DNA of 64,000 nt from an uncultured Clostridia bacterium (GTDB lineage Bacteria > Bacillota > Clostridia > Lachnospirales > Lachnospiraceae): the NCBI GenBank assembly GCA_948467395.1, contig CAOKDX010000011.1, positions 1 through 64,000 of the forward strand, in the 5' to 3' direction. Below the pieces are notes generated by a model, which made no database searches, was not told the origin of the DNA, and saw only the letters and a program-made list of their open reading frames with translations. Within the stretch, counting starts at the first letter, position 1. Each line of letters opens with the position of its first letter. Below are positions 1 to 64,000 of this stretch, one piece after another. The position numbers were made by a program, and so were the translations under genes.

Positions 1-103
1 TTTATCATAGAAGACCAGTTATTTCTTTATTTTACAGAAAAAGTTTCACAGACTCGATTGAGCGGTAAATACATTATATAAATCTGAAACACAAATTGCA
101 AGT

Positions 104-547
104 TCACGCTTTCGTACTCGAAATATTCTTTTTTTTTCTAAAAAGCAATGTCATTACAAACGCAACGATTATCAATATATGCAATACTATATGATATAAG
201 TCTGGAACATATCTTCCACTCACATCTATCAATTTAATACAGTCCGAAAAATAAGCAATCTTTTTATCCATATCTCCCATAAATCCACTACCAAATATAG
301 TATACCATTCATGACTCAAAAACTGGGTAATAAACCACATTACCAACCAAGCTAAATGAATGTTTCTTCCTATTTTTCCTACTATCAAGCATAAAACAAA
401 TGTAATTGTTGGAATAATCATAAATATCCATTCTTCCTTAAACGCACCTGTTACCAAGTATTTGTCTCCAATCTTCAATCCTGTCATTGACAGAAAATAC
501 CACAGTAAAAGAATTACATTTCCAATTATTAAATGCGTTTTTTTCAT
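104..547 (-). CDS. Small integral membrane protein of unknown function
   Basis: I do not recognise the family. The 147-residue product has about four hydrophobic segments (roughly residues 5-25, 38-58, 63-80 and 122-140), short loops and a lysine/arginine-rich C-terminus, as expected for a small inner-membrane protein with a cytoplasmic tail. The start was placed at the ATG at 547 because AGGAGTG lies 9 bases upstream; the in-frame GTG and ATG a few codons earlier sit too close to that site. It stands alone at the A+T-rich left end of the window, transcribed leftward, in the same low-GC DNA as the next genes. No function can be assigned. Confidence 0.6.
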   Translation of the reverse strand: MKKTHLIIGNVILLLWYFLSMTGLKIGDKYLVTGAFKEEWIFMIIPTITFVLCLIVGKIGRNIHLAWLVMWFITQFLSHEWYTIFGSGFMGDMDKKIAYFSDCIKLIDVSGRYVPDLYHIVLHILIIVAFVMTLLFRKKKNISSTKA

Positions 548-642
548 ATATGACATCACTCCTAAATAACAATTTTTCGTTCTCTACACCATTCCGACAA
601 AAATGAATTTGCCTACCAAAATAATATATAAGATTTCTGTAT

Positions 643-1830
643 TTAATTAATCTTTATATCAAGCAATACATGTTGTTCCAGAAATTTTCTATAGTAGCAA
701 TTTTTATTAACCTTAATTGTCATTTGCTTATTTATAATACAATTTTCATTACATATTCCACCGTTCGCTTTACAAAAATTATATATAGGACATTGGGTTT
801 GTTCAGACTTAACAAAATATATAAAATTTTGTAAAATATAAAATTGAATAAACTGTGATACTTCAACGTCATTAGAATGTATCGAAATATACTTTTTTCT
901 CGAATTCATTACCAAAGGTATTCCGATATAGCGAATTACTTCGTTAATAAATTTAAACACTTCATCTCTATTCATTTTATAAAGATCTGAGTATATAAAT
1001 CTTCCCAACAAATTTTGTTCTACAAAATTATTTACCTCTAAAATCCATTTTTTTATTTCGTCAAAACCACTATATTGTATTTGTAGTTCATTTGCTAATT
1101 GTATTAATCGTCTTTGCGTTTTATTAATTAGAGTTTCGCATTGGCCGTCTCGTGTCATAGTAGTGGAAAACAGCAAATAATTATAAATTTCTTCATAACT
1201 TGAATCTGTAATGTATTTTTTGAACTCATCATTACCCAATAATGTACTTAACAAGAAATGAATTGGTGCATCATTGTGCAAACAACATTCCGCAATGCAC
1301 AATCTAATATCATCTGATATATGTGATAAACCATTTTTATCAAAAATTAAGTCGATAGATTTATATGGAAACTGTGGCACCAGCTGATCGGGAAAGTCTT
1401 AAGGTTGACTTTATAAGCGATGTACTCTAATATGTCCCTTGCACCTAAATTATAGGATGTTGGGACCAATTTACTAATCTCAAATACTGGTAACAAATAT
1501 TTGGGATACAAAATCAATACTTCCGCCATCACCAAAACTTCTAAAAAATTGAGTCCATAATATAGATGATTCATTATTCCACTCACTGAATGGACGGATA
1601 ATACTTCTAATTTTATGTGCAGATTCTAAAATATTAAAAAACCAACGCACATTTCTTAAACTATATCTAATGTTGTATGGTAGTACTAAATCTTGAAGAT
1701 AATGTATAAATTCGTGAATAAATATTTCCTCATTCTTTTTAAGAACATCTGGTGTCAATTCTTCCTCAGTTTCAATATTTATGGTAAAAAATGATATATT
1801 ATAAAAACCCATAGCATAATCAAGTTTCAT
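643..1830 (-). pseudogene. HEXXH metallopeptidase-like gene with two compensating frameshifts
   Basis: Read leftward, the frame opens at ATG 1830 behind GGAGG and contains H39-E-F-I-H43, a zinc-metallopeptidase-type HEXXH motif, but stops at 1480. A second frame (about 1500 to 1405) carries on the protein with a segment containing LGARDILEYIAYKV, which may supply a downstream acidic ligand. The original frame then resumes near 1400 and runs to 643, ending in a cysteine-rich tail (four Cys within about 20 residues). The second shift is repaired by adding one A in the AA run near 1401-1405, giving a continuous reading into DFPDQLVPQFPYK. The intact product would be about 395 residues. Either the gene is decayed or there are two base-call errors. 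Zinc protease activity is inference from the motif only. Confidence 0.55.
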
Positions 1831-1892
1831 ATTATGCCTCCATTCCCGCTTTAATTACAATCTAAATCAAACAAAATACCGAACATATATAA

Positions 1893-2516
1893 TTATCTTG
1901 TGTATCGTTTACTTACCCACTCACGTAACCATATTCCATTACGATCTACCTCAAGACTACCAATTTTCTCTAAATCACTAATTAATTTAATATATTGTTC
2001 CCACGTGCAGTTAGATGTTTCTATATTTTCATAAAGAGATTTAAAACATTCAAACCCTTTTTCTAATGTGATTCGTTGTTGTTGATTGCAGTTATCCCAT
2101 AAAGCAACAACAGCTATGGCTTGTTCTTTAGTTATCTCAATAGTTGTGATATCTCTAAGCATCTTCCAAATATTTAGCGCTGCACATACTTTCAAAATTG
2201 TAATGTCCATTGCAATTCCCACCACAGCCTCTGTTAAACCGGGTAAAGATTCTACCAGACGACGAATATTCAATTTTACATTTCCAGGTTTTATAGATTC
2301 TCCCTTATTGTAACTGCTTAAAGAGTCTATAATCAACATGTGCATCATCGGTGGTTCTTGTTGTGGAGGGGTTATCATAAGCCCACCACTTTTTAAGAGA
2401 CTTTGCATTATAACTTTTGAATTAATTTCTTCTCTCGATGAAATATTTGTTTTCTCAATAATTGAAACAATCTCAGCTTTTTTGATCTCTAATAAATCAT
2501 TTCTATTCTCTAGCAT
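1893..2516 (-). CDS. Hypothetical protein upstream of the HEXXH gene
   Basis: The product is 207 residues with no family I recognise. The start is set at ATG 2516 because GGAGG lies five bases upstream; a longer in-frame reading to 2582 has no such site. It is mainly helical-looking and charged, with a moderately hydrophobic centre (about residues 95-125) and a C-terminal stretch (last 40 residues) that could form a winged-helix-like unit, though no certain DNA-binding motif is visible. It lies 62 bases upstream of the HEXXH gene in the same direction, so the two probably form one transcription unit and may work together. Function unknown. Confidence 0.5.
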   Translation of the reverse strand: MLENRNDLLEIKKAEIVSIIEKTNISSREEINSKVIMQSLLKSGGLMITPPQQEPPMMHMLIIDSLSSYNKGESIKPGNVKLNIRRLVESLPGLTEAVVGIAMDITILKVCAALNIWKMLRDITTIEITKEQAIAVVALWDNCNQQQRITLEKGFECFKSLYENIETSNCTWEQYIKLISDLEKIGSLEVDRNGIWLREWVSKRYTR

Positions 2517-2869
2517 AAGTACCTCCATATAAGCTAATTTATCCATCAGAAATTTGAATCTATTGAACTTCCATTCAACCAATATTTCTTGCGTTGCTGG
2601 TCAAATCCCGATTGGATTTTCACAAAATCTAAGGGATTTAATAACTCTTATATTTTGTTATCATAAATTGCTTTAACCACTGAAAACACTAAATCTGTGC
2701 AAAGTGAGCATTTTCCGTAGACTCTCCCTTGTGTTATTTTCTCCCTCTTACTGTATGAAGCCTAATGAGAAAAACTATAAAGGAAAGAAAAACCTATAAC
2801 ACATTATAACACAAAACGATTACAGCGTGGGAACTGATTTGATATGCTTTAAAAAATTATGAAAGGACA
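2517..2869. other. Gene-free A+T-rich stretch with a 9-bp inverted repeat
   Basis: No coding sequence is supported here. The only structure seen is a perfect 9-bp inverted repeat, TTGTGTTAT at 2729-2737 and ATAACACAA at 2806-2814, about 68 bp apart, with a second ATAACACA copy just before the right arm. It lies between the hypothetical gene and the decayed transposase and may be debris of the insertion. No convincing promoter for the leftward gene was found. Confidence 0.3.
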
Positions 2870-3413
2870 AAGAAAATGAATCTTACCAGTAGCTTTTCCT
2901 GATTTTTTGTTCCTGCTTTTTCCATACAAGGTGTATTTATTGGCACAGGCCTCGATTTTTGTACCATCAATAAAAATTATTTCCTCTGAGTTCCTCTGAG
3001 ATTTCTTCAACATCATAAAGAAGACTGGACTTTTCCGCCAGGATTCGTTTTACACATGGAGCAAAATGAATGCTGCGGAACCGGGCAAAGGAAGCGTGGT
3101 CAGGGACTGGCCTGCCTTCTAACAGATACATAAACTTAATATCCCGCTTACAGTTAAGTTCCATGGAGCGGGAGGAATAGTCACCATTCATGTAAGAATA
3201 CAAAACAATCTTCATGAGAATTATTGGCGAAACCGTATTTATCTTTTCGCAAGTAGAATATAAGTCAGATAAATCCATGGCCTCCACAAACTGACTGAGT
3301 AACCATACAGAAGCATATGCTGGAATGATTGTTTCTAAATTTACAGGAAGTTTTAGTTGATATCCTTCCTCGTTCAAAGTATAATTCTTTTGTAATGGTA
3401 TAAGGGGTTGCAT
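2870..3413 (-). pseudogene. IS1182-family transposase remnant
   Basis: The N-terminal part (148 codons from ATG 3413) matches the IS1182/DUF772 transposase layout: a segment with RSMELNCKRDIKFMYLLEG followed by PVPDHASFARFR. The frame then breaks at a 10-bp tandem duplication (2981-3000). Removing one copy restores EEISEEIIFIDGTKIEACANKYT, which holds the first Asp of the DDE catalytic triad and the usual IDGTKIEA motif. After about 35 more codons the similarity ends near 2870, so the C-terminal two thirds, including the other catalytic residues, is missing. The element is therefore dead through both frameshift and deletion. It marks this A+T-rich region as one that has received mobile DNA. 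Confidence 0.8.
2981..3000. repeat. 10-bp tandem duplication that breaks the transposase
   Basis: TTCCTCTGAG occurs twice back to back. Ten bases is not a multiple of three, so the duplication shifts the reading frame; deleting one copy joins the two transposase segments exactly. Confidence 0.9.
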
Positions 3414-3432
3414 ACTTATATTTTACACCAGC

Positions 3433-3466
3433 AGCCGGATTTTTCGAAGTCCGGCTTTAGTTTTTT
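3433..3466 (+). terminator. Hairpin with T-run beside the IS remnant
   Basis: AGCCGGA (3433-3439) pairs with TCCGGCT (3450-3456) around a 10-base loop and is followed by TTAGTTTTTT. It looks like a rho-independent terminator facing right, shielding the TetR promoter from upstream reading; it could also be an end structure of the insertion element. Confidence 0.45.
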
Positions 3467-3513
3467 ATAATACCTTCCCACAAAAAACGATTAAAGAGTA
3501 CATATAAAATACG

Positions 3514-3542
3514 TTGACATTTGGCAGATAGAGGTATATAAT
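3514..3542 (+). promoter_or_regulatory. Consensus promoter of the TetR gene
   Basis: TTGACA at 3514-3519 and TATAAT at 3537-3542 are separated by exactly 17 bp, a perfect sigma-A-type match. It reads into the TetR-type gene at 3580. Confidence 0.85.
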
Positions 3543-3558
3543 TGAGCATATGCTTAAT
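3541..3558. promoter_or_regulatory. Palindrome at the TetR promoter, probable autoregulatory operator
   Basis: ATTGAGCAT/ATGCTTAAT is an 18-bp inverted repeat with one mismatched pair, overlapping the end of the -10 box and the transcription start. Its position is typical of a TetR-family self-repression site; binding is inferred, not shown. Confidence 0.55.
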
Positions 3559-3579
3559 TTTGATAATGGGAGGTTCCTG

Positions 3580-4149
3580 ATGGATAAAGGAGATGAAAGA
3601 AAAAGACAACTCTTACGAGTTGCATTAGATATATTTATAGAAAAAGGTTACTACGGTACAAGCACTCGCGAAATTGCAAGACAAGCTGGTGTTAGCTCTG
3701 GCTTGTTTTTTCACTATTTCAATAATAAAGAGAGTATTTACCTTGAACTAATAAAGATTGGCATTCAAGAAATGAAATTCAATACAGAAATGGCGATGGA
3801 ATCACCTTGCAATTATCTTTTTCAAATTATTGAAAATACATTTGAGCAGTTAGAAAACAATTCTTTCTTTGCAAGAATGTTTGTGTTTATGGACAATGTG
3901 CAGTACACAGTAGTGAATGAAAAGGAGATCACGTTACTTTTAGAATCAGCAGATATTTGTAAGCAATGGATTCCTATTATTTTAGAGGGTCAGCAACGTG
4001 GCGAGTTTCGTGAGGGAAATCCCCATTCACTTTGTGTCGCTGTTTTTGGTGCCATACAGGGAATTGCACAGGAAAAAGTCAGAAACCCCAGCACGCCATT
4101 GCCAAAGATCGATTGGCTTATGGATATGATTGTTCGTCGTACCAAATAG
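3580..4149 (+). CDS. TetR/AcrR-family transcriptional regulator
   Basis: A 189-residue one-component repressor. The N-terminal helix-turn-helix is clear: residues about 8-60 contain the typical TetR pattern, with EKGYYGTSTREIARQAGVSS and then GLFFHYFNNKESIYLE. The rest is the variable ligand-binding and dimer domain, with no clue to the ligand. The start is ATG 3580, seven bases after GGGAGG (3568-3573), rather than the ATG at 3550, which lies inside the palindromic operator. It is followed in the same direction by a serine hydrolase gene 83 bases downstream, its likely regulatory target together with itself. Confidence 0.85.
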   Translation: MDKGDERKRQLLRVALDIFIEKGYYGTSTREIARQAGVSSGLFFHYFNNKESIYLELIKIGIQEMKFNTEMAMESPCNYLFQIIENTFEQLENNSFFARMFVFMDNVQYTVVNEKEITLLLESADICKQWIPIILEGQQRGEFREGNPHSLCVAVFGAIQGIAQEKVRNPSTPLPKIDWLMDMIVRRTK

Positions 4150-4232
4150 CACAACGCATTTATTCTTTAGGCGGGTAAAAAAATTGAAAATATTACGGAA
4201 AGGTGAACGGCAGTAGATAATTTGGTGATGTT

Positions 4233-5264
4233 ATGAGAACAAAAAGTTATGGTGATTTATTTGATAAATATACTCAGTCGAAAAAGATTTATGAAAGCGT
4301 AGTCCTAATTGAAAAAGGGACTGGGGAAACTATTTTCTCAAAGGCTTATGGGGAAAAAGATATAGATAGTCCAATATTAGCGGCAAGCATAACAAAAATG
4401 TTTACTGCTGCATGTATTTTTATTCTTATTGAACAAGGTTATCTGACATTGAATGATAATCTGCTAAATTTTTATGAACCTGCTTATTTAGGTGGTTTGC
4501 ATTTTTATAAAGGTAAAGATTTTTCTTATAATTTGAAAATATCCGATTTACTCTACCAAACAAGCGGATTGGCAGATATATATGAGGAGGGAAAAAACAG
4601 CATTAAAAAACAAGCTATCATTTCGGATACCTTTATTTCCTTTGACAAAAATATTGCTTTAACAAAAGAAAAAGAAGCTCATTTCCCCCCCAATTACAAA
4701 AACAATGCCCATTATGCAGATATTAACTATAATATATTGGGCGATATTATTGAAAAAGTCACAAAATGCTCATTAGAAAGGGTGTTTGAAAAGTACATAT
4801 TTTCAAAAATAAATATGACTAAAACTTATCTGCCTGTCTCGGAAAAAGAATATATTCCTATGGTTTACTATGGGGATAAGCAGTTATATAGACCGCAATT
4901 TATAATGTGTAGTAAAGCGAGTGGCGGCTGTATTACCTCTACAAGAGATTTAATGATATTTATACAGGCGTTTTTTCATGGAGAACTTTTTGACAAAAAA
5001 ATTCTCGAGTCAAAATCGTATAGAAAATTGCAGTTATCTATGTTTCCTATCTATTATGGAAGCGGTTACATGAGAATAAAAATGGGCGGACTATCCACTT
5101 CTTTTTTGGGGCAAGGTGACTTGATAGGTCATAGCGGGTCAACAGGCTCATATGCATTTTATTATCCCGGTAGAGAATTATTTTTTGTTGGGGATTTTAA
5201 TCAGATGAAATATCCTGCACTGCCGATAAGGTTTGTGATGCAGCTTGCTATGTTTGCTCCATAA
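4233..5264 (+). CDS. Serine hydrolase, beta-lactamase class C/PBP4*-like
   Basis: The 343-residue protein has the penicillin-binding-protein fold motifs: S52-I-T-K55 as the SXXK nucleophile/base pair, HYADINYNILG near residue 162 in the place of the YXN motif (with Asp where Asn is usual, as seen in many peptidase S12-type esterases), and HSGSTGS near residue 297 in place of KTG. No signal peptide or lipobox is visible, so it may act in the cytoplasm. Known relatives include esterases, D-aminopeptidases and carboxypeptidase-like proteins; the substrate cannot be told from sequence, and resistance to beta-lactams is not implied. It follows the TetR-type gene and is probably controlled by it. 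The ribosome binding site is weak. Confidence 0.8.
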   Translation: MRTKSYGDLFDKYTQSKKIYESVVLIEKGTGETIFSKAYGEKDIDSPILAASITKMFTAACIFILIEQGYLTLNDNLLNFYEPAYLGGLHFYKGKDFSYNLKISDLLYQTSGLADIYEEGKNSIKKQAIISDTFISFDKNIALTKEKEAHFPPNYKNNAHYADINYNILGDIIEKVTKCSLERVFEKYIFSKINMTKTYLPVSEKEYIPMVYYGDKQLYRPQFIMCSKASGGCITSTRDLMIFIQAFFHGELFDKKILESKSYRKLQLSMFPIYYGSGYMRIKMGGLSTSFLGQGDLIGHSGSTGSYAFYYPGRELFFVGDFNQMKYPALPIRFVMQLAMFAP

Positions 5265-5307
5265 AAAAGAGGCGATAACTTAAAAACCATCAAATCTTAA
5301 TTGGAAT

Positions 5308-5979
5308 TTATAGTAAATAACCTATAGAGATGAAAAGATAGCTATACAAGCATTTCTTGTATAATCGTAAATACATAACACCGCTAAGAACAGAAAATAT
5401 CATAGTAGAAATTCCGTTCCATATTTCAAGTCCTGCTCCTCTTGATATAAAATGAAACGCTCCCCATGTCATAGCTAATATAATACCGCCAAAAGGAATT
5501 GAACTTTCCTTTTTCAACAAGGTTTCAATCGCTTTTTGCCCATATATTATAATTAGAATAACAAGCATCACTTCAAGCATATAGTATAAATATTGTATAC
5601 AGAATTGGAGTATGGTTTTACCCTGTGCTTCTCCGACAAGTTTTAATGTATGCCAATCAATGAAAGTGATAATTTTACAGTCAATCAAGCAAACAAGCGT
5701 TATTATCCAATTTTTCAGGGAAATCTTCTCTTTTTTGTTTCCTCTTACTGGAAAATAATATTGTTTTCTCGAAAAATACAGGAGAGAAGCAGCGAAAAAT
5801 GCCCACAAAAAAACCATTATCATACAATGAATGCTTCTTTGATTCACTGTATAATTTTGTATATCTACATGTAGAAATAAAACTTCTATTACAAATATTG
5901 AAAAATATTCAAGCATAAATGCTCCAAATGAGAGCAAGCTCAGCCATAAATATTTTGACCACTTTACTTCTCTAACCAT
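5308..5979 (-). CDS. Multi-pass membrane protein, possibly CPBP-like
   Basis: The 223-residue product has five to six hydrophobic segments. A C-terminal segment reading TWGAFHFISRGAGLEIW resembles the FXXXH motif of CPBP-type intramembrane proteases (Abi family), but the earlier glutamate pair motif is not evident, so that assignment is weak. ATG 5979 is preferred as start because AAGGTGAGGAG lies immediately upstream. It is convergent with the serine hydrolase gene on its right-hand neighbour side and leftward, in A+T-rich DNA. Confidence 0.5.
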   Translation of the reverse strand: MVREVKWSKYLWLSLLSFGAFMLEYFSIFVIEVLFLHVDIQNYTVNQRSIHCMIMVFLWAFFAASLLYFSRKQYYFPVRGNKKEKISLKNWIITLVCLIDCKIITFIDWHTLKLVGEAQGKTILQFCIQYLYYMLEVMLVILIIIYGQKAIETLLKKESSIPFGGIILAMTWGAFHFISRGAGLEIWNGISTMIFSVLSGVMYLRLYKKCLYSYLFISIGYLL

Positions 5980-6084
5980 TCTCCTCACCTTATGAAATTA
6001 AGATTTGCTGTTACTTTATTATATATCCGTTTTACTAAAAAAGAAAGAAATTTTTTATACTTCCTGTTCATTAAAACAGAACTT

Positions 6085-6116
6085 AAATAAAACGGCAGCG
6101 CTTTGGGCTGTCGCCC
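6085..6116 (-). terminator. Possible terminator of the MarR/flavodoxin pair
   Basis: On the minus strand an imperfect GC-rich stem (CGACAGC with GCTGCCG) is followed by TTTTATTT. It lies 37 bases beyond the stop codon of the flavodoxin-like gene. Confidence 0.4.
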
Positions 6117-6152
6117 TTTCACGATCAGTTATCAAACAGACTGAACAGATCG

Positions 6153-6674
6153 TTATTTTTTCAGATATTGCAGGATCGGTTCAATATACTTTTTGTCTGA
6201 AATGTCATAAGACGAAGAAATCATTTTTACCATTATTTCTTCCTCTCTTGTTTTATCTTTTTTTGCTTTAAGAGTTTTTACGAACATTTTCATCATCAGT
6301 TTAGACGGCGTAGACATTTTTTCATAATTTAATCCTCCCGGACAGTAAAATGTTTTTACTTTTTGCTGCTCCGGTTTGCTGAAGTTCCGTTTAAGAGCTA
6401 TGTCAATTTCCGGGTTATCCATCGGGCTTGCTCCAACACAAAATGCAATCAGCGTTTTATCTTCCCATTTATCCATATTTCCCTTAAACCATTTAATTTT
6501 TCTGATACCGCCCGCGCAAGCCCAGCCTCCAAAAATAATGGCTTCATATGCAGCCAAATCTTTCTTTTTTGCGGCTGATAATGCAAGGCAATCAGCCCCC
6601 GCCTCTTCCGCTATCCATTGGGCATAACGCTTTGTAAACCCTGTTTGTGAATTGTAAATTACGATTGTTTTCAT
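6153..6674 (-). CDS. Flavodoxin-domain protein
   Basis: The 173-residue protein begins MKTIVIYNSQTGFTKRYA, the phosphate-binding loop of flavodoxins (T/S-x-T-G-x-T type), and continues with alternating strands and helices including AIIFGGWACAGGI and LIAFCVGASP, where FMN isoalloxazine loops usually lie. It belongs to the flavodoxin/HemG-like set of FMN proteins that carry electrons or reduce small molecules in the cytoplasm. A GAGGAGG site precedes the ATG. It is the second gene after the MarR-type regulator (44 bases downstream of it), so the pair probably forms a MarR-controlled redox response unit. The exact substrate is unknown. Confidence 0.8.
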   Translation of the reverse strand: MKTIVIYNSQTGFTKRYAQWIAEEAGADCLALSAAKKKDLAAYEAIIFGGWACAGGIRKIKWFKGNMDKWEDKTLIAFCVGASPMDNPEIDIALKRNFSKPEQQKVKTFYCPGGLNYEKMSTPSKLMMKMFVKTLKAKKDKTREEEIMVKMISSSYDISDKKYIEPILQYLKK

Positions 6675-6717
6675 CTGGTTAAGTCCTCCTCTTTAATTTT
6701 CTATTGCGTCTTCAGCC

Positions 6718-7227
6718 TTACCGTGGTTTCTCGCTTTTCCTGTTTTCATTGCCAGCCCTTTTCTCCAAATTTTCTATTCCTGCATACAGCTTTGTTAAAA
6801 GGGTAAAAAGGGTTTCAATTTCTCTGTCTGTATAGACTTCAAAAAGATATTTCAATTCCTCTTGGTATTTAGAAAAGTCGTTTGTATAAAAGTCATTGAC
6901 CTTTTCTGTGAGGTAGATGCACATAGCTCTTATATCATGCGGACTCTGCCGAATGGTAATAAAACCTTTTTTCATCAAAACATCAGCTAACTTTTTGATA
7001 TTTTGTCTTGAACAGCCCAGCAAATTTCCTAATTGGGTAAATGTTAGCTGTTTCTTTGACTGTCTGACTATTGACAGTAACATAAACTGCTTTAACGATA
7101 CTTCTGGAATATGGTTATCAAAAAGCGTTTGCAGCTTGTTTCCGGCGATAAATAATGTACTGAAAATAGCTTTTCTTTGGTCCTCCGTAGAATGGGAATA
7201 TTTGTTAATCAATTCATCTAAATTCAT
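6718..7227 (-). CDS. MarR-family transcriptional regulator
   Basis: The 169-residue product has the MarR winged-helix layout: residues about 45-100 contain KQLTFTQLGNLLGCSRQNIKKLADVLMKKGFI, followed by the wing region QSPHDIRAMCIYLTEK, with N- and C-terminal helices for dimerisation. A strong AAGGAGGG site precedes the ATG. Promoter and an inverted repeat lie directly upstream (7246-7291), pointing to autorepression. It is the first gene of a two-gene unit with the flavodoxin-like gene. Several MarR members sense oxidants or phenolic compounds; a Cys is present in the recognition region (GCSRQN), which could sense oxidation, but this is conjecture. Confidence 0.85.
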   Translation of the reverse strand: MNLDELINKYSHSTEDQRKAIFSTLFIAGNKLQTLFDNHIPEVSLKQFMLLSIVRQSKKQLTFTQLGNLLGCSRQNIKKLADVLMKKGFITIRQSPHDIRAMCIYLTEKVNDFYTNDFSKYQEELKYLFEVYTDREIETLFTLLTKLYAGIENLEKRAGNENRKSEKPR

Positions 7228-7245
7228 GAAGCCCTCCTTATTGGC

Positions 7246-7291
7246 AACTTGTTACGCTCCTCATTATAGAAACAAGTTACCTATATGTCAA
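7246..7291 (-). promoter_or_regulatory. Promoter and operator of the MarR gene
   Basis: On the minus strand TTGACA (7286-7291) and TATAAT (7263-7268) are 17 bp apart. The inverted repeat AACTTGTT (7246-7253) and AACAAGTT (7271-7278) brackets the -10 box, with one arm in the spacer and one just downstream, exactly where a repressor would block polymerase. Confidence 0.8.
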
Positions 7292-7458
7292 TATAAATAA
7301 GCTGTCTTGTGCATTGACAGAAAAAACTCAAATTTATAGCTTTTATACAAGAAATGTTATATAATAATTCATGGTTTGTAAATTTACCCCTGTGGGGGCG
7401 TTCGCATTGTCCATCTGATTTCATTGGCATGAACATCTAAAATAGGAGGAACATCATT

Positions 7459-9873
7459 TTGTGTAAACAGATAAAAAAGAGAAGGCTGGCTTTACTGCTT
7501 TTTGTTGAAATGATATTTTCAACGGTCTTTGGCTGTTGGCGTGGAGGTGACAAATTCGATGCCTTTGCCGTTTCTGATAAAGAAATTAGAGCTTATTTTG
7601 CAGAAGGATTGGGAACCGGAGCAGATTTCTCATCGGACACCTGGAAGATGCAGACTTCTTTCGGAGAGGAGACGGCGGAGGATATTACAGGCAATCCCGA
7701 TAATCAGGCAGGGATTGTAGAAAATGAACATTCGGGAAATCAGGAGAAAATTCTAAGATTAATGAATGCACGGTCTCTCGACCCTAATACATCAGACCCG
7801 GCGGACTGGTCGCGTGTGAGTACGGCAATGGCAGGAGAGCGGTTTTCTCTAAATGAAACCAGCGAATTTTCAGCAAAATTTACAATATCCATGCCGGATG
7901 CCTGTGTAAATGGAAATCTAGCTGGCGGCTCCCAATCGGCACGTGAAAGCGGTGGTGACGGAATGGCATTTATTATGTCCCGTGCCAGTACGGTGAAGGG
8001 GAATATTAATACTGGCATGGGGTATTATGGCTTACAGGACAGCCTGGTGGTTGAACTGGATTCTTATTTTAATGGTGCGTATTGCAATTTCCATTCAACA
8101 GGTACTGACTATGTAAACTGGGCATATGATAATCAAATTTTTGCAAATTCAGGCAGTGGGTATCTGCAGGCTGTCTCCGATGATACTAGAAATAAAGGAA
8201 CAGAATATGATTGGGTCAGTGAAGGGCCTGGTTACTGGACTTATTTGAACAATTATGGATATACACCACTGTCTGCTTCCCAGGATAGAAGATTTGACCA
8301 TGTGGGAGTTATGCTGGATGGTGAAACCAGGGAGCATTTCGGTATTTCTTACCTGAATGGTATCAAGCCGGATTATGTGGAGAATGGCAGATATGTGAAT
8401 ATTCAGGATTTATCAGCCAGCGCACCAAGCGCTTCCTCGAAATGTGAGACACGCTTTGCTGATGTAGGTGATTTAAATGTATTAGGGGAAGAGGTGGATA
8501 ATAGACTTTTTACAATCTGGGTGGAATATAATGGGGAAGATTTATTTGTCCGGTATGCAAATGGGAGCTTTTCAGAGGCAGTAAGACCTGAAGTTCCTCA
8601 GATTGCATTGGAGGGGAGGTATGAACTTGCACGGAAGTTTGCAAATGAGGATGTAAGCATTGGCTTTGTCTCTTCTATCTCGGATACCGGTTCAGCAGCA
8701 AGCCATACCGTTCACAGTGTTGCTTTCGCCAATGTTTATATTGAGAATGGGATTACGGCAGAATACATATATAATGCAAAATTGACAGCTGCAAAAGAAG
8801 CTGTGCTGGGGGTACTGGATGGCATTACCATGGACAACGATACTACCAAAGGGGACATACAGGATCTGATAGCTAATGCATTGGATCAGGCAGGAATTGC
8901 CGAGGTAGCCGTAACGGTTGCATTTACAAAAACGGAGCCTACCACAAGTGATGAAGGAAGGATAGACGCCGTTATATCATTTGAGTGCGGAACCGTAACA
9001 GATAGTATTACGATAAGCAAGATAATTGAGAAGCTCCCGGCTCCCATACCGACAGAAACACCGGCTGCCACCCCGCCAACTGCTGCCCCACCAATTGCTA
9101 CCCCACCGGCTGCCACACTACCGACTGCACCGACAGAAACGCCAGCAGAAACACCAACAGATACGCCCACAGCGATTCCGCCAACTATATTGCCTGCATT
9201 TACTCCGGATATGCCGCCAACGGGAGAGCAGAAGGTAACTCCGATGCCTGTGGCTGTATCACGGGAAAAAAAGGAAAAGAATGCGTTATACCTTAATGCG
9301 AAGCTGAAGGTTAGTCAGACCGGTAAAAAAATCAGTGTCAGATGGGGGGGAGTGCCGGGGGCAGATGGATACGACGTCTATGTCCAGTATTGTGGAAAGA
9401 AGTTTACGAAGAAATCCATTACGCCAATTAAGAAGGCCGGCACAACGAAAGCCGCGGTAAAGAAGGTGAATGGAAGGGCATTAGACCTAAAAAGGAATTA
9501 TAAAATTTATGTTCTTGCCTATAAGCTGGCAGACGGCAGAAAAGTAACCCTTGCCAGAACCATAACCGCCCATGTCGTTGGCAGAAACAATAAAAAATAC
9601 ACAAACGCAAAAGCGGTTAAGGCAAAGAAAAGTTCTTATATACTTAAGCAGGGGAGAACAGCTAAAATATCGGCGGGTATTGTTTTGGTGGACAAGGACA
9701 AGAAGCAGCTTACCAATGCCCATGCAAAGAAGTTCCGATATGCGGTCACAGATAAAACTGTGGCAGCGGTGTCTGTAAATGGAAAGATAAAAGCAGTAGG
9801 AAAAGGTGTGTGTACCATCTATGTCTATGCCAGAAACGGCTTTGCGAAAAAGCTAAAGGTTACGGTAAAGTGA
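7459..9873 (+). CDS. Large secreted L-type-lectin-like protein with Pro/Thr linker, Fn3 and Big_2 domains
   Basis: The 804-residue product starts at TTG 7459, nine bases after AGGAGG. It has a basic N-terminus and hydrophobic core (residues 1-35), a secretion signal. Residues about 60-440 resemble a legume/L-type lectin sandwich: GDGMAFIMS, GYYGLQDSLVVELDSYFN, DHVGVMLDG and VSIGFVSSISDTG match the usual carbohydrate- and metal-site strands. A helical repeat-like stretch (about 445-515) leads to a Pro/Thr/Ala-rich linker (about 517-595). A fibronectin-III-like unit (about 620-710) and a C-terminal bacterial Ig-like Big_2 domain (about 715-804) follow. No LPXTG anchor is seen. It probably binds glycans at the cell surface or is released. 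It is divergent from the MarR gene. Confidence 0.75.
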   Translation: MCKQIKKRRLALLLFVEMIFSTVFGCWRGGDKFDAFAVSDKEIRAYFAEGLGTGADFSSDTWKMQTSFGEETAEDITGNPDNQAGIVENEHSGNQEKILRLMNARSLDPNTSDPADWSRVSTAMAGERFSLNETSEFSAKFTISMPDACVNGNLAGGSQSARESGGDGMAFIMSRASTVKGNINTGMGYYGLQDSLVVELDSYFNGAYCNFHSTGTDYVNWAYDNQIFANSGSGYLQAVSDDTRNKGTEYDWVSEGPGYWTYLNNYGYTPLSASQDRRFDHVGVMLDGETREHFGISYLNGIKPDYVENGRYVNIQDLSASAPSASSKCETRFADVGDLNVLGEEVDNRLFTIWVEYNGEDLFVRYANGSFSEAVRPEVPQIALEGRYELARKFANEDVSIGFVSSISDTGSAASHTVHSVAFANVYIENGITAEYIYNAKLTAAKEAVLGVLDGITMDNDTTKGDIQDLIANALDQAGIAEVAVTVAFTKTEPTTSDEGRIDAVISFECGTVTDSITISKIIEKLPAPIPTETPAATPPTAAPPIATPPAATLPTAPTETPAETPTDTPTAIPPTILPAFTPDMPPTGEQKVTPMPVAVSREKKEKNALYLNAKLKVSQTGKKISVRWGGVPGADGYDVYVQYCGKKFTKKSITPIKKAGTTKAAVKKVNGRALDLKRNYKIYVLAYKLADGRKVTLARTITAHVVGRNNKKYTNAKAVKAKKSSYILKQGRTAKISAGIVLVDKDKKQLTNAHAKKFRYAVTDKTVAAVSVNGKIKAVGKGVCTIYVYARNGFAKKLKVTVK

Positions 9874-9950
9874 TGCAATCGCTTATAATCAACTCATGGT
9901 GAAAGAGGGAGCGGGAACATGAGAGCGATTGCCCTGTTTGGGAATTCTAC

Positions 9951-10601
9951 TTATTGCGTCAGGCATAGATTTATTTTCCGGATAACCCGGCAGGGATTAC
10001 CCGCCGCAACACAATTCGCAGGAATATCTTTTGTCACCACACTGCTTGCACCGATTACTGTTCCACTCCCTATTGTTACTCCCGGAAGAACGATGACACC
10101 GCCCCCGAGCCAGCAGCCATCTTCGATTTTGATGGGGAGAGCATAGGTCTGACAAAAATACGTCCCGCTCTCCGGCTGCCAGTCTTCGATTACCCGCTCA
10201 GAAAGTTCTACAGGATGCGCCGCTGTGTATAGCTGTACATTTGATGCTATCAGGACATTATTTCCGATCTTTATTGTATTACAATCTACAAAGGTGCAAT
10301 TCATATTGACGGAGACATTGCTGCCTATAAAAATATGTTTTCCGTAATCACACAGGAATGGACTGCCAACAGACACATTAGTGCCTATGCCTCCAAATAG
10401 CTCTTGTAATACCTCATATTTTTCGGCTTTTTGGTTATAGGAAAGCCGATTGTACCCGGTAAGCAGCTCCCGGGCATTTCTTTTTAACTCGAGAAAGATT
10501 TTGTCATGGCAATTGTAATTCTGACCGGCCAGGCATTTTTCCAGTTCATTCATTGGCATCAGCCCCTTTCTTTCATCTTTGCTTAATGGCATTTTAGGCA
10601 A
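9951..10601 (-). CDS. Maltose/galactoside-type O-acetyltransferase
   Basis: The 216-residue protein has the sugar O-acetyltransferase (MAT/GAT) layout: an N-terminal helical cap (residues about 15-60, the Mac domain) and a left-handed beta helix built from hexapeptide repeats (IGSNVSVNMNCTFVDCNTIKIG, IEDGCWLGGGVIVLPGVTIG, GSGTVIGASSVVTKDIP). TAAHP near residue 133 carries the catalytic His, and AAGNPCRVI is the family's C-terminal signature. It transfers acetyl from acetyl-CoA to a sugar, probably for detoxification of non-metabolised sugars; the natural substrate is not known for most members. The start is uncertain: internal ATGs at codons 15 and 17 follow AAGGGG and could be used. Confidence 0.85.
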   Translation of the reverse strand: MPKMPLSKDERKGLMPMNELEKCLAGQNYNCHDKIFLELKRNARELLTGYNRLSYNQKAEKYEVLQELFGGIGTNVSVGSPFLCDYGKHIFIGSNVSVNMNCTFVDCNTIKIGNNVLIASNVQLYTAAHPVELSERVIEDWQPESGTYFCQTYALPIKIEDGCWLGGGVIVLPGVTIGSGTVIGASSVVTKDIPANCVAAGNPCRVIRKINLCLTQ

Positions 10602-10856
10602 AAAGAAGCATAGACTTTTAATTCCCTTTGCGTTCTGGCGCTGTACTGCTTTAGCTGGTTACGATTGGCCCCCATCCCGCTGACTGAAAATGATATACCC
10701 GCTATCCACAGGGCTGTTTTGATGGAGCAAAATAACATACCCTTGTATCCATACCCTGATCCGATGGAATTGAAGGTAATGCGCCAGCAAATAGACCTGC
10801 CTTTTCAACTGTCTGATTGGATTTTTCACCTGCTCTGCATACACATTTCCCGAATC
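10602..10856. other. Intergenic stretch without a supported gene
   Basis: Short open frames exist on both strands but have no recognisable product, no good ribosome binding site, and the longer rightward one runs antisense into the acetyltransferase next door. It may hold gene debris. Confidence 0.3.
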
Positions 10857-11372
10857 CTAAATTTTTCTGTCCCCCTGCAAAGCCAAATCCATATTTTCCA
10901 TAATCAATTCTTTGCAGTTCCATTCTTCACCCATGACACAATATTTTTCTGTTGTATCAAGAACTACATCCCTAAAACCGACTGCTTTATAGCAGTAATA
11001 AGCCGGAAGATTATTCTCAAAAACGCCCAACGATGCTTTTTTTGCCCCATATATTTCAAATACAAATGTCAGCGCTAACCGGAGCATAGCTTTTCCATAG
11101 CCTTTTCCTCTCTTGTGAGGATTTATAATAATAAAACCAAAGCGCAGTTCGTCCAACGATTTATCAGGATTTCTTAGTGTAAAAAAACCATCAATTCCTG
11201 TTTCATCAAATGCGGTAAACGGCATTAGGGATTCAACAAAAGAAAATTCTTTTTGTGTGATGGGATAATTGCCAAGTATACCTGCTGTCCATTGATAAAA
11301 TGCTTTTTCTTCTTGACACCACGATAATATCGCATCCACATCTGAAGTTTTATATGGTCTTATTCTAATCAT
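10857..11372 (-). CDS. GNAT-family N-acetyltransferase
   Basis: The 171-residue protein has the GNAT fold: beta-1/alpha-1 start MIRIRPYKTSDVDAI, a central strand ELRFGFIIINPHKRGKGYGKAML with the R/Q-x-x-G-x-G/A acetyl-CoA pyrophosphate loop (RGKGYGKAM, about residues 85-93), and a C-terminal strand ASLGVFENNLPAYYCYKAVGFRDV typical of motif B. It would move acetyl from acetyl-CoA to an amine; the acceptor cannot be predicted. GAGGAAAACAT precedes the ATG. It stands between two other leftward enzyme genes but with gaps over 70 bases, so co-transcription is uncertain. Confidence 0.85.
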   Translation of the reverse strand: MIRIRPYKTSDVDAILSWCQEEKAFYQWTAGILGNYPITQKEFSFVESLMPFTAFDETGIDGFFTLRNPDKSLDELRFGFIIINPHKRGKGYGKAMLRLALTFVFEIYGAKKASLGVFENNLPAYYCYKAVGFRDVVLDTTEKYCVMGEEWNCKELIMENMDLALQGDRKI

Positions 11373-11443
11373 ATGTTTTCCTCACAGACAGAAATTTCAA
11401 TGTCACCTAAAGAGGCGCAATCTGCTTCCCGGCAAAGGGAAAT

Positions 11444-12019
11444 TTATCTTTTCCCAAAATATCGAAAAGTATGTTTCATATAATGGATATAATCTTCTCC
11501 AAACGTCTTTTTCATATGTTCTTCTTCCTGCAGCACTTGAAGATGCAGCATTACTGCCGCCCAAATAGAAATGACAAGCAATGGAATGTTAAAAAACAAA
11601 AGGCATAATGATACATACAATAAATCAAATCCTACAAATGCAGGATTTCTGCTCCATTTATAAATTCCATTTGTGACTAATGCAGTCTTTTCTTCTGGTA
11701 TGCCTACTCTCCAGCTATTTTTCATTGTGATAGTTGCCGAACCAAAGAAAACTACTGCAAGGATACCAAGCATAATCCCGGCAATTCTTACTTGCACTAT
11801 GGGGAATTTTTTTACGGCAAAGATACTGCATACGTCAGCTATAATGATTAAAACAGTAGCCAGACCCATTATTTTTTCAATTTGCAATACCTTCTTTGAT
11901 TTGTTTCCTGTTCCCATTTGATTAGTTTTTATTGATTTCTTATTTTGAACAATTATTTTGGCAATGTAAAACCCATAAAACGTTATCAAAATAGCTATAG
12001 CTGAAACTTGATAAAGCAT
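11444..12019 (-). CDS. Isoprenylcysteine carboxyl methyltransferase-family membrane protein
   Basis: The 191-residue protein has about five membrane segments and the C-terminal signature of the ICMT/PEMT superfamily: LVTNGIYKWSRNPAFVGFDLL followed by EEEHMKKTFGEDYIHYMK, where S-adenosylmethionine is bound at the membrane surface. In bacteria such proteins methylate lipids or small molecules and the substrate is usually unknown. The start was moved to ATG 12019, four bases after AGGGGAT; the longer reading to 12121 lacks a ribosome binding site and begins with hydrophilic sequence. Transcribed leftward, apparently alone. Confidence 0.75.
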   Translation of the reverse strand: MLYQVSAIAILITFYGFYIAKIIVQNKKSIKTNQMGTGNKSKKVLQIEKIMGLATVLIIIADVCSIFAVKKFPIVQVRIAGIMLGILAVVFFGSATITMKNSWRVGIPEEKTALVTNGIYKWSRNPAFVGFDLLYVSLCLLFFNIPLLVISIWAAVMLHLQVLQEEEHMKKTFGEDYIHYMKHTFRYFGKR

Positions 12020-12242
12020 ATTAATCCCCTTTTCCTCCCATCCGATGCTCGCTAATAACTTCAATCTGCACAGTGCATTTGGTAGAGCGGATTTTGCCTG
12101 GGCTGATTTCTGGTTCACCATTTATTATACAATATACTGCACTTCGATATAGCAAGCGTAGCACTGCGTTATAGTAATGTCAAGGATAGTTTTTGTATAC
12201 CGGCAAATAATACCGGAAAAAGTGCAAACGATACCTAATGGG

Positions 12243-12271
12243 TTGCAATCTTCTGCCAACAATAATATGAT
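12243..12271 (+). promoter_or_regulatory. Promoter of the CheY-like gene
   Basis: TTGCAA (12243-12248) and TATGAT (12266-12271) with a 17-bp spacer lie 28 bases before the ATG at 12299. Confidence 0.65.
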
Positions 12272-12298
12272 ATTATCGAAAGGGGATGGTGTGACACC

Positions 12299-12661
12299 AT
12301 GAATACTATTCTTGTTGTAGACGATTCCGCTCTTATACGGAATATGATTAAAGATATGTTATCTGGTGCAGGCTATGAGATAGTGGGCGAGGCTCTGGAT
12401 GGGCAGCAGGCATTGGAAAAATATAAAAAGCTCAAACCAGACCTTACTATTATGGACATCATTATGGACTGTGTGGATGGTATTCGGTCACTTGCCATGA
12501 TCAGGGAGTATGATGCAAAAGCTGTGGTGGTTATGTGCTCCGCTATGGATCAGGAATCTTATGTGATGGAGGCGCTGCGCCTGGGGGCGAAAGAATTTAT
12601 TGTAAAGCCCCTTGAAAGGGAAGAAGTACTGGCAGCTGTTTCACGGGCACTGCAGAAATGA
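12299..12661 (+). CDS. Stand-alone CheY-like response regulator
   Basis: The 120-residue protein is a single receiver domain with no output domain. The acidic pair D8/D9, the phospho-acceptor D53 (in LTIMDIIMD), the switch region MCSAM, and the conserved Lys in FIVKPL are all present. The usual Pro a few residues after the acceptor (D-x-x-M-P) is replaced by Asp, a small oddity. AAGGGGATGG precedes the ATG, its own promoter lies upstream and a terminator downstream, so it is a single-gene unit. No kinase or chemotaxis gene is nearby, so its partner is elsewhere. CheY-like domains act by protein-protein contact; the target is unknown. Confidence 0.85.
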   Translation: MNTILVVDDSALIRNMIKDMLSGAGYEIVGEALDGQQALEKYKKLKPDLTIMDIIMDCVDGIRSLAMIREYDAKAVVVMCSAMDQESYVMEALRLGAKEFIVKPLEREEVLAAVSRALQK

Positions 12662-12732
12662 TTATATTAAAAATATTTGACATAGTCCACCGGCCGTAAT
12701 ACAATGAAAAAAGGAAAGTATCCCCTCCTACG

Positions 12733-12770
12733 AAGCGCTCATTTCAAAGATGGGTGCTTTTTTTATTTTA
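12733..12770 (+). terminator. Rho-independent terminator of the CheY-like gene
   Basis: AAGCGCTCAT and ATGGGTGCTT form an imperfect 10-bp stem with a 7-base loop, followed by TTTTTTATTTTA. Confidence 0.7.
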
Positions 12771-12784
12771 CAGAAAAGTTCCTT

Positions 12785-12838
12785 TTGTGCGGAGGGAAAA
12801 CACGAAGTGTTTATAGCTGCCAGGGCGGTTTTCAGTGG
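12785..12838 (+). repeat. Copy A of a structured intergenic element
   Basis: TTGTGCGGAG, then a small hairpin (AAACAC-GAA-GTGTTT), then GCGGTTTTCAGT. The same flanks and hairpin geometry, with a different stem sequence, occur at 59279-59334. Each copy lies just after a terminator hairpin. Confidence 0.5.
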
Positions 12839-12853
12839 AAGATCGGCAAGACA

Positions 12854-12885
12854 GCGATATAACCACTCCAAACTGGTTATAACCA
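12854..12885. promoter_or_regulatory. Distal operator pair for the GntR regulator
   Basis: TGGTTATAACCA (12874-12885) is a perfect 12-bp palindrome. A weaker copy, GCGATATAACCA, lies at 12854-12865, exactly 20 bp upstream. The same arrangement recurs at 13026-13057. Confidence 0.6.
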
Positions 12886-12982
12886 ATTTAGAATGTAATT
12901 TGACTGCTATTTAGCAAATAAACCTGAAAAATTTGTATATAATGCATAAAAAATGACAAAAAAACTAGATATTTTTACGATA

Positions 12983-13014
12983 TTGACTTTTAACTGGTAT
13001 TATTATATTATAAT
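12983..13014 (+). promoter_or_regulatory. Probable promoter of the nucleoside operon
   Basis: A very A+T-rich stretch holds TTGACT (12983-12988) and TATAAT (13009-13014). The 20-bp gap is longer than ideal, so one of the boxes may differ from those named. It lies between the two operator pairs, with the proximal pair overlapping the likely transcription start. Confidence 0.4.
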
Positions 13015-13025
13015 GACAACAGATG

Positions 13026-13057
13026 TGGTTATGACCAGTTAATTATGGATATAACCA
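13026..13057. promoter_or_regulatory. Proximal operator pair for the GntR regulator
   Basis: TGGTTATGACCA (13026-13037) and TGGATATAACCA (13046-13057) repeat the same near-palindrome 20 bp apart, i.e. on the same face of the helix, directly between the promoter and the regulator gene. GntR/HutC regulators bind palindromes of this size; here binding is inferred. Confidence 0.7.
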
Positions 13058-13079
13058 GAAAAAGAAAGGGGGAATTGAA

Positions 13080-13808
13080 ATGGAGGAATTTAAGGCGCCT
13101 AAATATCTCCAGGTCAAACAGAAGATAATACATAATATTGATAACGGTTCATATAAGGAAAAGGAAGCGATTCCCAGTGAGAGGGAATTGATCACACTTT
13201 TCGATGTGAGCAGGATTACGGTTCGAAAGGCAATTGACGAATTGGTCAATGAGGGATATCTATACCGTATTCACGGAAAAGGTACATATGTAAAAGGGGA
13301 AGGAGATCAGAACAATCTGGTATCCATCACCAGTTGTACGCAGGACATTGAGGAGCTGGGCTACACACCGAGCCGGAAGGTTTTAAGCGATGAGGTCATC
13401 CCTGCGGATGCAAAGAGGCGGACAAGTCTGAATCTCAGCGATGCAGATCAGGTATTCCGGCTGTCACGTATTTATTTTGCGGACGAGGAGCCATTAAACT
13501 TTACCACCACATACCTTCCGTATAAGATTTTTCCGGATATCGATCTATATGATTTTTCAAAGGTTTCTTTGTACAAGATTATAGAAGAGAAATATGGTGT
13601 GAAGATTACGAAAGCGACACGCACCATCGAAGCAGTCAGCGCCCACGGTGAACTGGCGGAGAATCTGGACGTGGAAGAAAATGTTCCATTACTGCAGTTT
13701 TGCTGTACAACATATGGACAGGTGAATGGGAAAGAAATTCCCATTGAGTATTTCAAATGCTGTTATCGAACCGATAAATTCAAGTTCTATATTCATCAAC
13801 TGCGTTAG
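13080..13808 (+). CDS. GntR-family (HutC/UTRA) regulator of the nucleoside operon
   Basis: The 242-residue protein has an N-terminal GntR winged helix (residues about 8-75: YLQVKQKI, IPSERELITLFDVSRITVRKAIDELVNEGYLYRIHGKGTYV) and a C-terminal UTRA effector domain (about 95-240), which in this family binds sugars, sugar phosphates or related small molecules and relieves repression. It heads a rightward gene set for transport and breakdown of a nucleoside-like compound and ends 19 bases before the binding-protein gene. Four copies of a TGGTTATAACCA-type palindrome lie upstream, so it very likely controls the whole set including itself. The effector may be the imported compound or a phosphorylated intermediate. 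Confidence 0.9.
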   Translation: MEEFKAPKYLQVKQKIIHNIDNGSYKEKEAIPSERELITLFDVSRITVRKAIDELVNEGYLYRIHGKGTYVKGEGDQNNLVSITSCTQDIEELGYTPSRKVLSDEVIPADAKRRTSLNLSDADQVFRLSRIYFADEEPLNFTTTYLPYKIFPDIDLYDFSKVSLYKIIEEKYGVKITKATRTIEAVSAHGELAENLDVEENVPLLQFCCTTYGQVNGKEIPIEYFKCCYRTDKFKFYIHQLR

Positions 13809-13827
13809 CAAAAGAAAGGAGAACGGC

Positions 13828-15009
13828 ATGAAAAGAAGAGCTGGTACTTTAGTTTTAGTAATGGCATTACTGTGTTCCATGATATTGACAGGCTGCGGCA
13901 GTGAAGGGGATTCCGGGGATAAGGCGGGCAGCTCCAGTGATCTGAAGGTTGCGATCGTATGTTCCAATTCCGGACAGAATGACAACGGGTACAATCAGTC
14001 CGCCTGCGATGGTATCAAGGAATTATCCGAAAAGATCGGATGTGAATATAAGATCATCGAGCCTGCCAACGGTGTTCCGGAAGCGCTGGAGACCTTAGCG
14101 GCAGATGGCTACAACCTGATTTTCTCCCTGGAATATGACTTCGATGCACTGATCAAGGGTGTTGGCGGATCTGAGGCGATTGCAGCGCAATATCCGGATA
14201 CAACATTTGTCGTGTTTAATGACGATCCAAACAAGGACGACTCGGGCAAACAGATCTACAATAATGTAATTTCCGTATTGTTTGATGTTCATGAAGCATC
14301 TTACCTTGCCGGTTACTTATCGGTACAGGTAAATGAGAATATGGGAAAACTGTTTGATAATTCTTATAAGCTGACGCCTCTGGATAAGTCAAGGGGAATC
14401 GGATTCATCGGCGGAACGAATTCCAATGGGATTCTTGTGTATTCCTATGGATTTATTGAGGGCATCAACAAGGCGGCGGAGGAGTACAAGGCAAAATACA
14501 ACTACTATGCGAAATACGATGCAGGCTTTACCGATTCCGCCCTTGGAAGTACCGTTGCAGGAACGTTCTACGATGAGGGGGCAAACGTTGTATTTGCAGA
14601 TGCGGGCGTTGTTGGCGACGGTATTACGGCTAAGGCCAAGGAGGTTGGCAAGCTGGCGATCCAGACAGACGCCAATTTAGATGCGCAGCAGCCGGGCTTC
14701 GTCCTCACCAGTGTATTGAAGATCACAGGCGTTCCGGTGAAGACGATCACAGAGGCCTATGCAGATGGCAGGATTAACGAGATGGAAAGGCTGCAGACAT
14801 ACAATCTTGCGTCCGGGGCTACCGGAATTACCGATCTGGAAGAGATGGGCAAGCATGTGCAGGATCAGGCGGTATGGACAGAGATCAAAGAGAAGGTAAA
14901 GGCGGTCAGCGATGACATTGCCAACGGAAAAATTGACGTGACGAACAAACAGTTAAACGAAGATTTTGATCCGGCATCCTGTCCCAATGTAACAGTGAAA
15001 ACAGAATAG
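13828..15009 (+). CDS. BMP-family substrate-binding lipoprotein (nucleoside ABC importer)
   Basis: The 393-residue protein has a lipoprotein signal with the lipobox LTGC (lipidated C23) and a mature domain of the BMP/PnrA/Med type: DLKVAIVCSNSGQNDNGYNQSACDGI at the start, later FVVFNDDP, IGFIGGTNSNGILVYSYGFIEGI and VFADAGVVGDG, which correspond to the nucleoside-binding cleft of PnrA-like proteins. It would sit on the outer face of the membrane and deliver ligand to the two permeases downstream. The start is ATG 13828 behind AAAGGAG; an in-frame extension to 13726 overlaps the regulator gene and is discarded. The most probable ligand class is nucleosides, by family. Confidence 0.88.
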   Translation: MKRRAGTLVLVMALLCSMILTGCGSEGDSGDKAGSSSDLKVAIVCSNSGQNDNGYNQSACDGIKELSEKIGCEYKIIEPANGVPEALETLAADGYNLIFSLEYDFDALIKGVGGSEAIAAQYPDTTFVVFNDDPNKDDSGKQIYNNVISVLFDVHEASYLAGYLSVQVNENMGKLFDNSYKLTPLDKSRGIGFIGGTNSNGILVYSYGFIEGINKAAEEYKAKYNYYAKYDAGFTDSALGSTVAGTFYDEGANVVFADAGVVGDGITAKAKEVGKLAIQTDANLDAQQPGFVLTSVLKITGVPVKTITEAYADGRINEMERLQTYNLASGATGITDLEEMGKHVQDQAVWTEIKEKVKAVSDDIANGKIDVTNKQLNEDFDPASCPNVTVKTE

Positions 15010-15023
15010 ACATACAACCAGCT

Positions 15024-15064
15024 AAGGGCGCCTAAGGATGTGGTGAAGGGCTTTAGGCGCCCTT
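15024..15064 (+). other. Strong intercistronic hairpin after the binding-protein gene
   Basis: GGGCGCCTAA (15026-15035) pairs perfectly with TTAGGCGCCC (15053-15062), extended by two A-T pairs. No T-run follows, so it is more likely an mRNA-stabilising or processing structure that lets the lipoprotein be made in excess over the transporter subunits. Confidence 0.6.
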
Positions 15065-15091
15065 GCTGTATCCAAAATGAGGAGAGTTGCT

Positions 15092-16633
15092 ATGAGTATG
15101 ATTATTGAGACACAAAATTTGACGAAAAAATTCGGTGATTTTGTCGCAAATAATAATATTAATCTCCAGGTAGGAAAGCAGGAAATCAAATGTATTGTTG
15201 GGGAAAACGGTGCCGGTAAGTCAACCTTGATGAATATGCTCTATGGCGTATTCCGGCCGACAAGTGGAAAGATACTCCTGAATGGGGAAGAGCTTGTAAT
15301 GAATTCTCCCACCGACGCCATCCGGCATGGAATCGGTATGGTGCATCAGCATTTTAAACTGGTGCCGAGCTTTACCGTTTACGAGAACATTCTGCTTGGA
15401 AGTGAGATTACGAAAAAGGGCTTGATCGACCGACGGAAGGAGATCGAAAAGGTAAAGGAGTTAATCGAGCAGTACCATTTTCAGATCGATCCGATGGCAA
15501 GGATACAGGATATTTCGGTGGGACTGTGCCAGCAGGTTGAGATTTTGAAAATGCTATACCGGAATGTCGATATCCTGATTCTGGATGAGCCCACGGCGGT
15601 TCTTACGCCGCAGGAGGTCGATCAGCTGATGGAAAATCTGAAGGTGCTGCGGGATCAGGGCAAGACCATTATCGTTATCACCCATAAGCTGCGGGAAGTA
15701 ATGTATCTGAGCGACAGTGTGACAGTGATAAAGAGCGGCCAGGTGATCGGTAATGTGAAGACACAGGATACCAGTGAGACCGAGCTGGCGCAGATGATGG
15801 TTGGACGCGATGTCGTCCTCACAGTAAAGAACGAGAATGGTCCGGCTCCCAACGAGGAAGAAGCCTACCGTGTGGAAAACATATGCACGGTAAACGATGC
15901 CAATCAGGAGATCCTGCACAATGTTTCGCTGCACGTGCGCAAAGGTGAGGTGTTGGGAATTGCCGGTGTAGAGGGCAATGGGCAGAGTGAGCTGATCAAG
16001 GTATTGACGGGCGTGATGACCGTGACGAAGGGAAGAGTGATATTGAACAACAAGGACATTACCAACGCCTGGCCGGATAAGCTTCGCAAATTTGGAATCG
16101 GAATCATTCCCGAGGACCGCTATGCCCAGGGCTTGTGCCAGGATATGTCCATACCGGAGAACTGTATCGCAGGATATTTTGACACCCATAATGTCTGCAG
16201 GAAAGGCATTCTCAGTGGGAAAAACATGAAACAGCTCTGTAATGATTTCATCCAGAAGTATGACATCCGTGTATCCGACCGGTATGGCCTTGTATCCCAG
16301 TTATCCGGTGGAAATGCCCAGAAGGTGATCATTGCAAGAGAGTTTGAGAATAATCCGGATCTGATCATTGCCTGTCAGCCGACCCGGGGCGTTGATATCG
16401 GCTCCATCGAATTTATCCATCGACAGCTTTTGGCGCTTCGCAATGCAGGAAAGGCAGTACTGCTCATATCCAGTGAATTGTCAGAAATCATGAGTTTATC
16501 TGACCGGGTTGCCGTAATGTATAAGGGCGGCATCATTGGCGAGGTGGATCCCCGGGTGACGACTTCGGAGGAAATTGGATTACTGATGGCAGGCGCCGGT
16601 GAGAAAGGAGGGGGCGGACATGGGGAAGAGTAA
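15092..16633 (+). CDS. Nucleoside ABC transporter ATP-binding protein (two ATPase domains)
   Basis: The 513-residue protein holds two ABC ATPase domains in tandem, as in RbsA/MglA/YufO-type importers. Domain 1 (about 1-235): Walker A GENGAGKST, signature region ISVGLCQQVEI, Walker B DILILDEPTAVLTPQE, H-loop ITHKL. Domain 2 (about 255-505): degenerate Walker A GVEGNGQSEL, signature QLSGGNAQKVI, and Walker B region LIIACQPTRGVD, where the catalytic Glu is replaced, so this half is probably weakly active or regulatory. Start is ATG 15092, after GAGGAG. It overlaps the first permease gene by 14 bases. It powers import of the BMP-protein ligand. Confidence 0.9.
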   Translation: MSMIIETQNLTKKFGDFVANNNINLQVGKQEIKCIVGENGAGKSTLMNMLYGVFRPTSGKILLNGEELVMNSPTDAIRHGIGMVHQHFKLVPSFTVYENILLGSEITKKGLIDRRKEIEKVKELIEQYHFQIDPMARIQDISVGLCQQVEILKMLYRNVDILILDEPTAVLTPQEVDQLMENLKVLRDQGKTIIVITHKLREVMYLSDSVTVIKSGQVIGNVKTQDTSETELAQMMVGRDVVLTVKNENGPAPNEEEAYRVENICTVNDANQEILHNVSLHVRKGEVLGIAGVEGNGQSELIKVLTGVMTVTKGRVILNNKDITNAWPDKLRKFGIGIIPEDRYAQGLCQDMSIPENCIAGYFDTHNVCRKGILSGKNMKQLCNDFIQKYDIRVSDRYGLVSQLSGGNAQKVIIAREFENNPDLIIACQPTRGVDIGSIEFIHRQLLALRNAGKAVLLISSELSEIMSLSDRVAVMYKGGIIGEVDPRVTTSEEIGLLMAGAGEKGGGGHGEE

Positions 16634-17702
16634 AGTAAGCTACATCGGTCCAAAGATTCTAAATACACTGCTTCCTGTGGCATTGGCATTCTTTATTGGC
16701 GGCATTATCATCCTCTGTATTGGAGAAAATCCAATTGAGGCCTATCGCATGATGCTGGGGAAATCACTTTTTACGACGAGAGGATTTTTAAATACCCTGC
16801 ATTATGCCTCCCCGTTACTGCTGACAGGGCTCGCCATCGCCATCACCTTTAAGGCGAATATATTCAACATGGGAGTGGAGGGACAGCTCTTATTCGGCGG
16901 GTTTTTCGCCGGAATAGCCGGCGCCGCCATGAATTTATCCAGTTCTGTGCTGGAGAAGGTGATCTGCATGGCCATCGGAATGGCATGCGGCGTACTGTTC
17001 GCCTTGGTTCCGGCAATCCTGCGGGCATACTTCCATGTGGATGAAATGGTAGTCACCCTGATGCTGAACTATGCCATGATCAAGGTGTTGGAATATCTAT
17101 CCTCCGGTCCGTTCCGGGAGGCCGGCTCTGGGTATGTATGTACGCCGACCATCAACGGGAGCGCTATGTTTAAGAGGCTGGGCATTGACAATTCCAGGCT
17201 GACCATGTTTTTCTTTATCGCATTGGCGGTGCTGATCGTTATGACCTTCCTATTCAGGAAAACGAAGCTGGGGCTGCAGATAACCGCCATCGGGAATAAC
17301 CCCGATTTTGCAGAGGCAACCGGAATGCGCGTCAGAAGAAAGATCATTCTCCTCATGTGCATCAGCGGTGCGCTGGCCGGGCTTGCCGGCTCCGGACAGA
17401 TGATGAGTGAGAAATTCAAATATACATTGGCGTTCTCTGGTACAACGGGACTTGGCTGGGACGGAATGCTGATCGCACTTTTGGGAAGACACAATCCGAT
17501 CGGTATCCTGCTGGCGGCTATTTTCTTCAGCGCACTGAAAACCGGAGCGGACAACATTAACATGTATACATCGGTGCCAAAGGAAATCGTAGGCGTCCTC
17601 CAGAGCCTGATCATTCTCTTCCTTGCCGTGCAGTTCCTGAATGAACGCTATGGATTGAAAGAGCGTATCCGTAAATGGATGCGTCGAAAGGAGGCGGCAT
17701 AA
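16620..17702 (+). CDS. Nucleoside ABC transporter permease 1
   Basis: The 360-residue membrane protein belongs to the BPD_transp_2 (branched-chain amino acid/ribose type) permeases, close to the NupP/YufP group that works with BMP-type proteins. It has about nine to ten hydrophobic segments, and the conserved loops NIFNMGVEGQLLFGGFFAG near residue 80 and AIGNNPDFAEATGMRVRR near residue 225, the latter matching the coupling region that touches the ATPase. ATG 16620 follows GGAGGGGG and lies inside the end of the ATPase gene, indicating translational coupling. It forms a heteromeric channel with the next product. Confidence 0.9.
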   Translation: MGKSKVSYIGPKILNTLLPVALAFFIGGIIILCIGENPIEAYRMMLGKSLFTTRGFLNTLHYASPLLLTGLAIAITFKANIFNMGVEGQLLFGGFFAGIAGAAMNLSSSVLEKVICMAIGMACGVLFALVPAILRAYFHVDEMVVTLMLNYAMIKVLEYLSSGPFREAGSGYVCTPTINGSAMFKRLGIDNSRLTMFFFIALAVLIVMTFLFRKTKLGLQITAIGNNPDFAEATGMRVRRKIILLMCISGALAGLAGSGQMMSEKFKYTLAFSGTTGLGWDGMLIALLGRHNPIGILLAAIFFSALKTGADNINMYTSVPKEIVGVLQSLIILFLAVQFLNERYGLKERIRKWMRRKEAA

Positions 17703-18607
17703 TGGCATTTCTTAACGGAATAATATACGATTCAATTTATCATGCAGTGCCGATTCTGCTCTGTGTATTAGGCGGCATCTTCGCCTATAAGGCGAATGTG
17801 CTGAATATAGCGCTGGAGGGCATGATGCTGGCCGGTTCCTTCTTCTCCGTCCTGATCAGCTTTCAGACGGGCAATATTATACTGGGATATCTGGCTGCCA
17901 TCGGTGCGTGCCTGGTAATCGGATTGATTTTCGCCTTCTTTGGGGTTTCCTGCAAAGGGAATGTAATCATCATTGGCCTTGCCATCAATATGTCAGTCAC
18001 CGCCATTGCCGGATTTGTTTTACAGCTTATGAACTCCGCAAATATCAGACTGAATTTTACTAACGCGGCGAATTTCAAGATCAACATTCCAGTGGTCGAA
18101 AACATTCCGATCCTCGGGAGCATTCTCAGCGGACACACAGTGATCACTTACATTTCCTTTGTATGTATCGTCCTCATCTGGTTTTTGATGTACCGCACGA
18201 AGTTTGGAATCTATGTGCGTGTCGTTGGGGAAAATGAAGATTCGGCGAAAAGTCTTGGACTGAATACAAACAAATATCGTTATCTGGCCGTACTGCTTGG
18301 CTCCTTCTTCTGCGCATTGGCGGGAATCAATCTGGCCTTGGAGCGGATGACTATTTTTACAAACAATATGACGGCAGGACGTGGATTTATCGCCATTGCG
18401 GCCATCTACTGCGGAAGGGGCGACCCGCTTTCTTCCTCTGTGTATGCCATTATCTTCGGCCTGGCAAGAGCGCTTTCTGTGAATTTTAGCTTACATGCCG
18501 GCGCCGCTGCCGCCGTATTCGACGTCATTCCCTATGTGGTGATGACGGTGGTATTGACTGTGGTATCTATTGTGAAATATCGAAATCATAAAGTACGCGG
18601 GGTGTAA
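17702..18607 (+). CDS. Nucleoside ABC transporter permease 2
   Basis: The 301-residue membrane protein is the second, shorter BPD_transp_2 permease (NupQ/YufQ-like), with about eight to nine hydrophobic segments. Conserved stretches include AYKANVLNIALEGMMLAGSF near residue 30 and VVGENEDSAKSLGLNTNKY near residue 180, the ATPase-coupling loop. Its ATG overlaps the stop codon of permease 1 by one base (TAATG), behind AAAGGAGG. Together with permease 1, the ATPase and the lipoprotein it makes a complete nucleoside-type importer. Four bases separate it from the hydrolase gene, tying import to catabolism. Confidence 0.9.
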   Translation: MAFLNGIIYDSIYHAVPILLCVLGGIFAYKANVLNIALEGMMLAGSFFSVLISFQTGNIILGYLAAIGACLVIGLIFAFFGVSCKGNVIIIGLAINMSVTAIAGFVLQLMNSANIRLNFTNAANFKINIPVVENIPILGSILSGHTVITYISFVCIVLIWFLMYRTKFGIYVRVVGENEDSAKSLGLNTNKYRYLAVLLGSFFCALAGINLALERMTIFTNNMTAGRGFIAIAAIYCGRGDPLSSSVYAIIFGLARALSVNFSLHAGAAAAVFDVIPYVVMTVVLTVVSIVKYRNHKVRGV

Positions 18608-18610
18608 GAT

Positions 18611-19177
18611 ATGGGAAAGAGTGCTTTGATCATAGTAGACATGGTCCGGGACTTTACCGATCCCGAGGGACTTGTCTACTATCCGGAAAACAGAAATATA
18701 CTGAAACATATTCAGAAGGTGCTGGAGGCGGCCAGAAAACGAAATCTCCTGGTTATCTTCCTTCAGCACCGGAACCGCAGGGGAAAGATAGACCGGAAAG
18801 CGGCTGCCATGAGACCAAACTGCATGGAGGGGACATTCGGAATCGAGATCGATCCGCTCCTGACCGTGGATGAGGAGAAGGATTATGTGATTCCAAAGAG
18901 AAGATACAGCGGCTTTTTCGGCACCGATCTGGATCTGGTACTGCGGGAAAACGGCATTGAAAATACGATTATTGTCGGGACAAAAACCAACTGCTGCATT
19001 CGTGCCACCGTAACCGACGCCTTTTATCTGGACTACACACCGTATGTGATCCGGGAATGCGTGGCTACCAATGACGAAGTGGTCAATGAGGTACATCTAA
19101 AGGATATTGATAAGTATCTGGGGCATGTCATCGACATGAAGAGGTTTCAGGAGATGTTAGATCAGGAGGAACTATAG
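18611..19177 (+). CDS. Isochorismatase-family cysteine hydrolase
   Basis: The 188-residue protein has the catalytic triad of this family: D10 (ALIIVDMVRDF), K96 (IPKRRYSGF) and C129 (GTKTNCCIRATVTDAF). Members include nicotinamidase, N-carbamoylsarcosine amidase and ureidoacrylate amidase, all cleaving C-N bonds of small amides through a thioester; true isochorismatases lack the Cys, so an amidase role is favoured here. The gene lies only four bases after the permease and is followed by kinase and phosphorylase genes, which suggests it removes an amide, carbamoyl or ureido group from the imported compound or its base. The actual substrate is unknown. Confidence 0.85.
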   Translation: MGKSALIIVDMVRDFTDPEGLVYYPENRNILKHIQKVLEAARKRNLLVIFLQHRNRRGKIDRKAAAMRPNCMEGTFGIEIDPLLTVDEEKDYVIPKRRYSGFFGTDLDLVLRENGIENTIIVGTKTNCCIRATVTDAFYLDYTPYVIRECVATNDEVVNEVHLKDIDKYLGHVIDMKRFQEMLDQEEL

Positions 19178-19212
19178 AATGATCGGCAAAAACTAGTGTA
19201 AGGAGGTCTGGC

Positions 19213-20172
19213 TTGGAAATGAGTAGAAGAAAAACAGATGTGTTGACAAGTGGCTATGTCAGTATGGACCACATCATTCGGATCGCTTCGCCGGCGCGCA
19301 TTGGGTTCACCTCTCTCGTTCAGAACCAATCCAATGTGGACATCAACTACGGCGGATGCTCCGTCAATATTGCTTATGCCCTGTGCAGGCTTGGCATGCG
19401 TGCACTGCCAATCCTTCGTGTTGGCGAGGACTTCGAATCCAACGGGTTTAAGCAGTTCCTGATGGAGGGAAATGTTCCCTTGGACGGCATAACAGAGATT
19501 CCCGATGAAAAGACCAGTGTGTGTTATCTGCTGCAGGATAACAACAACAATCATATCACCATTTTCTATCCCGGCGCGATGGATGAAAAATATGCGGGAC
19601 CGATGAAGGATGAAATGTTTGAAAATGTACGTCTTGGCGTGATCACGGTGGCGCCGCAGAAGGATAACCGGGAATTTTTTAACCAGTGTAAGAAACATAA
19701 CATTCCCATCGTATTTGGCATGAAGGATGATTTTAATGCGTTTCCGGAGGAGTTTTTAAAGACACTGCTGACAGAGAGTGATATCATTTTTTCCAATGAA
19801 GTAGAGCGGAAGATCATGGAGGAGCTGCTGGGAATGAAGGACATCGAAGAGCTGTTTCGGATCGGAAAAGCCAACATCATTGTAACGACATTGGGGAAGG
19901 ACGGAAGTCTGTGCTATATACGGGAGAAGGACGGGATCCGTCGGGAAAAAATCGGAATCTGTGAGGTGGAGCATGTGGTGGACGCCACCGGATCCGGCGA
20001 CGGCTATATGGCAGGATTTATCTATGGCTATCTGAATGGCTGTGATCCGAAGAACTGCTGTGAGCTGGGAAGCGCCCTGTCACATTTTGTACTGCAAAAA
20101 GAGGGATGCTGCTCGAATATCCCGACGGAGCAGGCGCTTCTTGCGAAGGCGGAAGAGAACAGGATGAAATAA
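19213..20172 (+). CDS. PfkB-family sugar/nucleoside kinase
   Basis: The 319-residue protein has the ribokinase/PfkB fold. The N-terminal signature region reads NYGGCSVNIAYALCRLGM (about residues 37-54), and the C-terminal one VDATGSGDGYMAGFIYGYL (about 257-275), which holds the anion-hole glycines and the catalytic Asp of GXGD. Relatives phosphorylate ribose, adenosine, fructose phosphates or pseudouridine; which one cannot be told here. TTG 19213 is chosen as start, six bases after AGGAGG; an ATG two codons later is possible. In context it could phosphorylate a nucleoside or the ribose-1-phosphate released by the next enzyme. Confidence 0.85.
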   Translation: MEMSRRKTDVLTSGYVSMDHIIRIASPARIGFTSLVQNQSNVDINYGGCSVNIAYALCRLGMRALPILRVGEDFESNGFKQFLMEGNVPLDGITEIPDEKTSVCYLLQDNNNNHITIFYPGAMDEKYAGPMKDEMFENVRLGVITVAPQKDNREFFNQCKKHNIPIVFGMKDDFNAFPEEFLKTLLTESDIIFSNEVERKIMEELLGMKDIEELFRIGKANIIVTTLGKDGSLCYIREKDGIRREKIGICEVEHVVDATGSGDGYMAGFIYGYLNGCDPKNCCELGSALSHFVLQKEGCCSNIPTEQALLAKAEENRMK

Positions 20173-20184
20173 GGGAGGCGATGA

Positions 20185-20943
20185 GTGAGAATGAGTACTT
20201 TATATATGGGCGCTGACAGAGAGACAGTGTCGAAATACGTTTTATTTTCCGGAGATCCCTGGCGGGTAGAGGTGATAAAAAAATATCTCGATGAGCCGAA
20301 ACAGGTTGCCTTTATGAGGGAGTTCAATACCTATACCGGGACATATAAAGGTGTGGCGGTCACCGTGACCTCCACGGGGATCGGAGCCCCGTCAGCGGCT
20401 ATCGCCATGGAGGAAATGTATGAGGCGGGCATGGAGGTCGCCGTCCGCATGGGAACGGTGATGTCCATGCGGGACGATATGCTGGGGCATTTCATGATCC
20501 CACTGGCCGCTATGAGACGGGAAAGCACCAGTCAGACATATGTGGATCTAAGCTATCCGGCAGTTGCCGATTTCGAACTGGTAAATGTTATGAACGAAAC
20601 GGTTACAGCCATGGGGAAACGATATGCAAACGGCCTGAACTGTACTATGGACGGATTCTATAGCTGCATGCACGATTCTAAGTTTTCCAAGGAATGGGGG
20701 CGCGATATGTCCCGAACCTTTGAGGAGGTAAAGAAACTTGGCGTCACCGGAATTGATATGGAATCCTCCTGCATGATGACTCTGGGAAGATTGATGAATG
20801 TGAAAACCTGTGTGCTTACACTGGTAACCGTTCTGGAAAATCTGAAAGAGACACTCCAGGGCCGGGAACGGACGGATGCAGAAGATCTGTTGTGCAGGAC
20901 GGCTTTAGAAGGAATTTATAATTATCATGCAAAAGGGAGGTAA
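20185..20943 (+). CDS. Nucleoside phosphorylase, uridine-phosphorylase-like with altered base site
   Basis: The 252-residue protein belongs to the PNP/UDP phosphorylase family. Phosphate-site motifs are present: FSGDPWRVE (GDP-x-R) and VRMGTVMSM (R-x-G-T), and GIDMESSCMM carries the Met-Glu pair that holds ribose. In E. coli uridine phosphorylase the uracil is bound by Gln166 and Arg168 (GQER); at the matching place this protein reads FYSCMHDSK, so both are absent. It is therefore probably a nucleoside phosphorylase for a base other than uracil. GTG 20185, six bases after GGGAGG, is taken as start. It would release base and (deoxy)ribose-1-phosphate from the imported nucleoside. Confidence 0.8.
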   Translation: MRMSTLYMGADRETVSKYVLFSGDPWRVEVIKKYLDEPKQVAFMREFNTYTGTYKGVAVTVTSTGIGAPSAAIAMEEMYEAGMEVAVRMGTVMSMRDDMLGHFMIPLAAMRRESTSQTYVDLSYPAVADFELVNVMNETVTAMGKRYANGLNCTMDGFYSCMHDSKFSKEWGRDMSRTFEEVKKLGVTGIDMESSCMMTLGRLMNVKTCVLTLVTVLENLKETLQGRERTDAEDLLCRTALEGIYNYHAKGR

Positions 20944-20950
20944 AGAGACT

Positions 20951-21739
20951 ATGAGTAAAGAATTATTTGAATTACAGGCATCTACTATTATCGGTATGGT
21001 ACACTGCCTTCCGCTGCCGACGACGGCCGGATTTTCCGGAGATTATCAGAAAGTGATAGAGCAGGCGGTGCAGGATGCGGTGACACTGGAAAAAGCGGGG
21101 GTGGACGCAGTCATTGTAGAAAATATGGGTGACACTCCATTTTCTGCCCATGTGAATAAAGCTCAATTAGCGGCGTTGACGGCGGCGGCGGCAGCGGTGC
21201 GGAATGCTGTGAAGATTCCCATTGGAATCGATGCAGCGTTTAACGACTGTGAGGCGGACATCGCCATCGCAGCGGTGACAGGGGCGTCCTTTATCCGGGT
21301 TCCGGTGTTTGTCGATACCGTGTGCACCACCGATGGGATCCTTTATCCCTGTGCGAAGAAATGTATGGAGTTTCGCAAACAAATGGGCCTGGAACATGTG
21401 AAGATCCTGGCGGATGTCCAGGTAAAGCATGCCCATATGGTGCTGCCCTATATCACCATTGAGCAGTCCGCATGCGAGGCGGCAGACAGCGGCGCAGACG
21501 GGATTATCGTAACCGGGACGCAGATAGGAGAAGAGACGCCGATCGATCTGATCAGACGTGTCAAGCAGGTAGTGAAGCTCCCTGTCTTTGCCGGCAGTGG
21601 TGTCAAAGCAGAAAATATAAAGGAACAGATGCAGGTTGCGGATGGTGCGATCATTGGCTCCAGCTTAAAGGAAGGCGGCATATTGACGAATCCCATCGAC
21701 TATGACCTGGTGAAAAAAGTATTGAACGGATTAGCATAA
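20951..21739 (+). CDS. BtpA/SgcQ-family TIM-barrel protein
   Basis: The 262-residue protein matches the BtpA/SgcQ family: IIGMVHCLPLPTT near the start, DAVIVENMGDTPFSAHVN, FIRVPVFVDT, LADVQVKHAH, and a C-terminal phosphate-binding end GVKAENIKEQM...GAIIGSSLKEGG typical of TIM barrels that bind phosphorylated substrates. SgcQ is encoded among sugar-uptake genes in E. coli and BtpA was linked to photosystem I accumulation in cyanobacteria; the reaction is not established for either, so none is claimed here. ATG 20951 follows GGGAGG. Its place between nucleoside phosphorylase and alcohol dehydrogenase suggests it handles the sugar-phosphate half of the substrate, perhaps in a lyase or isomerase step. 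Confidence 0.8.
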   Translation: MSKELFELQASTIIGMVHCLPLPTTAGFSGDYQKVIEQAVQDAVTLEKAGVDAVIVENMGDTPFSAHVNKAQLAALTAAAAAVRNAVKIPIGIDAAFNDCEADIAIAAVTGASFIRVPVFVDTVCTTDGILYPCAKKCMEFRKQMGLEHVKILADVQVKHAHMVLPYITIEQSACEAADSGADGIIVTGTQIGEETPIDLIRRVKQVVKLPVFAGSGVKAENIKEQMQVADGAIIGSSLKEGGILTNPIDYDLVKKVLNGLA

Positions 21740-21750
21740 GGAGTGAGATT

Positions 21751-22899
21751 ATGATGAGACCTATGAAATTGGCAGGCTCTGAATTGATGTTCGGAGCGGG
21801 CAGCCTGGATTACATAAAGAGTATCCATGTGGAGAGAGCAAGTATTGTTGTGGGCGGAAGCAGTATGGAGAAGAGTGGCATGCTGGCGAAGGTGCAGGAG
21901 CTGTTCTGCGAGGCGGGGGCGCAGGTAAGCGTGATCCGCGGCGTGGAGCCGGATCCGTCCCTGGAAACGGTTCTGCGCGGGGCGGGGGAGATGCTGGAGT
22001 TCCAGCCGGATCTCATCGTCGGCTTAGGCGGTGGATCTGCCATGGATGCGGCAAAGGCTATGTGGATTTATTATGAGCACCCGGAATTGAAGACCATCGA
22101 AGAAATTCTGCCGCCCAATGAATTTCCTAAATTGAGGAATAAGGCAAGACTTTGCTGTATCCCGTCCACAAGCGGGACGGCCAGCGAGGTATCCCGTTCC
22201 ATCGTGATCTCGGATAATGAACGCGGCGTAAAACACGGGATAGGAAATATGGAAATGATGCCTGACATTGCCATTTGTGATCCGGCAGTCACCATGTCCA
22301 TGCCTGGGCACATCACGGCGGAGACGGGAATGGACGCCATGACGCATGCGGTGGAGGCTCTGGTTTCCCAGCGTGCAAACTATTTATCGGACATTCTGGC
22401 CAGGCAGGCAGTGAAAGATATTTTCGCCTATCTGCCCGTGGCATACGAAGAGGGAGCGAATGTGGAAGCCAGAGAGAAAATGTTGAACGCCTCCATGGCG
22501 GCAGGTCTGGCTTTCACCAATGTGTCCCTTGGGATCGTCCACTCCATCGCACATACACTGGGAAGCTTCTTCCATATCGCTCATGGGCTTGGGGACGCCA
22601 TTGTGCTTCCCTATGTGATTCATTTCAACGAGATGAAAAGCGACGGGGCCCGGGACATCTACAGGAATCTGGCGGAAGAACAGAAGGCGGAGAGCTTTGA
22701 GGAAAGCATCCTTGAATTAAATAAGAAGTTACATATTGCAGATAGAATCTCGGCACTGCTCAGTGAAGAACAGAGAGCAGAATATCAGGAGAGAATTCCG
22801 GAGATGGCGGACATGGCGCTGGCAGACGGATGTACAAAGACCAATCCTGTCATACCCACAAAGGCAGAGATGGAGGAGCTGTTCAAAACTATTTTTTAG
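21751..22899 (+). CDS. Iron-containing (group III) alcohol dehydrogenase
   Basis: The 382-residue protein has the two-domain layout of Fe-dependent alcohol dehydrogenases. The N-terminal NAD(P) domain shows LIVGLGGGSAMDAAKAM (about residues 89-105). The metal ligands are visible in ETGMDAMTHAVEAL (Asp and His), VHSIAHTLG (His) and HIAHGLGDAI (His). Such enzymes interconvert small aldehydes and alcohols. AAGGAGTGAG precedes the ATG. In this operon it lies between the BtpA-type barrel and the TrpA-like aldolase, so a likely job is to reduce an aldehyde made when the carbon skeleton is cut, recycling NADH in an anaerobe. Confidence 0.9.
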   Translation: MMRPMKLAGSELMFGAGSLDYIKSIHVERASIVVGGSSMEKSGMLAKVQELFCEAGAQVSVIRGVEPDPSLETVLRGAGEMLEFQPDLIVGLGGGSAMDAAKAMWIYYEHPELKTIEEILPPNEFPKLRNKARLCCIPSTSGTASEVSRSIVISDNERGVKHGIGNMEMMPDIAICDPAVTMSMPGHITAETGMDAMTHAVEALVSQRANYLSDILARQAVKDIFAYLPVAYEEGANVEAREKMLNASMAAGLAFTNVSLGIVHSIAHTLGSFFHIAHGLGDAIVLPYVIHFNEMKSDGARDIYRNLAEEQKAESFEESILELNKKLHIADRISALLSEEQRAEYQERIPEMADMALADGCTKTNPVIPTKAEMEELFKTIF

Positions 22900-22914
22900 A
22901 AGGAAGGGAGAAAA

Positions 22915-23631
22915 ATGAAACTGATCTGTTATTTATCCAATGGATATCCTACAATTGAAAGCAGTATTGAGATGGCAGAAATATATTCAGAGGCCGGCTG
23001 TGATGTGATTGAAATCGACTTTCCGTCTGCAGATCCGTTTCTGGAAAGCGAGCTGATCTCTGGAAGAATGGCGAAGGCGCTGGAAAACTGCAGCGATTTC
23101 CAGAAATATATGGACGGAATGGTGACGGCGAAGAAAAACAACCCCGATACATCCTTTATTCTTTTGTCCTATGAAAATACCATCAGACAAATGGGATATG
23201 AGGTGTTCGAGAAATTTTGCCTGGAACACGGTTTTATGGATCTGATTCTGGTGGGGCTGGAGGACGAAACGATTAAAAATAAACTGATCGAAGCCGGCGT
23301 CCGGGTGAGCTGCTATGTGCAGTATCATCTGGATGAAGACGAGGTGGAGTCGGCCATCCGCTCCAATGGATTTGTCTATCTCCAGGCCAAACCCACCACA
23401 GGGAATGTCAATCCGGAGTATCCAGAACTGAAGGACTGCATACAGTACCTGAGAGACCGTGGCATTACAAGACCGATCTACTGCGGTGTGGGGATCTACC
23501 AGCCGGAGGATGTTTCGATGGCGAAGGAGGCAGGGGCAGACGGCGTATTTGTAGGCAGCACCGTATTGAAGCTGCACGATGATATTCCGGCGCTGAAGGC
23601 AAAGATCAAAGAGTTAAAAGAGGAGTGTTAA
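22915..23631 (+). CDS. TrpA-like aldolase without a TrpB partner
   Basis: The 238-residue protein is a TIM barrel related to tryptophan synthase alpha. E33 in VIEIDFPSADPFLES aligns with catalytic Glu49 of E. coli TrpA, and E44 with Asp60; the genuine TrpA at 36.6 kb also has Glu at the second place. The phosphate-binding end YCGVGIYQPEDVSMAKEAGADGVFVGS matches TrpA's GFGIS...GAxSGSA. TrpB-contacting segments look shortened, and no trpB lies nearby. TrpA splits indole-glycerol-phosphate by retro-aldol cleavage giving glyceraldehyde 3-phosphate; this homologue may cleave another phosphorylated compound derived from the imported nucleoside. That role is inference. Confidence 0.75.
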   Translation: MKLICYLSNGYPTIESSIEMAEIYSEAGCDVIEIDFPSADPFLESELISGRMAKALENCSDFQKYMDGMVTAKKNNPDTSFILLSYENTIRQMGYEVFEKFCLEHGFMDLILVGLEDETIKNKLIEAGVRVSCYVQYHLDEDEVESAIRSNGFVYLQAKPTTGNVNPEYPELKDCIQYLRDRGITRPIYCGVGIYQPEDVSMAKEAGADGVFVGSTVLKLHDDIPALKAKIKELKEEC

Positions 23632-23640
23632 AAATCAGGA

Positions 23641-23679
23641 CAGCCTGGCGGCGGGCCTCCAATTGGCACCGCCAGGCTG
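23641..23679 (+). other. Intercistronic hairpin before the VOC gene
   Basis: CAGCCTGGCGG (23641-23651) pairs perfectly with CCGCCAGGCTG (23669-23679), loop 17 bases, no T-run after it. It probably lowers or separates expression of the last gene, or stabilises the upstream message end. Confidence 0.55.
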
Positions 23680-23722
23680 AGACGATAGAGGATTCGTCTG
23701 GGAAGGCAGAAAGGAGAATATC

Positions 23723-24181
23723 ATGGCAAGAGCAAAAAGTATTTCGATCATCACCCTGGGGGTGGATGATCTGGAGCGGTCGATCCGTTTCTATGAATCC
23801 CTTGGATGGGAATGTTCACCGGAGTCAGATCCTGGGATCTGCACCTATATGCTTGCGGACAATATCGTGCTGGGTCTGGTTCCCTATGATTTCCTTGGGC
23901 ATGATGCCCAGATGGAGGTGACTCCCAAAACGCAGTACCGGGGGTTCACCCTGGCCATTAACGGCAGCAGTGCGAAAGAAGTAGACGAGTTGTTTGAGGC
24001 GGCAGTAAACGCCGGTGCCACAAGCTGGCAGAAGCCGCAGTGGAAGGACTGGGGAGGCTGCGATGGGTACTCGGGATATTTTCTGGATCCGGACGGGTAT
24101 CCCTGGGAGGCTGCCTATGCGCCTTTCCTGAGATTATCGGAAGATAACCGGCTCCTGCCGAAGACAAAGGATGAGGTGTAG
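23723..24181 (+). CDS. VOC (glyoxalase/bleomycin-resistance) family protein
   Basis: The 152-residue protein has the paired beta-alpha-beta-beta-beta units of the vicinal-oxygen-chelate superfamily: SIITLGVDDLERSIRFYESLGW at the start and GYSGYFLDPDGYPWEAAYAPF near the end, with a Glu in the usual metal-ligand strand (WEAAY). Members are isomerases, lyases, dioxygenases or binding proteins, so the activity is open. AAAGGAGAATATC precedes the ATG. It is the last gene of the operon-like series, separated from the TrpA-like gene by 91 bases containing a hairpin, so it may be expressed at a different level. Confidence 0.8.
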   Translation: MARAKSISIITLGVDDLERSIRFYESLGWECSPESDPGICTYMLADNIVLGLVPYDFLGHDAQMEVTPKTQYRGFTLAINGSSAKEVDELFEAAVNAGATSWQKPQWKDWGGCDGYSGYFLDPDGYPWEAAYAPFLRLSEDNRLLPKTKDEV

Positions 24182-24197
24182 AGGGGAAAGGAGATGT

Positions 24198-24569
24198 TCA
24201 GTCCCACTCAATGTCGTCGCCGTTTTCGCGGACGATGCGGTATAATTCATCCTCATTTTCAATCAGTGAGACAATGATTTCTGCGAACCGCTGCGCCTTT
24301 TTTTCATTTTCTTCCGTAATGTCTTCATAGTAAGCGGCATAGGAACCGGCCTCGGGATCGCTTTCCAGCCCTTCCAGAATGTCAGGTGCATGTTCGGCGA
24401 GATAATAGTTGAATAAGGCGTCCCAGTTGTATCCGTTCATATACGCATATTCATTGATCTCACACATTTTTTCTCCGATGGCATAGGGCTTGTCGTTCTC
24501 GTTGTAGAACCATACCCCGATCCAGTCGTCATTTTTACTAACCTTTACATAATCCGGCATAGTAATCAA
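24198..24569 (-). CDS. Imm51-like immunity protein (orphan)
   Basis: The 123-residue acidic protein resembles Imm51-family immunity proteins: WIGVWFYNENDKPYAIGEKM, NGYNWDALFNYYL, and ESDPEAGSYAAYYED are close to the family pattern as I remember it. Such proteins neutralise a cognate toxin in polymorphic-toxin systems, but many stand alone in Firmicutes. No toxin gene is next to it; on one side is the VOC gene (convergent), on the other an XRE regulator (divergent). It has its own promoter (24614-24642). The family call needs a profile search to be firm. Confidence 0.5.
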   Translation of the reverse strand: MITMPDYVKVSKNDDWIGVWFYNENDKPYAIGEKMCEINEYAYMNGYNWDALFNYYLAEHAPDILEGLESDPEAGSYAAYYEDITEENEKKAQRFAEIIVSLIENEDELYRIVRENGDDIEWD

Positions 24570-24613
24570 CCTCCTTGGTTTTTTATTTCTATTGGTGCAG
24601 TTAAGTTAATATT

Positions 24614-24642
24614 ATTATAAGCCCAGGCATTCTAATTGGCAA
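24614..24642 (-). promoter_or_regulatory. Promoter of the Imm51-like gene
   Basis: On the minus strand TTGCCA (24637-24642) and TATAAT (24614-24619) are separated by 17 bp. Confidence 0.65.
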
Positions 24643-24741
24643 GACCTGCAGGGATCATGCCGCAATGGAGGATGAAGCGTTTTTTGCCGCATCTTGTCGA
24701 ATACATGAACAATATTGCATATTATAATGAACTATAGTGAA

Positions 24742-24770
24742 TTGTCTCGATCAAAAGGGTGTTATATAAT
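24742..24770 (+). promoter_or_regulatory. Promoter of the XRE-type gene
   Basis: TTGTCT (24742-24747) and TATAAT (24765-24770) with a 17-bp spacer lie 20 bases before the ATG. Confidence 0.65.
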
Positions 24771-24790
24771 ACTTTTTGAGGTGAGTTGTA

Positions 24791-25126
24791 ATGTATTGCA
24801 ATAGGGAAGTGCTAGGAGATGTTGTCCGGGCGACAAGGAAGAGCAGGCATTTGTCACAGGAAGCTCTGGCGGAGCGGATTGGTGTATGTAAGAGAACGAT
24901 AATTGATATAGAGAGCAATACAGGTAATCCTAAATTTGAGATATTGTACCCCCTGGTACGGGAGCTGGACCTGCCGCTTTTTCAGTTGTTTTATCCTGAG
25001 GTGGAGGAGAACCTGAAGTTAAAAAATGTACTTATGCAGGAACTGAGCTGCTGTTCGGATTATGAGATGAAGGTGATCCTGTCCGTGGTGAAAAGCCTGC
25101 GGTATACCCTGAGAAATGAGAACTGA
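24791..25126 (+). CDS. XRE-family helix-turn-helix regulator
   Basis: The 111-residue protein has a Cro/CI-type HTH in residues about 8-62: VVRATRKSRHLSQEALAERIGVCKRTIIDIESNTGNPKFEILYPLV, where SQEALAERIG and the recognition helix KRTIIDIE are clear. The C-terminal 45 residues (acidic, then helical) may mediate dimerisation. GAGGTGAG precedes the ATG. It has its own promoter and terminator and is divergent from the Imm51-like gene, which could be its target. No phage genes are nearby, so it is not obviously of prophage origin. Confidence 0.85.
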   Translation: MYCNREVLGDVVRATRKSRHLSQEALAERIGVCKRTIIDIESNTGNPKFEILYPLVRELDLPLFQLFYPEVEENLKLKNVLMQELSCCSDYEMKVILSVVKSLRYTLRNEN

Positions 25127-25150
25127 AACAGAATAGATGGATGAGAAATC

Positions 25151-25219
25151 AAAGCCCTGTAGTATGTGGAAAGGACAGCCCTTGTATTTTTACCGCATAC
25201 TGGGGGCTTTCTTTTTTTT
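25151..25219 (+). terminator. Terminator after the XRE-type gene
   Basis: AAAGCCCTGTAGTATG pairs imperfectly with CATACTGGGGGCTTT across a long loop and is followed by a run of eight T. Confidence 0.7.
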
Positions 25220-25268
25220 CAAAAACAATGTATAATAGGACATATTTATAGAGAGGAGATTATGTGCT

Positions 25269-26372
25269 GTGTTCAGAAGGATTGCATTTCTATTTTTGAC
25301 CGGTGTGTGCAGCCTTGGGCTGGCTGGGTGCGGCAGTAAGAAAGCGGAACTGCCGTCTTCTGGAGAGGAATCCGTTTCCGGGGAGGCTGTCAGCGGGCAA
25401 GACCGCGGCATGGCCGGGGCAGTGGATTTTGATCATAAACTGGATGAATATCAGCCGCAGAAGAAGAAATATAATTTTTTCTTTACATATAAGATGATCC
25501 ATCCCTGGTGGGACGCTGTCGCTCTGGGAATTGAGGAGGCGGCAGCCCAGTATGAGGAGAAGGGAATCATCATAGAGTATGAATATCTTGCGCCGAATGA
25601 AGTGTCTGCCCAGGATCAGATCCGTCGGCTGTCTGGTGCAGCCAAGCGGGGCTTTGATGTGATCGGGGTGGATGTGGCGGATACTGCCAGACTGACGCCG
25701 GAGATTAACAGGCTCATTGAGAATGGTCAGAAGGTTATGACATTTTCCAGTTCAGATGCCGGCCGGGAGGATGGATGCCGCCGGATCGCCTATGTGGGAA
25801 ACACCCATAATTATAAAGATGGTGCGGATCTTACGGAAGCACTGTGCAAAAAGCTGGGATATCGCGGGAAGGTTGCCGTCCTGGTGGGAACCAAAGGGGC
25901 GCCGTGTCATGAAGACCGGGCGCTTGGTGCGCAGCGTGTGATAGCGGATTATCCGGAAATGGAGATTGTGGAGATTGCCTACGACGACGATAATGCGGAG
26001 AAGGCCTATGAATTTACCAGGGAATTTCTGAAGAAGCATCAGGATCTTTCCGGGATCATTTGCTGCAATATGAGCAATCCGGTGGGCGCCGCTGAGGCGG
26101 TGGTAGAAGCCGGCCGGGAGGATGAGATTGTTATCGTTGGCATGGATCACGATCAGGAGGCTCTCCGGTATCTCCGGGATGGAGTGATTTATGCACTGGG
26201 AGTCCAGGACTGCTATTCCATCGGCTTTGACACCGTTCAGGTGGCGGTCAGGATAGCGGATGGAAATCTGCCGGGGGAGACTTACCCGGAAAAAACAGAA
26301 GAGACAACGACGATTATTTACCAGGATGGTGCCGCAGCAATGCTCCAGACACTGTATGGTGAAACAGAATAA
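25269..26372 (+). CDS. Periplasmic-binding-protein-like lipoprotein (RbsB type)
   Basis: The 367-residue protein carries a lipoprotein signal with lipobox LAGC (C21), a short Ser/Glu/Gly linker (about 22-55), and a type-I periplasmic binding fold of the ribose/xylose group (about 63-345): FFFTYKMIHPWWDAVALGIEEAA, RGFDVIGVDVAD, IVGMDHDQEALRYLRDG. GTG 25269 is used as start, nine bases after GAGAGGAG. No permease or ATPase gene follows; instead a hybrid histidine kinase begins 26 bases downstream. It is therefore probably a sensory receptor that presents a sugar-like ligand to the kinase at the outer membrane face rather than a transport component. Confidence 0.8.
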   Translation: MFRRIAFLFLTGVCSLGLAGCGSKKAELPSSGEESVSGEAVSGQDRGMAGAVDFDHKLDEYQPQKKKYNFFFTYKMIHPWWDAVALGIEEAAAQYEEKGIIIEYEYLAPNEVSAQDQIRRLSGAAKRGFDVIGVDVADTARLTPEINRLIENGQKVMTFSSSDAGREDGCRRIAYVGNTHNYKDGADLTEALCKKLGYRGKVAVLVGTKGAPCHEDRALGAQRVIADYPEMEIVEIAYDDDNAEKAYEFTREFLKKHQDLSGIICCNMSNPVGAAEAVVEAGREDEIVIVGMDHDQEALRYLRDGVIYALGVQDCYSIGFDTVQVAVRIADGNLPGETYPEKTEETTTIIYQDGAAAMLQTLYGETE

Positions 26373-26397
26373 AGAGAAGAGATAACGGGGGCATAAA

Positions 26398-29300
26398 ATG
26401 GATCAGATACAGGATGAGGGCATCAGGAAAAGACAGTTAAAAAAGACAGCAGCCTACGCAGTTGCGGGCGGCATCATGATAGCCGCCATACTCCTTGTCA
26501 CGACAGTATGGGTGTCGAACAGCGCCCGGACCGGCACGGATCAGGCGGTGAACCGGGTCAGTGGATTCTATCTGGAGGAGCTGGCCGGCCGGAGGGCGCA
26601 GGTAGTTTCAGAGGAATTAAAAAATAATTTTACCTATATTGAGAACGCCCTTGCGATTATGGATGAATCCCACCTGAAATCCCAGGAGACGCTGCGCCGT
26701 TTTCTCGGCAGGGTGAAGAAGCTGTATGGTGTGGATAAGTTTGCACTGGTGGATGAGAAGGGCATTGTGTATACCGAGCACAGCACCACGTCCGGTCTCA
26801 GCAGATACAGCTTTCTGAATGAAGAGCTGACGGAGCCGGTTATCAGTACGGCGAATCTGTACGGGGCAAAAAAGCAGGTGGTTCTTGCGGTTCCCGTAGA
26901 ACATATCTTCTTTCAGGGCATTAGGATGAAGGTGTGTTTCATTCAGATCAATATTGATGAGATGCTGAGCTCCCTGACTCTGCAGACCAACAACAATGAG
27001 ACCTACTGCAGCCTGTACTATAACAATGGGGAGTGCCTGACCAATGAGGAGTTTGGCAATGTGAAGCCGGGAAAAAATCTGCTGGATGCGCTGAGGGACG
27101 CCGATATCGACGATGGTTGCAGCTATGAACAGATGGAGACTGATTTTATGAATGGAAGGCCGGGCCAGATTTCCTTCCGCTACCAGGGCGCCCAGGAAGC
27201 CCTATGCTATATTCCGGTACAGGGTACGAACTGGATGCTGACAATCCTGATCCGGGACAATGTAATCAGCAGCCATATCAGCTCCATCAGCTCCGGTATG
27301 ATGAGCCGGGGCATAATCCAGATCATAATTACGGTGATGGTGATGCTGATGGTATTTCTGGCGCTGATCCACCAGTCCAGAAAGAACGCAGGATTTCTTC
27401 TGGAACGGGAAAAGGCGGATGGAAACAGGATACGTGCCGCCTATGCCCAGGTTGAGAGGGAGCGGGCGGCAATGGACAACATCCATGCGGCGCTGGGTTC
27501 CGGCCTGTGGAGTATGGAGTTTAATGAACAGGCGGAGCTGGTTTCCTGTAATTGGACGGAGGTTTTCCGCAGCATGGTAGGCTATCAGGGGGAGAAGGAG
27601 TTTCCTAACCGGCTGGAATCCTGGTCGGATCTGCTACACGAGGAGGATAAGGAAAGGGCGGTAGGCGAGTTCTGGGATACGGTGCGGGATTACAGCGGTG
27701 AGAAAACCTATGATGTGCAGTATCGGCTGCTGACAAAGAATGCCGGCTGGAGGTGGTTTCGCGCCGCCGGAAGGCTGTCCCGCCGTGAGGACGGTTCCCC
27801 CATCACCTTTGTCGGTCTTTTTCTTGATATTGATGATGAGAAAAGGATGGAGGAGCTGCTGGAGAAACAGACAAAGGATCTTCAGGACGCTCTGGCGGCG
27901 GCCCAGCATGCAAACAGGGCGAAAACTACATTTCTCAATAACATGTCCCACGATATCAGGACGCCGATGAACGCCATTATCGGCTTTACCTCATTGGCGG
28001 CGGCCCATATTGATAATACGGAACAGGTCCAGAGCTATCTGTCAAAGATATCCACATCCAGCAATCATCTGCTGAGCCTGATCAATGATGTGCTGGATAT
28101 GAGCCGCATTGAGAGCGGTAAGGTAAAGATAGAAGAGAAAGAAACGTCACTGCCGGAGGTGATGCATGATCTTAAGACCATCGTGCAGTCTGATATCACT
28201 TCCAAGCAGCTGGAGTTTTATATTGATACGGCGGATGTGGTGAATGAAAATGTACTGTGCGATAAGCTGCGGCTGAATCAGGTGCTGCTGAATCTTCTGA
28301 GCAACGCCATGAAATTTACCAAGCCCGGCGGGATTGTAAGTGTCCGCATTATCCAGAAGGGGACTGCGGTGGACGGCACTGCCTCATACGACTTCCAGAT
28401 CAAGGATACCGGGATTGGCATGAGCCAGGAATTCCTGGAACATGTATTTGAGCCCTTTGAACGGGAGCGGACCAGTACGGTCAGCGGGATACAGGGAACC
28501 GGGCTGGGTATGGCCATCACAAAAAACATTGTGGATATGATGGGAGGAACGATTTCCGTAGCCAGCCAGGAGGGCAGGGGATCCACCTTTACCGTATCGC
28601 TGCAGTTCAGAACCTGTTCCGGTCCGGTCAGACAGGAGATCATACCAGAATTAAGGGGTCTTCGGGCACTGGTGGCGGATGATGATTTCAATACCTGCTC
28701 CAGTGTTACAAAGATGCTGTCTACCATTGGCATGCGTCCGGACTGGACTACATCCGGCAAGGAGGCGGTGCTCCGCACCAGGCTGGCGGTGGAGCAGAAT
28801 GACGGATATGCCGCCTATATTATCGACTGGCTTATGCCGGATATGAACGGCGTTGAGGTGGTACGGCGGATCCGTGGAATTATTGGGGATGATAAGCCGA
28901 TCATTATCCTCACTGCCTATGACTGGTCGGATATTGAAGAGGAGGCCAGGAAGGCCGGCGTCACCGCATTCTGTTCCAAACCCATCTTCCTTTCGGAGCT
29001 CCGGGAAATCCTGGAGTCGCCATTTACCGTAACGGAGGATGCAGCTGCAACAGAAGACAGCGTCTCCTTTGAGGGGAAGAGGATTCTTCTGGTGGAGGAT
29101 AATGAGATCAATCAGGAGATTGCGGTGGAGATCCTGCAGGCGGCGGGCTTTATTATGGATGTGGCAGACGACGGGGCTGTAGCCGTTGATAAAATTAAGG
29201 CGGCGGAGCCCGGTCAGTATGATCTGGTCCTGATGGATATACAGATGCCTATTATGAACGGCTATGAGGCCACCAGGCAGATTCGGAGGCTGGAGAACTG

Positions 29301-29451
29301 CCCGTTGGCAGAGATTCCCATTATTGCCATGACTGCCAATGCCTTTGACGAGGACAGAAAGGCGGCGTTTGAAGCGGGGATGAACGGTCATGTGGCGAAA
29401 CCAATCGATACCCCGAAGCTGCTGGAGCTTCTGGGAGAAATATTGTACTAA
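26398..29451 (+). CDS. Hybrid sensor histidine kinase with two receiver domains
   Basis: The 1017-residue membrane protein has: TM1 (about 17-40), an extracellular sensor region (about 41-298, Cache-like), TM2 (about 300-327), a PAS domain (about 360-480), HisKA with H518 in [15 protein letters not shown], an HATPase domain (N box [13 protein letters not shown] boxes DTGIGM and [10 protein letters not shown]), receiver 1 (about 755-870, acceptor Asp in [11 protein letters not shown]) and receiver 2 (about 895-1015, acceptor Asp in [13 protein letters not shown]). No DNA-binding output or Hpt domain is present, so signal exit goes through another protein. It is co-transcribed with the upstream binding lipoprotein, its likely ligand-sensing partner. 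Confidence 0.88.
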
Positions 29452-29485
29452 TATCTAATAACATTATGAAAGTGAGGAAGAAAAA

Positions 29486-29869
29486 ATGAAAATCGCAGTG
29501 ACTTATGAAGAAGGAAATATTTTTCAGCATTTTGGGAGAACAGTTCAGTTCAAGCTGTATGACGTAGAGGATGGCGCCATTGTCTCCGAAGAGATTCTCG
29601 ATACAAACGGCACCGGGCATGGGGCGCTGGCAGGCCTTCTGGGTGAAGCCGGTGTGGAGGTGCTGGTCTGCGGCGGGATCGGCATGGGGGCACAGAATGC
29701 CCTGCAGAGTGCGGGGATCCGGCTGTATCCCGGTGTCAGCGGCTCGGCGGACGAGGCGGTAAGGGCTCTGGTGAACGGGACATTAAAGTATGATCCGGAA
29801 GCACATTGCGATCATCATGGACACGGCGGAGAGCACACCTGCGGCAGTCATGGCTGCGGATCCCATTAG
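29486..29869 (+). CDS. NifX/NifB-type dinitrogenase cofactor-domain protein with His-rich tail
   Basis: The 127-residue protein has the small NifX/NafY-like fold: MKIAVTYEEGNIFQHFGRTVQFKLYDVEDG at the start and LLGEAGVEVLVCGGIGMGAQNALQSAGI in the middle. The last 25 residues are rich in His, Gly and Cys (CDHHGHGGEHTCGSHGCGSH), able to bind metal. No nitrogenase genes are seen here; in anaerobes such stand-alone proteins are thought to bind Fe-S or metal clusters. A GTGAGGAAG site precedes the ATG. It is four bases from the start of a metallo-beta-lactamase-fold gene, so the two are probably translated together. Confidence 0.8.
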   Translation: MKIAVTYEEGNIFQHFGRTVQFKLYDVEDGAIVSEEILDTNGTGHGALAGLLGEAGVEVLVCGGIGMGAQNALQSAGIRLYPGVSGSADEAVRALVNGTLKYDPEAHCDHHGHGGEHTCGSHGCGSH

Positions 29870-29873
29870 AGCC

Positions 29874-30698
29874 ATGCGTGTAGTAAACCTGATGGAAAAT
29901 ACCGTGGGGCTGGAGGGATGCCTTATCGGCCACGGTCTGAGTTTTTATATTGAGACAGCGGGTCACCGGCTGCTGATGGACACCGGCCCTTCCGGGGATA
30001 TTCTGACGAATGCCCGGAGACTGGGAATCCCCCTCTCGCTTGTGGATACGGTGGTTCTCAGTCATGGCCACTATGACCACGCCGGGGGCATCCTGCCCTT
30101 TGCCTGTCTGAACCCATCCGCCAGAATTTATATGCACAGAGAGGCCGCCGGGGAATATTATGCTTATGACGGAAGGGAAAAGGGCTATCGGTATATCGGT
30201 ATTGATCCGGCCGTCACGGAGCTGGAACAGATCGTGTATGTGGATCAGGAGCTGGTGCAGATTGATACAGAGCTGTCAGTATTCTGCGGCATCCGGGGCA
30301 GGAGGAATCTGCCGGAGACAAATAAGCGGCTGATGCAAAAGAATGGCGGCGGCTATATTTCGGATTCCTTTGTCCATGAACAGTGCCTGGTGGTGCGGGA
30401 GGAGGGGAAGGCGGTTCTCTTTTCCGGCTGTGCCCACAACGGAATTCTCAATATCCTTGACCGGTACAGGGAGCTGTACGGCACAGAGCCGGATGCAGTG
30501 GTGAGCGGTTTCCATTTGATGAAGAAGACGGAGCATACAGAGGAAGAAATGCAGAATATCAGAGAAACGGCCTGTGAATTACAGAGGCTCCGGACAGTTT
30601 TTTACACCTGCCACTGTACGGGGGTTCCGGCTTATGAAATGATGAAAGAGATCATGGGGGATCAGCTGCACTATGTTCATTGCGGGGAAGAGATCTGA
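29874..30698 (+). CDS. Metallo-beta-lactamase-fold hydrolase
   Basis: The 274-residue protein has the MBL metal motif SHGHYDHAGG (HXHXDH) at about residue 61, further ligand regions SGCAHNGILN and VVSGFHLMK, and TCHCTG near the C-terminus. This arrangement is that of the group annotated as 7,8-dihydropterin-6-yl-methyl-4-(beta-D-ribofuranosyl)aminobenzene 5'-phosphate synthase-like proteins, whose real substrates in bacteria are mostly unknown. ATG 29874 has no clear ribosome binding site of its own, and an upstream in-frame start within the NifX-like gene is possible, so coupling to that gene is likely. A metal-cluster or redox-linked role for the pair is conjecture. Confidence 0.75.
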   Translation: MRVVNLMENTVGLEGCLIGHGLSFYIETAGHRLLMDTGPSGDILTNARRLGIPLSLVDTVVLSHGHYDHAGGILPFACLNPSARIYMHREAAGEYYAYDGREKGYRYIGIDPAVTELEQIVYVDQELVQIDTELSVFCGIRGRRNLPETNKRLMQKNGGGYISDSFVHEQCLVVREEGKAVLFSGCAHNGILNILDRYRELYGTEPDAVVSGFHLMKKTEHTEEEMQNIRETACELQRLRTVFYTCHCTGVPAYEMMKEIMGDQLHYVHCGEEI

Positions 30699-30764
30699 AA
30701 AAAACAATAGCATTTTCTTGTAATTTGTAATACAATATAGAAAAAAGGAAGGCGGGGGCGGTAT

Positions 30765-31055
30765 ATGAAATGCAGAAGAGTTGAGATGGATGCGGATGTT
30801 GTGAAATATGAACTGGATAAGGGGCTGGAAGACGGCTTTGAATTGTGGGCGGATGTTGTCACTAAGGGCTGGATCGTGACGGATACGCTGATTAAGGTCA
30901 CCAATGAGAATGGTTTCATCGTATGTCCCTATATTGTACATAGGAGGGGAAGAACCTTTATCGGTGAGAATGATTATATTATTACGGATGCAGACGGAAC
31001 GAAGCATGTGTGCGGCGAGGATAAGATATTCCAGCGGTACGCGAAGACAGAGTAG
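30765..31055 (+). CDS. Small conserved-looking protein, possibly PGDYG-like
   Basis: The 96-residue soluble protein has no catalytic motif that I can name. Its second half, GRTFIGENDYIITDADGTKHVCGEDKIFQRY, resembles the short PGDYG-type module (a Gly-x-x-Asp-Tyr turn followed by a strand and a terminal Phe/Tyr helix), but the match is loose. AAGGAAGGCGGGGG precedes the ATG at about 7-15 bases. It sits alone between the MBL-fold gene and the trp leader. Function unknown. Confidence 0.5.
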   Translation: MKCRRVEMDADVVKYELDKGLEDGFELWADVVTKGWIVTDTLIKVTNENGFIVCPYIVHRRGRTFIGENDYIITDADGTKHVCGEDKIFQRYAKTE

Positions 31056-31106
31056 CAGCCCGATGGCGCCAATTTGAACCCGCCGTTGAACTGGCAAAAG
31101 TTTCTG

Positions 31107-31135
31107 TTGACATCCGACAGGGAACATGATATTCT
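31107..31135 (+). promoter_or_regulatory. Promoter of the trp operon
   Basis: TTGACA (31107-31112) and TATTCT (31130-31135), 17-bp spacer, about 20 bases before the T-box RNA. Confidence 0.7.
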
Positions 31136-31154
31136 TGTAAAAGATTAATAAGTC

Positions 31155-31431
31155 AAACCGTTGAGGCGGAGATAACGGCAATGATGCCTTTACAGAGAGT
31201 CCGGGATGCTGAGAACCGGGCGGGAAACAAGTTGTCAAATGGACCGCTGAGGGTGCAGTCAAATGTGGGTTTCCACAGAGTATTCTGCAACGTGTGGGCA
31301 TACGTCAGTTGCCGGGGATATGCTGGTATCCTGCTAAGCGCACAGGTCGTTCCTGTGAATCAAGGTGGCACCGCGGATATGTTGATTATTCGTCCTTGAC
31401 AGAATGTGTTTTTCTGTCAGGGACTTTTTTT
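31155..31431 (+). ncRNA. T-box riboswitch, tRNA-Trp responsive
   Basis: The leader has all T-box parts: a stem I region beginning near 31160, the conserved AGGTGGCACCGCGG T-box sequence at 31363-31376, and an intrinsic terminator at its end. The proposed specifier is TGG at 31240-31242, just before CCGCTG, which pairs with the basal stem strand GGCGG at about 31163-31170. The antiterminator bulge reads TGGC, which would pair with a tRNA ending GCCA, as expected for many tRNA-Trp. Uncharged tRNA-Trp would stabilise the antiterminator and turn on the trp genes; charged tRNA leaves the terminator in place. Confidence 0.92.
31392..31431 (+). terminator. Regulated terminator of the trp T-box
   Basis: GTCCTTGACAGAA (31392-31404) pairs with TTCTGTCAGGGAC (31412-31424), one mismatch, followed by seven T. 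Its 5' arm lies just after the T-box sequence, with which the alternative antiterminator competes. Confidence 0.88.
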
Positions 31432-31489
31432 GCTTATCGGCTCCCTGACAGAGGGTTCCTCATATGCGAAACAGGAAAAGGAGGCTGGT

Positions 31490-32956
31490 ATGGAAGTCAG
31501 ACCGGATTTACAGGAAATTAAAAAAATAGCGGCGGTGGGGAAGTATGATATCCTTCCCGTGAGCTGTGAAATTCTTTCGGATATCTGCACACCCATCGGG
31601 GCGATGAAGATACTGAAAAATAAATCGACGCACTGTTATATGCTGGAGTCGGCATGGCAGGACGAAAAATGGGGGCGTTATACATTTCTCGGATATGACC
31701 CGAAGCTGGAGATCACATGCATGGATGGCGAGATGAGAGCTGGGGATAAGACATTCAGGACAGAGGACCCCTCGGCGTTTCTGCGGCAGCTTTTATCTGG
31801 TTACCGGAGTCCCCGTTATGAGTATCTTCCCTCTTTTACGGGGGGGCTGGTGGGATATTTTTCCTACGATTATCTTGGCTATGGCGAACCGGCTGTCCGG
31901 ACAGAGGCGCAGGACAACGAGGCGTTTAAGGACATGGATCTGATGCTCTTTGATAAGGTGATCGCTTTCGACAATTTTCGTCAGAAGATCATTCTCATTG
32001 TCAATATGCCGCTGGATGATCCGGATACAGGCTACAGGCAGGTGGTGAGGGAATTGGAGGAGCTGTGTGGGCTGCTGCGGACCGGCGGGCCGGCTGAGGA
32101 CGCCGCCGGACATTTGCTGGGGGAGGTCACTCCGCTGTTTGACAGAGAAACCTATTGTGAAATGGTGGAGAGGGCGAAGAACAATATCCGGGAGGGCGAT
32201 ATATTCCAGATCGTTTTGTCTAACCGCCTCTCGGCCCCCTTTGAGGGAAGTCTCCTGAATACGTACCGTATTCTGAGAACCATTAACCCATCCCCCTATA
32301 TGTTCTATTTTGCCGGTACGGATGTAGAGGTGGCGGGGGCGTCCCCGGAGACTCTGGTGAAACTGGAGGACGGGATTCTGCACACCTTTCCCCTTGCCGG
32401 TACAAGACCGAGAGGAAGGACGGAGGAGGAGGACCAGAAGCTGCGGGAGGAGCTGCTGGCCGATGAGAAGGAGCTTGCCGAACACAATATGCTGGTGGAT
32501 CTGGGACGGAATGATCTGGGGAAGATCAGTAAATTCGGATCTGTCCGGGTGGAAAAGCTGCATTCTATCGAAGCCTACTCCCATGTGATGCACATAGGAT
32601 CCACCGTCAGGGGGGAGATCCGGGAGGGGTGTGATGCCCTGGATGCGGTGGAAGCCGTACTTCCTGCCGGGACGCTATCCGGTGCTCCCAAGATCCGGGC
32701 ATGTCAGCTGATCGGCGCGTTAGAGGACAACAAACGGGGCATCTATGGCGGCGCCATTGGATACATTGATTTTTCCGGAAATATGGATACCTGTATCGCC
32801 ATCCGGATCGCCTATAAGAAAAACGGCAGGGTATTTGTCCGGAGCGGGGCTGGCATCGTGGCCGATTCGGTTCCCGAAAAGGAATATCAGGAGTGCATCA
32901 ATAAGGCGAAGGCGGTGGTGAATGCGCTGAAGCTGGCAGAGGAGGTGGACGCATGA
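31490..32956 (+). CDS. trpE: Anthranilate synthase component I
   Basis: The 488-residue protein converts chorismate and ammonia to anthranilate together with TrpG. It has the N-terminal regulatory domain with ALESA-type feedback-site motif (CYMLESAWQDEKWGRYTFLG near residue 45) and the C-terminal chorismate-binding domain with SPYMFYF, PLAGTRPRGRT, LADEKELAEHNMLVDLGRNDLG and LPAGTLSGAPKIRA, all typical of TrpE. ATG 31490 follows AAAAGGAGG; a longer frame begins inside the terminator and is dropped. It is the first gene of trpEGDCBA, controlled by the T-box, and its stop overlaps the start of trpG by four bases. Confidence 0.95.
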   Translation: MEVRPDLQEIKKIAAVGKYDILPVSCEILSDICTPIGAMKILKNKSTHCYMLESAWQDEKWGRYTFLGYDPKLEITCMDGEMRAGDKTFRTEDPSAFLRQLLSGYRSPRYEYLPSFTGGLVGYFSYDYLGYGEPAVRTEAQDNEAFKDMDLMLFDKVIAFDNFRQKIILIVNMPLDDPDTGYRQVVRELEELCGLLRTGGPAEDAAGHLLGEVTPLFDRETYCEMVERAKNNIREGDIFQIVLSNRLSAPFEGSLLNTYRILRTINPSPYMFYFAGTDVEVAGASPETLVKLEDGILHTFPLAGTRPRGRTEEEDQKLREELLADEKELAEHNMLVDLGRNDLGKISKFGSVRVEKLHSIEAYSHVMHIGSTVRGEIREGCDALDAVEAVLPAGTLSGAPKIRACQLIGALEDNKRGIYGGAIGYIDFSGNMDTCIAIRIAYKKNGRVFVRSGAGIVADSVPEKEYQECINKAKAVVNALKLAEEVDA

Positions 32957-33534
32957 TTCTGCTGATTGATAACTATGACAGCTTTTCCTACAATCTCTAT
33001 CAGCTCATCGGTGAGATGGAACCGGATATCTGCGTGGTCCGAAACGATGAGGTGACAGTGGAAGAGATAGAGTCCATGAAACCGGATCACATTATCCTGT
33101 CACCCGGTCCGGGCAGGCCAGAGGATGCCGGGATCATCGTAGAGGCAGTGAGAACGCTGGGCAGGCAGATTCCCCTCCTGGGTGTCTGTCTGGGGCATCA
33201 GGCAGTCTGCCTGGCGTTTGGAGGCGTTATCACCTATGCGGGTGAGCTGATGCACGGAAAGCCTTCCGAGGTTCGTTTTCAGGGGGACTGCCCTTTGTTC
33301 CGGGGCTGTCCGGAGACTGCGCCGGTGGCGCGTTACCACTCCCTGGCGGCGGACCGGGATAAGATACCGGATGAATTGCTGGTCACGGCGGTAACTGCCG
33401 ACGGTGAGGTAATGGCTGTCCAGCACAGGGAATATCCTATCTTTGGAGTGCAGTTTCATCCGGAATCTATTATGACGCCGGACGGCACGAGGATGATACG
33501 GAATTTTATTGATAGAAAGGAATCGTGGAAATAG
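32953..33534 (+). CDS. trpG: Anthranilate synthase component II (glutamine amidotransferase)
   Basis: The 193-residue class-I glutamine amidotransferase supplies ammonia to TrpE. Seen are DNYDSFSYNLYQ, the oxyanion region LSPGPGRPEDAG, the nucleophile Cys in LLGVCLGHQAVCLAFGG, and the catalytic His/Glu in GVQFHPESI near residue 170. It could also serve 4-amino-4-deoxychorismate synthesis, as such subunits are often shared, but its place after trpE makes the trp role primary. Its ATG overlaps the trpE stop (ATGA), showing translational coupling. Confidence 0.94.
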   Translation: MILLIDNYDSFSYNLYQLIGEMEPDICVVRNDEVTVEEIESMKPDHIILSPGPGRPEDAGIIVEAVRTLGRQIPLLGVCLGHQAVCLAFGGVITYAGELMHGKPSEVRFQGDCPLFRGCPETAPVARYHSLAADRDKIPDELLVTAVTADGEVMAVQHREYPIFGVQFHPESIMTPDGTRMIRNFIDRKESWK

Positions 33535-33575
33535 AAACGCTGCGGATCGGGCATGTATGAATGGAGGGAAATAAC

Positions 33576-34607
33576 ATGATCAAAGAGGCAATCATTAAAA
33601 TAGTAAATAAAGGGGATCTCACTTACGATGAAGCGTACACCGTTATGAATGAGATTATGAGTGGAGAGACTACACCCACACAGAATGCAGCATTTTTGGC
33701 GGCGCTTTCCACCAAGAGCGCCCGGGCGGAGACGACGGATGAGATTGCCGGCTGCGCCGCAGCCATGCGGGACAATGCAGTCCGGGTAGACACGGGGATG
33801 GAATTATTTGAGATCGTTGGCACGGGAGGGGATAATGCCCACAGCTTCAATATCTCCACTACCTCAGCTCTGGTGGCGGCGGCAGGCGGGCTAAAGGTGG
33901 CGAAGCACGGCAACCGCGCCGCTTCTTCCCAGTGCGGTACGGCGGATTGTCTGGAGGCCCTGGGGGTTAATATCCAGCAGAGTCCCGAACAGTGTATTAA
34001 GCTTTTGAATGAGGTGGGAATGTGTTTCTTTTTCGCCCAGAAATATCATACCTCTATGAAATATGTGGGCGGTATCCGCAGAGAGCTTGGCTTCCGCACG
34101 GTTTTCAATATTCTGGGTCCACTAACCAATCCTGGCAGTCCTGTTATGCAGCTGCTGGGTGTGTATGATGAATATCTGGTGGAGCCCCTTGCCCAGGTTC
34201 TCATCAATCTTGGTGTGAGACGGGGCATGGTAGTTTATGGACAGGATAAGCTGGATGAGATCTCCTTAAGCGCACCTACTACGGTATGTGAGTTTCGGGA
34301 CGGCTGGTTCCGCTCTTATGTAATCCGGCCGGAGGATTTCGGGCTTGCCCGCTGTCAGAAGGAGGATCTTGCAGGAGGCACGCCGGAGGAGAATGCGAGG
34401 ATTACTCTCTCTATCCTCAATGGGGAAAAAGGGCACCGGCGAAATGCGGTACTGATGAATGCAGGTGCGGCGCTGTATGTCGGTGGGAAGGCCGGAAGCA
34501 TGGAGGAGGGGATTGAGCTGGCAGCAGAGATGATCGATTCCGGCCGGGCGTACGAAACGCTTCAGAAAATGATCGCTGTGAGCGGATGCGGGGAGGAAGA
34601 GACATGA
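33576..34607 (+). CDS. trpD: Anthranilate phosphoribosyltransferase
   Basis: The 343-residue protein joins anthranilate to PRPP. Its glycine-rich PRPP motif [24 protein letters not shown] (about residues 78-101), [21 protein letters not shown] and the DELS-like segment [13 protein letters not shown] are diagnostic. ATG 33576 is chosen, seven bases after GGAGGG. The last four bases overlap the trpC start (ATGA). Length is normal for a monofunctional TrpD, not fused to TrpG. Confidence 0.95.
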
Positions 34608-35392
34608 CGATACTGGATGAGCTTGCAGGGTATGCCCGGCAGCGGACAGAAGAGGCGAAGAGAAAGGCGCCGCCGGAGCTGGTGAGGCAGCAGGCGCTAT
34701 CTCTTCCCCGGGGAGTATTTTCTTTTGAGAAGGCATTAAATAAGGAAGGGCTTTCCTTTATCTGTGAATGTAAAAAGGCTTCGCCCTCCCGGGGCATTAT
34801 TGCGGAAGATTTTCCATATCTGCAAATTGCAGCAGAGTATGAGGCGGCAGGGGCCGACGCGGTCTCTGTGTTGACGGAGCCGAAATGGTTTCTTGGGAGC
34901 GACCGGTATCTTCGGGAGATTGCCGCCCGTGTATCCATACCGTGCCTGCGGAAGGATTTTACGGTGGATGAATATATGATCTACGAGGCGAAGCTCCTTG
35001 GCGCCTCGGCCGTCCTGCTGATCTGCTCTATCCTCAGCGGGGAACAGATCCGGGAATATCTCGGCCTCTGTGATGAACTGGGGATGTCGGCGCTGGTGGA
35101 GGCCCACGATGGGAAAGAAATACAGACGGCGGTGGAGGCCGGAGCCAGGATGATCGGAGTAAATAACCGGAATCTCAAAGATTTTTCGGTGGATGTGGGA
35201 AGGAGCCGGGAGCTCCGGGAGCAGATTCCCCGGGATATTTTGTTTGTAGCGGAGAGCGGTATTTCCCACACCAGTGACATTTCAGATCTTGTGGCGGCGG
35301 GGGCTGACGCCGTACTGATTGGGGAGTTTCTGATGAAATCAGAGGATAAGAGGGCAGCTCTTCAGGAGCTGCGTGTATCAGCCAGACATTAA
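34604..35392 (+). CDS. trpC: Indole-3-glycerol-phosphate synthase
   Basis: The 262-residue TIM barrel closes the indole ring of carboxyphenylamino-deoxyribulose 5-phosphate. Characteristic are [14 protein letters not shown] (catalytic Glu/Lys), [52 protein letters not shown] and [12 protein letters not shown]. The length is that of a single-function enzyme, with no TrpF domain fused at the C-terminus. It overlaps trpD by four bases and ends 21 bases before trpB, leaving no space for trpF, which normally catalyses the step just before this one. Confidence 0.95.
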
Positions 35393-35413
35393 GGTGCAGG
35401 ATTGGAGGACAAT

Positions 35414-36604
35414 ATGACGAATAAAAAGGGACGCTTTGGTATCCATGGGGGACAGTATATCCCCGAGACACTGATGAATGCGGTGATCGAGCTGGAAGAA
35501 GCATACAATAAATATAAAGCGGATCCGGAGTTTAACCGGGAGCTGAATACACTGTTAAATGAATATGCGGGGAGACCCTCCCGGCTGTACTACGCCGAAA
35601 AGATGACCCGGGACCTGGGCGGGGCAAAGATTTATCTCAAACGGGAGGATCTGAACCACACCGGATCCCACAAGATTAACAATGTTCTGGGGCAGGCGCT
35701 GCTGGCCAAAAAGATGGGGAAGACCCGCCTGATCGCCGAGACCGGGGCCGGACAGCATGGGGTTGCCACCGCCACTGCCGCCGCACTGCTGGGAATGGAG
35801 TGTGTTGTCTTTATGGGAGAGGAGGACACAGTCCGCCAGGCGCTGAACGTCTACCGTATGCGGCTTTTGGGGGCCGAGGTGGTCACAGTGAAGACAGGGA
35901 CAGCAACGCTGAAGGATGCTGTGTCGGAGGCTATGCGGGAGTGGACCTCCCGGATCAGTGACACACATTACTGTCTTGGCTCCGTGATGGGACCGCATCC
36001 ATTTCCCATGATCGTCCGGGATTTCCAATCCTTTATCTCCAAAGAGATAAAGGAACAGCTCCTGGCCAGGGAGGGAAGACTTCCGGACGCCGTGGTAGCC
36101 TGCGTCGGTGGCGGATCCAATGCCATGGGCAGCTTCTATCACTTCATAGAGGACCGGGAGGTAAGGCTTGTGGGATGTGAAGCGGCGGGGAGGGGAATCG
36201 ATACTTTTGAGACTGCCGCCACTGTCAACACGGGTAAGGTAGGTATTTTCCATGGAATGAAATCCTATTTCTGCCAGGACGAATATGGACAGATCGCGCC
36301 GGTATACTCCATTTCCGCAGGGCTGGATTACCCTGGCATCGGACCGGAGCACGCTTACCTGCACGATACGGGACGGGCTGAATATGTGCCAGTGACGGAT
36401 GAGGAGGCGGTAAATGCATTTGAATATCTGTCGAAAACGGAGGGGATCATTCCCGCCATCGAGTCTGCCCACGCCATTGCCCATGTGATAAAGATGGCGC
36501 CATCCATGAGACAGGATCAGATTATTGTTGTTACTATTTCCGGCAGGGGCGATAAGGATTGCGCCGCCATTGCCCGCTACAGAGGGGAGGATATTCATGA
36601 GTAA
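35414..36604 (+). CDS. trpB: Tryptophan synthase beta subunit
   Basis: The 396-residue PLP enzyme condenses indole with serine. Seen are [16 protein letters not shown] at the start, the PLP-binding Lys in [23 protein letters not shown] (about residue 88), [20 protein letters not shown] with the catalytic Glu, the PLP phosphate loop [12 protein letters not shown], and SGRGDKD near the end. ATG 35414 follows GGAGG; the TTG at 35402 lies within that site and is rejected. It overlaps trpA by eight bases, matching the need for equal amounts of the two subunits. Confidence 0.96.
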
Positions 36605-37385
36605 GATTACGTCGGCCTTTGAAAACGGAAAGGCATTTATTCCATTTATTACCTGCGGTGATCCGGATCTGGAGACCACCGCGGCGGCTGTCCGTGCCGC
36701 GGCACAGAACGGGGCGGATCTCATCGAGCTTGGCATTCCCTTTTCGGATCCCACGGCAGAGGGACCGGTGATTCAGGGGGCCAGTCTCCGGGCGCTGAAG
36801 GGCGGCGCCACCACAGATAAAATCTTTGGGCTTGTCCGGGAGCTGCGCCGGGATGTAACGGTGCCCTTTGTGTTTATGACGTATTCGAATGTGGTGTTCT
36901 CGTATGGGGCGGAACGCTTCGCAGCGTCCTGCAGGGAGTCCGGGGTGGAGGGTATCATCCTGCCGGATCTGCCCTTTGAGGAGAAGGAGGAATTCGTTCC
37001 AGTCTTTCATCAGTACGGTGTGGAGCTGCTCTCCCTCATCGCACCAACCTCGGAGAACCGTATTGCCATGATTGCCAGGGAGGCGGAGGGATTTCTGTAT
37101 ATCGTGTCAAGTCTTGGTGTGACGGGAACAAGAGAAGAGATTCGAACAGATCTTGCTTCTATCGTAGAGGTGGTCCGACAGAATACCAGCATTCCCTGCG
37201 CCATCGGCTTCGGCATCTCCACACCGGAACAGGCAGAGAAGATGGCGGGGATCTCAGACGGCGCCATCGTAGGGTCTGCCATTATCGAGATCATCGGAAA
37301 ATATGGCAGGAGCGCACCGGCATACGTGGGGGAATATGTCCGGGAGATGAAGGATGCGGTGATACGGGGGAGCTATAATAGATAG
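36597..37385 (+). CDS. trpA: Tryptophan synthase alpha subunit
   Basis: The 262-residue TIM barrel splits indole-glycerol-phosphate and channels indole to Trp[23 protein letters not shown] holds the catalytic Glu (LELG type) and Glu in place of the E. coli Asp60; the phosphate site reads [15 protein letters not shown] and GAIVGSAII. It begins inside the end of trpB and closes the operon. Comparison with the TrpA-like protein at 22.9 kb shows that this one retains the longer TrpB-contacting loops. No clear strong terminator was found directly after it. Confidence 0.95.
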
Positions 37386-37402
37386 AATTTCATCTAAATC
37401 AG

Positions 37403-37431
37403 TTGTATATGTCATCTATCCATGTTACAAT
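37403..37431 (+). promoter_or_regulatory. Promoter of the His/Cys-repeat protein gene
   Basis: TTGTAT (37403-37408) and TACAAT (37426-37431), 17-bp spacer. A short AGCCA/TGGCT hairpin followed by a T-run lies just after it and may be the end signal of the trp operon or a leader structure. Confidence 0.6.
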
Positions 37432-37487
37432 GAAAAAAATCAGCCAGCTCTGGCTTACTTTTTCAGGAACAGGAGGTGACTTAGGAA

Positions 37488-37871
37488 ATGAAGAAAATGA
37501 TTCTGATCTTTGCTGCTGTCCTTATGATCCTGCCATCGGCAGTGACAGCACAGGCGCATGGACATCATGGAAATAGTCATCACAGTACGGTGAAGAAAAC
37601 GTATGCTCCCTGTACGGTGTCTGGTTGTCATAAGACAGGCCAGCACAGGCACAACAACAAATATTATAATGGAAGCTGTATTACCTACAGGCAGTGTACG
37701 GTGTCTGGCTGTCATAAGAATGCAAAGCACAGGCACAAGGGGAAATGTTATTACGGGCATGCCTCCGGCGGCAGAAGATACAGCCAGTGTACGGTATTAA
37801 ACTGCCGCAAGACCAGGAAACATAAGCACAATGGAAAATACTACTACGGTCATTCCACCATCAGGCAGTAG
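37488..37871 (+). CDS. Secreted His/Cys-rich triple-repeat protein
   Basis: The 127-residue product has a signal peptide (about 1-23, ending in a TAQA-type site), a His-rich N-terminal mature segment (HGHHGNSHH), then three tandem repeats starting at C42, C70 and C101. Each follows the pattern C-T-V-x-x-C-x-K-x4-H-K/R-H-x3-Y-Y-x-G: two Cys four residues apart, then a pair of His, then aromatic residues, so each resembles a small metal-binding knuckle. The mature protein is strongly basic. I recognise no named family. It is a stand-alone gene with its own promoter and terminator, just before the big surface-protein gene. A metal-binding or wall-associated role is inference. Confidence 0.7.
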   Translation: MKKMILIFAAVLMILPSAVTAQAHGHHGNSHHSTVKKTYAPCTVSGCHKTGQHRHNNKYYNGSCITYRQCTVSGCHKNAKHRHKGKCYYGHASGGRRYSQCTVLNCRKTRKHKHNGKYYYGHSTIRQ

Positions 37872-37903
37872 AATATATGGCAGCATGATACAGGAATCAA
37901 TTG

Positions 37904-37946
37904 AAATATTTGTCTGTGTCCCAAGGGATGCAGGCAAATATTTTTG
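37904..37946 (+). terminator. Terminator after the His/Cys-repeat gene
   Basis: AAATATTTG (37904-37912) pairs with CAAATATTT, the stem continuing with CTG/CAG, followed by TTTGTATCTT. Confidence 0.6.
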
Positions 37947-37966
37947 TATCTTAATAGGAGGTATCT

Positions 37967-40900
37967 ATGAGACGCTGGATGGCAATTATGATAACGGCAT
38001 GTCTGTCCCTGCAGACATGGACATGTGCTGATATTTCGGCTTCTGCAGCCGGGACAACAGCAGTACAGAGAGAGGAAACAAAAGAGACGGTTTCCCAAAC
38101 GGTAAGTGAAGGGATATCACAGACAGAGTGCGCATTGGAGGTTGAGGTGCGATCTTCGCTGTTATTTCCGTTTCAGGGGAATGTAACCGTTCGGATAAGC
38201 GGCAATAAAGAGGAACAGCAGAAGGTTCTGGACTTCAAAAACACAGACAGCTCTTCGCAGACAGCCCGTTTTGATGTTTCAGAGGGAAATTATTCAGTAT
38301 CGGTCCAGGCGGACCGGTTTGCGTGGTATTCCCAGAACGCAGCGGTCAAGAAAGGCTGGATCTCAAAGGTGCAGGTCTGCCCGGTCAGGACAGAAACAGG
38401 CAGCAGTGCCGTTCCGGGCTGGATCCGCCCGGGGGACTTTAATGGAGATAAGGTGATAGACAGTAAGGACACCGATATCGTGCTGTCCACGCTCCGCAGG
38501 AATCCGGGGAGTGCAGCGGCAGACCTCAACGGAGACGGCAGTACGGATCTTGTGGATCTGCAGAATCTCGTACAGAGCATCGATGAAAATCAGGTGTCCC
38601 ATATCGAAAAGCTGGGACTTCTAAGGAAGGTTCAGGCATCGGATGAAACTGTGGCAGAGGGCGACATCCATGCCTTTATGAACGGGGAGGCGGCTGTCAC
38701 TCTCAGGCCCTTAGACCGGGAGGGCGCCATCTCGAAGGAGAATCCGGCAGGGCTGGAGTTCACACTCGCAGACGAAAAGGCATCGGATCCGGTGCCGGAG
38801 ATTCAAGGGATTACCATCCATGCGCCCGTCGAGGAAAAGGATGGTACCTTAACCAGCGGCATTACAGATGGCGAGGCCGTGATCGTCTGTGATAACGGAG
38901 ATGGAAAGGAACAGGAAACAGTTTATACCCTCTCAGGAGGGCAGAAGGCAGCGAAAAATGAGATCCAGAAACTGGGCGGGGGTACCGGAAGGGCAGTTTC
39001 CGCTGCCAGCCTCAGCGTAGATGCCAGCGGCGCCCTCGTATTAGATTTTGGCACGCAGCTGGCGGTGAAGAGGGTTGTGATCCGTATTACTGGAACGAAG
39101 AAGACAGAGCCCCTGATCAATATAGCCAAGGTAGAATTTGTCAATAATATGGAGGACCGCATACCGGCACCCCAGCTGGATATACCGACATTAAATACAC
39201 CGGTATCGGGGAATGAGTCGCTGACTGTTTCCTGGACTGCGCAGCGGAACATAACCGGCTATGAGGTATATGTGTCCAGTCAGGCCACGGGCGGGTCACA
39301 GATTGTCAGGGTGGCAAATACAAAGCATCTGATCACGTCGATCAATGACAGGGAACTGAAGAATTTTGAGACCTACCTTATCAAAGTCCGTTCTGTCAAC
39401 GGGGACTGGAAGAGCCCCTGGTCGAAAGAAGTGACCGGGGTGCCGAAACCGCAGAAACTTCCGGCAGCCCCCGATCATGTCAAAGCGGAGGGGGGATACC
39501 GGTCCATTTCGGTATCCTGGAAGGATATGGATGATGCCAGCGGATATATGGTATATTTCCGAAAATCATCCGATGAGGGTGCGGCTTATGAGCCGGTGGT
39601 AAAAGGTTTTCAGCCCGTCAAGGCGGGGACGGGAAAGCTGGAGGGAACGAAATATGTCATATCCGGGCTGCAAGACGATACGGAGTACTCTGTCTACGTC
39701 ATGGGCTGGAATGAGCTTGGCTGGGGTAAGGCATCTCTTGTATCAAAAGCATTTACAAAGAATATAGCGCCCCCGAAGCTGCCGAAATACCGCCTTCTGA
39801 ATACTTCAAACGGGGAAGGGGTTCTGACGGCGCATATAAAAAATGCCGTATATGGCGGCAGCGGCGGCGCCCGGATGGTAGGCAGCACGCTGGATACTGC
39901 GGCAAACAGCGCTCTGGGACTGGTGGATGACAACTACGGCTCCTACTGGACCAAGACAGACTGGGATGACGGTGTGGCATATCCTGCTGCTTCCAAAGGC
40001 ATGGTAGTGACACTGGACAATAATTATAAGATGAATTATATGACCTTTGCGGCAGCGGATATGAAAACCGGTGTGAATACGGTCCGGGTCGGTTATTGGA
40101 GTAAAGAAGATAAGCAGGAGCAGACGGTGGGGGCACGCCTGATCGCAAAGACCGATGCAGGGAATAATCCTTACTATATCGTGAAATTTGACAGGACCAT
40201 TACGGCAGACAGGATACACCTGTGTCTCGGCAGGAGCTGGGGCGGTGCCGGGGATATCGTTGTGGGTGAGATCCATTTCCACAAATACGATTCCCTGGAA
40301 GATGATATCATGGGACTGTACCAGGATGACATGCATACGACCCTGCGGGAGGATGTGACGGCGTCGGTGATCGACGCACTGGAACGCCGGCTGGAAACGG
40401 CGGACACAGAGAGCGGGGAGAAACATCCGCTGTATCAGGAGCTAAAACTGGAATTAAGGACTGCCCGGGAAATATTGACGTCGGCGCTGGAGCCGGCCCG
40501 CCGGGTGGAGAACCAGATCACAGCAGCGAAAGACACTCATCTGGGATTTGGCGGCCTGAATTCCTGGCAGCCCCTTGGGAAAGCAGCCTATGCGGGCGAG
40601 GTTCTTCTTGTGTATGTGGGACATAATACGAAGAGGACAGGAGATGCCGCCGCACTGAAACTGGTGGTGACGCAGCATCATGCCGAGTCTTCCGCCGTAA
40701 TGAAAACCATGGATCTGAAAGTGGGGCGAAACGAGATCACGATTCCCCAGATAACCACGACAGATCAGGAACGGGGCGGCCAGCTCTATATCGCCTATAC
40801 CGGAAACAATGCCGCGGATCAGTATGCCGTCCGCATCAGCGGGGGCAGCAGCATTCCCGTCCTGAGCGTATATGGAAAGACAGGGGCAGCCAGGACGGGG

Positions 40901-43207
40901 GCCATTCAGACCTATGTGAAGGAATTGGAGACCTATGTCAAAACACTGGAGGAGGATCACGGCAGACAGCACACGGGAACTAAAAATGTAGATTACCCAT
41001 ATGACAAAACTAACTGTATCTTAAATGCTACTGATATCATGATGAAGGAAATGATGTATTCCCTTCCGGCAGAACAGGTATGGGCAGGGATTGCAGGGGC
41101 AGAAGATAAAGCGGCCAAACTGGATCAGGCTTTACAGGCGATGGAGAAAACCATGACCCTGTTTTACCAGCACAAGGGACTAAGCGATTCTGCGGGAACG
41201 GAAAGAGGCAGAAATGCACTGCCGTCACAGCATCTGAATATCCGCTATATGAGAATGTTTGCCGGAGCCTTTATGTATGCTGCCGGAAACCATATCGGAA
41301 TTGAGTGGAACTCCGCTACACTGGCCAGCGCTCCCAGTGACTGGTCCGGATTTGGCTGGGGTGTCGCCCATGAGATTGGCCACAATATCAACCAGGGCAG
41401 CTATGCGGTCGCCGAGGTTACCAATAATTATTTTGCCCAGCTGCTGACAAAGACGCCGGGCAGGACGCGGTTTGATTATGCCAAGGTGTATGAAAAGGTA
41501 ACATCCGGTACGGTGGGGCGTTCTTCTAACGTCGCCACGCAGCTTGCCCTGTACTGGCAGCTTCACCTTGCCTATGATGACAACCCGGAGGACAAATATA
41601 TATATGCTAAATATGAGGATCAGTTTAACAATCTCTTCTTTGCCAGGGTGGACACCTATGCGAGAAATCCTGCCAAGGCTCCGAAAGAGGGACTGAAGCT
41701 GGATGGCGGCACGGATCAGAATCTGATGCGGCTGGCCTGCGCGGCAGCGGAGAGAAATATCCTTCCCTTTTTCCAGCGCTGGGGAATGGAGCCGGATGCG
41801 GCCACCATCACCTATGCACGGAAATATGGGCAGGCGGAGACGAAAGCGCTCTATTATGTCAACGATGCGGCAAGGGATTACCGCGCCGCCCACCCGGGGG
41901 AGACCGGAACCATTAAAGATCAGGATGCGGTTCAGGCATCCGCTGCGGCCAGGGGAGGCCAGGTGGAGATTACCATCCGCACAGACCGGGATGCGGACCT
42001 GATCCTTGGATATGAGATCAGCCGGAGCATGATTTCAAATGGCAGGAAGAAAACGGAAGTAGTAGGATTCCAGCCGGTGGATACCGCCGACCGGACAATT
42101 TATACCGATACGATTTATTCCATCAATAACAGAGTCATGGAATATGAGGTAAGGGCTGTGGATAAGTACCTGAACTATTCCAGACCGGCTGCCGCAGGCT
42201 CCGCTAAGATTCAGACGGACGGTATACTGGATAAAACGGAGTGGACGGTGGAGACGGATATGACGTCGGCAGACGACATTGTCATGGAGCCCGATACAGA
42301 CGATCCGGACAGCGGTTATCATGCCGACCAGCCAGACAGCACAGAGGCAAAGAGGGTGCACAGTATAGACCGCATTGTAGACGGAGACCGGACAGAAGCC
42401 GGCACGTATCACGGCAGCAGTAAAGGTACGGCGGTGATCACCATCGACATGCACCGGACGGAACAGGTCACGGCGATGAAATATCTCGGCGATCCACTGA
42501 CGGAGGCTGTCATAGAGGTCAGCCAGGACGGTGCGGAATGGATCACAGTGAAGGAAAATGTCCGGGGCATTGGGGGATCTGCAGAGAAGACCATCTGGTT
42601 TGACTCGGTAAAGGACGGCGAGAGAGACCACTGGATCGGCACCTATGACGCCAGATATGTGAGGCTTGCCATTTCCCATACAGGTAATATTGCTGTCAGG
42701 GAAATCGAGCTGTGCGGCCCCACCGGCGACAACGTGGAATTTATGGCGGCGGAATCCGGCCAGCCATCCATCGGTGTACTGACAGCGGATCATCAATATG
42801 GAAGCCAGGCATCGGATATTATAAAGAAGGGATCGCTGATCTTTACCGGGACGTATAAAGGTAATCCTGCCTATAACGTAGTAATCTTGTATGATACGGA
42901 GGGCAATGTTATTGGTGCAAAGGACGGAAAAACCCAGTCGGGACAGGTGATATTTGCCAATGTTCCGGCACAGGGAAATCTTGGGGAGACATCAGAGGGA
43001 ACCTGGGTATATTATGTGGAGCCGGGGCAGTGGGATGCCGCCGCACTGAAGAAGCTTCCGGGCGTGCGGGCAGAGCTGTACCGTGTGGACGACGCGTTGA
43101 CACTGGAGGGCGAACGGATCGTCAGTGATACAAAGGTGATCCGTATACCGGATCAGATTCCGAACATTACATTAACAAATGGAGGCAGAAGTGAAAAAGT
43201 GGATTAA
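37967..43207 (+). CDS. Giant secreted M60-type peptidase with dockerin, Fn3 and discoidin-like domains
   Basis: The 1746-residue protein has a signal peptide (1-28), a beta-rich segment (about 50-145), a dockerin-like Ca-binding pair (about 152-205: GDFNGDKVIDSKDTD and ADLNGDGSTDLVDLQNL), a discoidin-like region (about 330-390), two fibronectin-III domains (about 405-605), another carbohydrate-binding-like region (about 620-780), the peptidase M60/enhancin-like domain with H1135-E-I-G-H1139 and E1150 as zinc ligands, and a C-terminal discoidin-like domain (about 1460-1590). M60-like proteins of gut bacteria cut mucin-type glycoproteins. No sortase motif is present, so the dockerin may provide attachment. 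ATG follows AGGAGG; the gene overlaps its partner by 17 bases. Confidence 0.85.
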   Translation: MRRWMAIMITACLSLQTWTCADISASAAGTTAVQREETKETVSQTVSEGISQTECALEVEVRSSLLFPFQGNVTVRISGNKEEQQKVLDFKNTDSSSQTARFDVSEGNYSVSVQADRFAWYSQNAAVKKGWISKVQVCPVRTETGSSAVPGWIRPGDFNGDKVIDSKDTDIVLSTLRRNPGSAAADLNGDGSTDLVDLQNLVQSIDENQVSHIEKLGLLRKVQASDETVAEGDIHAFMNGEAAVTLRPLDREGAISKENPAGLEFTLADEKASDPVPEIQGITIHAPVEEKDGTLTSGITDGEAVIVCDNGDGKEQETVYTLSGGQKAAKNEIQKLGGGTGRAVSAASLSVDASGALVLDFGTQLAVKRVVIRITGTKKTEPLINIAKVEFVNNMEDRIPAPQLDIPTLNTPVSGNESLTVSWTAQRNITGYEVYVSSQATGGSQIVRVANTKHLITSINDRELKNFETYLIKVRSVNGDWKSPWSKEVTGVPKPQKLPAAPDHVKAEGGYRSISVSWKDMDDASGYMVYFRKSSDEGAAYEPVVKGFQPVKAGTGKLEGTKYVISGLQDDTEYSVYVMGWNELGWGKASLVSKAFTKNIAPPKLPKYRLLNTSNGEGVLTAHIKNAVYGGSGGARMVGSTLDTAANSALGLVDDNYGSYWTKTDWDDGVAYPAASKGMVVTLDNNYKMNYMTFAAADMKTGVNTVRVGYWSKEDKQEQTVGARLIAKTDAGNNPYYIVKFDRTITADRIHLCLGRSWGGAGDIVVGEIHFHKYDSLEDDIMGLYQDDMHTTLREDVTASVIDALERRLETADTESGEKHPLYQELKLELRTAREILTSALEPARRVENQITAAKDTHLGFGGLNSWQPLGKAAYAGEVLLVYVGHNTKRTGDAAALKLVVTQHHAESSAVMKTMDLKVGRNEITIPQITTTDQERGGQLYIAYTGNNAADQYAVRISGGSSIPVLSVYGKTGAARTGAIQTYVKELETYVKTLEEDHGRQHTGTKNVDYPYDKTNCILNATDIMMKEMMYSLPAEQVWAGIAGAEDKAAKLDQALQAMEKTMTLFYQHKGLSDSAGTERGRNALPSQHLNIRYMRMFAGAFMYAAGNHIGIEWNSATLASAPSDWSGFGWGVAHEIGHNINQGSYAVAEVTNNYFAQLLTKTPGRTRFDYAKVYEKVTSGTVGRSSNVATQLALYWQLHLAYDDNPEDKYIYAKYEDQFNNLFFARVDTYARNPAKAPKEGLKLDGGTDQNLMRLACAAAERNILPFFQRWGMEPDAATITYARKYGQAETKALYYVNDAARDYRAAHPGETGTIKDQDAVQASAAARGGQVEITIRTDRDADLILGYEISRSMISNGRKKTEVVGFQPVDTADRTIYTDTIYSINNRVMEYEVRAVDKYLNYSRPAAAGSAKIQTDGILDKTEWTVETDMTSADDIVMEPDTDDPDSGYHADQPDSTEAKRVHSIDRIVDGDRTEAGTYHGSSKGTAVITIDMHRTEQVTAMKYLGDPLTEAVIEVSQDGAEWITVKENVRGIGGSAEKTIWFDSVKDGERDHWIGTYDARYVRLAISHTGNIAVREIELCGPTGDNVEFMAAESGQPSIGVLTADHQYGSQASDIIKKGSLIFTGTYKGNPAYNVVILYDTEGNVIGAKDGKTQSGQVIFANVPAQGNLGETSEGTWVYYVEPGQWDAAALKKLPGVRAELYRVDDALTLEGERIVSDTKVIRIPDQIPNITLTNGGRSEKVD

Positions 43208-44327
43208 TATTTTGGTGACAGCATTTGTTTTGATCACGGCAGTCCCGGCCGCTGCCCAGGCGGCAGAAAAGGCGGGCGGAACCCTTACGGCGGCGGGCAA
43301 TAACGTGGCCGTGACGGTGGCACTCCCCGAGGGAAGGACAGAGGCCATCACGACCCTGCGCCTGCAGCTGCGGGTATCTGTCGGCAGCGGAACCATGGAT
43401 CAGCCGGCCTTTATCTTTGACCCTGCGGTGAAGAGCGCGGTCAGCGATGCAGACATTCGAAAAGAGAAGGATAACAGTTATACGATGGATATCATACTGT
43501 CCGGTAAGAAGGATCAGAAGATATTTCTTGCAAATGGAACCGTGAAAATTGGAACCGTCAGCTTAAAACCGACATCCGCCGCTTTTGCAGCCACGGTTGC
43601 TTTCGTTGGAAAAAACGGCGCAGCCAGCTCGCCGACAGTGGATTATGTGGACAGCAGCGGATTGTCTGCCATAACGGTTCCCCTGGCCGGAACGAAGCCC
43701 GCAGAGGTGAAAAAAGCAGCGGTTCCGGCATTATCCACAGCCAAACCAAAGCTGACGGCCTCTGTTAAAAATGGCTCCAGAAAAGTAAGATTTCGGTGGA
43801 ACAAGATTACTGGTGCCAGCGGCTACCGTATCTATCAGTATAATACAAAGACAAAGAAATATAAGAGGATAAAGACCATCACAGGGGGGACGAAGCTCTC
43901 CTGGTCAAAAAACTTTTCCTGGGGCACAAAGTATATCTTTAAGCTCCGTGCCTTTCAGACAACGCCGGGCGGGGGAAAAACATATGGGAAGTACAGTTCC
44001 GCCACAAAATCGGTAGTACCGCCCTCTGCGGTGAAGAAATTTTCCGCGGAGTTCTGGAGCGTGGGCAAGGCCGGGCTTCTGTGGAAAAGGGTGCCGAAGG
44101 CCGGGGGCTATCAGATTTACCGCAGTGCGAAAAAGAAGGGGAAATATAAGCTTGCCCGGACCATCCGGAAGGGGAAGACTACCCGGTGCACCAGCATCAA
44201 ACATAAGAAAGGGAAAACGTATTATTATAAGATCCGGGCGTATATAAAGCCCGCAGGAAAAAAGTGCGTATACAGTAAGTTCAGCGCGGTGAAAAAATAT
44301 AAGAATACAGGAAAAAGGAAACGGTAG
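43191..44327 (+). CDS. Secreted protein with possible cohesin-like domain and Fn3-like repeats
   Basis: The 378-residue product starts at GTG 43191, five bases after GGAGG, and has a clear signal peptide (1-24). Residues about 27-150 form a beta-rich domain (TLRLQLRVSVGSGTMDQPAFIFDP...IFLANGTVKIGTVSLKPTS) whose strand order and IGTVSL ending recall cohesin domains. Two repeats of about 85 residues follow (about 190-370), each with GYRIYQY/GYQIYRS and a later KYSS/KFSA, i.e. Fn3-like. The C-terminus is very basic. The gene overlaps the end of the dockerin/M60 gene, so the two are co-translated and may form a dockerin-cohesin pair on the surface; the cohesin call is tentative. Confidence 0.6.
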   Translation: MKKWINILVTAFVLITAVPAAAQAAEKAGGTLTAAGNNVAVTVALPEGRTEAITTLRLQLRVSVGSGTMDQPAFIFDPAVKSAVSDADIRKEKDNSYTMDIILSGKKDQKIFLANGTVKIGTVSLKPTSAAFAATVAFVGKNGAASSPTVDYVDSSGLSAITVPLAGTKPAEVKKAAVPALSTAKPKLTASVKNGSRKVRFRWNKITGASGYRIYQYNTKTKKYKRIKTITGGTKLSWSKNFSWGTKYIFKLRAFQTTPGGGKTYGKYSSATKSVVPPSAVKKFSAEFWSVGKAGLLWKRVPKAGGYQIYRSAKKKGKYKLARTIRKGKTTRCTSIKHKKGKTYYYKIRAYIKPAGKKCVYSKFSAVKKYKNTGKRKR

Positions 44328-44333
44328 AGAGTT

Positions 44334-44984
44334 GTGAGATATTTTATATCAGACCTGCATTTCTTCCATGAAAGTCTTCTTACGAAGATGGACAGGAGGG
44401 GATTTGCCACCTGTGAAGAGATGCATGAATATATGCTGAGCCGCTGGAATGAAAAGGTGCGTCCTGTTGATGAGGTGGTGATCCTGGGTGATGTGTCAAT
44501 GGAGAGGGGAGGCCCCACTAGTGAAATTCTCCGGCGTCTGAACGGCCGGCTGTATCTCATTGTGGGAAATCATGATACCTATCTCAATGACAGGAAGTTT
44601 GACCCATCTCGTTTTGAGTGGATCAAGCCATATGCAGAGCTGCACGATAACAGGAGGAAGATCATACTCAGCCACTATCCGGTTTTTTGCTATAATGGGC
44701 AGTACCGCCGGGATAAAGAGGGAAACCCAAAGACCTATATGCTCTACGGGCATGTCCATAATACCCAGGATGAGATACTTGTGAACTGCTTTATCCGGGA
44801 GACAGAACAGATGCTCTGGCAGGGGCCGGGGGATAAAGAGCCGCTGCCCATCCCCTGCCAGATGATCAACTGTTTCTGTATGTTCTCGGACTATACACCG
44901 CTGTCCCTGGATGAGTGGATCGCAGTGGATGCGGAACGAAGGGCGGATATGGAACCGCCGGGGGCAGGGAAACGAAGCATTTGA
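44334..44984 (+). CDS. Calcineurin-like metallophosphoesterase
   Basis: The 216-residue protein has the full metallophosphoesterase motif set: DLHFFH near the N-terminus, VVILGDVS, IVGNHDTY, ILSHYP and YGHVHN, which bind two metal ions. It resembles the short bacterial phosphoesterases found near phage or housekeeping genes, with unknown phosphodiester or phosphomonoester substrates. GTG 44334 starts only six bases after the previous stop, and the site is weak, suggesting translational coupling or a poorly expressed gene. It is cytoplasmic, with no signal peptide. Confidence 0.85.
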   Translation: MRYFISDLHFFHESLLTKMDRRGFATCEEMHEYMLSRWNEKVRPVDEVVILGDVSMERGGPTSEILRRLNGRLYLIVGNHDTYLNDRKFDPSRFEWIKPYAELHDNRRKIILSHYPVFCYNGQYRRDKEGNPKTYMLYGHVHNTQDEILVNCFIRETEQMLWQGPGDKEPLPIPCQMINCFCMFSDYTPLSLDEWIAVDAERRADMEPPGAGKRSI

Positions 44985-45046
44985 CTTTATGCCGAATTGT
45001 GATAAACTGGAAAGAAACGAAGACGTGGAAGACCGAGGTGACTATT

Positions 45047-46225
45047 TTGAATTACAGAAAGGACCGGTACGGCAACGAGATATCCATTCTTGGCTATGGA
45101 TGTATGCGCTTTACCCAGACTGCGGGGCGGATCAATAAAGAGAAGGCGGAGAGGGAGATAATGGCTGCCTACCGCGCCGGCGTCAATTATTACGATACCG
45201 CTTATGTATATCCGGGCAGTGAAAAGGTGCTGGGAGAGATCGTGGCCAGAAATCAGATTCGGGACAAAATTTATATTGCCACCAAGCTCCCTCATTATTT
45301 AATAAAAAATCAGGGCAGCATGGACAAATATTTTGACGAGCAGCTGTCGCGGCTGCAGACGGATCATATTGATTATTATCTGATGCATATGCTCACGGAT
45401 GTGAAGACATGGGAGCGCCTGAAAGGGCTTGGCATACTGGAATGGCTGGAGAAGAAGAGGGAGAGCGGGGCCATCCGGCAGACAGGCTTTTCCTATCACG
45501 GTAATTCCGATATGTTCTGTCAGTTAGTGGATGCCTATGACTGGGACTTCTGCCAGATCCAGTACAATTATATGGATGAACATTCCCAGGCGGGGCGGAC
45601 CGGACTTCACTATGCGCATAAGAAGGGACTTCCGGTGGTCATCATGGAACCGCTGCGGGGCGGCCGTCTGGTGAACCGCCTGCCAGAAGAGGCGTACAGG
45701 GTTATGGAGAAATATCCGGTGCGGCATACGCCGGCCCAGTGGGCATTCCGCTGGCTCTGGAACCAGCCGGAGGTAACCTGTGTTTTGTCCGGCATGAATT
45801 CATTGGAGATGGTGGAAGAAAATACCGCGTCAGCGTCGGCAGCCAGGGCCGGGGAACTGGGAGAACCAGAGGAAAAAATGCTGTCCCAGGTGGTGGATGC
45901 CATCAATGCGGGGATAAAGGTGGGCTGCACCGGCTGCCGTTACTGTATGCCCTGCCCGCAGAATGTAGATATACCGGGAACCTTTGCCGCTTACAACCGG
46001 CGGTATTCGGAGGGCTGGTTCTCCGCAGAGAAGGAATATCTCATGTGCACGGCGCTTCGGAGTACGTCTTCCGCAGCGTCAAACTGTATCGGGTGCGGCA
46101 AATGCGAGCAGCATTGTCCCCAGAATATAGAGATTCGGAAGGAGCTGGCGAATGCCAGAAAGAAACTGGAGGGACCGGCCTATAAGATTGGAAGAAAGGT
46201 AGTGAAATGGCTGCGGGCTTATTAG
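45047..46225 (+). CDS. Aldo/keto reductase with C-terminal ferredoxin domain
   Basis: The 392-residue protein has an aldo/keto reductase barrel (about 1-285) with catalytic Asp/Tyr in YYDTAYVYPGSE, Lys in IATKLP and His in YYLMHML, followed by a ferredoxin-like module: CTGCRYCMPCPQNVDIP (about 300-316) and CIGCGKCEQHCPQNIEI (about 350-366), two [4Fe-4S]-type Cys sets. Such fusions are common in anaerobes and probably move electrons between ferredoxin and a small carbonyl compound. TTG 45047 is chosen as start, six bases after GAGGTG; longer frames upstream overlap the phosphoesterase gene and lack homology to the family. Confidence 0.88.
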   Translation: MNYRKDRYGNEISILGYGCMRFTQTAGRINKEKAEREIMAAYRAGVNYYDTAYVYPGSEKVLGEIVARNQIRDKIYIATKLPHYLIKNQGSMDKYFDEQLSRLQTDHIDYYLMHMLTDVKTWERLKGLGILEWLEKKRESGAIRQTGFSYHGNSDMFCQLVDAYDWDFCQIQYNYMDEHSQAGRTGLHYAHKKGLPVVIMEPLRGGRLVNRLPEEAYRVMEKYPVRHTPAQWAFRWLWNQPEVTCVLSGMNSLEMVEENTASASAARAGELGEPEEKMLSQVVDAINAGIKVGCTGCRYCMPCPQNVDIPGTFAAYNRRYSEGWFSAEKEYLMCTALRSTSSAASNCIGCGKCEQHCPQNIEIRKELANARKKLEGPAYKIGRKVVKWLRAY

Positions 46226-46254
46226 ATGAAAGATAAATTGAACGGAGGTAAGAG

Positions 46255-47958
46255 ATGAAGGCGGATCAGGAATTGAGAAATATATTGAGACAGATTGACC
46301 ACAAGGGATATCCGGCTTACAAACAGCTGAAGGGGGAGTACCATTTTCCGGAATATACACTGGGAATCGACCATGTACAGGGAGATCCCTTTGCCTCCCC
46401 GTCAAAGGTAAGTGTGCGTGTGGCGGGAGCACGGGCGGGATTTGACCGGAATCTGTATGATACACCGGAGAAGAAGACTGCGCTGGAGGATTATCTCCTG
46501 AGAGGATTCGCAGGACAGCTCAGGGGATTTTCCTTCCAGGCGAAGGGCTCTGGTAAATCCGGTCTGATGGCAGTGAGCGTACCGGGACAGGAGATCCTGC
46601 CCCGCACGGCCTGCCAGATTGACCGAAGGAATGGGGATATCATTCTGCGCATGGAGATTGGCTTTCCCGCCAATGGACGCACGGTGAACAGCCGTGAGCT
46701 GGAGAAGATTCTCTTTGATTTCCTGCCGGTCTGTGTCAGGAAGTCATTGTATGCACGGGCACTGGACGGGGCTAAGGTGAAAGCGTCGGCAGAACTGGCG
46801 GAGGACCAGACTTATATGAGACAGCGGCTGGCAGAGCTGGGACTGGTGGCGTTTGTGGCAAATGGCTCGGTGCTGCCAAGGGAATCCGGCGTCAGCAGCC
46901 GTCCCATGAAGGGGGCGGTGGCTTTTCAGTCGCCGGAGGAGCTGGAGCTGGTCATGGAGCTTCCCAACAGGGGCAGAATGGCAGGTATGGGCATACGCCG
47001 CGGCATAACCCTTATTGTGGGAGGCGGCTACCACGGCAAATCTACGCTGTTGAAAGCGCTTGAGCTGGGGGTATATAACCATATCGCCGGAGACGGCAGG
47101 GAATATGTGGTAACGGATGGCACGGCGGTGAAGCTCCGGGCCGAGGACGGGCGGAGTGTGAAGAAAAGTGATATTTCCATGTTTATCAATGATCTGCCCA
47201 ATGGAAAGGATACGAGGCAATTTTCCACAGAGGATGCCAGCGGCTCCACTTCCCAGGCGGCCAATGTGGTAGAGGCTATGGAGGCGGGCAGCCGGGTCTT
47301 TCTTATTGATGAGGATACCAGCGCCACGAACTTTATGATCCGGGACGAGCTGATGCAGCGTGTGGTTCACCGGGAGATGGAACCCATCACGCCATTTGTA
47401 GAGCGTGTCAGGGAACTGTATGAGCGGGAGGGAATCTCTACTGTTCTGGTGGCGGGGAGCTCCGGCAGCTATTTTCATAAGGCGGACTGCATTATCCAGA
47501 TGAACCGGTATGAGCCGGTGGAAATTACGGCCTTCGCCAAAAAGGAGGCAGAGGCATTTCCTCTTCCTGCCGGTGATACGCCGAAGTCACAGAAGCCGGA
47601 TTATAACCGGATTCCAAAAGGGGACCGGCGATTCGGCGCGGACGGCAGGGTGAAGATGAAGACCCTTGGCATGGATGGCATCAGTATAAACCGGGATACG
47701 ATTGATCTTCGGTATGTGGAACAGCTGGCGGATACGGAACAGCTCACGGCGCTGTCGCATCTGATGAAATATATGCGGATGCGGGTATTTGACGGAAAAA
47801 GGACTTTGCAGCAGGCCGTGGAGGAAACCATGCGGGTGCTGCAGGACAGAGGCTGGGAGGGAATCTGCGGCGCCGCCGTTCTTCCCGGCAATCTTGCCCT
47901 CCCCCGCCGGCAGGAGGTGTTTGCCTGCCTGAACCGGTGGCGGGAGCTGGGTTTCTAG
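46255..47958 (+). CDS. Predicted ABC-class ATPase (PF09818 type)
   Basis: The 567-residue cytoplasmic protein has a single ATPase core: Walker A VGGGYHGKSTLLKALE near residue 265, a DASGSTSQAANVVEA segment in place of an ABC signature, Walker B RVFLIDEDTSATNF, and an H-like TVLVAGSSGSY. This is the layout of the 'ATPase of the ABC class' family, which is widespread but uncharacterised. N-terminal (1-200) and C-terminal (450-567) extensions are typical of it. GGAGG precedes the ATG 29 bases after the aldo/keto reductase gene, so they may be co-transcribed, though a functional link is not evident. Confidence 0.85.
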   Translation: MKADQELRNILRQIDHKGYPAYKQLKGEYHFPEYTLGIDHVQGDPFASPSKVSVRVAGARAGFDRNLYDTPEKKTALEDYLLRGFAGQLRGFSFQAKGSGKSGLMAVSVPGQEILPRTACQIDRRNGDIILRMEIGFPANGRTVNSRELEKILFDFLPVCVRKSLYARALDGAKVKASAELAEDQTYMRQRLAELGLVAFVANGSVLPRESGVSSRPMKGAVAFQSPEELELVMELPNRGRMAGMGIRRGITLIVGGGYHGKSTLLKALELGVYNHIAGDGREYVVTDGTAVKLRAEDGRSVKKSDISMFINDLPNGKDTRQFSTEDASGSTSQAANVVEAMEAGSRVFLIDEDTSATNFMIRDELMQRVVHREMEPITPFVERVRELYEREGISTVLVAGSSGSYFHKADCIIQMNRYEPVEITAFAKKEAEAFPLPAGDTPKSQKPDYNRIPKGDRRFGADGRVKMKTLGMDGISINRDTIDLRYVEQLADTEQLTALSHLMKYMRMRVFDGKRTLQQAVEETMRVLQDRGWEGICGAAVLPGNLALPRRQEVFACLNRWRELGF

Positions 47959-47966
47959 ATTGACAG

Positions 47967-48029
47967 AAAGACCTTCTGTATATTTTTTCATGTTGTGGAA
48001 ATGATATGGAAAAAACAGGAGGTCTTTTT
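47967..48029 (+). terminator. Terminator after the ABC-class ATPase gene
   Basis: AAAGACCTTCTG (47967-47978) pairs with CAGGAGGTCTTT (48016-48027), one mismatch, across a loop of about 37 bases, followed by TT. The 3' arm also contains AGGAGG. Confidence 0.55.
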
Positions 48030-48052
48030 GATACTCCGGGACGGAGGTTATT

Positions 48053-49012
48053 ATGGATGTATGCGCTGGAACGAATAACAGGAAGGCGGCGGTGATCGGC
48101 TGCGGCTTTGTGGGATCGGCATCGGCATTTGCCCTGATGCAGAGCGGGCTCTTTTCGGAAATGGTACTGATCGATGTGGACAGGGAGCGGGCAGAGGGAG
48201 AGGCAATGGATATCAGCCATGGTGTCCCGCTGGCGGAGCCAATGACGATTTATGCGGGGGATTACAGGGATATTGCAGATGCGGCGGTAATCATCATCAC
48301 GGCCGGAGCCAACCAGAAGCCCGGGGAGACGCGTCTCGACCTGGTGCATAAGAATGCGAAGATCATGAAATCCATTGTGACACAGATTGCACAGAACGGA
48401 TGCAGGGGAATGCTGCTGGTCGTTTCCAATCCGGTGGACATACTGACCCATGTGGCACAGAAGGTCAGCGGACTGCCGGAGAAAAGAGTATTTGGTTCGG
48501 GAACTATTTTGGATTCTGCCCGGCTCCGGTATCATCTTGGCCGGCATCTGGGAGTGGACAGCCGCAGCGTTCATGCTTTCGTGATTGGGGAACATGGTGA
48601 CAGTGAGATAGCAGCCTGGAGCAGTGCGAATATATCGGGAGTACCTCTCGATACCTTCTGCGAGATGCGGGGACACTATGATCATGAAGGAAATACCGAA
48701 AGTATAGAGGACCGGGTCCGGGGCAGCGCATATGAAATCATAGCGAAGAAGGATGCCACCTATTACGGCATCGCCATGGTAGTCAGGCGGCTCTGCCAGG
48801 CCATTGTCCGGGACGAAAAATCTATTTTTCCGGTGTCCAAACGAATGCATGGCGAGTACGGCGTGGGTGATGTGGTGCTGAGCATGCCGGCGATCATCGG
48901 GGCGGACGGTGTGGAAAATCTGGTGCCCATTTCCCTGAATGAGAGGGAAAAGGCGGGTTTGTGCGAATCGGCGGAGACCTTAAGGCAGATTGCGGAGGAA
49001 CTGGATCTATAA
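48053..49012 (+). CDS. ldh: L-lactate dehydrogenase
   Basis: The 319-residue enzyme reduces pyruvate to L-lactate with NADH, closing fermentative glycolysis. It shows the Rossmann loop KAAVIGCGFVGSASAFAL, ITAGANQKPGETRLDLV (with the substrate-discriminating Gln and the mobile-loop Arg), VVSNPVDILTHV, and the catalytic His in FVIGEHGDSE near residue 177. The Gln in GANQKPGETR favours lactate rather than malate dehydrogenase. ATG follows GGAGG. Single-gene unit between a terminator and the next gene's promoter. Confidence 0.92.
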   Translation: MDVCAGTNNRKAAVIGCGFVGSASAFALMQSGLFSEMVLIDVDRERAEGEAMDISHGVPLAEPMTIYAGDYRDIADAAVIIITAGANQKPGETRLDLVHKNAKIMKSIVTQIAQNGCRGMLLVVSNPVDILTHVAQKVSGLPEKRVFGSGTILDSARLRYHLGRHLGVDSRSVHAFVIGEHGDSEIAAWSSANISGVPLDTFCEMRGHYDHEGNTESIEDRVRGSAYEIIAKKDATYYGIAMVVRRLCQAIVRDEKSIFPVSKRMHGEYGVGDVVLSMPAIIGADGVENLVPISLNEREKAGLCESAETLRQIAEELDL

Positions 49013-49028
49013 AGATTTCATAAAGTTA

Positions 49029-49057
49029 TTGTGCATTTCTCTCAATAATGTTATATT
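49029..49057 (+). promoter_or_regulatory. Promoter of the Na/phosphate cotransporter gene
   Basis: TTGTGC (49029-49034) and TATATT (49052-49057), 17-bp spacer, about 70 bases before the ATG. Confidence 0.5.
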
Positions 49058-49127
49058 TAAAAATGGGAATTAGCAACTTACATTTTATTACAATTTTCAT
49101 CAAAATGCATGAGAGAGGAATATAACA

Positions 49128-50747
49128 ATGAGTATATGGAATGTAGTCAGCCTGATGGGCGGACTGGCAATGTTCATTTTCGGAATGAACCTGATGAGTG
49201 ATGGTCTGAAGCTGGTGGCTGGCTCGTATCTAAAGAAAATTCTGGAGAAGCTTACCCAGAACCGTATTGTCGCCATGATGGTGGGGGCCGGACTGACCGC
49301 CCTGATCCAGAGCTCCAACGCCATGTGCGTCATGGTAGTAGGTTTTGTAAACGCAGGTTTGATGGAACTGGAGAGATCTGTGGGTATTTTGATGGGAGCT
49401 AAGATCGGTACTACCATTACCGGCCAGCTTATCGCCTTTAACATCTCACAGATCGCACCGGTTATTGCCTTTGTTGGCGTGGCCATAACGATGTCTTTTA
49501 AAAAACCTAAGATAAAAAATGTGGGACAGATCATTGCCAGCCTGGGCGTACTTTTTATCGGCCTGGGTACTATGAGCGAGGCGATGAAGCCGCTGGCAAA
49601 TGAAGCCTGGTTTCAGAATATCCTGCAGCAGTTTTCCAACCCGATCCTCGGCGTACTGGTGGGTATTATCTTTACCGTGATCATCCAGAGTGCATCGGCG
49701 TCGGTGGGTGTCCTGCAGATGATGGCGGTAAGCGGCGTGATGGGATTCCATCAGGCGTTCTTTATTATGCTGGGAATGAATATCGGCGCCAGTGTGGCAC
49801 CGGCCCTGGCATCCCTCAGCGGCCGTAAGGACGCCAAGAGGGTGGCGCTTATCGTAGTATTGTTTGAAAGCATCGGTATGGTGCTGTTTATGATTGTATC
49901 ATCAATCTTCCCGGCACTGCTGGACTGGATCGCATCTACCTCACCCAACAATCCAAGCCGTCAGATTGCCAATGCCAATACCATCTTCAATTTAGTGACG
50001 GTGATGGTTCTTCTGCCCTGTTCCGGATATCTTGTTAAGATGGCCCGGTGGATCATCCGGGGCAAGGACAGGAAAGAGGCGGCAGAGCTGCATTACATAG
50101 ACGAGTCCGGTTATCAGTCGGGCACCGTGCTGATCGGGCAGATCGATCAGGAGGTAGGCCGGATGTGCGGCCTTGTCCGGAACAATCTGGAGGCTTCCAC
50201 CAAAGCTTATTTTGCAGAAAAAGTACTGACCAATGAAGCCTTTAATGAGAATGAGTCCACAGTTGACTTTCTGAATAAAGAGATTACAGCTACGCTGATC
50301 CGTACTAGTGAGATGGGCCTGTCGGCAAAAGAGGCCATGCATGTCGGTAATCTGTACCATATCGTGACGGATCTGGAGAGGATTGGCGATCATGCGGAAA
50401 ATATGCTCGGATATGCCAACCAGTTGAAGTCAAATAAACAGAAATTCTCAGGAAAGGCATTGAAGGAACTGAACAGCCTGTGTGACTCTGTATACCAGAT
50501 TTACGATCTGGCATGTACATACTTTGCGGAGCCGGACAGGGGTCTGTACAAGGTGATCTATGATCTTGAGGCTGAGATCGACGACAAGGTAGATAAGATG
50601 CGAAACAGTAATATCAAACGTCTTGCCAAGATGAAATGTGAAGCCAACCAGGGACTGTTTTACAGCGAAATTCTGGTAGATTTGGAACGTGTGGCTGACC
50701 ACTGTCTGAATATCGCGCAGGCCGCAAAGAAATATGCCATGAGATAG
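49128..50747 (+). CDS. Na/Pi cotransporter family protein with PhoU-like domain
   Basis: The 539-residue membrane protein has about nine membrane segments with the two inverted QSS-type repeats of the type-II Na/phosphate cotransporters: LTALIQSSNAMCVMVVGFV near residue 52 and FTVIIQSASASVGVLQMM near residue 187. After residue about 325 comes a cytoplasmic helical PhoU-like domain (SGYQSG to IAQAAKKYAMR). It probably imports phosphate with sodium, with the PhoU part restraining uptake. AGAGAGGAA precedes the ATG. It ends seven bases before thiW, an unusual neighbour. Confidence 0.9.
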   Translation: MSIWNVVSLMGGLAMFIFGMNLMSDGLKLVAGSYLKKILEKLTQNRIVAMMVGAGLTALIQSSNAMCVMVVGFVNAGLMELERSVGILMGAKIGTTITGQLIAFNISQIAPVIAFVGVAITMSFKKPKIKNVGQIIASLGVLFIGLGTMSEAMKPLANEAWFQNILQQFSNPILGVLVGIIFTVIIQSASASVGVLQMMAVSGVMGFHQAFFIMLGMNIGASVAPALASLSGRKDAKRVALIVVLFESIGMVLFMIVSSIFPALLDWIASTSPNNPSRQIANANTIFNLVTVMVLLPCSGYLVKMARWIIRGKDRKEAAELHYIDESGYQSGTVLIGQIDQEVGRMCGLVRNNLEASTKAYFAEKVLTNEAFNENESTVDFLNKEITATLIRTSEMGLSAKEAMHVGNLYHIVTDLERIGDHAENMLGYANQLKSNKQKFSGKALKELNSLCDSVYQIYDLACTYFAEPDRGLYKVIYDLEAEIDDKVDKMRNSNIKRLAKMKCEANQGLFYSEILVDLERVADHCLNIAQAAKKYAMR

Positions 50748-50753
50748 GATACT

Positions 50754-51245
50754 ATGAATATAAAAAAAGTATGTTTTTCCGCATTTATGTCATGCCTGAG
50801 TTTTATCCTGTCGACTTTCGCAGCCTTTCCCTTCGTGGTGCCGTTCCAGCACTTCTTTAATGTGATATGTGCCGTGCTGGTGGGACCATTCTATGGGTTC
50901 TTTTCAGCGCTGCTGACAGGTTGTATGAGGATGCTGCTGACAGGGCGTCCGGTTACCGCCATTATAGGCGCCGTTATTGGTGCTTTTCTGGCGGGGATAT
51001 GTTACCATCTATCGAAAAATATCTTGCTGGCAGTGATAGGAGAGATTTTCGGGACAGGTATCCTCAGTGCCATCGCGAGTTATTATGCCATGTATTATGG
51101 ATTTGGCGTTGCACTGGCCTCTCCGTTTTATTACATCCCGCTCTTTATGCCTGCCAGTATAGTAGGTGCACTGCTGGGATATGCGGCGTTAGTGTCCATG
51201 AAGAGATCGGGTTCTCTTGTGAAGCTGCAGGAGATGCTGAAATAG
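50754..51245 (+). CDS. thiW: ThiW, ECF transporter S component for thiazole
   Basis: The 163-residue integral membrane protein has about five hydrophobic segments and the ThiW pattern FPFVVPFQHFFNVICAVLVGPFYGFFSALLTG near the N-terminus. ThiW is the substrate-specific subunit that takes up hydroxyethylthiazole, working with a shared ECF energising module that is not encoded here. Directly downstream is thiM, whose product phosphorylates the same compound, so the pair makes a thiazole salvage unit. No TPP riboswitch was found in front of this unit or of the gene before it. Confidence 0.88.
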   Translation: MNIKKVCFSAFMSCLSFILSTFAAFPFVVPFQHFFNVICAVLVGPFYGFFSALLTGCMRMLLTGRPVTAIIGAVIGAFLAGICYHLSKNILLAVIGEIFGTGILSAIASYYAMYYGFGVALASPFYYIPLFMPASIVGALLGYAALVSMKRSGSLVKLQEMLK

Positions 51246-51269
51246 CAGGATAACAGACGGGGGTCGGAT

Positions 51270-52070
51270 ATGCGACATGAGATATTACAGAGTATAGATA
51301 AGACCAATCCAAGAATTCATTCCATTACCAATACAATCACCATCAATGATTGTGCCAATATAATCCTTGCGGCAGGGGGCAGCGCCGTGATGGCGTCAGA
51401 CCCGGATGAGGCTTCGGAGATGACGTCTCTTTGTGATGGTCTCATCCTGAACCTGGGGGCTGTAGCATTCAGAGAGGCGATGTTCCGGGCGGGGAAGACG
51501 GCAAATGCCCTGAACCATCCTATAGTATTTGATCCGGTAGCTGCCGGTTCCACTGCCCTCCGCCGGCAGACCAGCCTTCGGCTGATGCGGGAGCTGCGCC
51601 TGACAGCAATCCGGGGGAATGCCTCCGAGATTCGTACCCTGTCGCTGCTTTCGGAAAGGGAAGAAGGGGAGGGGCTGCAGTCTTTCGTGGATGCGGAGGA
51701 GTCTCAGGTGATGAAGAAAACGAACCTGGAACGATGTCTGGAGGATGCGGAACGGCTGTCCGGACAGACCGGAGCGGTGGTTGTTGTGTCCGGCATTGAG
51801 GATCTGGTGGTGCAGGGTGAACGGCATCAGGTGTTTCAGGGCGGCTCGGCACTTTCTGCCCGGATTACGGGCAGCGGCTGTATGCTGTCGGAACTGATCG
51901 GAACCTGCCTGACGCAGCCATTTCCGGAGTGGGATTCCGTCTGTACTGCCGTGGAATGGATGAACCAGGCGGCGGAGCGGGCGGAGGAAAGGACAAGGGA
52001 AATCCAGGGAGGCACTATGACTTACCGGATGTATCTGATTGATGAGATCAGCAGATATACCATCCTTTGA
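51270..52070 (+). CDS. thiM: Hydroxyethylthiazole kinase
   Basis: The 266-residue enzyme phosphorylates 4-methyl-5-(hydroxyethyl)thiazole for thiamine salvage. Seen are PRIHSITNTITINDCANIILAAGGSAVMA, FDPVAAGSTALRRQ, IRGNASEI, and the anion-hole/catalytic region ARITGSGCMLSELIG with the conserved Cys. A GGGGGT-like stretch precedes the ATG 24 bases after thiW. It is slightly longer than usual in the middle (an acidic insert about residues 125-150). Confidence 0.93.
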   Translation: MRHEILQSIDKTNPRIHSITNTITINDCANIILAAGGSAVMASDPDEASEMTSLCDGLILNLGAVAFREAMFRAGKTANALNHPIVFDPVAAGSTALRRQTSLRLMRELRLTAIRGNASEIRTLSLLSEREEGEGLQSFVDAEESQVMKKTNLERCLEDAERLSGQTGAVVVVSGIEDLVVQGERHQVFQGGSALSARITGSGCMLSELIGTCLTQPFPEWDSVCTAVEWMNQAAERAEERTREIQGGTMTYRMYLIDEISRYTIL

Positions 52071-52103
52071 ATTTTTTACAATTCAATACTTGAATAGCAT
52101 TTA

Positions 52104-52134
52104 AATCATAAAAATCCCCCTTGAGGCATAGATT
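52104..52134 (+). promoter_or_regulatory. Possible sigma-E-type promoter of spoIIID
   Basis: CATAGATT (52127-52134) resembles the sigma-E -10 element CATACAMT, and AATCATA (52104-52110) lies 16 bp upstream in place of the -35. spoIIID is a sigma-E gene in Bacillus, which supports the reading; the match is only partial. Confidence 0.4.
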
Positions 52135-52161
52135 GTATAAACACTGTTTCAGGGGGAGAAC

Positions 52162-52443
52162 TTGAATCAATATCATATGCATCAGACGCCGATTGAGGAA
52201 AGGGCAGTGGCAGTAGCAGAATATATTGTTGCGAATAATGCAACTGTGCGTCAGACAGCGGCCCGGTTTGGCGTAAGCAAGAGCACCGTACATAAGGACG
52301 TGACAGAGCGGCTTCTAAGAATAAATCCTTCTCTTGCCGCTCAGGCAAGGAAAGTACTGGATGTCAATAAATCCGAGCGTCACATACGGGGAGGCCTGGC
52401 GACGAAAGACAAATACCTGCGGGAAAGGCAGCACATCAATTAA
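52162..52443 (+). CDS. spoIIID: Stage III sporulation transcription factor SpoIIID
   Basis: The 93-residue DNA-binding protein regulates mother-cell genes during sporulation. It has ERAVAVAEYIVANNATVRQTAARFGVSKSTVHKDVTERL as its helix-turn-helix (about residues 12-48) and the basic tail NKSERHIRGGLATKDKYL, both hallmarks of SpoIIID. TTG 52162 is the start, five bases after GGGGGAG. It has its own terminator. Its presence indicates that the organism, or a recent ancestor, forms endospores. Confidence 0.95.
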   Translation: MNQYHMHQTPIEERAVAVAEYIVANNATVRQTAARFGVSKSTVHKDVTERLLRINPSLAAQARKVLDVNKSERHIRGGLATKDKYLRERQHIN

Positions 52444-52448
52444 AAAAG

Positions 52449-52490
52449 AGCAGTCATTTGGCAGATCGAGCTGCCGGGTGGCTGTTTTAT
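52449..52490 (+). terminator. Terminator of spoIIID
   Basis: CAGTCA...GGCAG and CTGCC...TGGCTG form a stem with inner GGCAG/CTGCC and outer CAGTCA/TGGCTG pairs, then TTTTATAATTTT. Confidence 0.7.
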
Positions 52491-52506
52491 AATTTTGGCA
52501 AAGTGC

Positions 52507-52535
52507 TTTCCAAAAAATCTGAAAGGATATATAAT
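52507..52535 (+). promoter_or_regulatory. Possible promoter of the MATE gene
   Basis: TTTCCA (52507-52512) and TATAAT (52530-52535), 17-bp spacer, 40 bases before the ATG. Confidence 0.45.
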
Positions 52536-52574
52536 ATACTTGCTAAGATGAAAAATACGAGGAGAACAGATGTT

Positions 52575-53972
52575 ATGGTAATGAGACGGTTTGTAGGAAC
52601 GAAACAATTTTATAAGCGGCTGCTTCTGCTGGCGGTGCCTATCATGATACAGAATGCCATAACGAATTTTGTTGGATTTCTGGATAATATCATGGTAGGT
52701 CAGCTGGGGACGGAGCCGATGTCAGGAGTGGCCATCGTCAACCAGCTGATTTTTGTTTTTAATCTTCTGGTATTCGGGGGGCTGTCAGGAGCTGGTATAT
52801 TCGGGGCGCAGTTCTATGGTCATGGAGACCATAAGGGAGTGAGGGATACGTTCCGGTTTAAGATCATAATGGGAATCCTTCTTGTGGCTGTGACGCTGGC
52901 TGTTCTTCTTACCTTTGGGGAAAGCCTGATCCGGCTGTATCTGACAAATGGCGAGGGTGGAAATCTGGAACAGACATTTTTGTTCGGAAAAGAGTATCTG
53001 GCGGTCATTCTGCTGGAGATCATACCCTTTGTAGTGGTGCAGATCTATGCCAGTACGTTGAGGGAGACGGGACAGACCCTGCTTCCTATGCTCGCCGGTA
53101 TAGTGGCAGTGATTGTCAATCTGGCGGGAAATTATGTGCTGATTTTCGGGAAATTTGGTGCGCCCCGGATGGGAGTGGCAGGAGCCGCCGCCGCTACCGT
53201 TCTGGCCAGAATAATAGAATGCGCCATTGTGATTATCTGGACGCATCACCGGAAGGCGCAGAACCCGTTTATCCTGGGGGCGTACCGGAGCCTGCGGGTG
53301 CCCGGGAGGCTTGTCCTGGATATCGTGAAAAAGGGATCGCCCCTCATGGTGAACGAAGCCCTCTGGTCGGCAGGCATCGCACTGGTGAACCAGTGCTTTT
53401 CTGTGCGGGGCTTTCCTGTTGTGGCAGCCACAAATATTTCATCCACCATCGGCAATCTGTTCAATGTTGTCTTTATTGCCATGGGAAGTGCCGTGGCCAT
53501 TATGGTGGGGCAGCAGCTGGGGGCAAGTGAGTTTGACAAGGCAAAGGATACAGCGGCAAAGGTAATCGCTTTCTCTGTCTGCTGTACGGTTGTCACCAGC
53601 CTTCTGATGATTGTTTTGTCCGGAGTATTCCCCGGAATGTACAACACGACAGAGGAGGTGCGCGGCATGGCGGGCGCCATGATCCGGATAACCGCATATC
53701 TTATGCCAATGCAGGCATTTCTGCACGCCGCCTATTTTACCATCCGCTCCGGGGGGAGGACCATTATTACATTCCTCTTCGACAGCGGTTTTTCGTGGTG
53801 CGTGTCCATACCCTTTATTTATTGTGTCGTACATTTTACGGGATTTCCGATTCTGGCTGTCTACACTCTTTATTATTCCCTCGATTTCATAAAAGCGGCG
53901 GTGGGCTTTTTCTTGCTAAAAAAGGGAATCTGGCTGCAGAATATTGTGGAACAGCGGTCGGAGAATCCATAA
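52575..53972 (+). CDS. MATE-family multidrug/metabolite exporter
   Basis: The 465-residue membrane protein has 12 hydrophobic segments in two related halves, as in MATE antiporters: FYKRLLLLAVPIMIQNAITNFVGFLDNIMVGQLG in the N half and VLDIVKKGSPLMVNEALWSAG in the C half. It probably exports organic cations or metabolites using a sodium or proton gradient. The start is ATG 52575 after GAGGAGA; the longer frame back to 52458 runs through the spoIIID terminator and a promoter-like region and is rejected. Single gene. Confidence 0.9.
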   Translation: MVMRRFVGTKQFYKRLLLLAVPIMIQNAITNFVGFLDNIMVGQLGTEPMSGVAIVNQLIFVFNLLVFGGLSGAGIFGAQFYGHGDHKGVRDTFRFKIIMGILLVAVTLAVLLTFGESLIRLYLTNGEGGNLEQTFLFGKEYLAVILLEIIPFVVVQIYASTLRETGQTLLPMLAGIVAVIVNLAGNYVLIFGKFGAPRMGVAGAAAATVLARIIECAIVIIWTHHRKAQNPFILGAYRSLRVPGRLVLDIVKKGSPLMVNEALWSAGIALVNQCFSVRGFPVVAATNISSTIGNLFNVVFIAMGSAVAIMVGQQLGASEFDKAKDTAAKVIAFSVCCTVVTSLLMIVLSGVFPGMYNTTEEVRGMAGAMIRITAYLMPMQAFLHAAYFTIRSGGRTIITFLFDSGFSWCVSIPFIYCVVHFTGFPILAVYTLYYSLDFIKAAVGFFLLKKGIWLQNIVEQRSENP

Positions 53973-54070
53973 AAATTCGTTTTAACATGCGAACATCCCT
54001 CATAAGCTGTTAGTATAGTATATGTCATTACTGGCAGAAGGCCGCTGGCACGAAAATCTTTGTCGAAAAC

Positions 54071-54098
54071 TTGTACTTTTTGCTGAATGTGCTATAAT
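54071..54098 (+). promoter_or_regulatory. Promoter of the rnf operon
   Basis: TTGTAC (54071-54076) and TATAAT (54093-54098), 16-bp spacer, about 40 bases before the rnfC start. Confidence 0.6.
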
Positions 54099-54139
54099 GA
54101 TAATATCTATCGAAAAATTCTGAAAAGGAGGAAATTTCA

Positions 54140-55465
54140 TTGGGACAGTCAACCTTTAAGGGGGGAACGCATCCATATGAGGGCAAGGAACTGAGTATGG
54201 ACAGTCCGATTCAGGTGATGGATCCAAAGGAGGAGCTTGTATTCTCCATGAGCCAGCACATCGGAGCCCCTGCAACACCTGTCGTCGCCGTAGGGGATAC
54301 AGTGAAGATGGGGCAGATTATTGGTGAGGCGAGTGGATTTATTTCAGCCAATATCGTCAGCTCCGTATCCGGAGAAGTGAAGAAGATAGAGCCAAGGCTG
54401 CTCTCATCCGGGGCGAAGGCTACCTGTGTAGTGATCGCAAACGACGGTGAATACACGCCTGTGGACGGACTCGGAGAAGAGAGGGATTACACAAAGTTAT
54501 CAAAAGAAGAAATCCGCCAGATCATCAAGGACGCCGGTATTGTCGGCATGGGGGGAGCCGGATTCCCGACGAATGTAAAAGTAACCCCGAAAAATGAAGA
54601 TGATATCGATTATGTTATCGTGAACGGTGCTGAGTGTGAACCGTATCTTACCTCAGACTACCGTCTTATGCTGGAGAAGCCGGAAGAGATCATTCAGGGA
54701 CTCCGTGTCGTACTATCCCTGTTTGACCATGCGAAAGGGGTTATCGCCGTTGAGGACAATAAGCCCGAGGCAATCTCCAAGCTGCAGTATCTGACAGAAG
54801 GAGATTCTAATATTGAGGTAAAAATCTTAAAGACAAAATATCCGCAGGGTGCGGAACGTCAGATTATCTATGTGGCCACCGGACGCCGGATCCATTCTAA
54901 GATGCTGCCGGCGGATGCCGGATGCATTGTGGATAATGTGCAGACAATTATTGCCATATACAATGCCGTGTGCAAATGCACCCCGAGCATGAGCCGGGTC
55001 ATCACGCTGACCGGCGACGCCATGGCAAAGCCTCAGAATTATGAAGTGAAATTCGGCATGAGCCATGCCGAGATGCTGGATGCGGCTGGCGGACTCAAAG
55101 AGGGAGGCGCGCAGAAGCTGATCTCCGGCGGTCCAATGATGGGTATGGCGATGTATGACCTGAACACTCCGGTTACAAAGACAAGTTCTTCCATCCTTGC
55201 CATGAGCAGGGACGAGGTGGCTGAGTGGGAACCCACAAACTGTATCCGCTGCGGACGCTGCGCGGATGTGTGCCCCAGCCATCTGGTGCCCCAGATGATG
55301 GCGCAGGCGGCGGAGCGGGATGATCTGGAATATTTCCAGAAGATCAACGGCATGGAGTGTTATGAGTGCGGTACATGTACATTTGTCTGTCCGGCGAAGA
55401 GACGTCTGACACAGATCTTCAAACAGGCAAGGCGTGCGGTGATGGACGCCAGTAGAAAGAAATAA
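54140..55465 (+). CDS. rnfC: Rnf complex subunit RnfC
   Basis: The 441-residue peripheral subunit is the NADH-binding side of the Rnf ferredoxin:NAD oxidoreductase. It has the N-terminal KGGTHPYEGKELS motif, a GXGGXGFP nucleotide loop (IVGMGGAGFPTNVK near 137), NGAECEPYLTSDYRLM for FMN, and two ferredoxin motifs CIRCGRCADVCP and CYECGTCTFVCP near the C-terminus. TTG 54140 is the start, eight bases after AAAGGAGG. It heads the operon rnfCDGEAB that couples electron flow from reduced ferredoxin to NAD with sodium or proton export. Confidence 0.95.
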   Translation: MGQSTFKGGTHPYEGKELSMDSPIQVMDPKEELVFSMSQHIGAPATPVVAVGDTVKMGQIIGEASGFISANIVSSVSGEVKKIEPRLLSSGAKATCVVIANDGEYTPVDGLGEERDYTKLSKEEIRQIIKDAGIVGMGGAGFPTNVKVTPKNEDDIDYVIVNGAECEPYLTSDYRLMLEKPEEIIQGLRVVLSLFDHAKGVIAVEDNKPEAISKLQYLTEGDSNIEVKILKTKYPQGAERQIIYVATGRRIHSKMLPADAGCIVDNVQTIIAIYNAVCKCTPSMSRVITLTGDAMAKPQNYEVKFGMSHAEMLDAAGGLKEGGAQKLISGGPMMGMAMYDLNTPVTKTSSSILAMSRDEVAEWEPTNCIRCGRCADVCPSHLVPQMMAQAAERDDLEYFQKINGMECYECGTCTFVCPAKRRLTQIFKQARRAVMDASRKK

Positions 55466-55495
55466 CCCAGACACAATAGAATGGAGGATAATAAA

Positions 55496-56497
55496 ATGGA
55501 AGAGAAATTATTGAATGTGTCTTCATCTCCTCATGTGCGGGACAATTCTTCTACGAAGTCCATTATGAGAGATGTAGTCATTGCACTGATTCCGGCCACA
55601 TTGGTAGGTATTTACAATTTCCGTGTCAGTGCGCTGCTGGTTATACTGACAACCTGTGTAACCTGTGTGCTGTCAGAATATATCTGGCAGAGATGTATGA
55701 AGCAGCCGGTTACAACAAATGATTTTAGCGCCCTGCTGACGGGCCTTCTGCTGGCCTTGAACCTGCCTGCCACCATTCCGCTGTGGATGTGTGTCATTGG
55801 CGGTGTGTTCGCCATTATCGTGGCAAAGCAGATGTTCGGAGGGCTGGGCCAGAACTTTATGAATCCGGCACTGGCAGGACGATGCTTTATGATGCTGTCC
55901 TTCAGCAGTGCCATGACAAGCTTTACGATGAAAGAAGGAAGTGATCTTCTCTATGGCATCGCGGTAGATGCCAGCAGCAGCGCGACACCGTTGATGCAGG
56001 TGAAAGAAGCTGCGTCATCCGGGGGCTCCCTTCCGGATCTTCTTAAGATGTTTTTGGGAACTACGACAGGTACCATCGGTGAGACATCGGCAGCGGCCAT
56101 TCTTCTCGGAGCGGCCTATCTTCTGGTTCGCCGGATCATCGATTGGAAGATTCCTGCCTGCTATATTGGTTCCTTTATGATATTCAATTTACTGTATTCC
56201 TGTGTATCAGGAGGAATGGCGACATCGCCGTACCCGGTTTTCTTCGAACTGTGCGGCGGCGGACTGCTGCTGGGCGCTTTCTTTATGGCGACAGATTATG
56301 TTACCAGCCCCATTACGCCAAAGGGAAAGATTATATTCGGTATCCTGCTGGGTCTTCTGACAGGACTGTTCCGATTCTTTGGCGAGTCCGCAGAGGGAGT
56401 GTCCTTTGCCATTATCATCGGAAACCTCTGTGTTCCGCTGATTGAGCGATTTACCGTTCCAAAAGCATTTGGAAAGGAGGGCAAGGCAAATGAATGA
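55496..56497 (+). CDS. rnfD: Rnf complex subunit RnfD
   Basis: The 333-residue integral membrane subunit has about nine to ten membrane segments. VDASSSATPLMQV near residue 155 corresponds to the S-x-A-T site where FMN is covalently attached to Thr. KSIMRDVVIALIPATLVGIYNF at the start and FGENFMNPALAGRCFM-like GLGQNFMNPALAGRCF are typical. ATG 55496 is preferred because the ATG at 55481 lies in the ribosome binding site GGAGG. Overlaps rnfG by eight bases. Confidence 0.95.
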   Translation: MEEKLLNVSSSPHVRDNSSTKSIMRDVVIALIPATLVGIYNFRVSALLVILTTCVTCVLSEYIWQRCMKQPVTTNDFSALLTGLLLALNLPATIPLWMCVIGGVFAIIVAKQMFGGLGQNFMNPALAGRCFMMLSFSSAMTSFTMKEGSDLLYGIAVDASSSATPLMQVKEAASSGGSLPDLLKMFLGTTTGTIGETSAAAILLGAAYLLVRRIIDWKIPACYIGSFMIFNLLYSCVSGGMATSPYPVFFELCGGGLLLGAFFMATDYVTSPITPKGKIIFGILLGLLTGLFRFFGESAEGVSFAIIIGNLCVPLIERFTVPKAFGKEGKANE

Positions 56498-57137
56498 GAA
56501 TAAGAGCAGTATGATTAAGGATGCCGTGATCCTCTGTCTGATCACACTGATTCTGGGGGCCGTGCTGGCCGGTGTCTATGCCATAACAAAGGATCCCATT
56601 GACAAGGCGCAGGAACAGACGAATAACGAGGCGTGTCAGGCCGTTGTGGCAGATGGTGATTCGGTACTGGACAACGATGCGGAGGCGGTGAAGAAGGCGG
56701 CTGATTATATCGTTTCCCATGATATTTCCAACAATGAGACAAAGGACGGCGATCTTCTGGCGAATTATCTGTTGATCGAGCAGATCCACCCAACACAGAA
56801 CGGCGGCAGGGTATATCTTGCCTCAGCCAGCAAGGGTTATGGCGGTGCCATCGGATTTGCCCTGGGTGTGGATGCCAGCGGAGCGGTAACAGGAATTTCC
56901 ATTACCTCTCAGGCAGAGACGGCGGGTCTTGGCGCCAACTGTGAGAACGAGGACTGGCAGAAAAGCTTTGCCGGCAAGGTAGCGCCGCAGGATCCGTCCA
57001 AGGAGATGTATAATAAAAATGAATCAAATGAATCCCAGGTGCAGGCCCTGTCCGGCGCGACGGTGACGTCCCGCGCCATCACAAGAGCTGTCAAGGGTAT
57101 TTTGTTATTTGATGAAACAGTAAGGGGGGCTAATTAA
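56490..57137 (+). CDS. rnfG: Rnf complex subunit RnfG
   Basis: The 215-residue subunit has one N-terminal membrane helix (about 10-32) and a mostly extracytoplasmic FMN-binding domain. LSGATVTSRAIT near residue 187 is the SGATxT site for covalent FMN on Thr. ATG 56490 follows AAGGAGGG and lies inside the end of rnfD. It passes electrons between RnfD and other subunits. Confidence 0.95.
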   Translation: MNENKSSMIKDAVILCLITLILGAVLAGVYAITKDPIDKAQEQTNNEACQAVVADGDSVLDNDAEAVKKAADYIVSHDISNNETKDGDLLANYLLIEQIHPTQNGGRVYLASASKGYGGAIGFALGVDASGAVTGISITSQAETAGLGANCENEDWQKSFAGKVAPQDPSKEMYNKNESNESQVQALSGATVTSRAITRAVKGILLFDETVRGAN

Positions 57138-57787
57138 TGAGCAAGTATACAGAACGTCTTCATAACGGTATCATTAAGGAAAACCCTACCTTCGTTATGA
57201 TGCTTGGTATGTGTCCGACTCTGGCAGTTACATCATCTGCCATTAACGGACTTGGCATGGGGCTTTCCACCACCGTGGTATTGATTCTGTCCAATATGCT
57301 GATCTCGGCGCTGCGGAAGATTATTCCCGACAAAGTGCGTATTCCGGCATTTATCGTAGTGGTTGCTTCGTTTGTAACCATTGTCCAGCTCCTTCTTCAG
57401 GCATATATTCCGTTCCTGTACAGTGCGCTGGGCGTATATATCCCGCTGATCGTGGTAAACTGTATCATCCTCGGACGTGCGGAGGCATATGCTTCCAAAA
57501 ATCCAGTGGCTGCTTCAGCCTTTGACGGTATCGGCATGGGACTCGGTTTTACACTGGGACTGACACTGATCGGAATCTGCCGTGAGATCCTTGGCAGCGG
57601 CGCTGTCTTTGGATTCAAATTTATTCCGGACGGTTTCCAGATCTCCATCTTTGTTATGGCGCCGGGCGCCTTCTTCGTACTGGCTGCCCTGACTGCCCTG
57701 CAGAACCGGATGAAGATGCCCAGTGCGACCAATGTGGAACCGGAGGGGGAAGATAAGTCAATAGAAGAAAAGGGGGTTAACGAATAA
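57137..57787 (+). CDS. rnfE: Rnf complex subunit RnfE
   Basis: The 216-residue integral membrane subunit has six hydrophobic segments and the family pattern KENPTFVMMLGMCPTLAVT near the start, shared with NqrD. Together with RnfA it forms the inverted pair that holds an iron centre and probably the ion path. The start codon overlaps the rnfG stop by one base and the stop overlaps rnfA by one base, showing tight coupling. Confidence 0.95.
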   Translation: MSKYTERLHNGIIKENPTFVMMLGMCPTLAVTSSAINGLGMGLSTTVVLILSNMLISALRKIIPDKVRIPAFIVVVASFVTIVQLLLQAYIPFLYSALGVYIPLIVVNCIILGRAEAYASKNPVAASAFDGIGMGLGFTLGLTLIGICREILGSGAVFGFKFIPDGFQISIFVMAPGAFFVLAALTALQNRMKMPSATNVEPEGEDKSIEEKGVNE

Positions 57788-58362
57788 TGGGTTTATTTAC
57801 GATTCTTTTTACGGCGGCGCTGGTAAGTAACTTTGTATTGAGCCAGTTCCTTGGTATCTGCCCGTTCCTTGGAGTATCCAAGAAGGTTGAGACCGCTGCC
57901 GGCATGGGCGGAGCCGTAATCTTCGTTATTACGATTGCCTCACTTATTACGAGTACATTATACAATCTGCTTCTGCTTCCAAACAATCTGGAATATCTGA
58001 ATACCATTGTGTTTATCCTTGTGATCGCAGCACTGGTTCAGTTTGTGGAGATGTTTATGAAGAAGTCGATGCCCGCCCTGTACAAATCACTGGGTGTATA
58101 TCTGCCGCTGATCACGACGAACTGCGCCGTACTCGGTGTAGCGCTGCTCAGCGTACAGAACAATGATAATATTCTGGAAGCTACCATCCGCGGGATCGGT
58201 GCTTCTGTGGGATTCTTCCTGGCTATCGTGCTGATGGCGGGAATCCGTGAGAAACTGGAAAACTGCAACATTCCGTCAGCGATGAAGGGAACGCCGATCG
58301 TGCTGATCACAGCTGGACTTATGGCGATCGCCTTCTGCGGTTTCGGCGGCGTGAGCTTTTAA
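57787..58362 (+). CDS. rnfA: Rnf complex subunit RnfA
   Basis: The 191-residue integral membrane subunit has six hydrophobic segments and the NqrE/RnfA pattern NFVLSQFLGICPFLGVSKK near the start and YLPLITTNCAVLGVALL in the middle; the conserved Cys residues bind iron between RnfA and RnfE. It ends 18 bases before rnfB. Confidence 0.95.
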   Translation: MGLFTILFTAALVSNFVLSQFLGICPFLGVSKKVETAAGMGGAVIFVITIASLITSTLYNLLLLPNNLEYLNTIVFILVIAALVQFVEMFMKKSMPALYKSLGVYLPLITTNCAVLGVALLSVQNNDNILEATIRGIGASVGFFLAIVLMAGIREKLENCNIPSAMKGTPIVLITAGLMAIAFCGFGGVSF

Positions 58363-58380
58363 GTAAAGGAGGAAATCGAA

Positions 58381-59175
58381 ATGTCAACAATTATAATCTT
58401 CTCGGTAGTACTCCTTGCCGTACTGGGGATTCTGATCGGAGTCCTGCTGGGTGTAGCAGCAAAGGCCTTCGAGGTAAAAACCGACGAACGGGTAATACAG
58501 GTCAGAGAATGCCTGCCGGGGAATAACTGCGGTGGCTGCGGTTATCCGGGATGCGATGGCCTTGCGGACGCCATCGTGGCAGGAGATGCCCCGGTGAATG
58601 CCTGTCCGGTGGGCGGCGCTCCGGTGGCGGGAAAGATCGGAGAGATTCTTGGCGTAGAGGCGGGTTCCTCGGTTCGTCAGGTAGCCTATGTAAAATGTGC
58701 GGGAACCTGTGAGAACGCATCCAATAAATATAATTATGTAGGAGAAATGGACTGCCGCCGTGCTGTGATGGTGCCGGGCCGCGGAGACAAGGCATGTGCT
58801 TACGGCTGTCTGGGACTTGGCTCCTGTGTGGAGGCGTGCCAGTTTGACGCTCTCTCTATCCAAGACGGCATCGCCTGTGTAGATATAGAGAAATGCGTTG
58901 CCTGCGGCAAGTGCGTGGAAACCTGTCCAAACCAGGTGATCAGTCTCGTCCCTTATGATTCTGCCTATGCTGTCCAGTGTAATTCAAAGGATAAGGGCAA
59001 GGATGTTATGAGTGTCTGCAAGGCCGGCTGTATCGGTTGCGGACTCTGTGTAAAGCAGTGCGAGTTTGACGCTGTGAAGCTGGAGAATAACATTGCGGTG
59101 ATTGACGGAGAGAAATGCACGGGCTGCGGCAAGTGTGCGGAGAAGTGTCCGAAGAAGATCATACGTCCGCTATAA
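58381..59175 (+). CDS. rnfB: Rnf complex subunit RnfB (ferredoxin-accepting)
   Basis: The 264-residue subunit has one N-terminal membrane helix (about 3-25) and a cytoplasmic iron-sulphur domain. CLPGNNCGGCGYPGCDGL (about residue 42) is the 4Fe-4S set of this family; further ferredoxin-type Cys sets follow at CVACGKCVETCP, CIGCGLCVKQCEF and CTGCGKCAEKCP. It takes electrons from reduced ferredoxin. AAAGGAGG precedes the ATG. Last gene of the operon, followed by a strong terminator. Confidence 0.95.
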   Translation: MSTIIIFSVVLLAVLGILIGVLLGVAAKAFEVKTDERVIQVRECLPGNNCGGCGYPGCDGLADAIVAGDAPVNACPVGGAPVAGKIGEILGVEAGSSVRQVAYVKCAGTCENASNKYNYVGEMDCRRAVMVPGRGDKACAYGCLGLGSCVEACQFDALSIQDGIACVDIEKCVACGKCVETCPNQVISLVPYDSAYAVQCNSKDKGKDVMSVCKAGCIGCGLCVKQCEFDAVKLENNIAVIDGEKCTGCGKCAEKCPKKIIRPL

Positions 59176-59200
59176 GAAAGTTCAGAAAATAAAATATTAG

Positions 59201-59258
59201 AAAAAGGGCTGCCGGAATGGAAAATCGAGTTATTTTCCTTTCCGGCAGCCCCTTTTTC
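59201..59258 (+). terminator. Terminator of the rnf operon
   Basis: AAAAAGGGCTGCCGGAA and TTCCGGCAGCCCCTTTTT form a long nearly perfect stem ending in a T-run; because of the A-run on the other side it may act in both directions. Confidence 0.88.
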
Positions 59259-59278
59259 GTCTTATAGGAAAGACCGTC

Positions 59279-59334
59279 TTGTGCGGAGCAGGAATCAGCC
59301 TTGCTGATTCTTGGAGCGTCGCGGTTTTCAGTCG
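59279..59334 (+). repeat. Copy B of a structured intergenic element
   Basis: TTGTGCGGAG, a hairpin (GAATCAGC-CTT-GCTGATTC), then GCGGTTTTCAGT: same flanks and shape as copy A at 12785-12838, with different stem bases that still pair. Confidence 0.5.
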
Positions 59335-59344
59335 ACGCTTTTTT
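59316..59344 (+). terminator. Second hairpin with T-run after rnfB
   Basis: GCGTCG (59316-59321) and CGACGC (59333-59338) with an 11-base loop, then TTTTTT. It overlaps the end of repeat copy B and lies just beyond the 3' end of the leftward Big_2 gene. Confidence 0.6.
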
Positions 59345-59348
59345 CGTT

Positions 59349-60068
59349 TTAACTGATTACATATTCTTTTGTGTCGTCCAGGGATCTCTTTTCATTCTTA
59401 ATTGTCTTTTCGTAATAGGATGGCTTTTCGGTCCTGGAAGGTTTCTCTGTCTTATCGGCCTCATCCTCACGGGGCAGCCGTACTTCAATGGTACATGTGG
59501 CAGTAAAACCAGAGGAGAGGAGTGTCGCTGTGATCGTCGTCTTTCCCAGCGCCAGGGCAGTTACAACCCCATGGGCGCTGACGGAGGCAATGGAGGGATT
59601 ATCACTCTCGAAAATTGGCTGTTCGGAGGAGGTATTGGGTTTGATAATGGGATCCAGATGGAACCGGTCCAACAGGCTCATCCGAACAGTGCGTTTCGGG
59701 AATTTTATGCTGAAGGCAACGGGTGTCACCCGGACGCGGCATTTCAGCCTGCGTATCAGCTTCTTCCCTCTGCGGACGGTGACATTGATCGTGGCGGAGC
59801 CGGTGGAAACAGCACTTACCGTCGCTGTCTTGCCTCTTGATGCCTTGCTGTTCACAGAAACTACCGCTGTATTGGAAGATGTGTATGTCACAGTATGTTT
59901 CTTTTTCAGATTATACACGCGCAGACGAAAATCATTTCCCAGCGTCATATTTAATTTTTTTACATTCAGCTTCGGCTTCTTGACCGCGCCCTGTGCGGGA
60001 GCATAAGGAGCCAGAACTGAAAAAGCCAGAAAAACAAATGCCAAAAGCCAAACTGTTTTCTTTTTCAA
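59349..60068 (-). CDS. Secreted protein with two Big_2 (bacterial Ig-like) domains
   Basis: The 239-residue product has a basic start and hydrophobic core with an APAQGA-type cleavage region (about 1-28), then two Ig-like Big_2 domains (about 32-115 and 120-200), recognised by TSSNTAVVSVNSKASRGKTATVSAVSTGSATINVTV and ESDNPSIASVSAHGVVTALALGKTTITATL. The last 35 residues are charged. TTG 60068 is taken as start, eight bases after AAAGGAG. It probably lies on the cell surface. It is divergent from the two-component system genes, with about 160 bases between, so joint control is possible. Confidence 0.75.
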   Translation of the reverse strand: MKKKTVWLLAFVFLAFSVLAPYAPAQGAVKKPKLNVKKLNMTLGNDFRLRVYNLKKKHTVTYTSSNTAVVSVNSKASRGKTATVSAVSTGSATINVTVRRGKKLIRRLKCRVRVTPVAFSIKFPKRTVRMSLLDRFHLDPIIKPNTSSEQPIFESDNPSIASVSAHGVVTALALGKTTITATLLSSGFTATCTIEVRLPREDEADKTEKPSRTEKPSYYEKTIKNEKRSLDDTKEYVIS

Positions 60069-60230
60069 AAACAAGTCTCCTTTCTACATTTGAAGTGCCA
60101 TTATCTTTTGGCACGATGTTGGGCTAAGCTAAAAGTATCATTTTGCTATGGCACAAAAATGTCACTTTGCCCCAAAGACTTGAAATTTAAAATATGGTAT
60201 GTTATGTTGATAGAAAAAGGAGGCGAGGAT

Positions 60231-60920
60231 ATGCAGCGCATATTGATTGTAGATGATAATCAGGATATCCGCGAGGTTCTTGGGACCTATGTGGCGAAAG
60301 AGGGATTTGAGCCCGTTGTGGCGAAGGACGGATTTGAGGCACTGGAGATGTTTCGCAAGACGGATCCTGCCGTGATCCTTCTGGATGTGATGATGCCGGG
60401 AATGGACGGCTATAAGGTCTGCGAAAAGATCAGGGAGGATTCGGATGTGCCTATTATTCTTGTCACCGCCAAGGGCGAGGACTATGAGCGTGTGATGGGG
60501 CTGGATATCGGAGCGGATGACTATGTGGTAAAGCCTTTCAGCGGGGAAGAGGTAATGGCGAGAGTCCGGGCCGTGCTGAGGCGCATGGGGCGCGGTGAGG
60601 TGACAGAGGAGAAGAAGGTTCTGAGCATCAGCGACTTGACGATCAATATTGAGGCATATACGGTATATGTCGGCGCCGAGAGACTTCCGATGACCAAAAA
60701 AGAGGTGGAGACGATGTGGATCCTTGCCGGCAATCCCAGTAAAGTATTTACCCGGGATAATCTTCTGGACAGTCTGTGGGGTCAGGATTATTTCGGTGAC
60801 AGCCGCACCGTGGATTCCCATATTAAGCGGCTCCGGGCAAAGCTGGATAAGGTGCCGCACCCGGATTGGGAGATTAAGACTATCTGGGGCCTGGGATATA
60901 AATTTGAACTGAACACATAG
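60231..60920 (+). CDS. OmpR/PhoB-type response regulator
   Basis: The 229-residue protein has a receiver domain (1-115) with D8/D9, acceptor D52 (ILLDVMMPGMDGY) and KPF, and a C-terminal winged helix (about 130-228) with MTKKEVETMWILAGNPSKVFTRDNLLDSLWG and RTVDSHIKRLRAKL. ATG 60231 follows AAAAAGGAGG; the longer frame to 60090 is rejected. It is 14 bases before the histidine kinase gene, so the two form one system. Confidence 0.93.
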   Translation: MQRILIVDDNQDIREVLGTYVAKEGFEPVVAKDGFEALEMFRKTDPAVILLDVMMPGMDGYKVCEKIREDSDVPIILVTAKGEDYERVMGLDIGADDYVVKPFSGEEVMARVRAVLRRMGRGEVTEEKKVLSISDLTINIEAYTVYVGAERLPMTKKEVETMWILAGNPSKVFTRDNLLDSLWGQDYFGDSRTVDSHIKRLRAKLDKVPHPDWEIKTIWGLGYKFELNT

Positions 60921-60934
60921 ATGGGTGATATGGG

Positions 60935-62392
60935 ATGAAAAAGATTTTTTGGCGCGTATTTGTATATTTCAGTGTGGTGCTTATGGTATTCACCGTAATG
61001 ATCGGACTTATGTTTACCCGGTTCAACCGGACAAACATCGTGGGGGCATACAAGCAGCAGCTGGGGGATCTGGGAGCCGGCGTTGCACAGCGCACAAGCA
61101 GGGCGGCGCAGAATGATGAGGCGGATGCCTTTCTGGATTATATGAAGGCTCTGGAGGATTTTGGTAACCAGCAGGATATCGATGTGTGGATTCTCAGTAA
61201 TCCCGACAGCGCCAGTCCTCTTTCCGAAGATTATACTACGATGGATGTCCGGACTATAAAACTCCCGGAAGAGACGAAACGAATTCTGGAAAGTGCATAT
61301 AATGGAAAGAAAAAGAACTACAGCGATTACGACGATATCTATAAGAAGACCATGCTCCATATTGCAGTGCCGATCCGCGACAGCGCCGGAGAGGTGATGG
61401 GGGCCGTTGTGACCTCCGGACCGATGGAGATGCAGGAGAATACCATTATACAGTATGAGAAATATATGCTGATCTGCGTGCTGATGGGATTTCTGATGGC
61501 GGTTCTGCTGGCCTTTTACTTCTCAAGACAGCTGGTGCGCCCCATCATCCGCATAAAGGAGACGGCGCTTGTTCTGGCGGCGGGGCAGTATGACTGCCGT
61601 ACGGGGATTACCCGGCGGGATGAGCTGGGCTCCCTGGCAGAGAGTATGGATATCCTGTCGGACCGTCTTGTGCAGGCGGAGAAATACCGGGAAGATATCG
61701 AGCAGAACCGGCGGGATTTCTTCTCGAATGTATCACATGAGCTCCGCACCCCCATTGCTGTGGTGAAGGGATATGCGGATACGATGGCGGAGGGATATGT
61801 GGGGGATCCTGTGAAGCAGAAGGAATATCTGCGTAGGATCCAGAATGAGTGCGGCAGCATGGAGAGGCTGGTGTCGGACCTTCTAATCCTCTCACGGATG
61901 CAGAATCCGGATTATGAGCTGAACCGGGAGGTGCTGAACGTCATTGCCGTGGCACAGGACGCCATGCGCAGCATCCGGATCCTGATGTCGGAAAAAAATC
62001 TTACGGGCAGCGTTACCTATGAGGATGAATGCTCCCTGGTGGATGGGGATTATGACAGGATCCGCCAGCTCTTTACGATACTTCTGCAGAATGCGGTGAA
62101 ATATTCGGATGAGGGGACAGAGATTCTTGTGCATATAGCCCGGGAGGAAGGCAGGATCATCACTACGGTAAAGGATAGGGGAAGTGTGATTCCAGAGGAA
62201 GAGTGGAAAAATATTTTTGACAAATTTTACCGTGCCAGCAATCATGGCGGGAAGGAGGGATCCGGCCTGGGGCTTGTCGTGGCGAAGAGCATCGTAGAGC
62301 GCCACGGCGGAAAGATATCCGCCCGGAGTGACAAAGAATCGGGAACCAGTTTTTTTGTCGAATTTCCAGAAACTTCTGAAAATATTTCTTGA
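60935..62392 (+). CDS. Sensor histidine kinase
   Basis: The 485-residue membrane kinase has TM1 (about 7-28), an extracellular sensing domain (about 29-170), TM2 (about 175-197), HAMP (about 198-250), HisKA with H268 in NVSHELRTPIAVVKGYADTM, and HATPase with the N box and GSGLGLVVAKSIVERHGG. It phosphorylates the regulator encoded just upstream. The signal is unknown; wall or surface stress is a common cue for this class. GGATGA-like spacing before the ATG is weak. Confidence 0.93.
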   Translation: MKKIFWRVFVYFSVVLMVFTVMIGLMFTRFNRTNIVGAYKQQLGDLGAGVAQRTSRAAQNDEADAFLDYMKALEDFGNQQDIDVWILSNPDSASPLSEDYTTMDVRTIKLPEETKRILESAYNGKKKNYSDYDDIYKKTMLHIAVPIRDSAGEVMGAVVTSGPMEMQENTIIQYEKYMLICVLMGFLMAVLLAFYFSRQLVRPIIRIKETALVLAAGQYDCRTGITRRDELGSLAESMDILSDRLVQAEKYREDIEQNRRDFFSNVSHELRTPIAVVKGYADTMAEGYVGDPVKQKEYLRRIQNECGSMERLVSDLLILSRMQNPDYELNREVLNVIAVAQDAMRSIRILMSEKNLTGSVTYEDECSLVDGDYDRIRQLFTILLQNAVKYSDEGTEILVHIAREEGRIITTVKDRGSVIPEEEWKNIFDKFYRASNHGGKEGSGLGLVVAKSIVERHGGKISARSDKESGTSFFVEFPETSENIS

Positions 62393-62417
62393 TAATTTGG
62401 AAGTTTTTCAGTATACT
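62389..62417 (+). promoter_or_regulatory. Promoter of the 6S RNA
   Basis: TTGATA (62389-62394) and TATACT (62412-62417), 17-bp spacer, overlapping the stop of the kinase gene. Confidence 0.7.
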
Positions 62418-62423
62418 AATAGT

Positions 62424-62628
62424 AAGAAGATAATATATCCTGAGATGTTCGATAACTCTTGAATTTTTGAACCTACAATACTTTAAACGGGATTCTTATA
62501 TCTGGGGTTAGATGTCGGGCCGTCACTGCCCACCTTGGTGGGTATTATGGTGACATATCAACGGAAGACAGAAGACACCATGCGGTTGCCCACCTAGCTG
62601 TGTGCTAGGAGTCAAAAATCAGGAGCCG
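62424..62628 (+). ncRNA. ssrS: 6S RNA (clostridial type)
   Basis: A gene-free stretch begins about seven bases after a good promoter. ATCCTGAGATGTTCG near its start and TCAGGA near its end (62619-62624) pair as a closing stem, and the middle carries TTTGAACCTACAATAC, TTTAAACGGGATTCT and GTTGCCCACCTAGC, motifs I associate with clostridial 6S RNA. The long rod-like fold with a central bubble that mimics an open promoter and binds sigma-A polymerase would fit the length of about 205 bases. The identification rests on recalled motifs and structure, not on a covariance search. Confidence 0.7.
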
Positions 62629-62657
62629 GCATTTTGGGTATATTACGAAAGATCTGG

Positions 62658-62683
62658 GGCAGCGAGAATATCGCTGCCTTTCT
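62658..62683 (+). terminator. Hairpin after the 6S RNA
   Basis: GGCAGCGA (62658-62665) and TCGCTGCC (62671-62678), loop GAATA, then TTTCTAT. A short terminator or leader hairpin before nadE. Confidence 0.5.
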
Positions 62684-62704
62684 ATATATGTTCAGGAGGA
62701 AATT

Positions 62705-64000
62705 ATGAGGGATGGTTTTATAAAGGCGGCAGTGGCCTCGCCGGAGCTGCGGGTGGCGGACTGCCGGTTCAATCGGGAACAGTTGACGGCGGCAGCCCGA
62801 AGGATGGCAAAGGAGGGCGTAAAGCTTCTGGCATTTCCGGAGTATTCCCTGACGGGATATACATGCCATGATCTGTTTCTGCAGGATACGCTGCTGGAGG
62901 GGGCGCTGCAGGAGCTAAAGGAATACAGGGAAGACACAAAGGACCTAGATCTGGTATCCGTCCTCGGTTTGCCGTATCTGCACCGGGGACGGCTTTATAA
63001 TGTGGCGGCAGTGGTCTGCCGGGGAATGGTCTGCGGCCTTGTGCCCAAGAGCCATGTGCCGAACTATGGAGAATTTTATGAGGCGAGGCAGTTCGCGCCC
63101 TGGTGCGGCCCGGCCTGTGAGGTGCGCTTACCCTGGGGAGAGGAAACTGTGCTGGGGAACCGGCTTTTATTCGAGGCCCAGGATATGCCGGAATTTACAT
63201 TCGGCATCGAGATCTGCGAGGATCTGTGGATGCCGGAGCCGCCTTCCGGCAGGCTTGCCATGGCAGGTGCCGTTATTATCGTGAATCCTTCGGCCAGCGA
63301 TGAACTGACCGGGAAAGCGGCGTATCGCAGGGAGCTTGTGAAGAACCAGTCCGCCAGAACGCTTTCGGCTTATCTGTATGCGGATGCCGGTGAGGGCGAA
63401 TCAACACAGGATGTTGTATATGCGGGACACAATTTAATTGTGGAAAATGGTGTCATTCTGGCTGAGAGCGAGCCTTTCGCTGAGAATCATGACATCATTA
63501 CGGAGATTGATCTGTACCGGCTGCGCAACGAGAGACGCCGGATGACGACCTTTCCGCTTATGGCGGATCCGGTAGAATGTGGGTATGAGATTCGGAAATT
63601 CTGTGTGAGGACCGGGTGGGTTACGGGACTGACACGGCATTATGACAGAATGCCCTTTGTGCCTGCCGCCAAAAGACACCGGGAGGAGCGGTGCAATGAG
63701 ATTCTGAATATTCAGGCAAATGGACTTGCCAAACGGCTTCGGCACACTGGTTGCACCAGTGCGGTGATCGGCCTGTCCGGCGGGCTGGATTCCACGCTGG
63801 CACTTCTTGTGACAGTGAGGGCTTTTGAGCGGCTGGGACTGGACAGAGCCGGCATTGTCAGCGTTACCATGCCCTGTTTCGGCACGACAAGCAGGACCTA
63901 TGAGAATGCTGTGCGGCTGGCAGGAGAGCTCGGCACTACCCTGCGGGAGGTGGATATTAAGGAGGCGGTATCCATACATTTTCGGGATATCGGCCATGAT
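62705..64000 (+). CDS. nadE: Glutamine-dependent NAD synthase (5' part, runs off the window)
   Basis: The open frame of 432 codons starts at ATG 62705 after AGGAGGAA and continues past the window end. The N-terminal half is a nitrilase-type glutaminase with Glu in AFPEYSLTGY, Lys in PKSHVPNYGEFYE and Cys in IEICEDLW. The C-terminal half begins with the ATP pyrophosphatase loop GLSGGLDSTLALLV (about residue 358). The enzyme makes NAD from deamido-NAD with ammonia drawn from glutamine. The missing part should hold the rest of the synthetase domain. It lies just downstream of the 6S RNA. Confidence 0.93.
   Translation, partial: MRDGFIKAAVASPELRVADCRFNREQLTAAARRMAKEGVKLLAFPEYSLTGYTCHDLFLQDTLLEGALQELKEYREDTKDLDLVSVLGLPYLHRGRLYNVAAVVCRGMVCGLVPKSHVPNYGEFYEARQFAPWCGPACEVRLPWGEETVLGNRLLFEAQDMPEFTFGIEICEDLWMPEPPSGRLAMAGAVIIVNPSASDELTGKAAYRRELVKNQSARTLSAYLYADAGEGESTQDVVYAGHNLIVENGVILAESEPFAENHDIITEIDLYRLRNERRRMTTFPLMADPVECGYEIRKFCVRTGWVTGLTRHYDRMPFVPAAKRHREERCNEILNIQANGLAKRLRHTGCTSAVIGLSGGLDSTLALLVTVRAFERLGLDRAGIVSVTMPCFGTTSRTYENAVRLAGELGTTLREVDIKEAVSIHFRDIGHD

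Follow-up and report, generated by a model that had tools for sequence, protein, structure and literature searches.

BtpA and a TrpA paralogue in a conserved bacterial operon with a nucleoside-type importer, a phosphorylase and a PfkB kinase

Within the window, that is, the whole stretch of 64,000 nucleotides analysed here, all twelve open reading frames found from 13080 to 24181 lie on the plus strand and run in one direction (Table 1). Their products match, all above the Pfam cut-offs, GntR together with UTRA, Bmp, ABC_tran, BPD_transp_2 (two proteins), Isochorismatase, PfkB, PNP_UDP_1, BtpA, Fe-ADH, Trp_syntA and Glyoxalase. A sequence-only reading of this DNA had described twelve rightward genes with tight spacing, and this is indeed what we observed, the intergenic gaps from the GntR gene to the TrpA-like gene ranging from -11 to 85 nt (computed with start codons at 15095 and 16623, the ATG starts being 15092 and 16620). 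The gap between the TrpA-like gene and the VOC gene measures 91 nt and holds a strong hairpin (a 97-nt stretch, -37 kcal/mol, z -3.84).

The unit had also been read as headed by a GntR/UTRA regulator with its own operators. The regulator does head it, while the operators come down to three clustered sites whose number is at chance level: with up to two mismatches, TGGTTATAACCA has 3 sites in 64 kb, all within 12874-13057, against 2.24 expected, and 35 of 100 shuffles reach 3. These sites are notable for their clustering only and not for their number. A wider regulon was considered and not retained; an exact scan of the whole genome gave one more such site elsewhere. The TGGT-ACCA form was present in two of the 25 upstream stretches available from other loci (67-299 bases, many incomplete), both from the genus of the window (L019 and L021); a third stretch (L057) held a shorter match of this type only, and the form was absent in the remaining 22 of these 25 stretches, short and often incomplete as they are. 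Promoter-like sites in the region numbered 26 against 19.4 in shuffles (sd 3.9), which is not clearly above the shuffles. No Rfam family was found within 12600-25000.

Table 1. Coordinates of the predicted genes and sequence features of the operon (loci with room: those extending far enough to hold the gene)
Feature	Position	Strand	Basis
Operator-like palindrome TGGTTATAACCA	12874..12885	.	perfect match; also in exact whole-genome scan
Promoter-like site TTGACT-17-TATTAT	12983..13011	+	consensus match only; between operator-like sites
Operator-like palindrome TGGTTATGACCA	13026..13037	.	one mismatch
Operator-like site TGGATATAACCA	13046..13057	.	one mismatch
GntR/UTRA regulator	13080..13808	+	Pfam UTRA 7e-35, GntR 5e-19
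BMP substrate-binding lipoprotein	13828..15009	+	Pfam Bmp 4e-31; 37/38 loci with room
Importer ABC ATPase	15092..16633	+	Pfam ABC_tran; 38/38 loci with room
Permease 1	16620..17702	+	BPD_transp_2; 39/39 loci with room
Permease 2	17702..18607	+	BPD_transp_2; 39/39 loci with room
Isochorismatase-type cysteine hydrolase	18611..19177	+	Pfam 9e-42; 40/40 loci with room
PfkB kinase, possibly nucleoside or ribose-1-phosphate type	19213..20172	+	Pfam PfkB; 40/40 loci with room
Uridine-phosphorylase-like nucleoside phosphorylase, altered pocket	20191..20943	+	PF01048; 41/41 loci with room
BtpA/SgcQ family protein, proposed isomerase	20951..21739	+	TIGR00259; 42/43 loci with room
Iron-containing alcohol dehydrogenase, proposed aldehyde reductase	21754..22899	+	Pfam Fe-ADH; 45/45 loci with room
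TrpA paralogue, proposed phosphosugar aldolase	22915..23631	+	Pfam Trp_syntA 5e-30
Hairpin, TrpA-like/VOC gap	23641..23679	+	predicted fold
VOC-fold protein, accessory	23723..24181	+	Glyoxalase 8e-11; 12/46 loci

Co-occurrence of these genes in other genomes had been set beforehand as the refuting test, and they do co-occur. The series from the BMP gene to the TrpA-like gene is complete, in one order and on one strand, in 36 of the 38 loci whose sequence reaches 9.5 kb or more upstream of the TrpA-like gene, among them loci of Bacillota, Actinomycetota, Spirochaetota and Mycoplasmatota, and the shorter Chloroflexota contigs are consistent with the same order. The regulator gene was found at 36 of 46 loci, some of the remaining ten lying on short contigs, and in L039 (Sporolactobacillus) BtpA is missing from its place. 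The phosphorylase and the TrpA-like gene were present in the identical 8 of 99 genomes, seven of which belong to one genus. Eleven genes, from the regulator through the TrpA paralogue, are a real unit beyond what chance would give. The sequence-only reading had counted the VOC gene as a twelfth member; since it is present at 12 of 46 loci only, it is a dispensable add-on outside the core, and we rejected it as a step of the pathway. In the genus of the window the history of the TrpA-like gene differs from that of the phosphorylase and BtpA genes (AU test, p 0.00017), its position being kept nonetheless.

We also noticed a second version of the operon in Agrobacterium vitis, Rhizobium lusitanum and one genome of the window's phylum, which keeps importer parts, the regulator, the hydrolase, the kinase and the phosphorylase, and in which a SIS protein and an aldehyde dehydrogenase replace BtpA, the alcohol dehydrogenase and the TrpA-like protein. 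In the class of L139 it was found in one of seven genomes, that one being already known. A search for relatives of the hydrolase, which matched 29 of 398 genomes of the phylum including that of the window, had led to it through L118; among 29 other stretches with short flanks (L109-L137), L118 alone also matches GntR, the kinase and the phosphorylase, and L126 matches the importer ATPase only.

The transporter had been taken for a nucleoside importer. In BmpA the nucleoside pocket consists of an aromatic cradle and ribose anchors, with Phe27, Phe176, Asp225, Lys242 and Asp98 (PMC13325309). The residues matching Phe176, Asp225 and Lys242 are present in 38 of 38 lipoproteins, in support of a predicted pocket of nucleoside type that is kept in part, while Phe27 is replaced by Tyr and Asp98 by Asn, each in all 38. 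Asp98-to-Asn was dropped as a clue to the sugar, as the generic BMP protein L106 also carries Asn. For the importer ATPase the nearest named NCBIfam model belongs to a putative B6 importer, with a score below the cut-off.

The phosphorylase exceeds the PF01048 cut-off, and its best model, TIGR01718, scores 166 bits against an equivalog cut-off of 280; judged by these scores it is uridine-phosphorylase-like in kind and is not assigned uridine specificity. The altered pocket claimed for it was recovered as a signature of Y5, M160 and T213, shared by all three phosphorylases of the second version and absent from two other phosphorylases compared. G21, R25, R43, R86 and T89 are found in 42/42 full-length rows and D189, M190 and E191 in 43/43 rows, and we take these residues to serve phosphate and ribose binding. 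The position of a uridine phosphorylase His, which presumably contacts the 5'-OH in that enzyme, is Tyr in all 42 full-length rows. Each of the best 60 of the 66 solved relatives bears the name of a uridine, a purine nucleoside or a methylthioadenosine phosphorylase.

The other enzymes of the earlier reading were recovered too, with Pfam and NCBIfam matches for the kinase, the reductase and both barrel proteins. D10, K96 and C129 of the hydrolase are found in 41/41 rows, as are D19, G47, G48, N52 and D257 of the kinase; the hydrolase triad and kinase D257, like the alcohol dehydrogenase ligands and E33 of the TrpA-like protein, presumably have catalytic-type roles. In sequence the hydrolase is akin to enzymes that hydrolyse ureides and carbamoyl compounds, for example RutB and biuret hydrolase, with scores far below the cut-offs. 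Nicotinamidases carry a metal site with the motif Asp-x-His...His, and none was seen in the window hydrolase by eye, without alignment to a nicotinamidase. Degradation of nicotinamide riboside was rejected on this ground, and because the PnuC-linked Salinivibrio phosphorylase lacks the signature. Conserved basic residues of the hydrolase were likewise dropped as a mark of a phosphorylated substrate, since the solved relative 3hb7 has comparable residues by eye. The best solved relative of the kinase is MJ0406, which we take to be a nucleoside kinase, and the kinase scores 99.3 bits with IolC, 83.9 with ribokinase and 65.6 with the ribose-1-phosphate (R1P) kinase model NF053626 (cut-off 330). 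The A. vitis kinase has NF053626 as its best model (74.5 bits); with the L139 kinase NF053626 gives 76.6 bits, level with the third model. The kinase, phosphorylase and alcohol dehydrogenase all score far below the curated equivalog cut-offs.

BtpA belongs to the BtpA/SgcQ family by the curated subfamily model TIGR00259 (231.5 bits against a cut-off of 153.4), in the setting here of a nucleoside-type operon. No biochemical role for this family was found in the literature searched, and a 2026 paper gives the role of the E. coli sgc operon as not yet assigned (PMC13343008). In other operons BtpA adjoins sugar kinases, though not in every context looked at. The alcohol dehydrogenase has D194, H198, H263 and H277 in 45/45 rows; its top score is with the alcohol dehydrogenase part of AdhE, and it reaches 19.8 bits with the glycolaldehyde reductase model NF053832 (cut-off 550).

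The TrpA-like protein shares with TrpA the family PF00290 (104.9 bits against a cut-off of 27), the presumed catalytic Glu and the presumed phosphate-site glycines, and scores 100.7 bits, just below the trpA equivalog cut-off of 102.35. E33, found in 47/47 rows, presumably corresponds to the catalytic Glu49 of TrpA, and position 44, taken by us as the counterpart of the catalytic Asp60, carries Glu in 44 of 47 rows and Asp in 3; one solved TrpA in the alignment also has Glu there. Two further acids, D35 (46/47) and E87 (44/47), are conserved. The twelve genes include no trpB, and the paralogue is 25-29% identical to 34 more distant loci read as true TrpA. We rejected a plain tryptophan enzyme, as the true TrpA is a separate gene of the window (36621-37355, 284.8 bits) and the groups of the scan lie far apart (at least 44% against at most 29% identity). 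The conserved glycines of the TrpA-like protein and BtpA presumably form a phosphate site, and since BtpA also stands beside sugar kinases, the substrates of both are probably phosphorylated sugars.

We infer, for substrate and reactions alike, that the operon, under a regulator of its own, would take up and break down a non-canonical nucleoside with an amide or ureide group, a reading that we consider about as likely as not. The BMP transporter would bring the nucleoside into the cell, the phosphorylase would split it into base and sugar 1-phosphate, and the PfkB kinase would phosphorylate the sugar to a pentose 1,5-bisphosphate-type intermediate, which BtpA may convert to a ketose phosphate. 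The TrpA-like enzyme would then cut a C-C bond. Of the two products, a triose phosphate would enter glycolysis, and a two-carbon aldehyde (or the phosphate of one) would be reduced by the iron alcohol dehydrogenase; in the SIS/aldehyde dehydrogenase version the aldehyde would be oxidised instead. The isochorismatase-type enzyme would take the amide nitrogen off the base or a side chain. The sequence-only reading had put forward such a series of import, phosphorolysis, kinase, barrel, reduction and amide hydrolysis, and it is partly supported. In favour of our reading count the conserved gene order and catalytic-type residues, the importer pocket kept in part, the kinase relative MJ0406 and the R1P kinase model of the A. 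vitis kinase, the shared phosphorylase signature, the haloarchaeal precedent and the place that the TrpA-like gene keeps in spite of its separate history; against it count the scores far below the equivalog cut-offs, the better kinase scores with IolC and ribokinase than with R1P kinase, the 19.8 bits of the dehydrogenase and the lack of BtpA in place in L039. More specifically, but tentatively, as possible though short of probable, we propose a pentose-bisphosphate-type pathway of bacteria whose isomerase and aldolase, splitting the sugar of a modified, amide-bearing nucleoside, would be BtpA and a catabolic TrpA paralogue, with a SIS/aldehyde dehydrogenase counterpart in bacteria elsewhere. 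Which barrel is the isomerase and which the aldolase is the least certain assignment among these steps. The genome also has DeoB, the ordinary phosphopentomutase; ordinary ribose 1-phosphate would therefore not need the operon route, and an unusual nucleoside is the likely substrate.

The earlier reading knew of no described pathway with this gene set. We found no paper describing the set among the matches listed in open-licence papers (titles and abstract starts). The route is not without precedent, PMC9700705 and PMC6079011 sharing its step logic with other enzymes. The closest precedent is the haloarchaeal non-carboxylating pentose-bisphosphate pathway, which has been demonstrated with a phosphorylase and a kinase of these kinds and with an aldehyde reductase, a protein annotated as glycerol-1-phosphate dehydrogenase; its genes for phosphorylase, kinase and isomerase lie in operons (PMC9700705). 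Both have a uridine-phosphorylase-like phosphorylase and a PfkB kinase, and the steps proposed to follow in the window, cleavage of the sugar and reduction of an aldehyde, are those of the haloarchaea as well; the haloarchaea have an R15P isomerase, a RuBP phosphatase and a FucA-type aldolase where the window has BtpA and the TrpA-like protein, and the bacterial operon adds an importer and an amidohydrolase. A scan of the genome (97.68% complete) for PF01008, the R15P isomerase/MtnA family, gave no hit, while 9 of 14 control genomes match. No RuBP phosphatase or FucA-type Ru1P aldolase is among the twelve genes. The haloarchaeal route needs a phosphatase and the operon has none, which counts against the main model.

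Of the alternatives, an unlikely one has the kinase act first: PfkB would be a nucleoside kinase, as its relative MJ0406 is presumed to be, and the phosphorylase would act on a nucleoside 5'-monophosphate to give the sugar 1,5-bisphosphate directly, for which Tyr in place of the His presumed to contact the 5'-OH might be suited. Against this, the kinase resembles R1P kinases too, and the phosphorylase's solved relatives (the best 60 of 66) bear the names of enzymes for uridine, purine nucleosides and methylthioadenosine. More doubtful still is an analogue of the DHAP shunt, in which a 5'-deoxy or 5'-modified nucleoside would yield a 5-deoxypentose 1-phosphate; BtpA would isomerise this, the TrpA-like enzyme would split the result into DHAP and an acetaldehyde-type compound, and the alcohol dehydrogenase would reduce the latter, the kinase having a side role. 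The His-to-Tyr change and the AdhE-like score of the dehydrogenase agree with it, as does 5-deoxyribose salvage, which follows the same step logic (PMC6079011): a sugar 1-phosphate is made from a nucleoside or a sugar, then isomerised and split by an aldolase to give an aldehyde. Its enzyme families are other ones, and the PfkB kinase and amidohydrolase of the window operon are extra. On the other hand, the genome lacks PF01008, the twelve genes hold no class II aldolase, and a kinase kept at 40 of 40 loci with room is left without a clear role. Improbable, too, is an operon for degrading a heterocyclic base, in which the aldehyde chemistry as well as the hydrolase would act on the base instead of the sugar and ordinary DeoB would take the sugar 1-phosphate; DeoB and the resemblance to RutB and biuret hydrolase (far below cut-offs) would fit, but the presumed phosphate-site glycines of the TrpA-like protein and BtpA, and the sugar kinases beside BtpA in other operons, if not in every one, argue against it. 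Just as improbable is a non-nucleoside substrate, with some other small molecule as the importer's cargo and an unrelated glycoside cleaved by the phosphorylase-family protein, as the B6 importer model (below cut-off) and the altered pocket might suggest, given the nucleoside-type residues kept in part by the lipoprotein and the conserved phosphorylase residues with presumed phosphate and ribose roles.

Returning to the preferred nucleoside reading, a strictly conserved operon in which a nucleoside phosphorylase and a kinase precede BtpA and the TrpA paralogue offers defined substrates to try. If true, it would give the BtpA/SgcQ family its first biochemical role and the TrpA fold a new reaction, and would amount to a new route of nucleoside-sugar catabolism in anaerobic bacteria, with the SIS/aldehyde dehydrogenase solution for comparison. 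Against the preferred reading, no aldolase is evident in the second version, so that C-C cleavage may not be common to both. The SIS family was also seen elsewhere in three contexts, in one of which it adjoins nagA and in two of which it adjoins genes annotated as 6-phosphogluconolactonase and amidohydrolase.

The twelve + strand genes proposed as an operon in the sequence-only reading were found to be present, with regulator, importer, enzymes and VOC protein, and with short gaps (-11 to 85 nt) from the regulator up to the TrpA-like gene. The VOC gene follows after 91 nt, inside which lies a strong 39-nt hairpin (-37 kcal/mol for a 97-nt stretch, z -3.84) that was absent from the output of a terminator scan of the region. 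Three operator-like sites surround one promoter-like site upstream; their count in the 64 kb is ordinary, their clustering is unusual, and an exact TGGTTATNACCAG match recurs only once elsewhere in the genome, at G000:C1:313882-313894. A terminator-like stem was noticed 3' of the preceding response-regulator gene, in a region with 10 terminator-like sites vs 9.8 in shuffled sequence. Among the downstream neighbours, the Peripla_BP_4 lipoprotein and the predicted hybrid sensor kinase are possibly a ligand-sensing pair, and the TrpA-family gene is read as the genome's ordinary TrpA.

Features of the operon and its surroundings
Feature	Position	Strand	Remark
Terminator-like stem	12732-12760		
Operator-like sites	12874-13057		three sites
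GntR/UTRA regulator	13080-13808	+	first operon gene
BMP lipoprotein, ABC ATPase, two permeases		+	after regulator
Isochorismatase-type hydrolase, PfkB kinase, uridine-phosphorylase-like protein		+	after permeases
BtpA/SgcQ protein, iron alcohol dehydrogenase (ADH), TrpA paralogue (TrpA-like)	ends 23631	+	after phosphorylase
Hairpin	23641-23679		
VOC protein	23723-24181	+	last of twelve genes
Imm51-family immunity protein	24198-24569	-	PF15595, 9e-26; next after operon
Peripla_BP_4 lipoprotein adjoining 1017-residue ORF	25269-29451	+	ORF a hybrid sensor kinase by eye
TrpA-family protein	36621-37355	+	PF00290, 284.8 bits; ~13 kb downstream of TrpA paralogue

With four aligned TrpA-like proteins as query, we scanned 84,980 species, one genome per species, and kept at least 80 loci, at least 46 of them TrpA-like at 44% identity or more; 34 of the listed 80, at 25-29% identity, were read as true TrpA and dropped. 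Among the 46 listed, 38 had at least 9.5 kb upstream, and in 36 of these the BMP, ATPase, two permeases, hydrolase, kinase, phosphorylase, BtpA, ADH and TrpA-like genes keep the same order and strand. The gene-neighbourhood check suggested earlier thus found TrpA-like, BtpA and BMP transporter genes together in related loci, and the proposed gene set stands as a unit from BMP to TrpA-like, without the VOC gene, which occurs in 12 of the 46. One exception, L039 (Sporolactobacillus), lacks BtpA; in the other, L061, two kinases are present and no BMP was found, but the ATPase starts at base 335 of the stretch examined, and therefore the BMP may lie outside it. In this Oscillospiraceae locus (L061:3897-10723) the two PfkB genes flank the hydrolase; just before the main TrpA-like match lies a second one. 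Counted among listed loci with room for each gene, ADH was present in 45/45, BtpA in 42/43, phosphorylase in 41/41, kinase and hydrolase in 40/40 each, permeases in 39/39 each, ATPase in 38/38 and BMP in 37/38, these rows not being independent of one another, as L019-L024 stand very close to the window and L046 and L049 closely resemble each other. The 38 loci span Bacillota, Actinomycetota (Atopobiaceae), Spirochaetota and Mycoplasmatota, and shorter Chloroflexota contigs (L025, L041, L060) show the same arrangement as far as they extend. GntR was found in 36 of the 46, downstream of the TrpA-like gene in five (L040, L043, L050, L054, L061); genome G081 (locus L013), of another family in the window's order, keeps the gene order with GntR at the 3' end and without VOC.

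Residues whose roles we take from their families are likewise conserved among the loci listed, the window row included: hydrolase D10, K96 and C129 (41/41), kinase D19, G47, G48, N52 and D257 (41/41), ADH D194, H198, H263 and H277 (45/45), and TrpA-like E33 (47/47), D35 (46/47), E44 (44/47, Asp in three) and E87 (44/47). PMC13325309 gives Phe27, Asp98, Phe176, Asp225 and Lys242 as the nucleoside pocket of BmpA; by alignment this pocket is retained in part by the operon lipoprotein, with the last three kept and Phe27 and Asp98 replaced by Tyr and Asn (each 38/38 in the loci listed).

Since the TrpA-like protein had been the bait, a reverse search was run phosphorylase first. The window phosphorylase (E <= 1e-40) occurred in 8 of 99 genomes, exactly the 8 holding TrpA-like (E <= 1e-20), the window's own included and seven being of one genus; the corresponding 1/C(99,8) = 6e-12 is far too small given shared descent. 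Searches of a phylum sample of 398 genomes for the two proteins, one at E <= 1e-30 and the other at 1e-45, each gave a single genome, that of the window. Pairwise distances of ten operon proteins correlate at 0.71-0.96 (37 rows, without a null model), values which shared descent inflates. In the parts listed of the trees for phosphorylase and BtpA, the operon of the window's genus falls into a clade of 14 rows together with Coprococcus comes and others (99/98 and 99/96). For TrpA-like, keeping this clade's rows (plus L024) together was rejected (AU p 0.00017 on 42 rows, after exclusion of five long ones), and the closest outside relatives by identity, among matches listed, were Caproiciproducens and the short contigs L025 and L026. 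It therefore seems that in the window's genus a distant orthologue has replaced the TrpA-like gene in place, and such an exchange suggests that its step is needed in the pathway. In this tree, support is weak at the forks around the window's clade.

Furthermore, we observed a second version of the operon with a SIS-domain protein and an aldehyde dehydrogenase instead of BtpA, ADH and TrpA-like. An Agrobacterium vitis plasmid (L099) carries GntR, BMP, ATPase, two permeases, hydrolase, kinase, phosphorylase, SIS protein and aldehyde dehydrogenase, and an unannotated Rhizobium lusitanum plasmid (L105) has the identical set; in the latter, regulator and BMP lipoprotein share one 599-residue ORF (L105:2227-4026). 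L139, from the window's phylum, reads GntR, kinase, hydrolase, phosphorylase, SIS, aldehyde dehydrogenase, BMP and ATPase; its contig stops there, and no permease was seen up to that point. The BtpA/TrpA-like version has a phosphorylase signature of Y5 (42/42 full-length rows, one row being truncated), M160 (42/43) and T213 (43/43). The three second-version phosphorylases also have Y, M and T, against H, N or D, and V in two others used for comparison. Gln-His of the solved uridine phosphorylase 3qpb aligns with C159-M160 of the window protein. As the signature is common to both, the two versions probably act on the same kind of nucleoside, and we infer that one would reduce and the other oxidise the resulting aldehyde, few sequences being available for either point.

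The window's genome also holds a phosphopentomutase and two other PNP-family genes, therefore ordinary nucleosides should not need the operon. The route outlined in the sequence-only reading (import, phosphorolysis, phosphorylation, barrel cleavage of the sugar phosphate, aldehyde reduction and amide hydrolysis) is supported in outline by conservation of the gene set, with the VOC protein removed and all reactions of the route predicted; if the model holds, two enzyme families would act in new roles. TrpA catalyses retro-aldol cleavage, and on this analogy TrpA-like would be the aldolase and BtpA the isomerase, the weakest assignment in the model. BtpA elsewhere lies beside sugar kinases and transporters in 4 of 5 contexts examined, as would fit a phosphosugar substrate. 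A further BtpA setting, likewise uncharacterised and including nitrogen-group hydrolases, is seen in Rhizobiales and Pantoea plasmids (L100, L101, L102), which carry LacI, ABC transporter, phosphotriesterase-like, glutamine amidotransferase, PfkB, BtpA and TenA or Zn-dependent hydrolase genes. An amidohydrolase step somewhere in the route would fit the hydrolase's ureide and amide relatives, RutB and biuret hydrolase.

The earlier statement that no described pathway with this set is known needs amending, as the haloarchaeal non-carboxylating pentose bisphosphate pathway is a precedent for the route. According to PMC9700705, it starts at guanosine with a uridine-phosphorylase-like enzyme and a PfkB R1P kinase, continues through R15P isomerase, RuBP phosphatase and Ru1P aldolase to DHAP and glycolaldehyde, and reduction of the latter yields ethylene glycol; the authors consider it possible that halophiles have other variants and that R1P kinase is more widespread. 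The phosphorylase and kinase of the operon are of the two kinds that act first there; a putative reductase is present too, and two barrel proteins stand in the positions expected for isomerase and aldolase. It is not a member of that pathway, because the IolC and ribokinase models both outscore the R1P kinase model on the window kinase, the glycolaldehyde reductase model fits the ADH poorly, a search of the window's genome found no PF01008, and the operon genes include no phosphatase or FucA-type aldolase. By analogy, it may nevertheless work like it. In Salinivibrio (L107:5240-6717) a nucleoside phosphorylase gene follows pnuC, which suggests a nicotinamide riboside phosphorylase.
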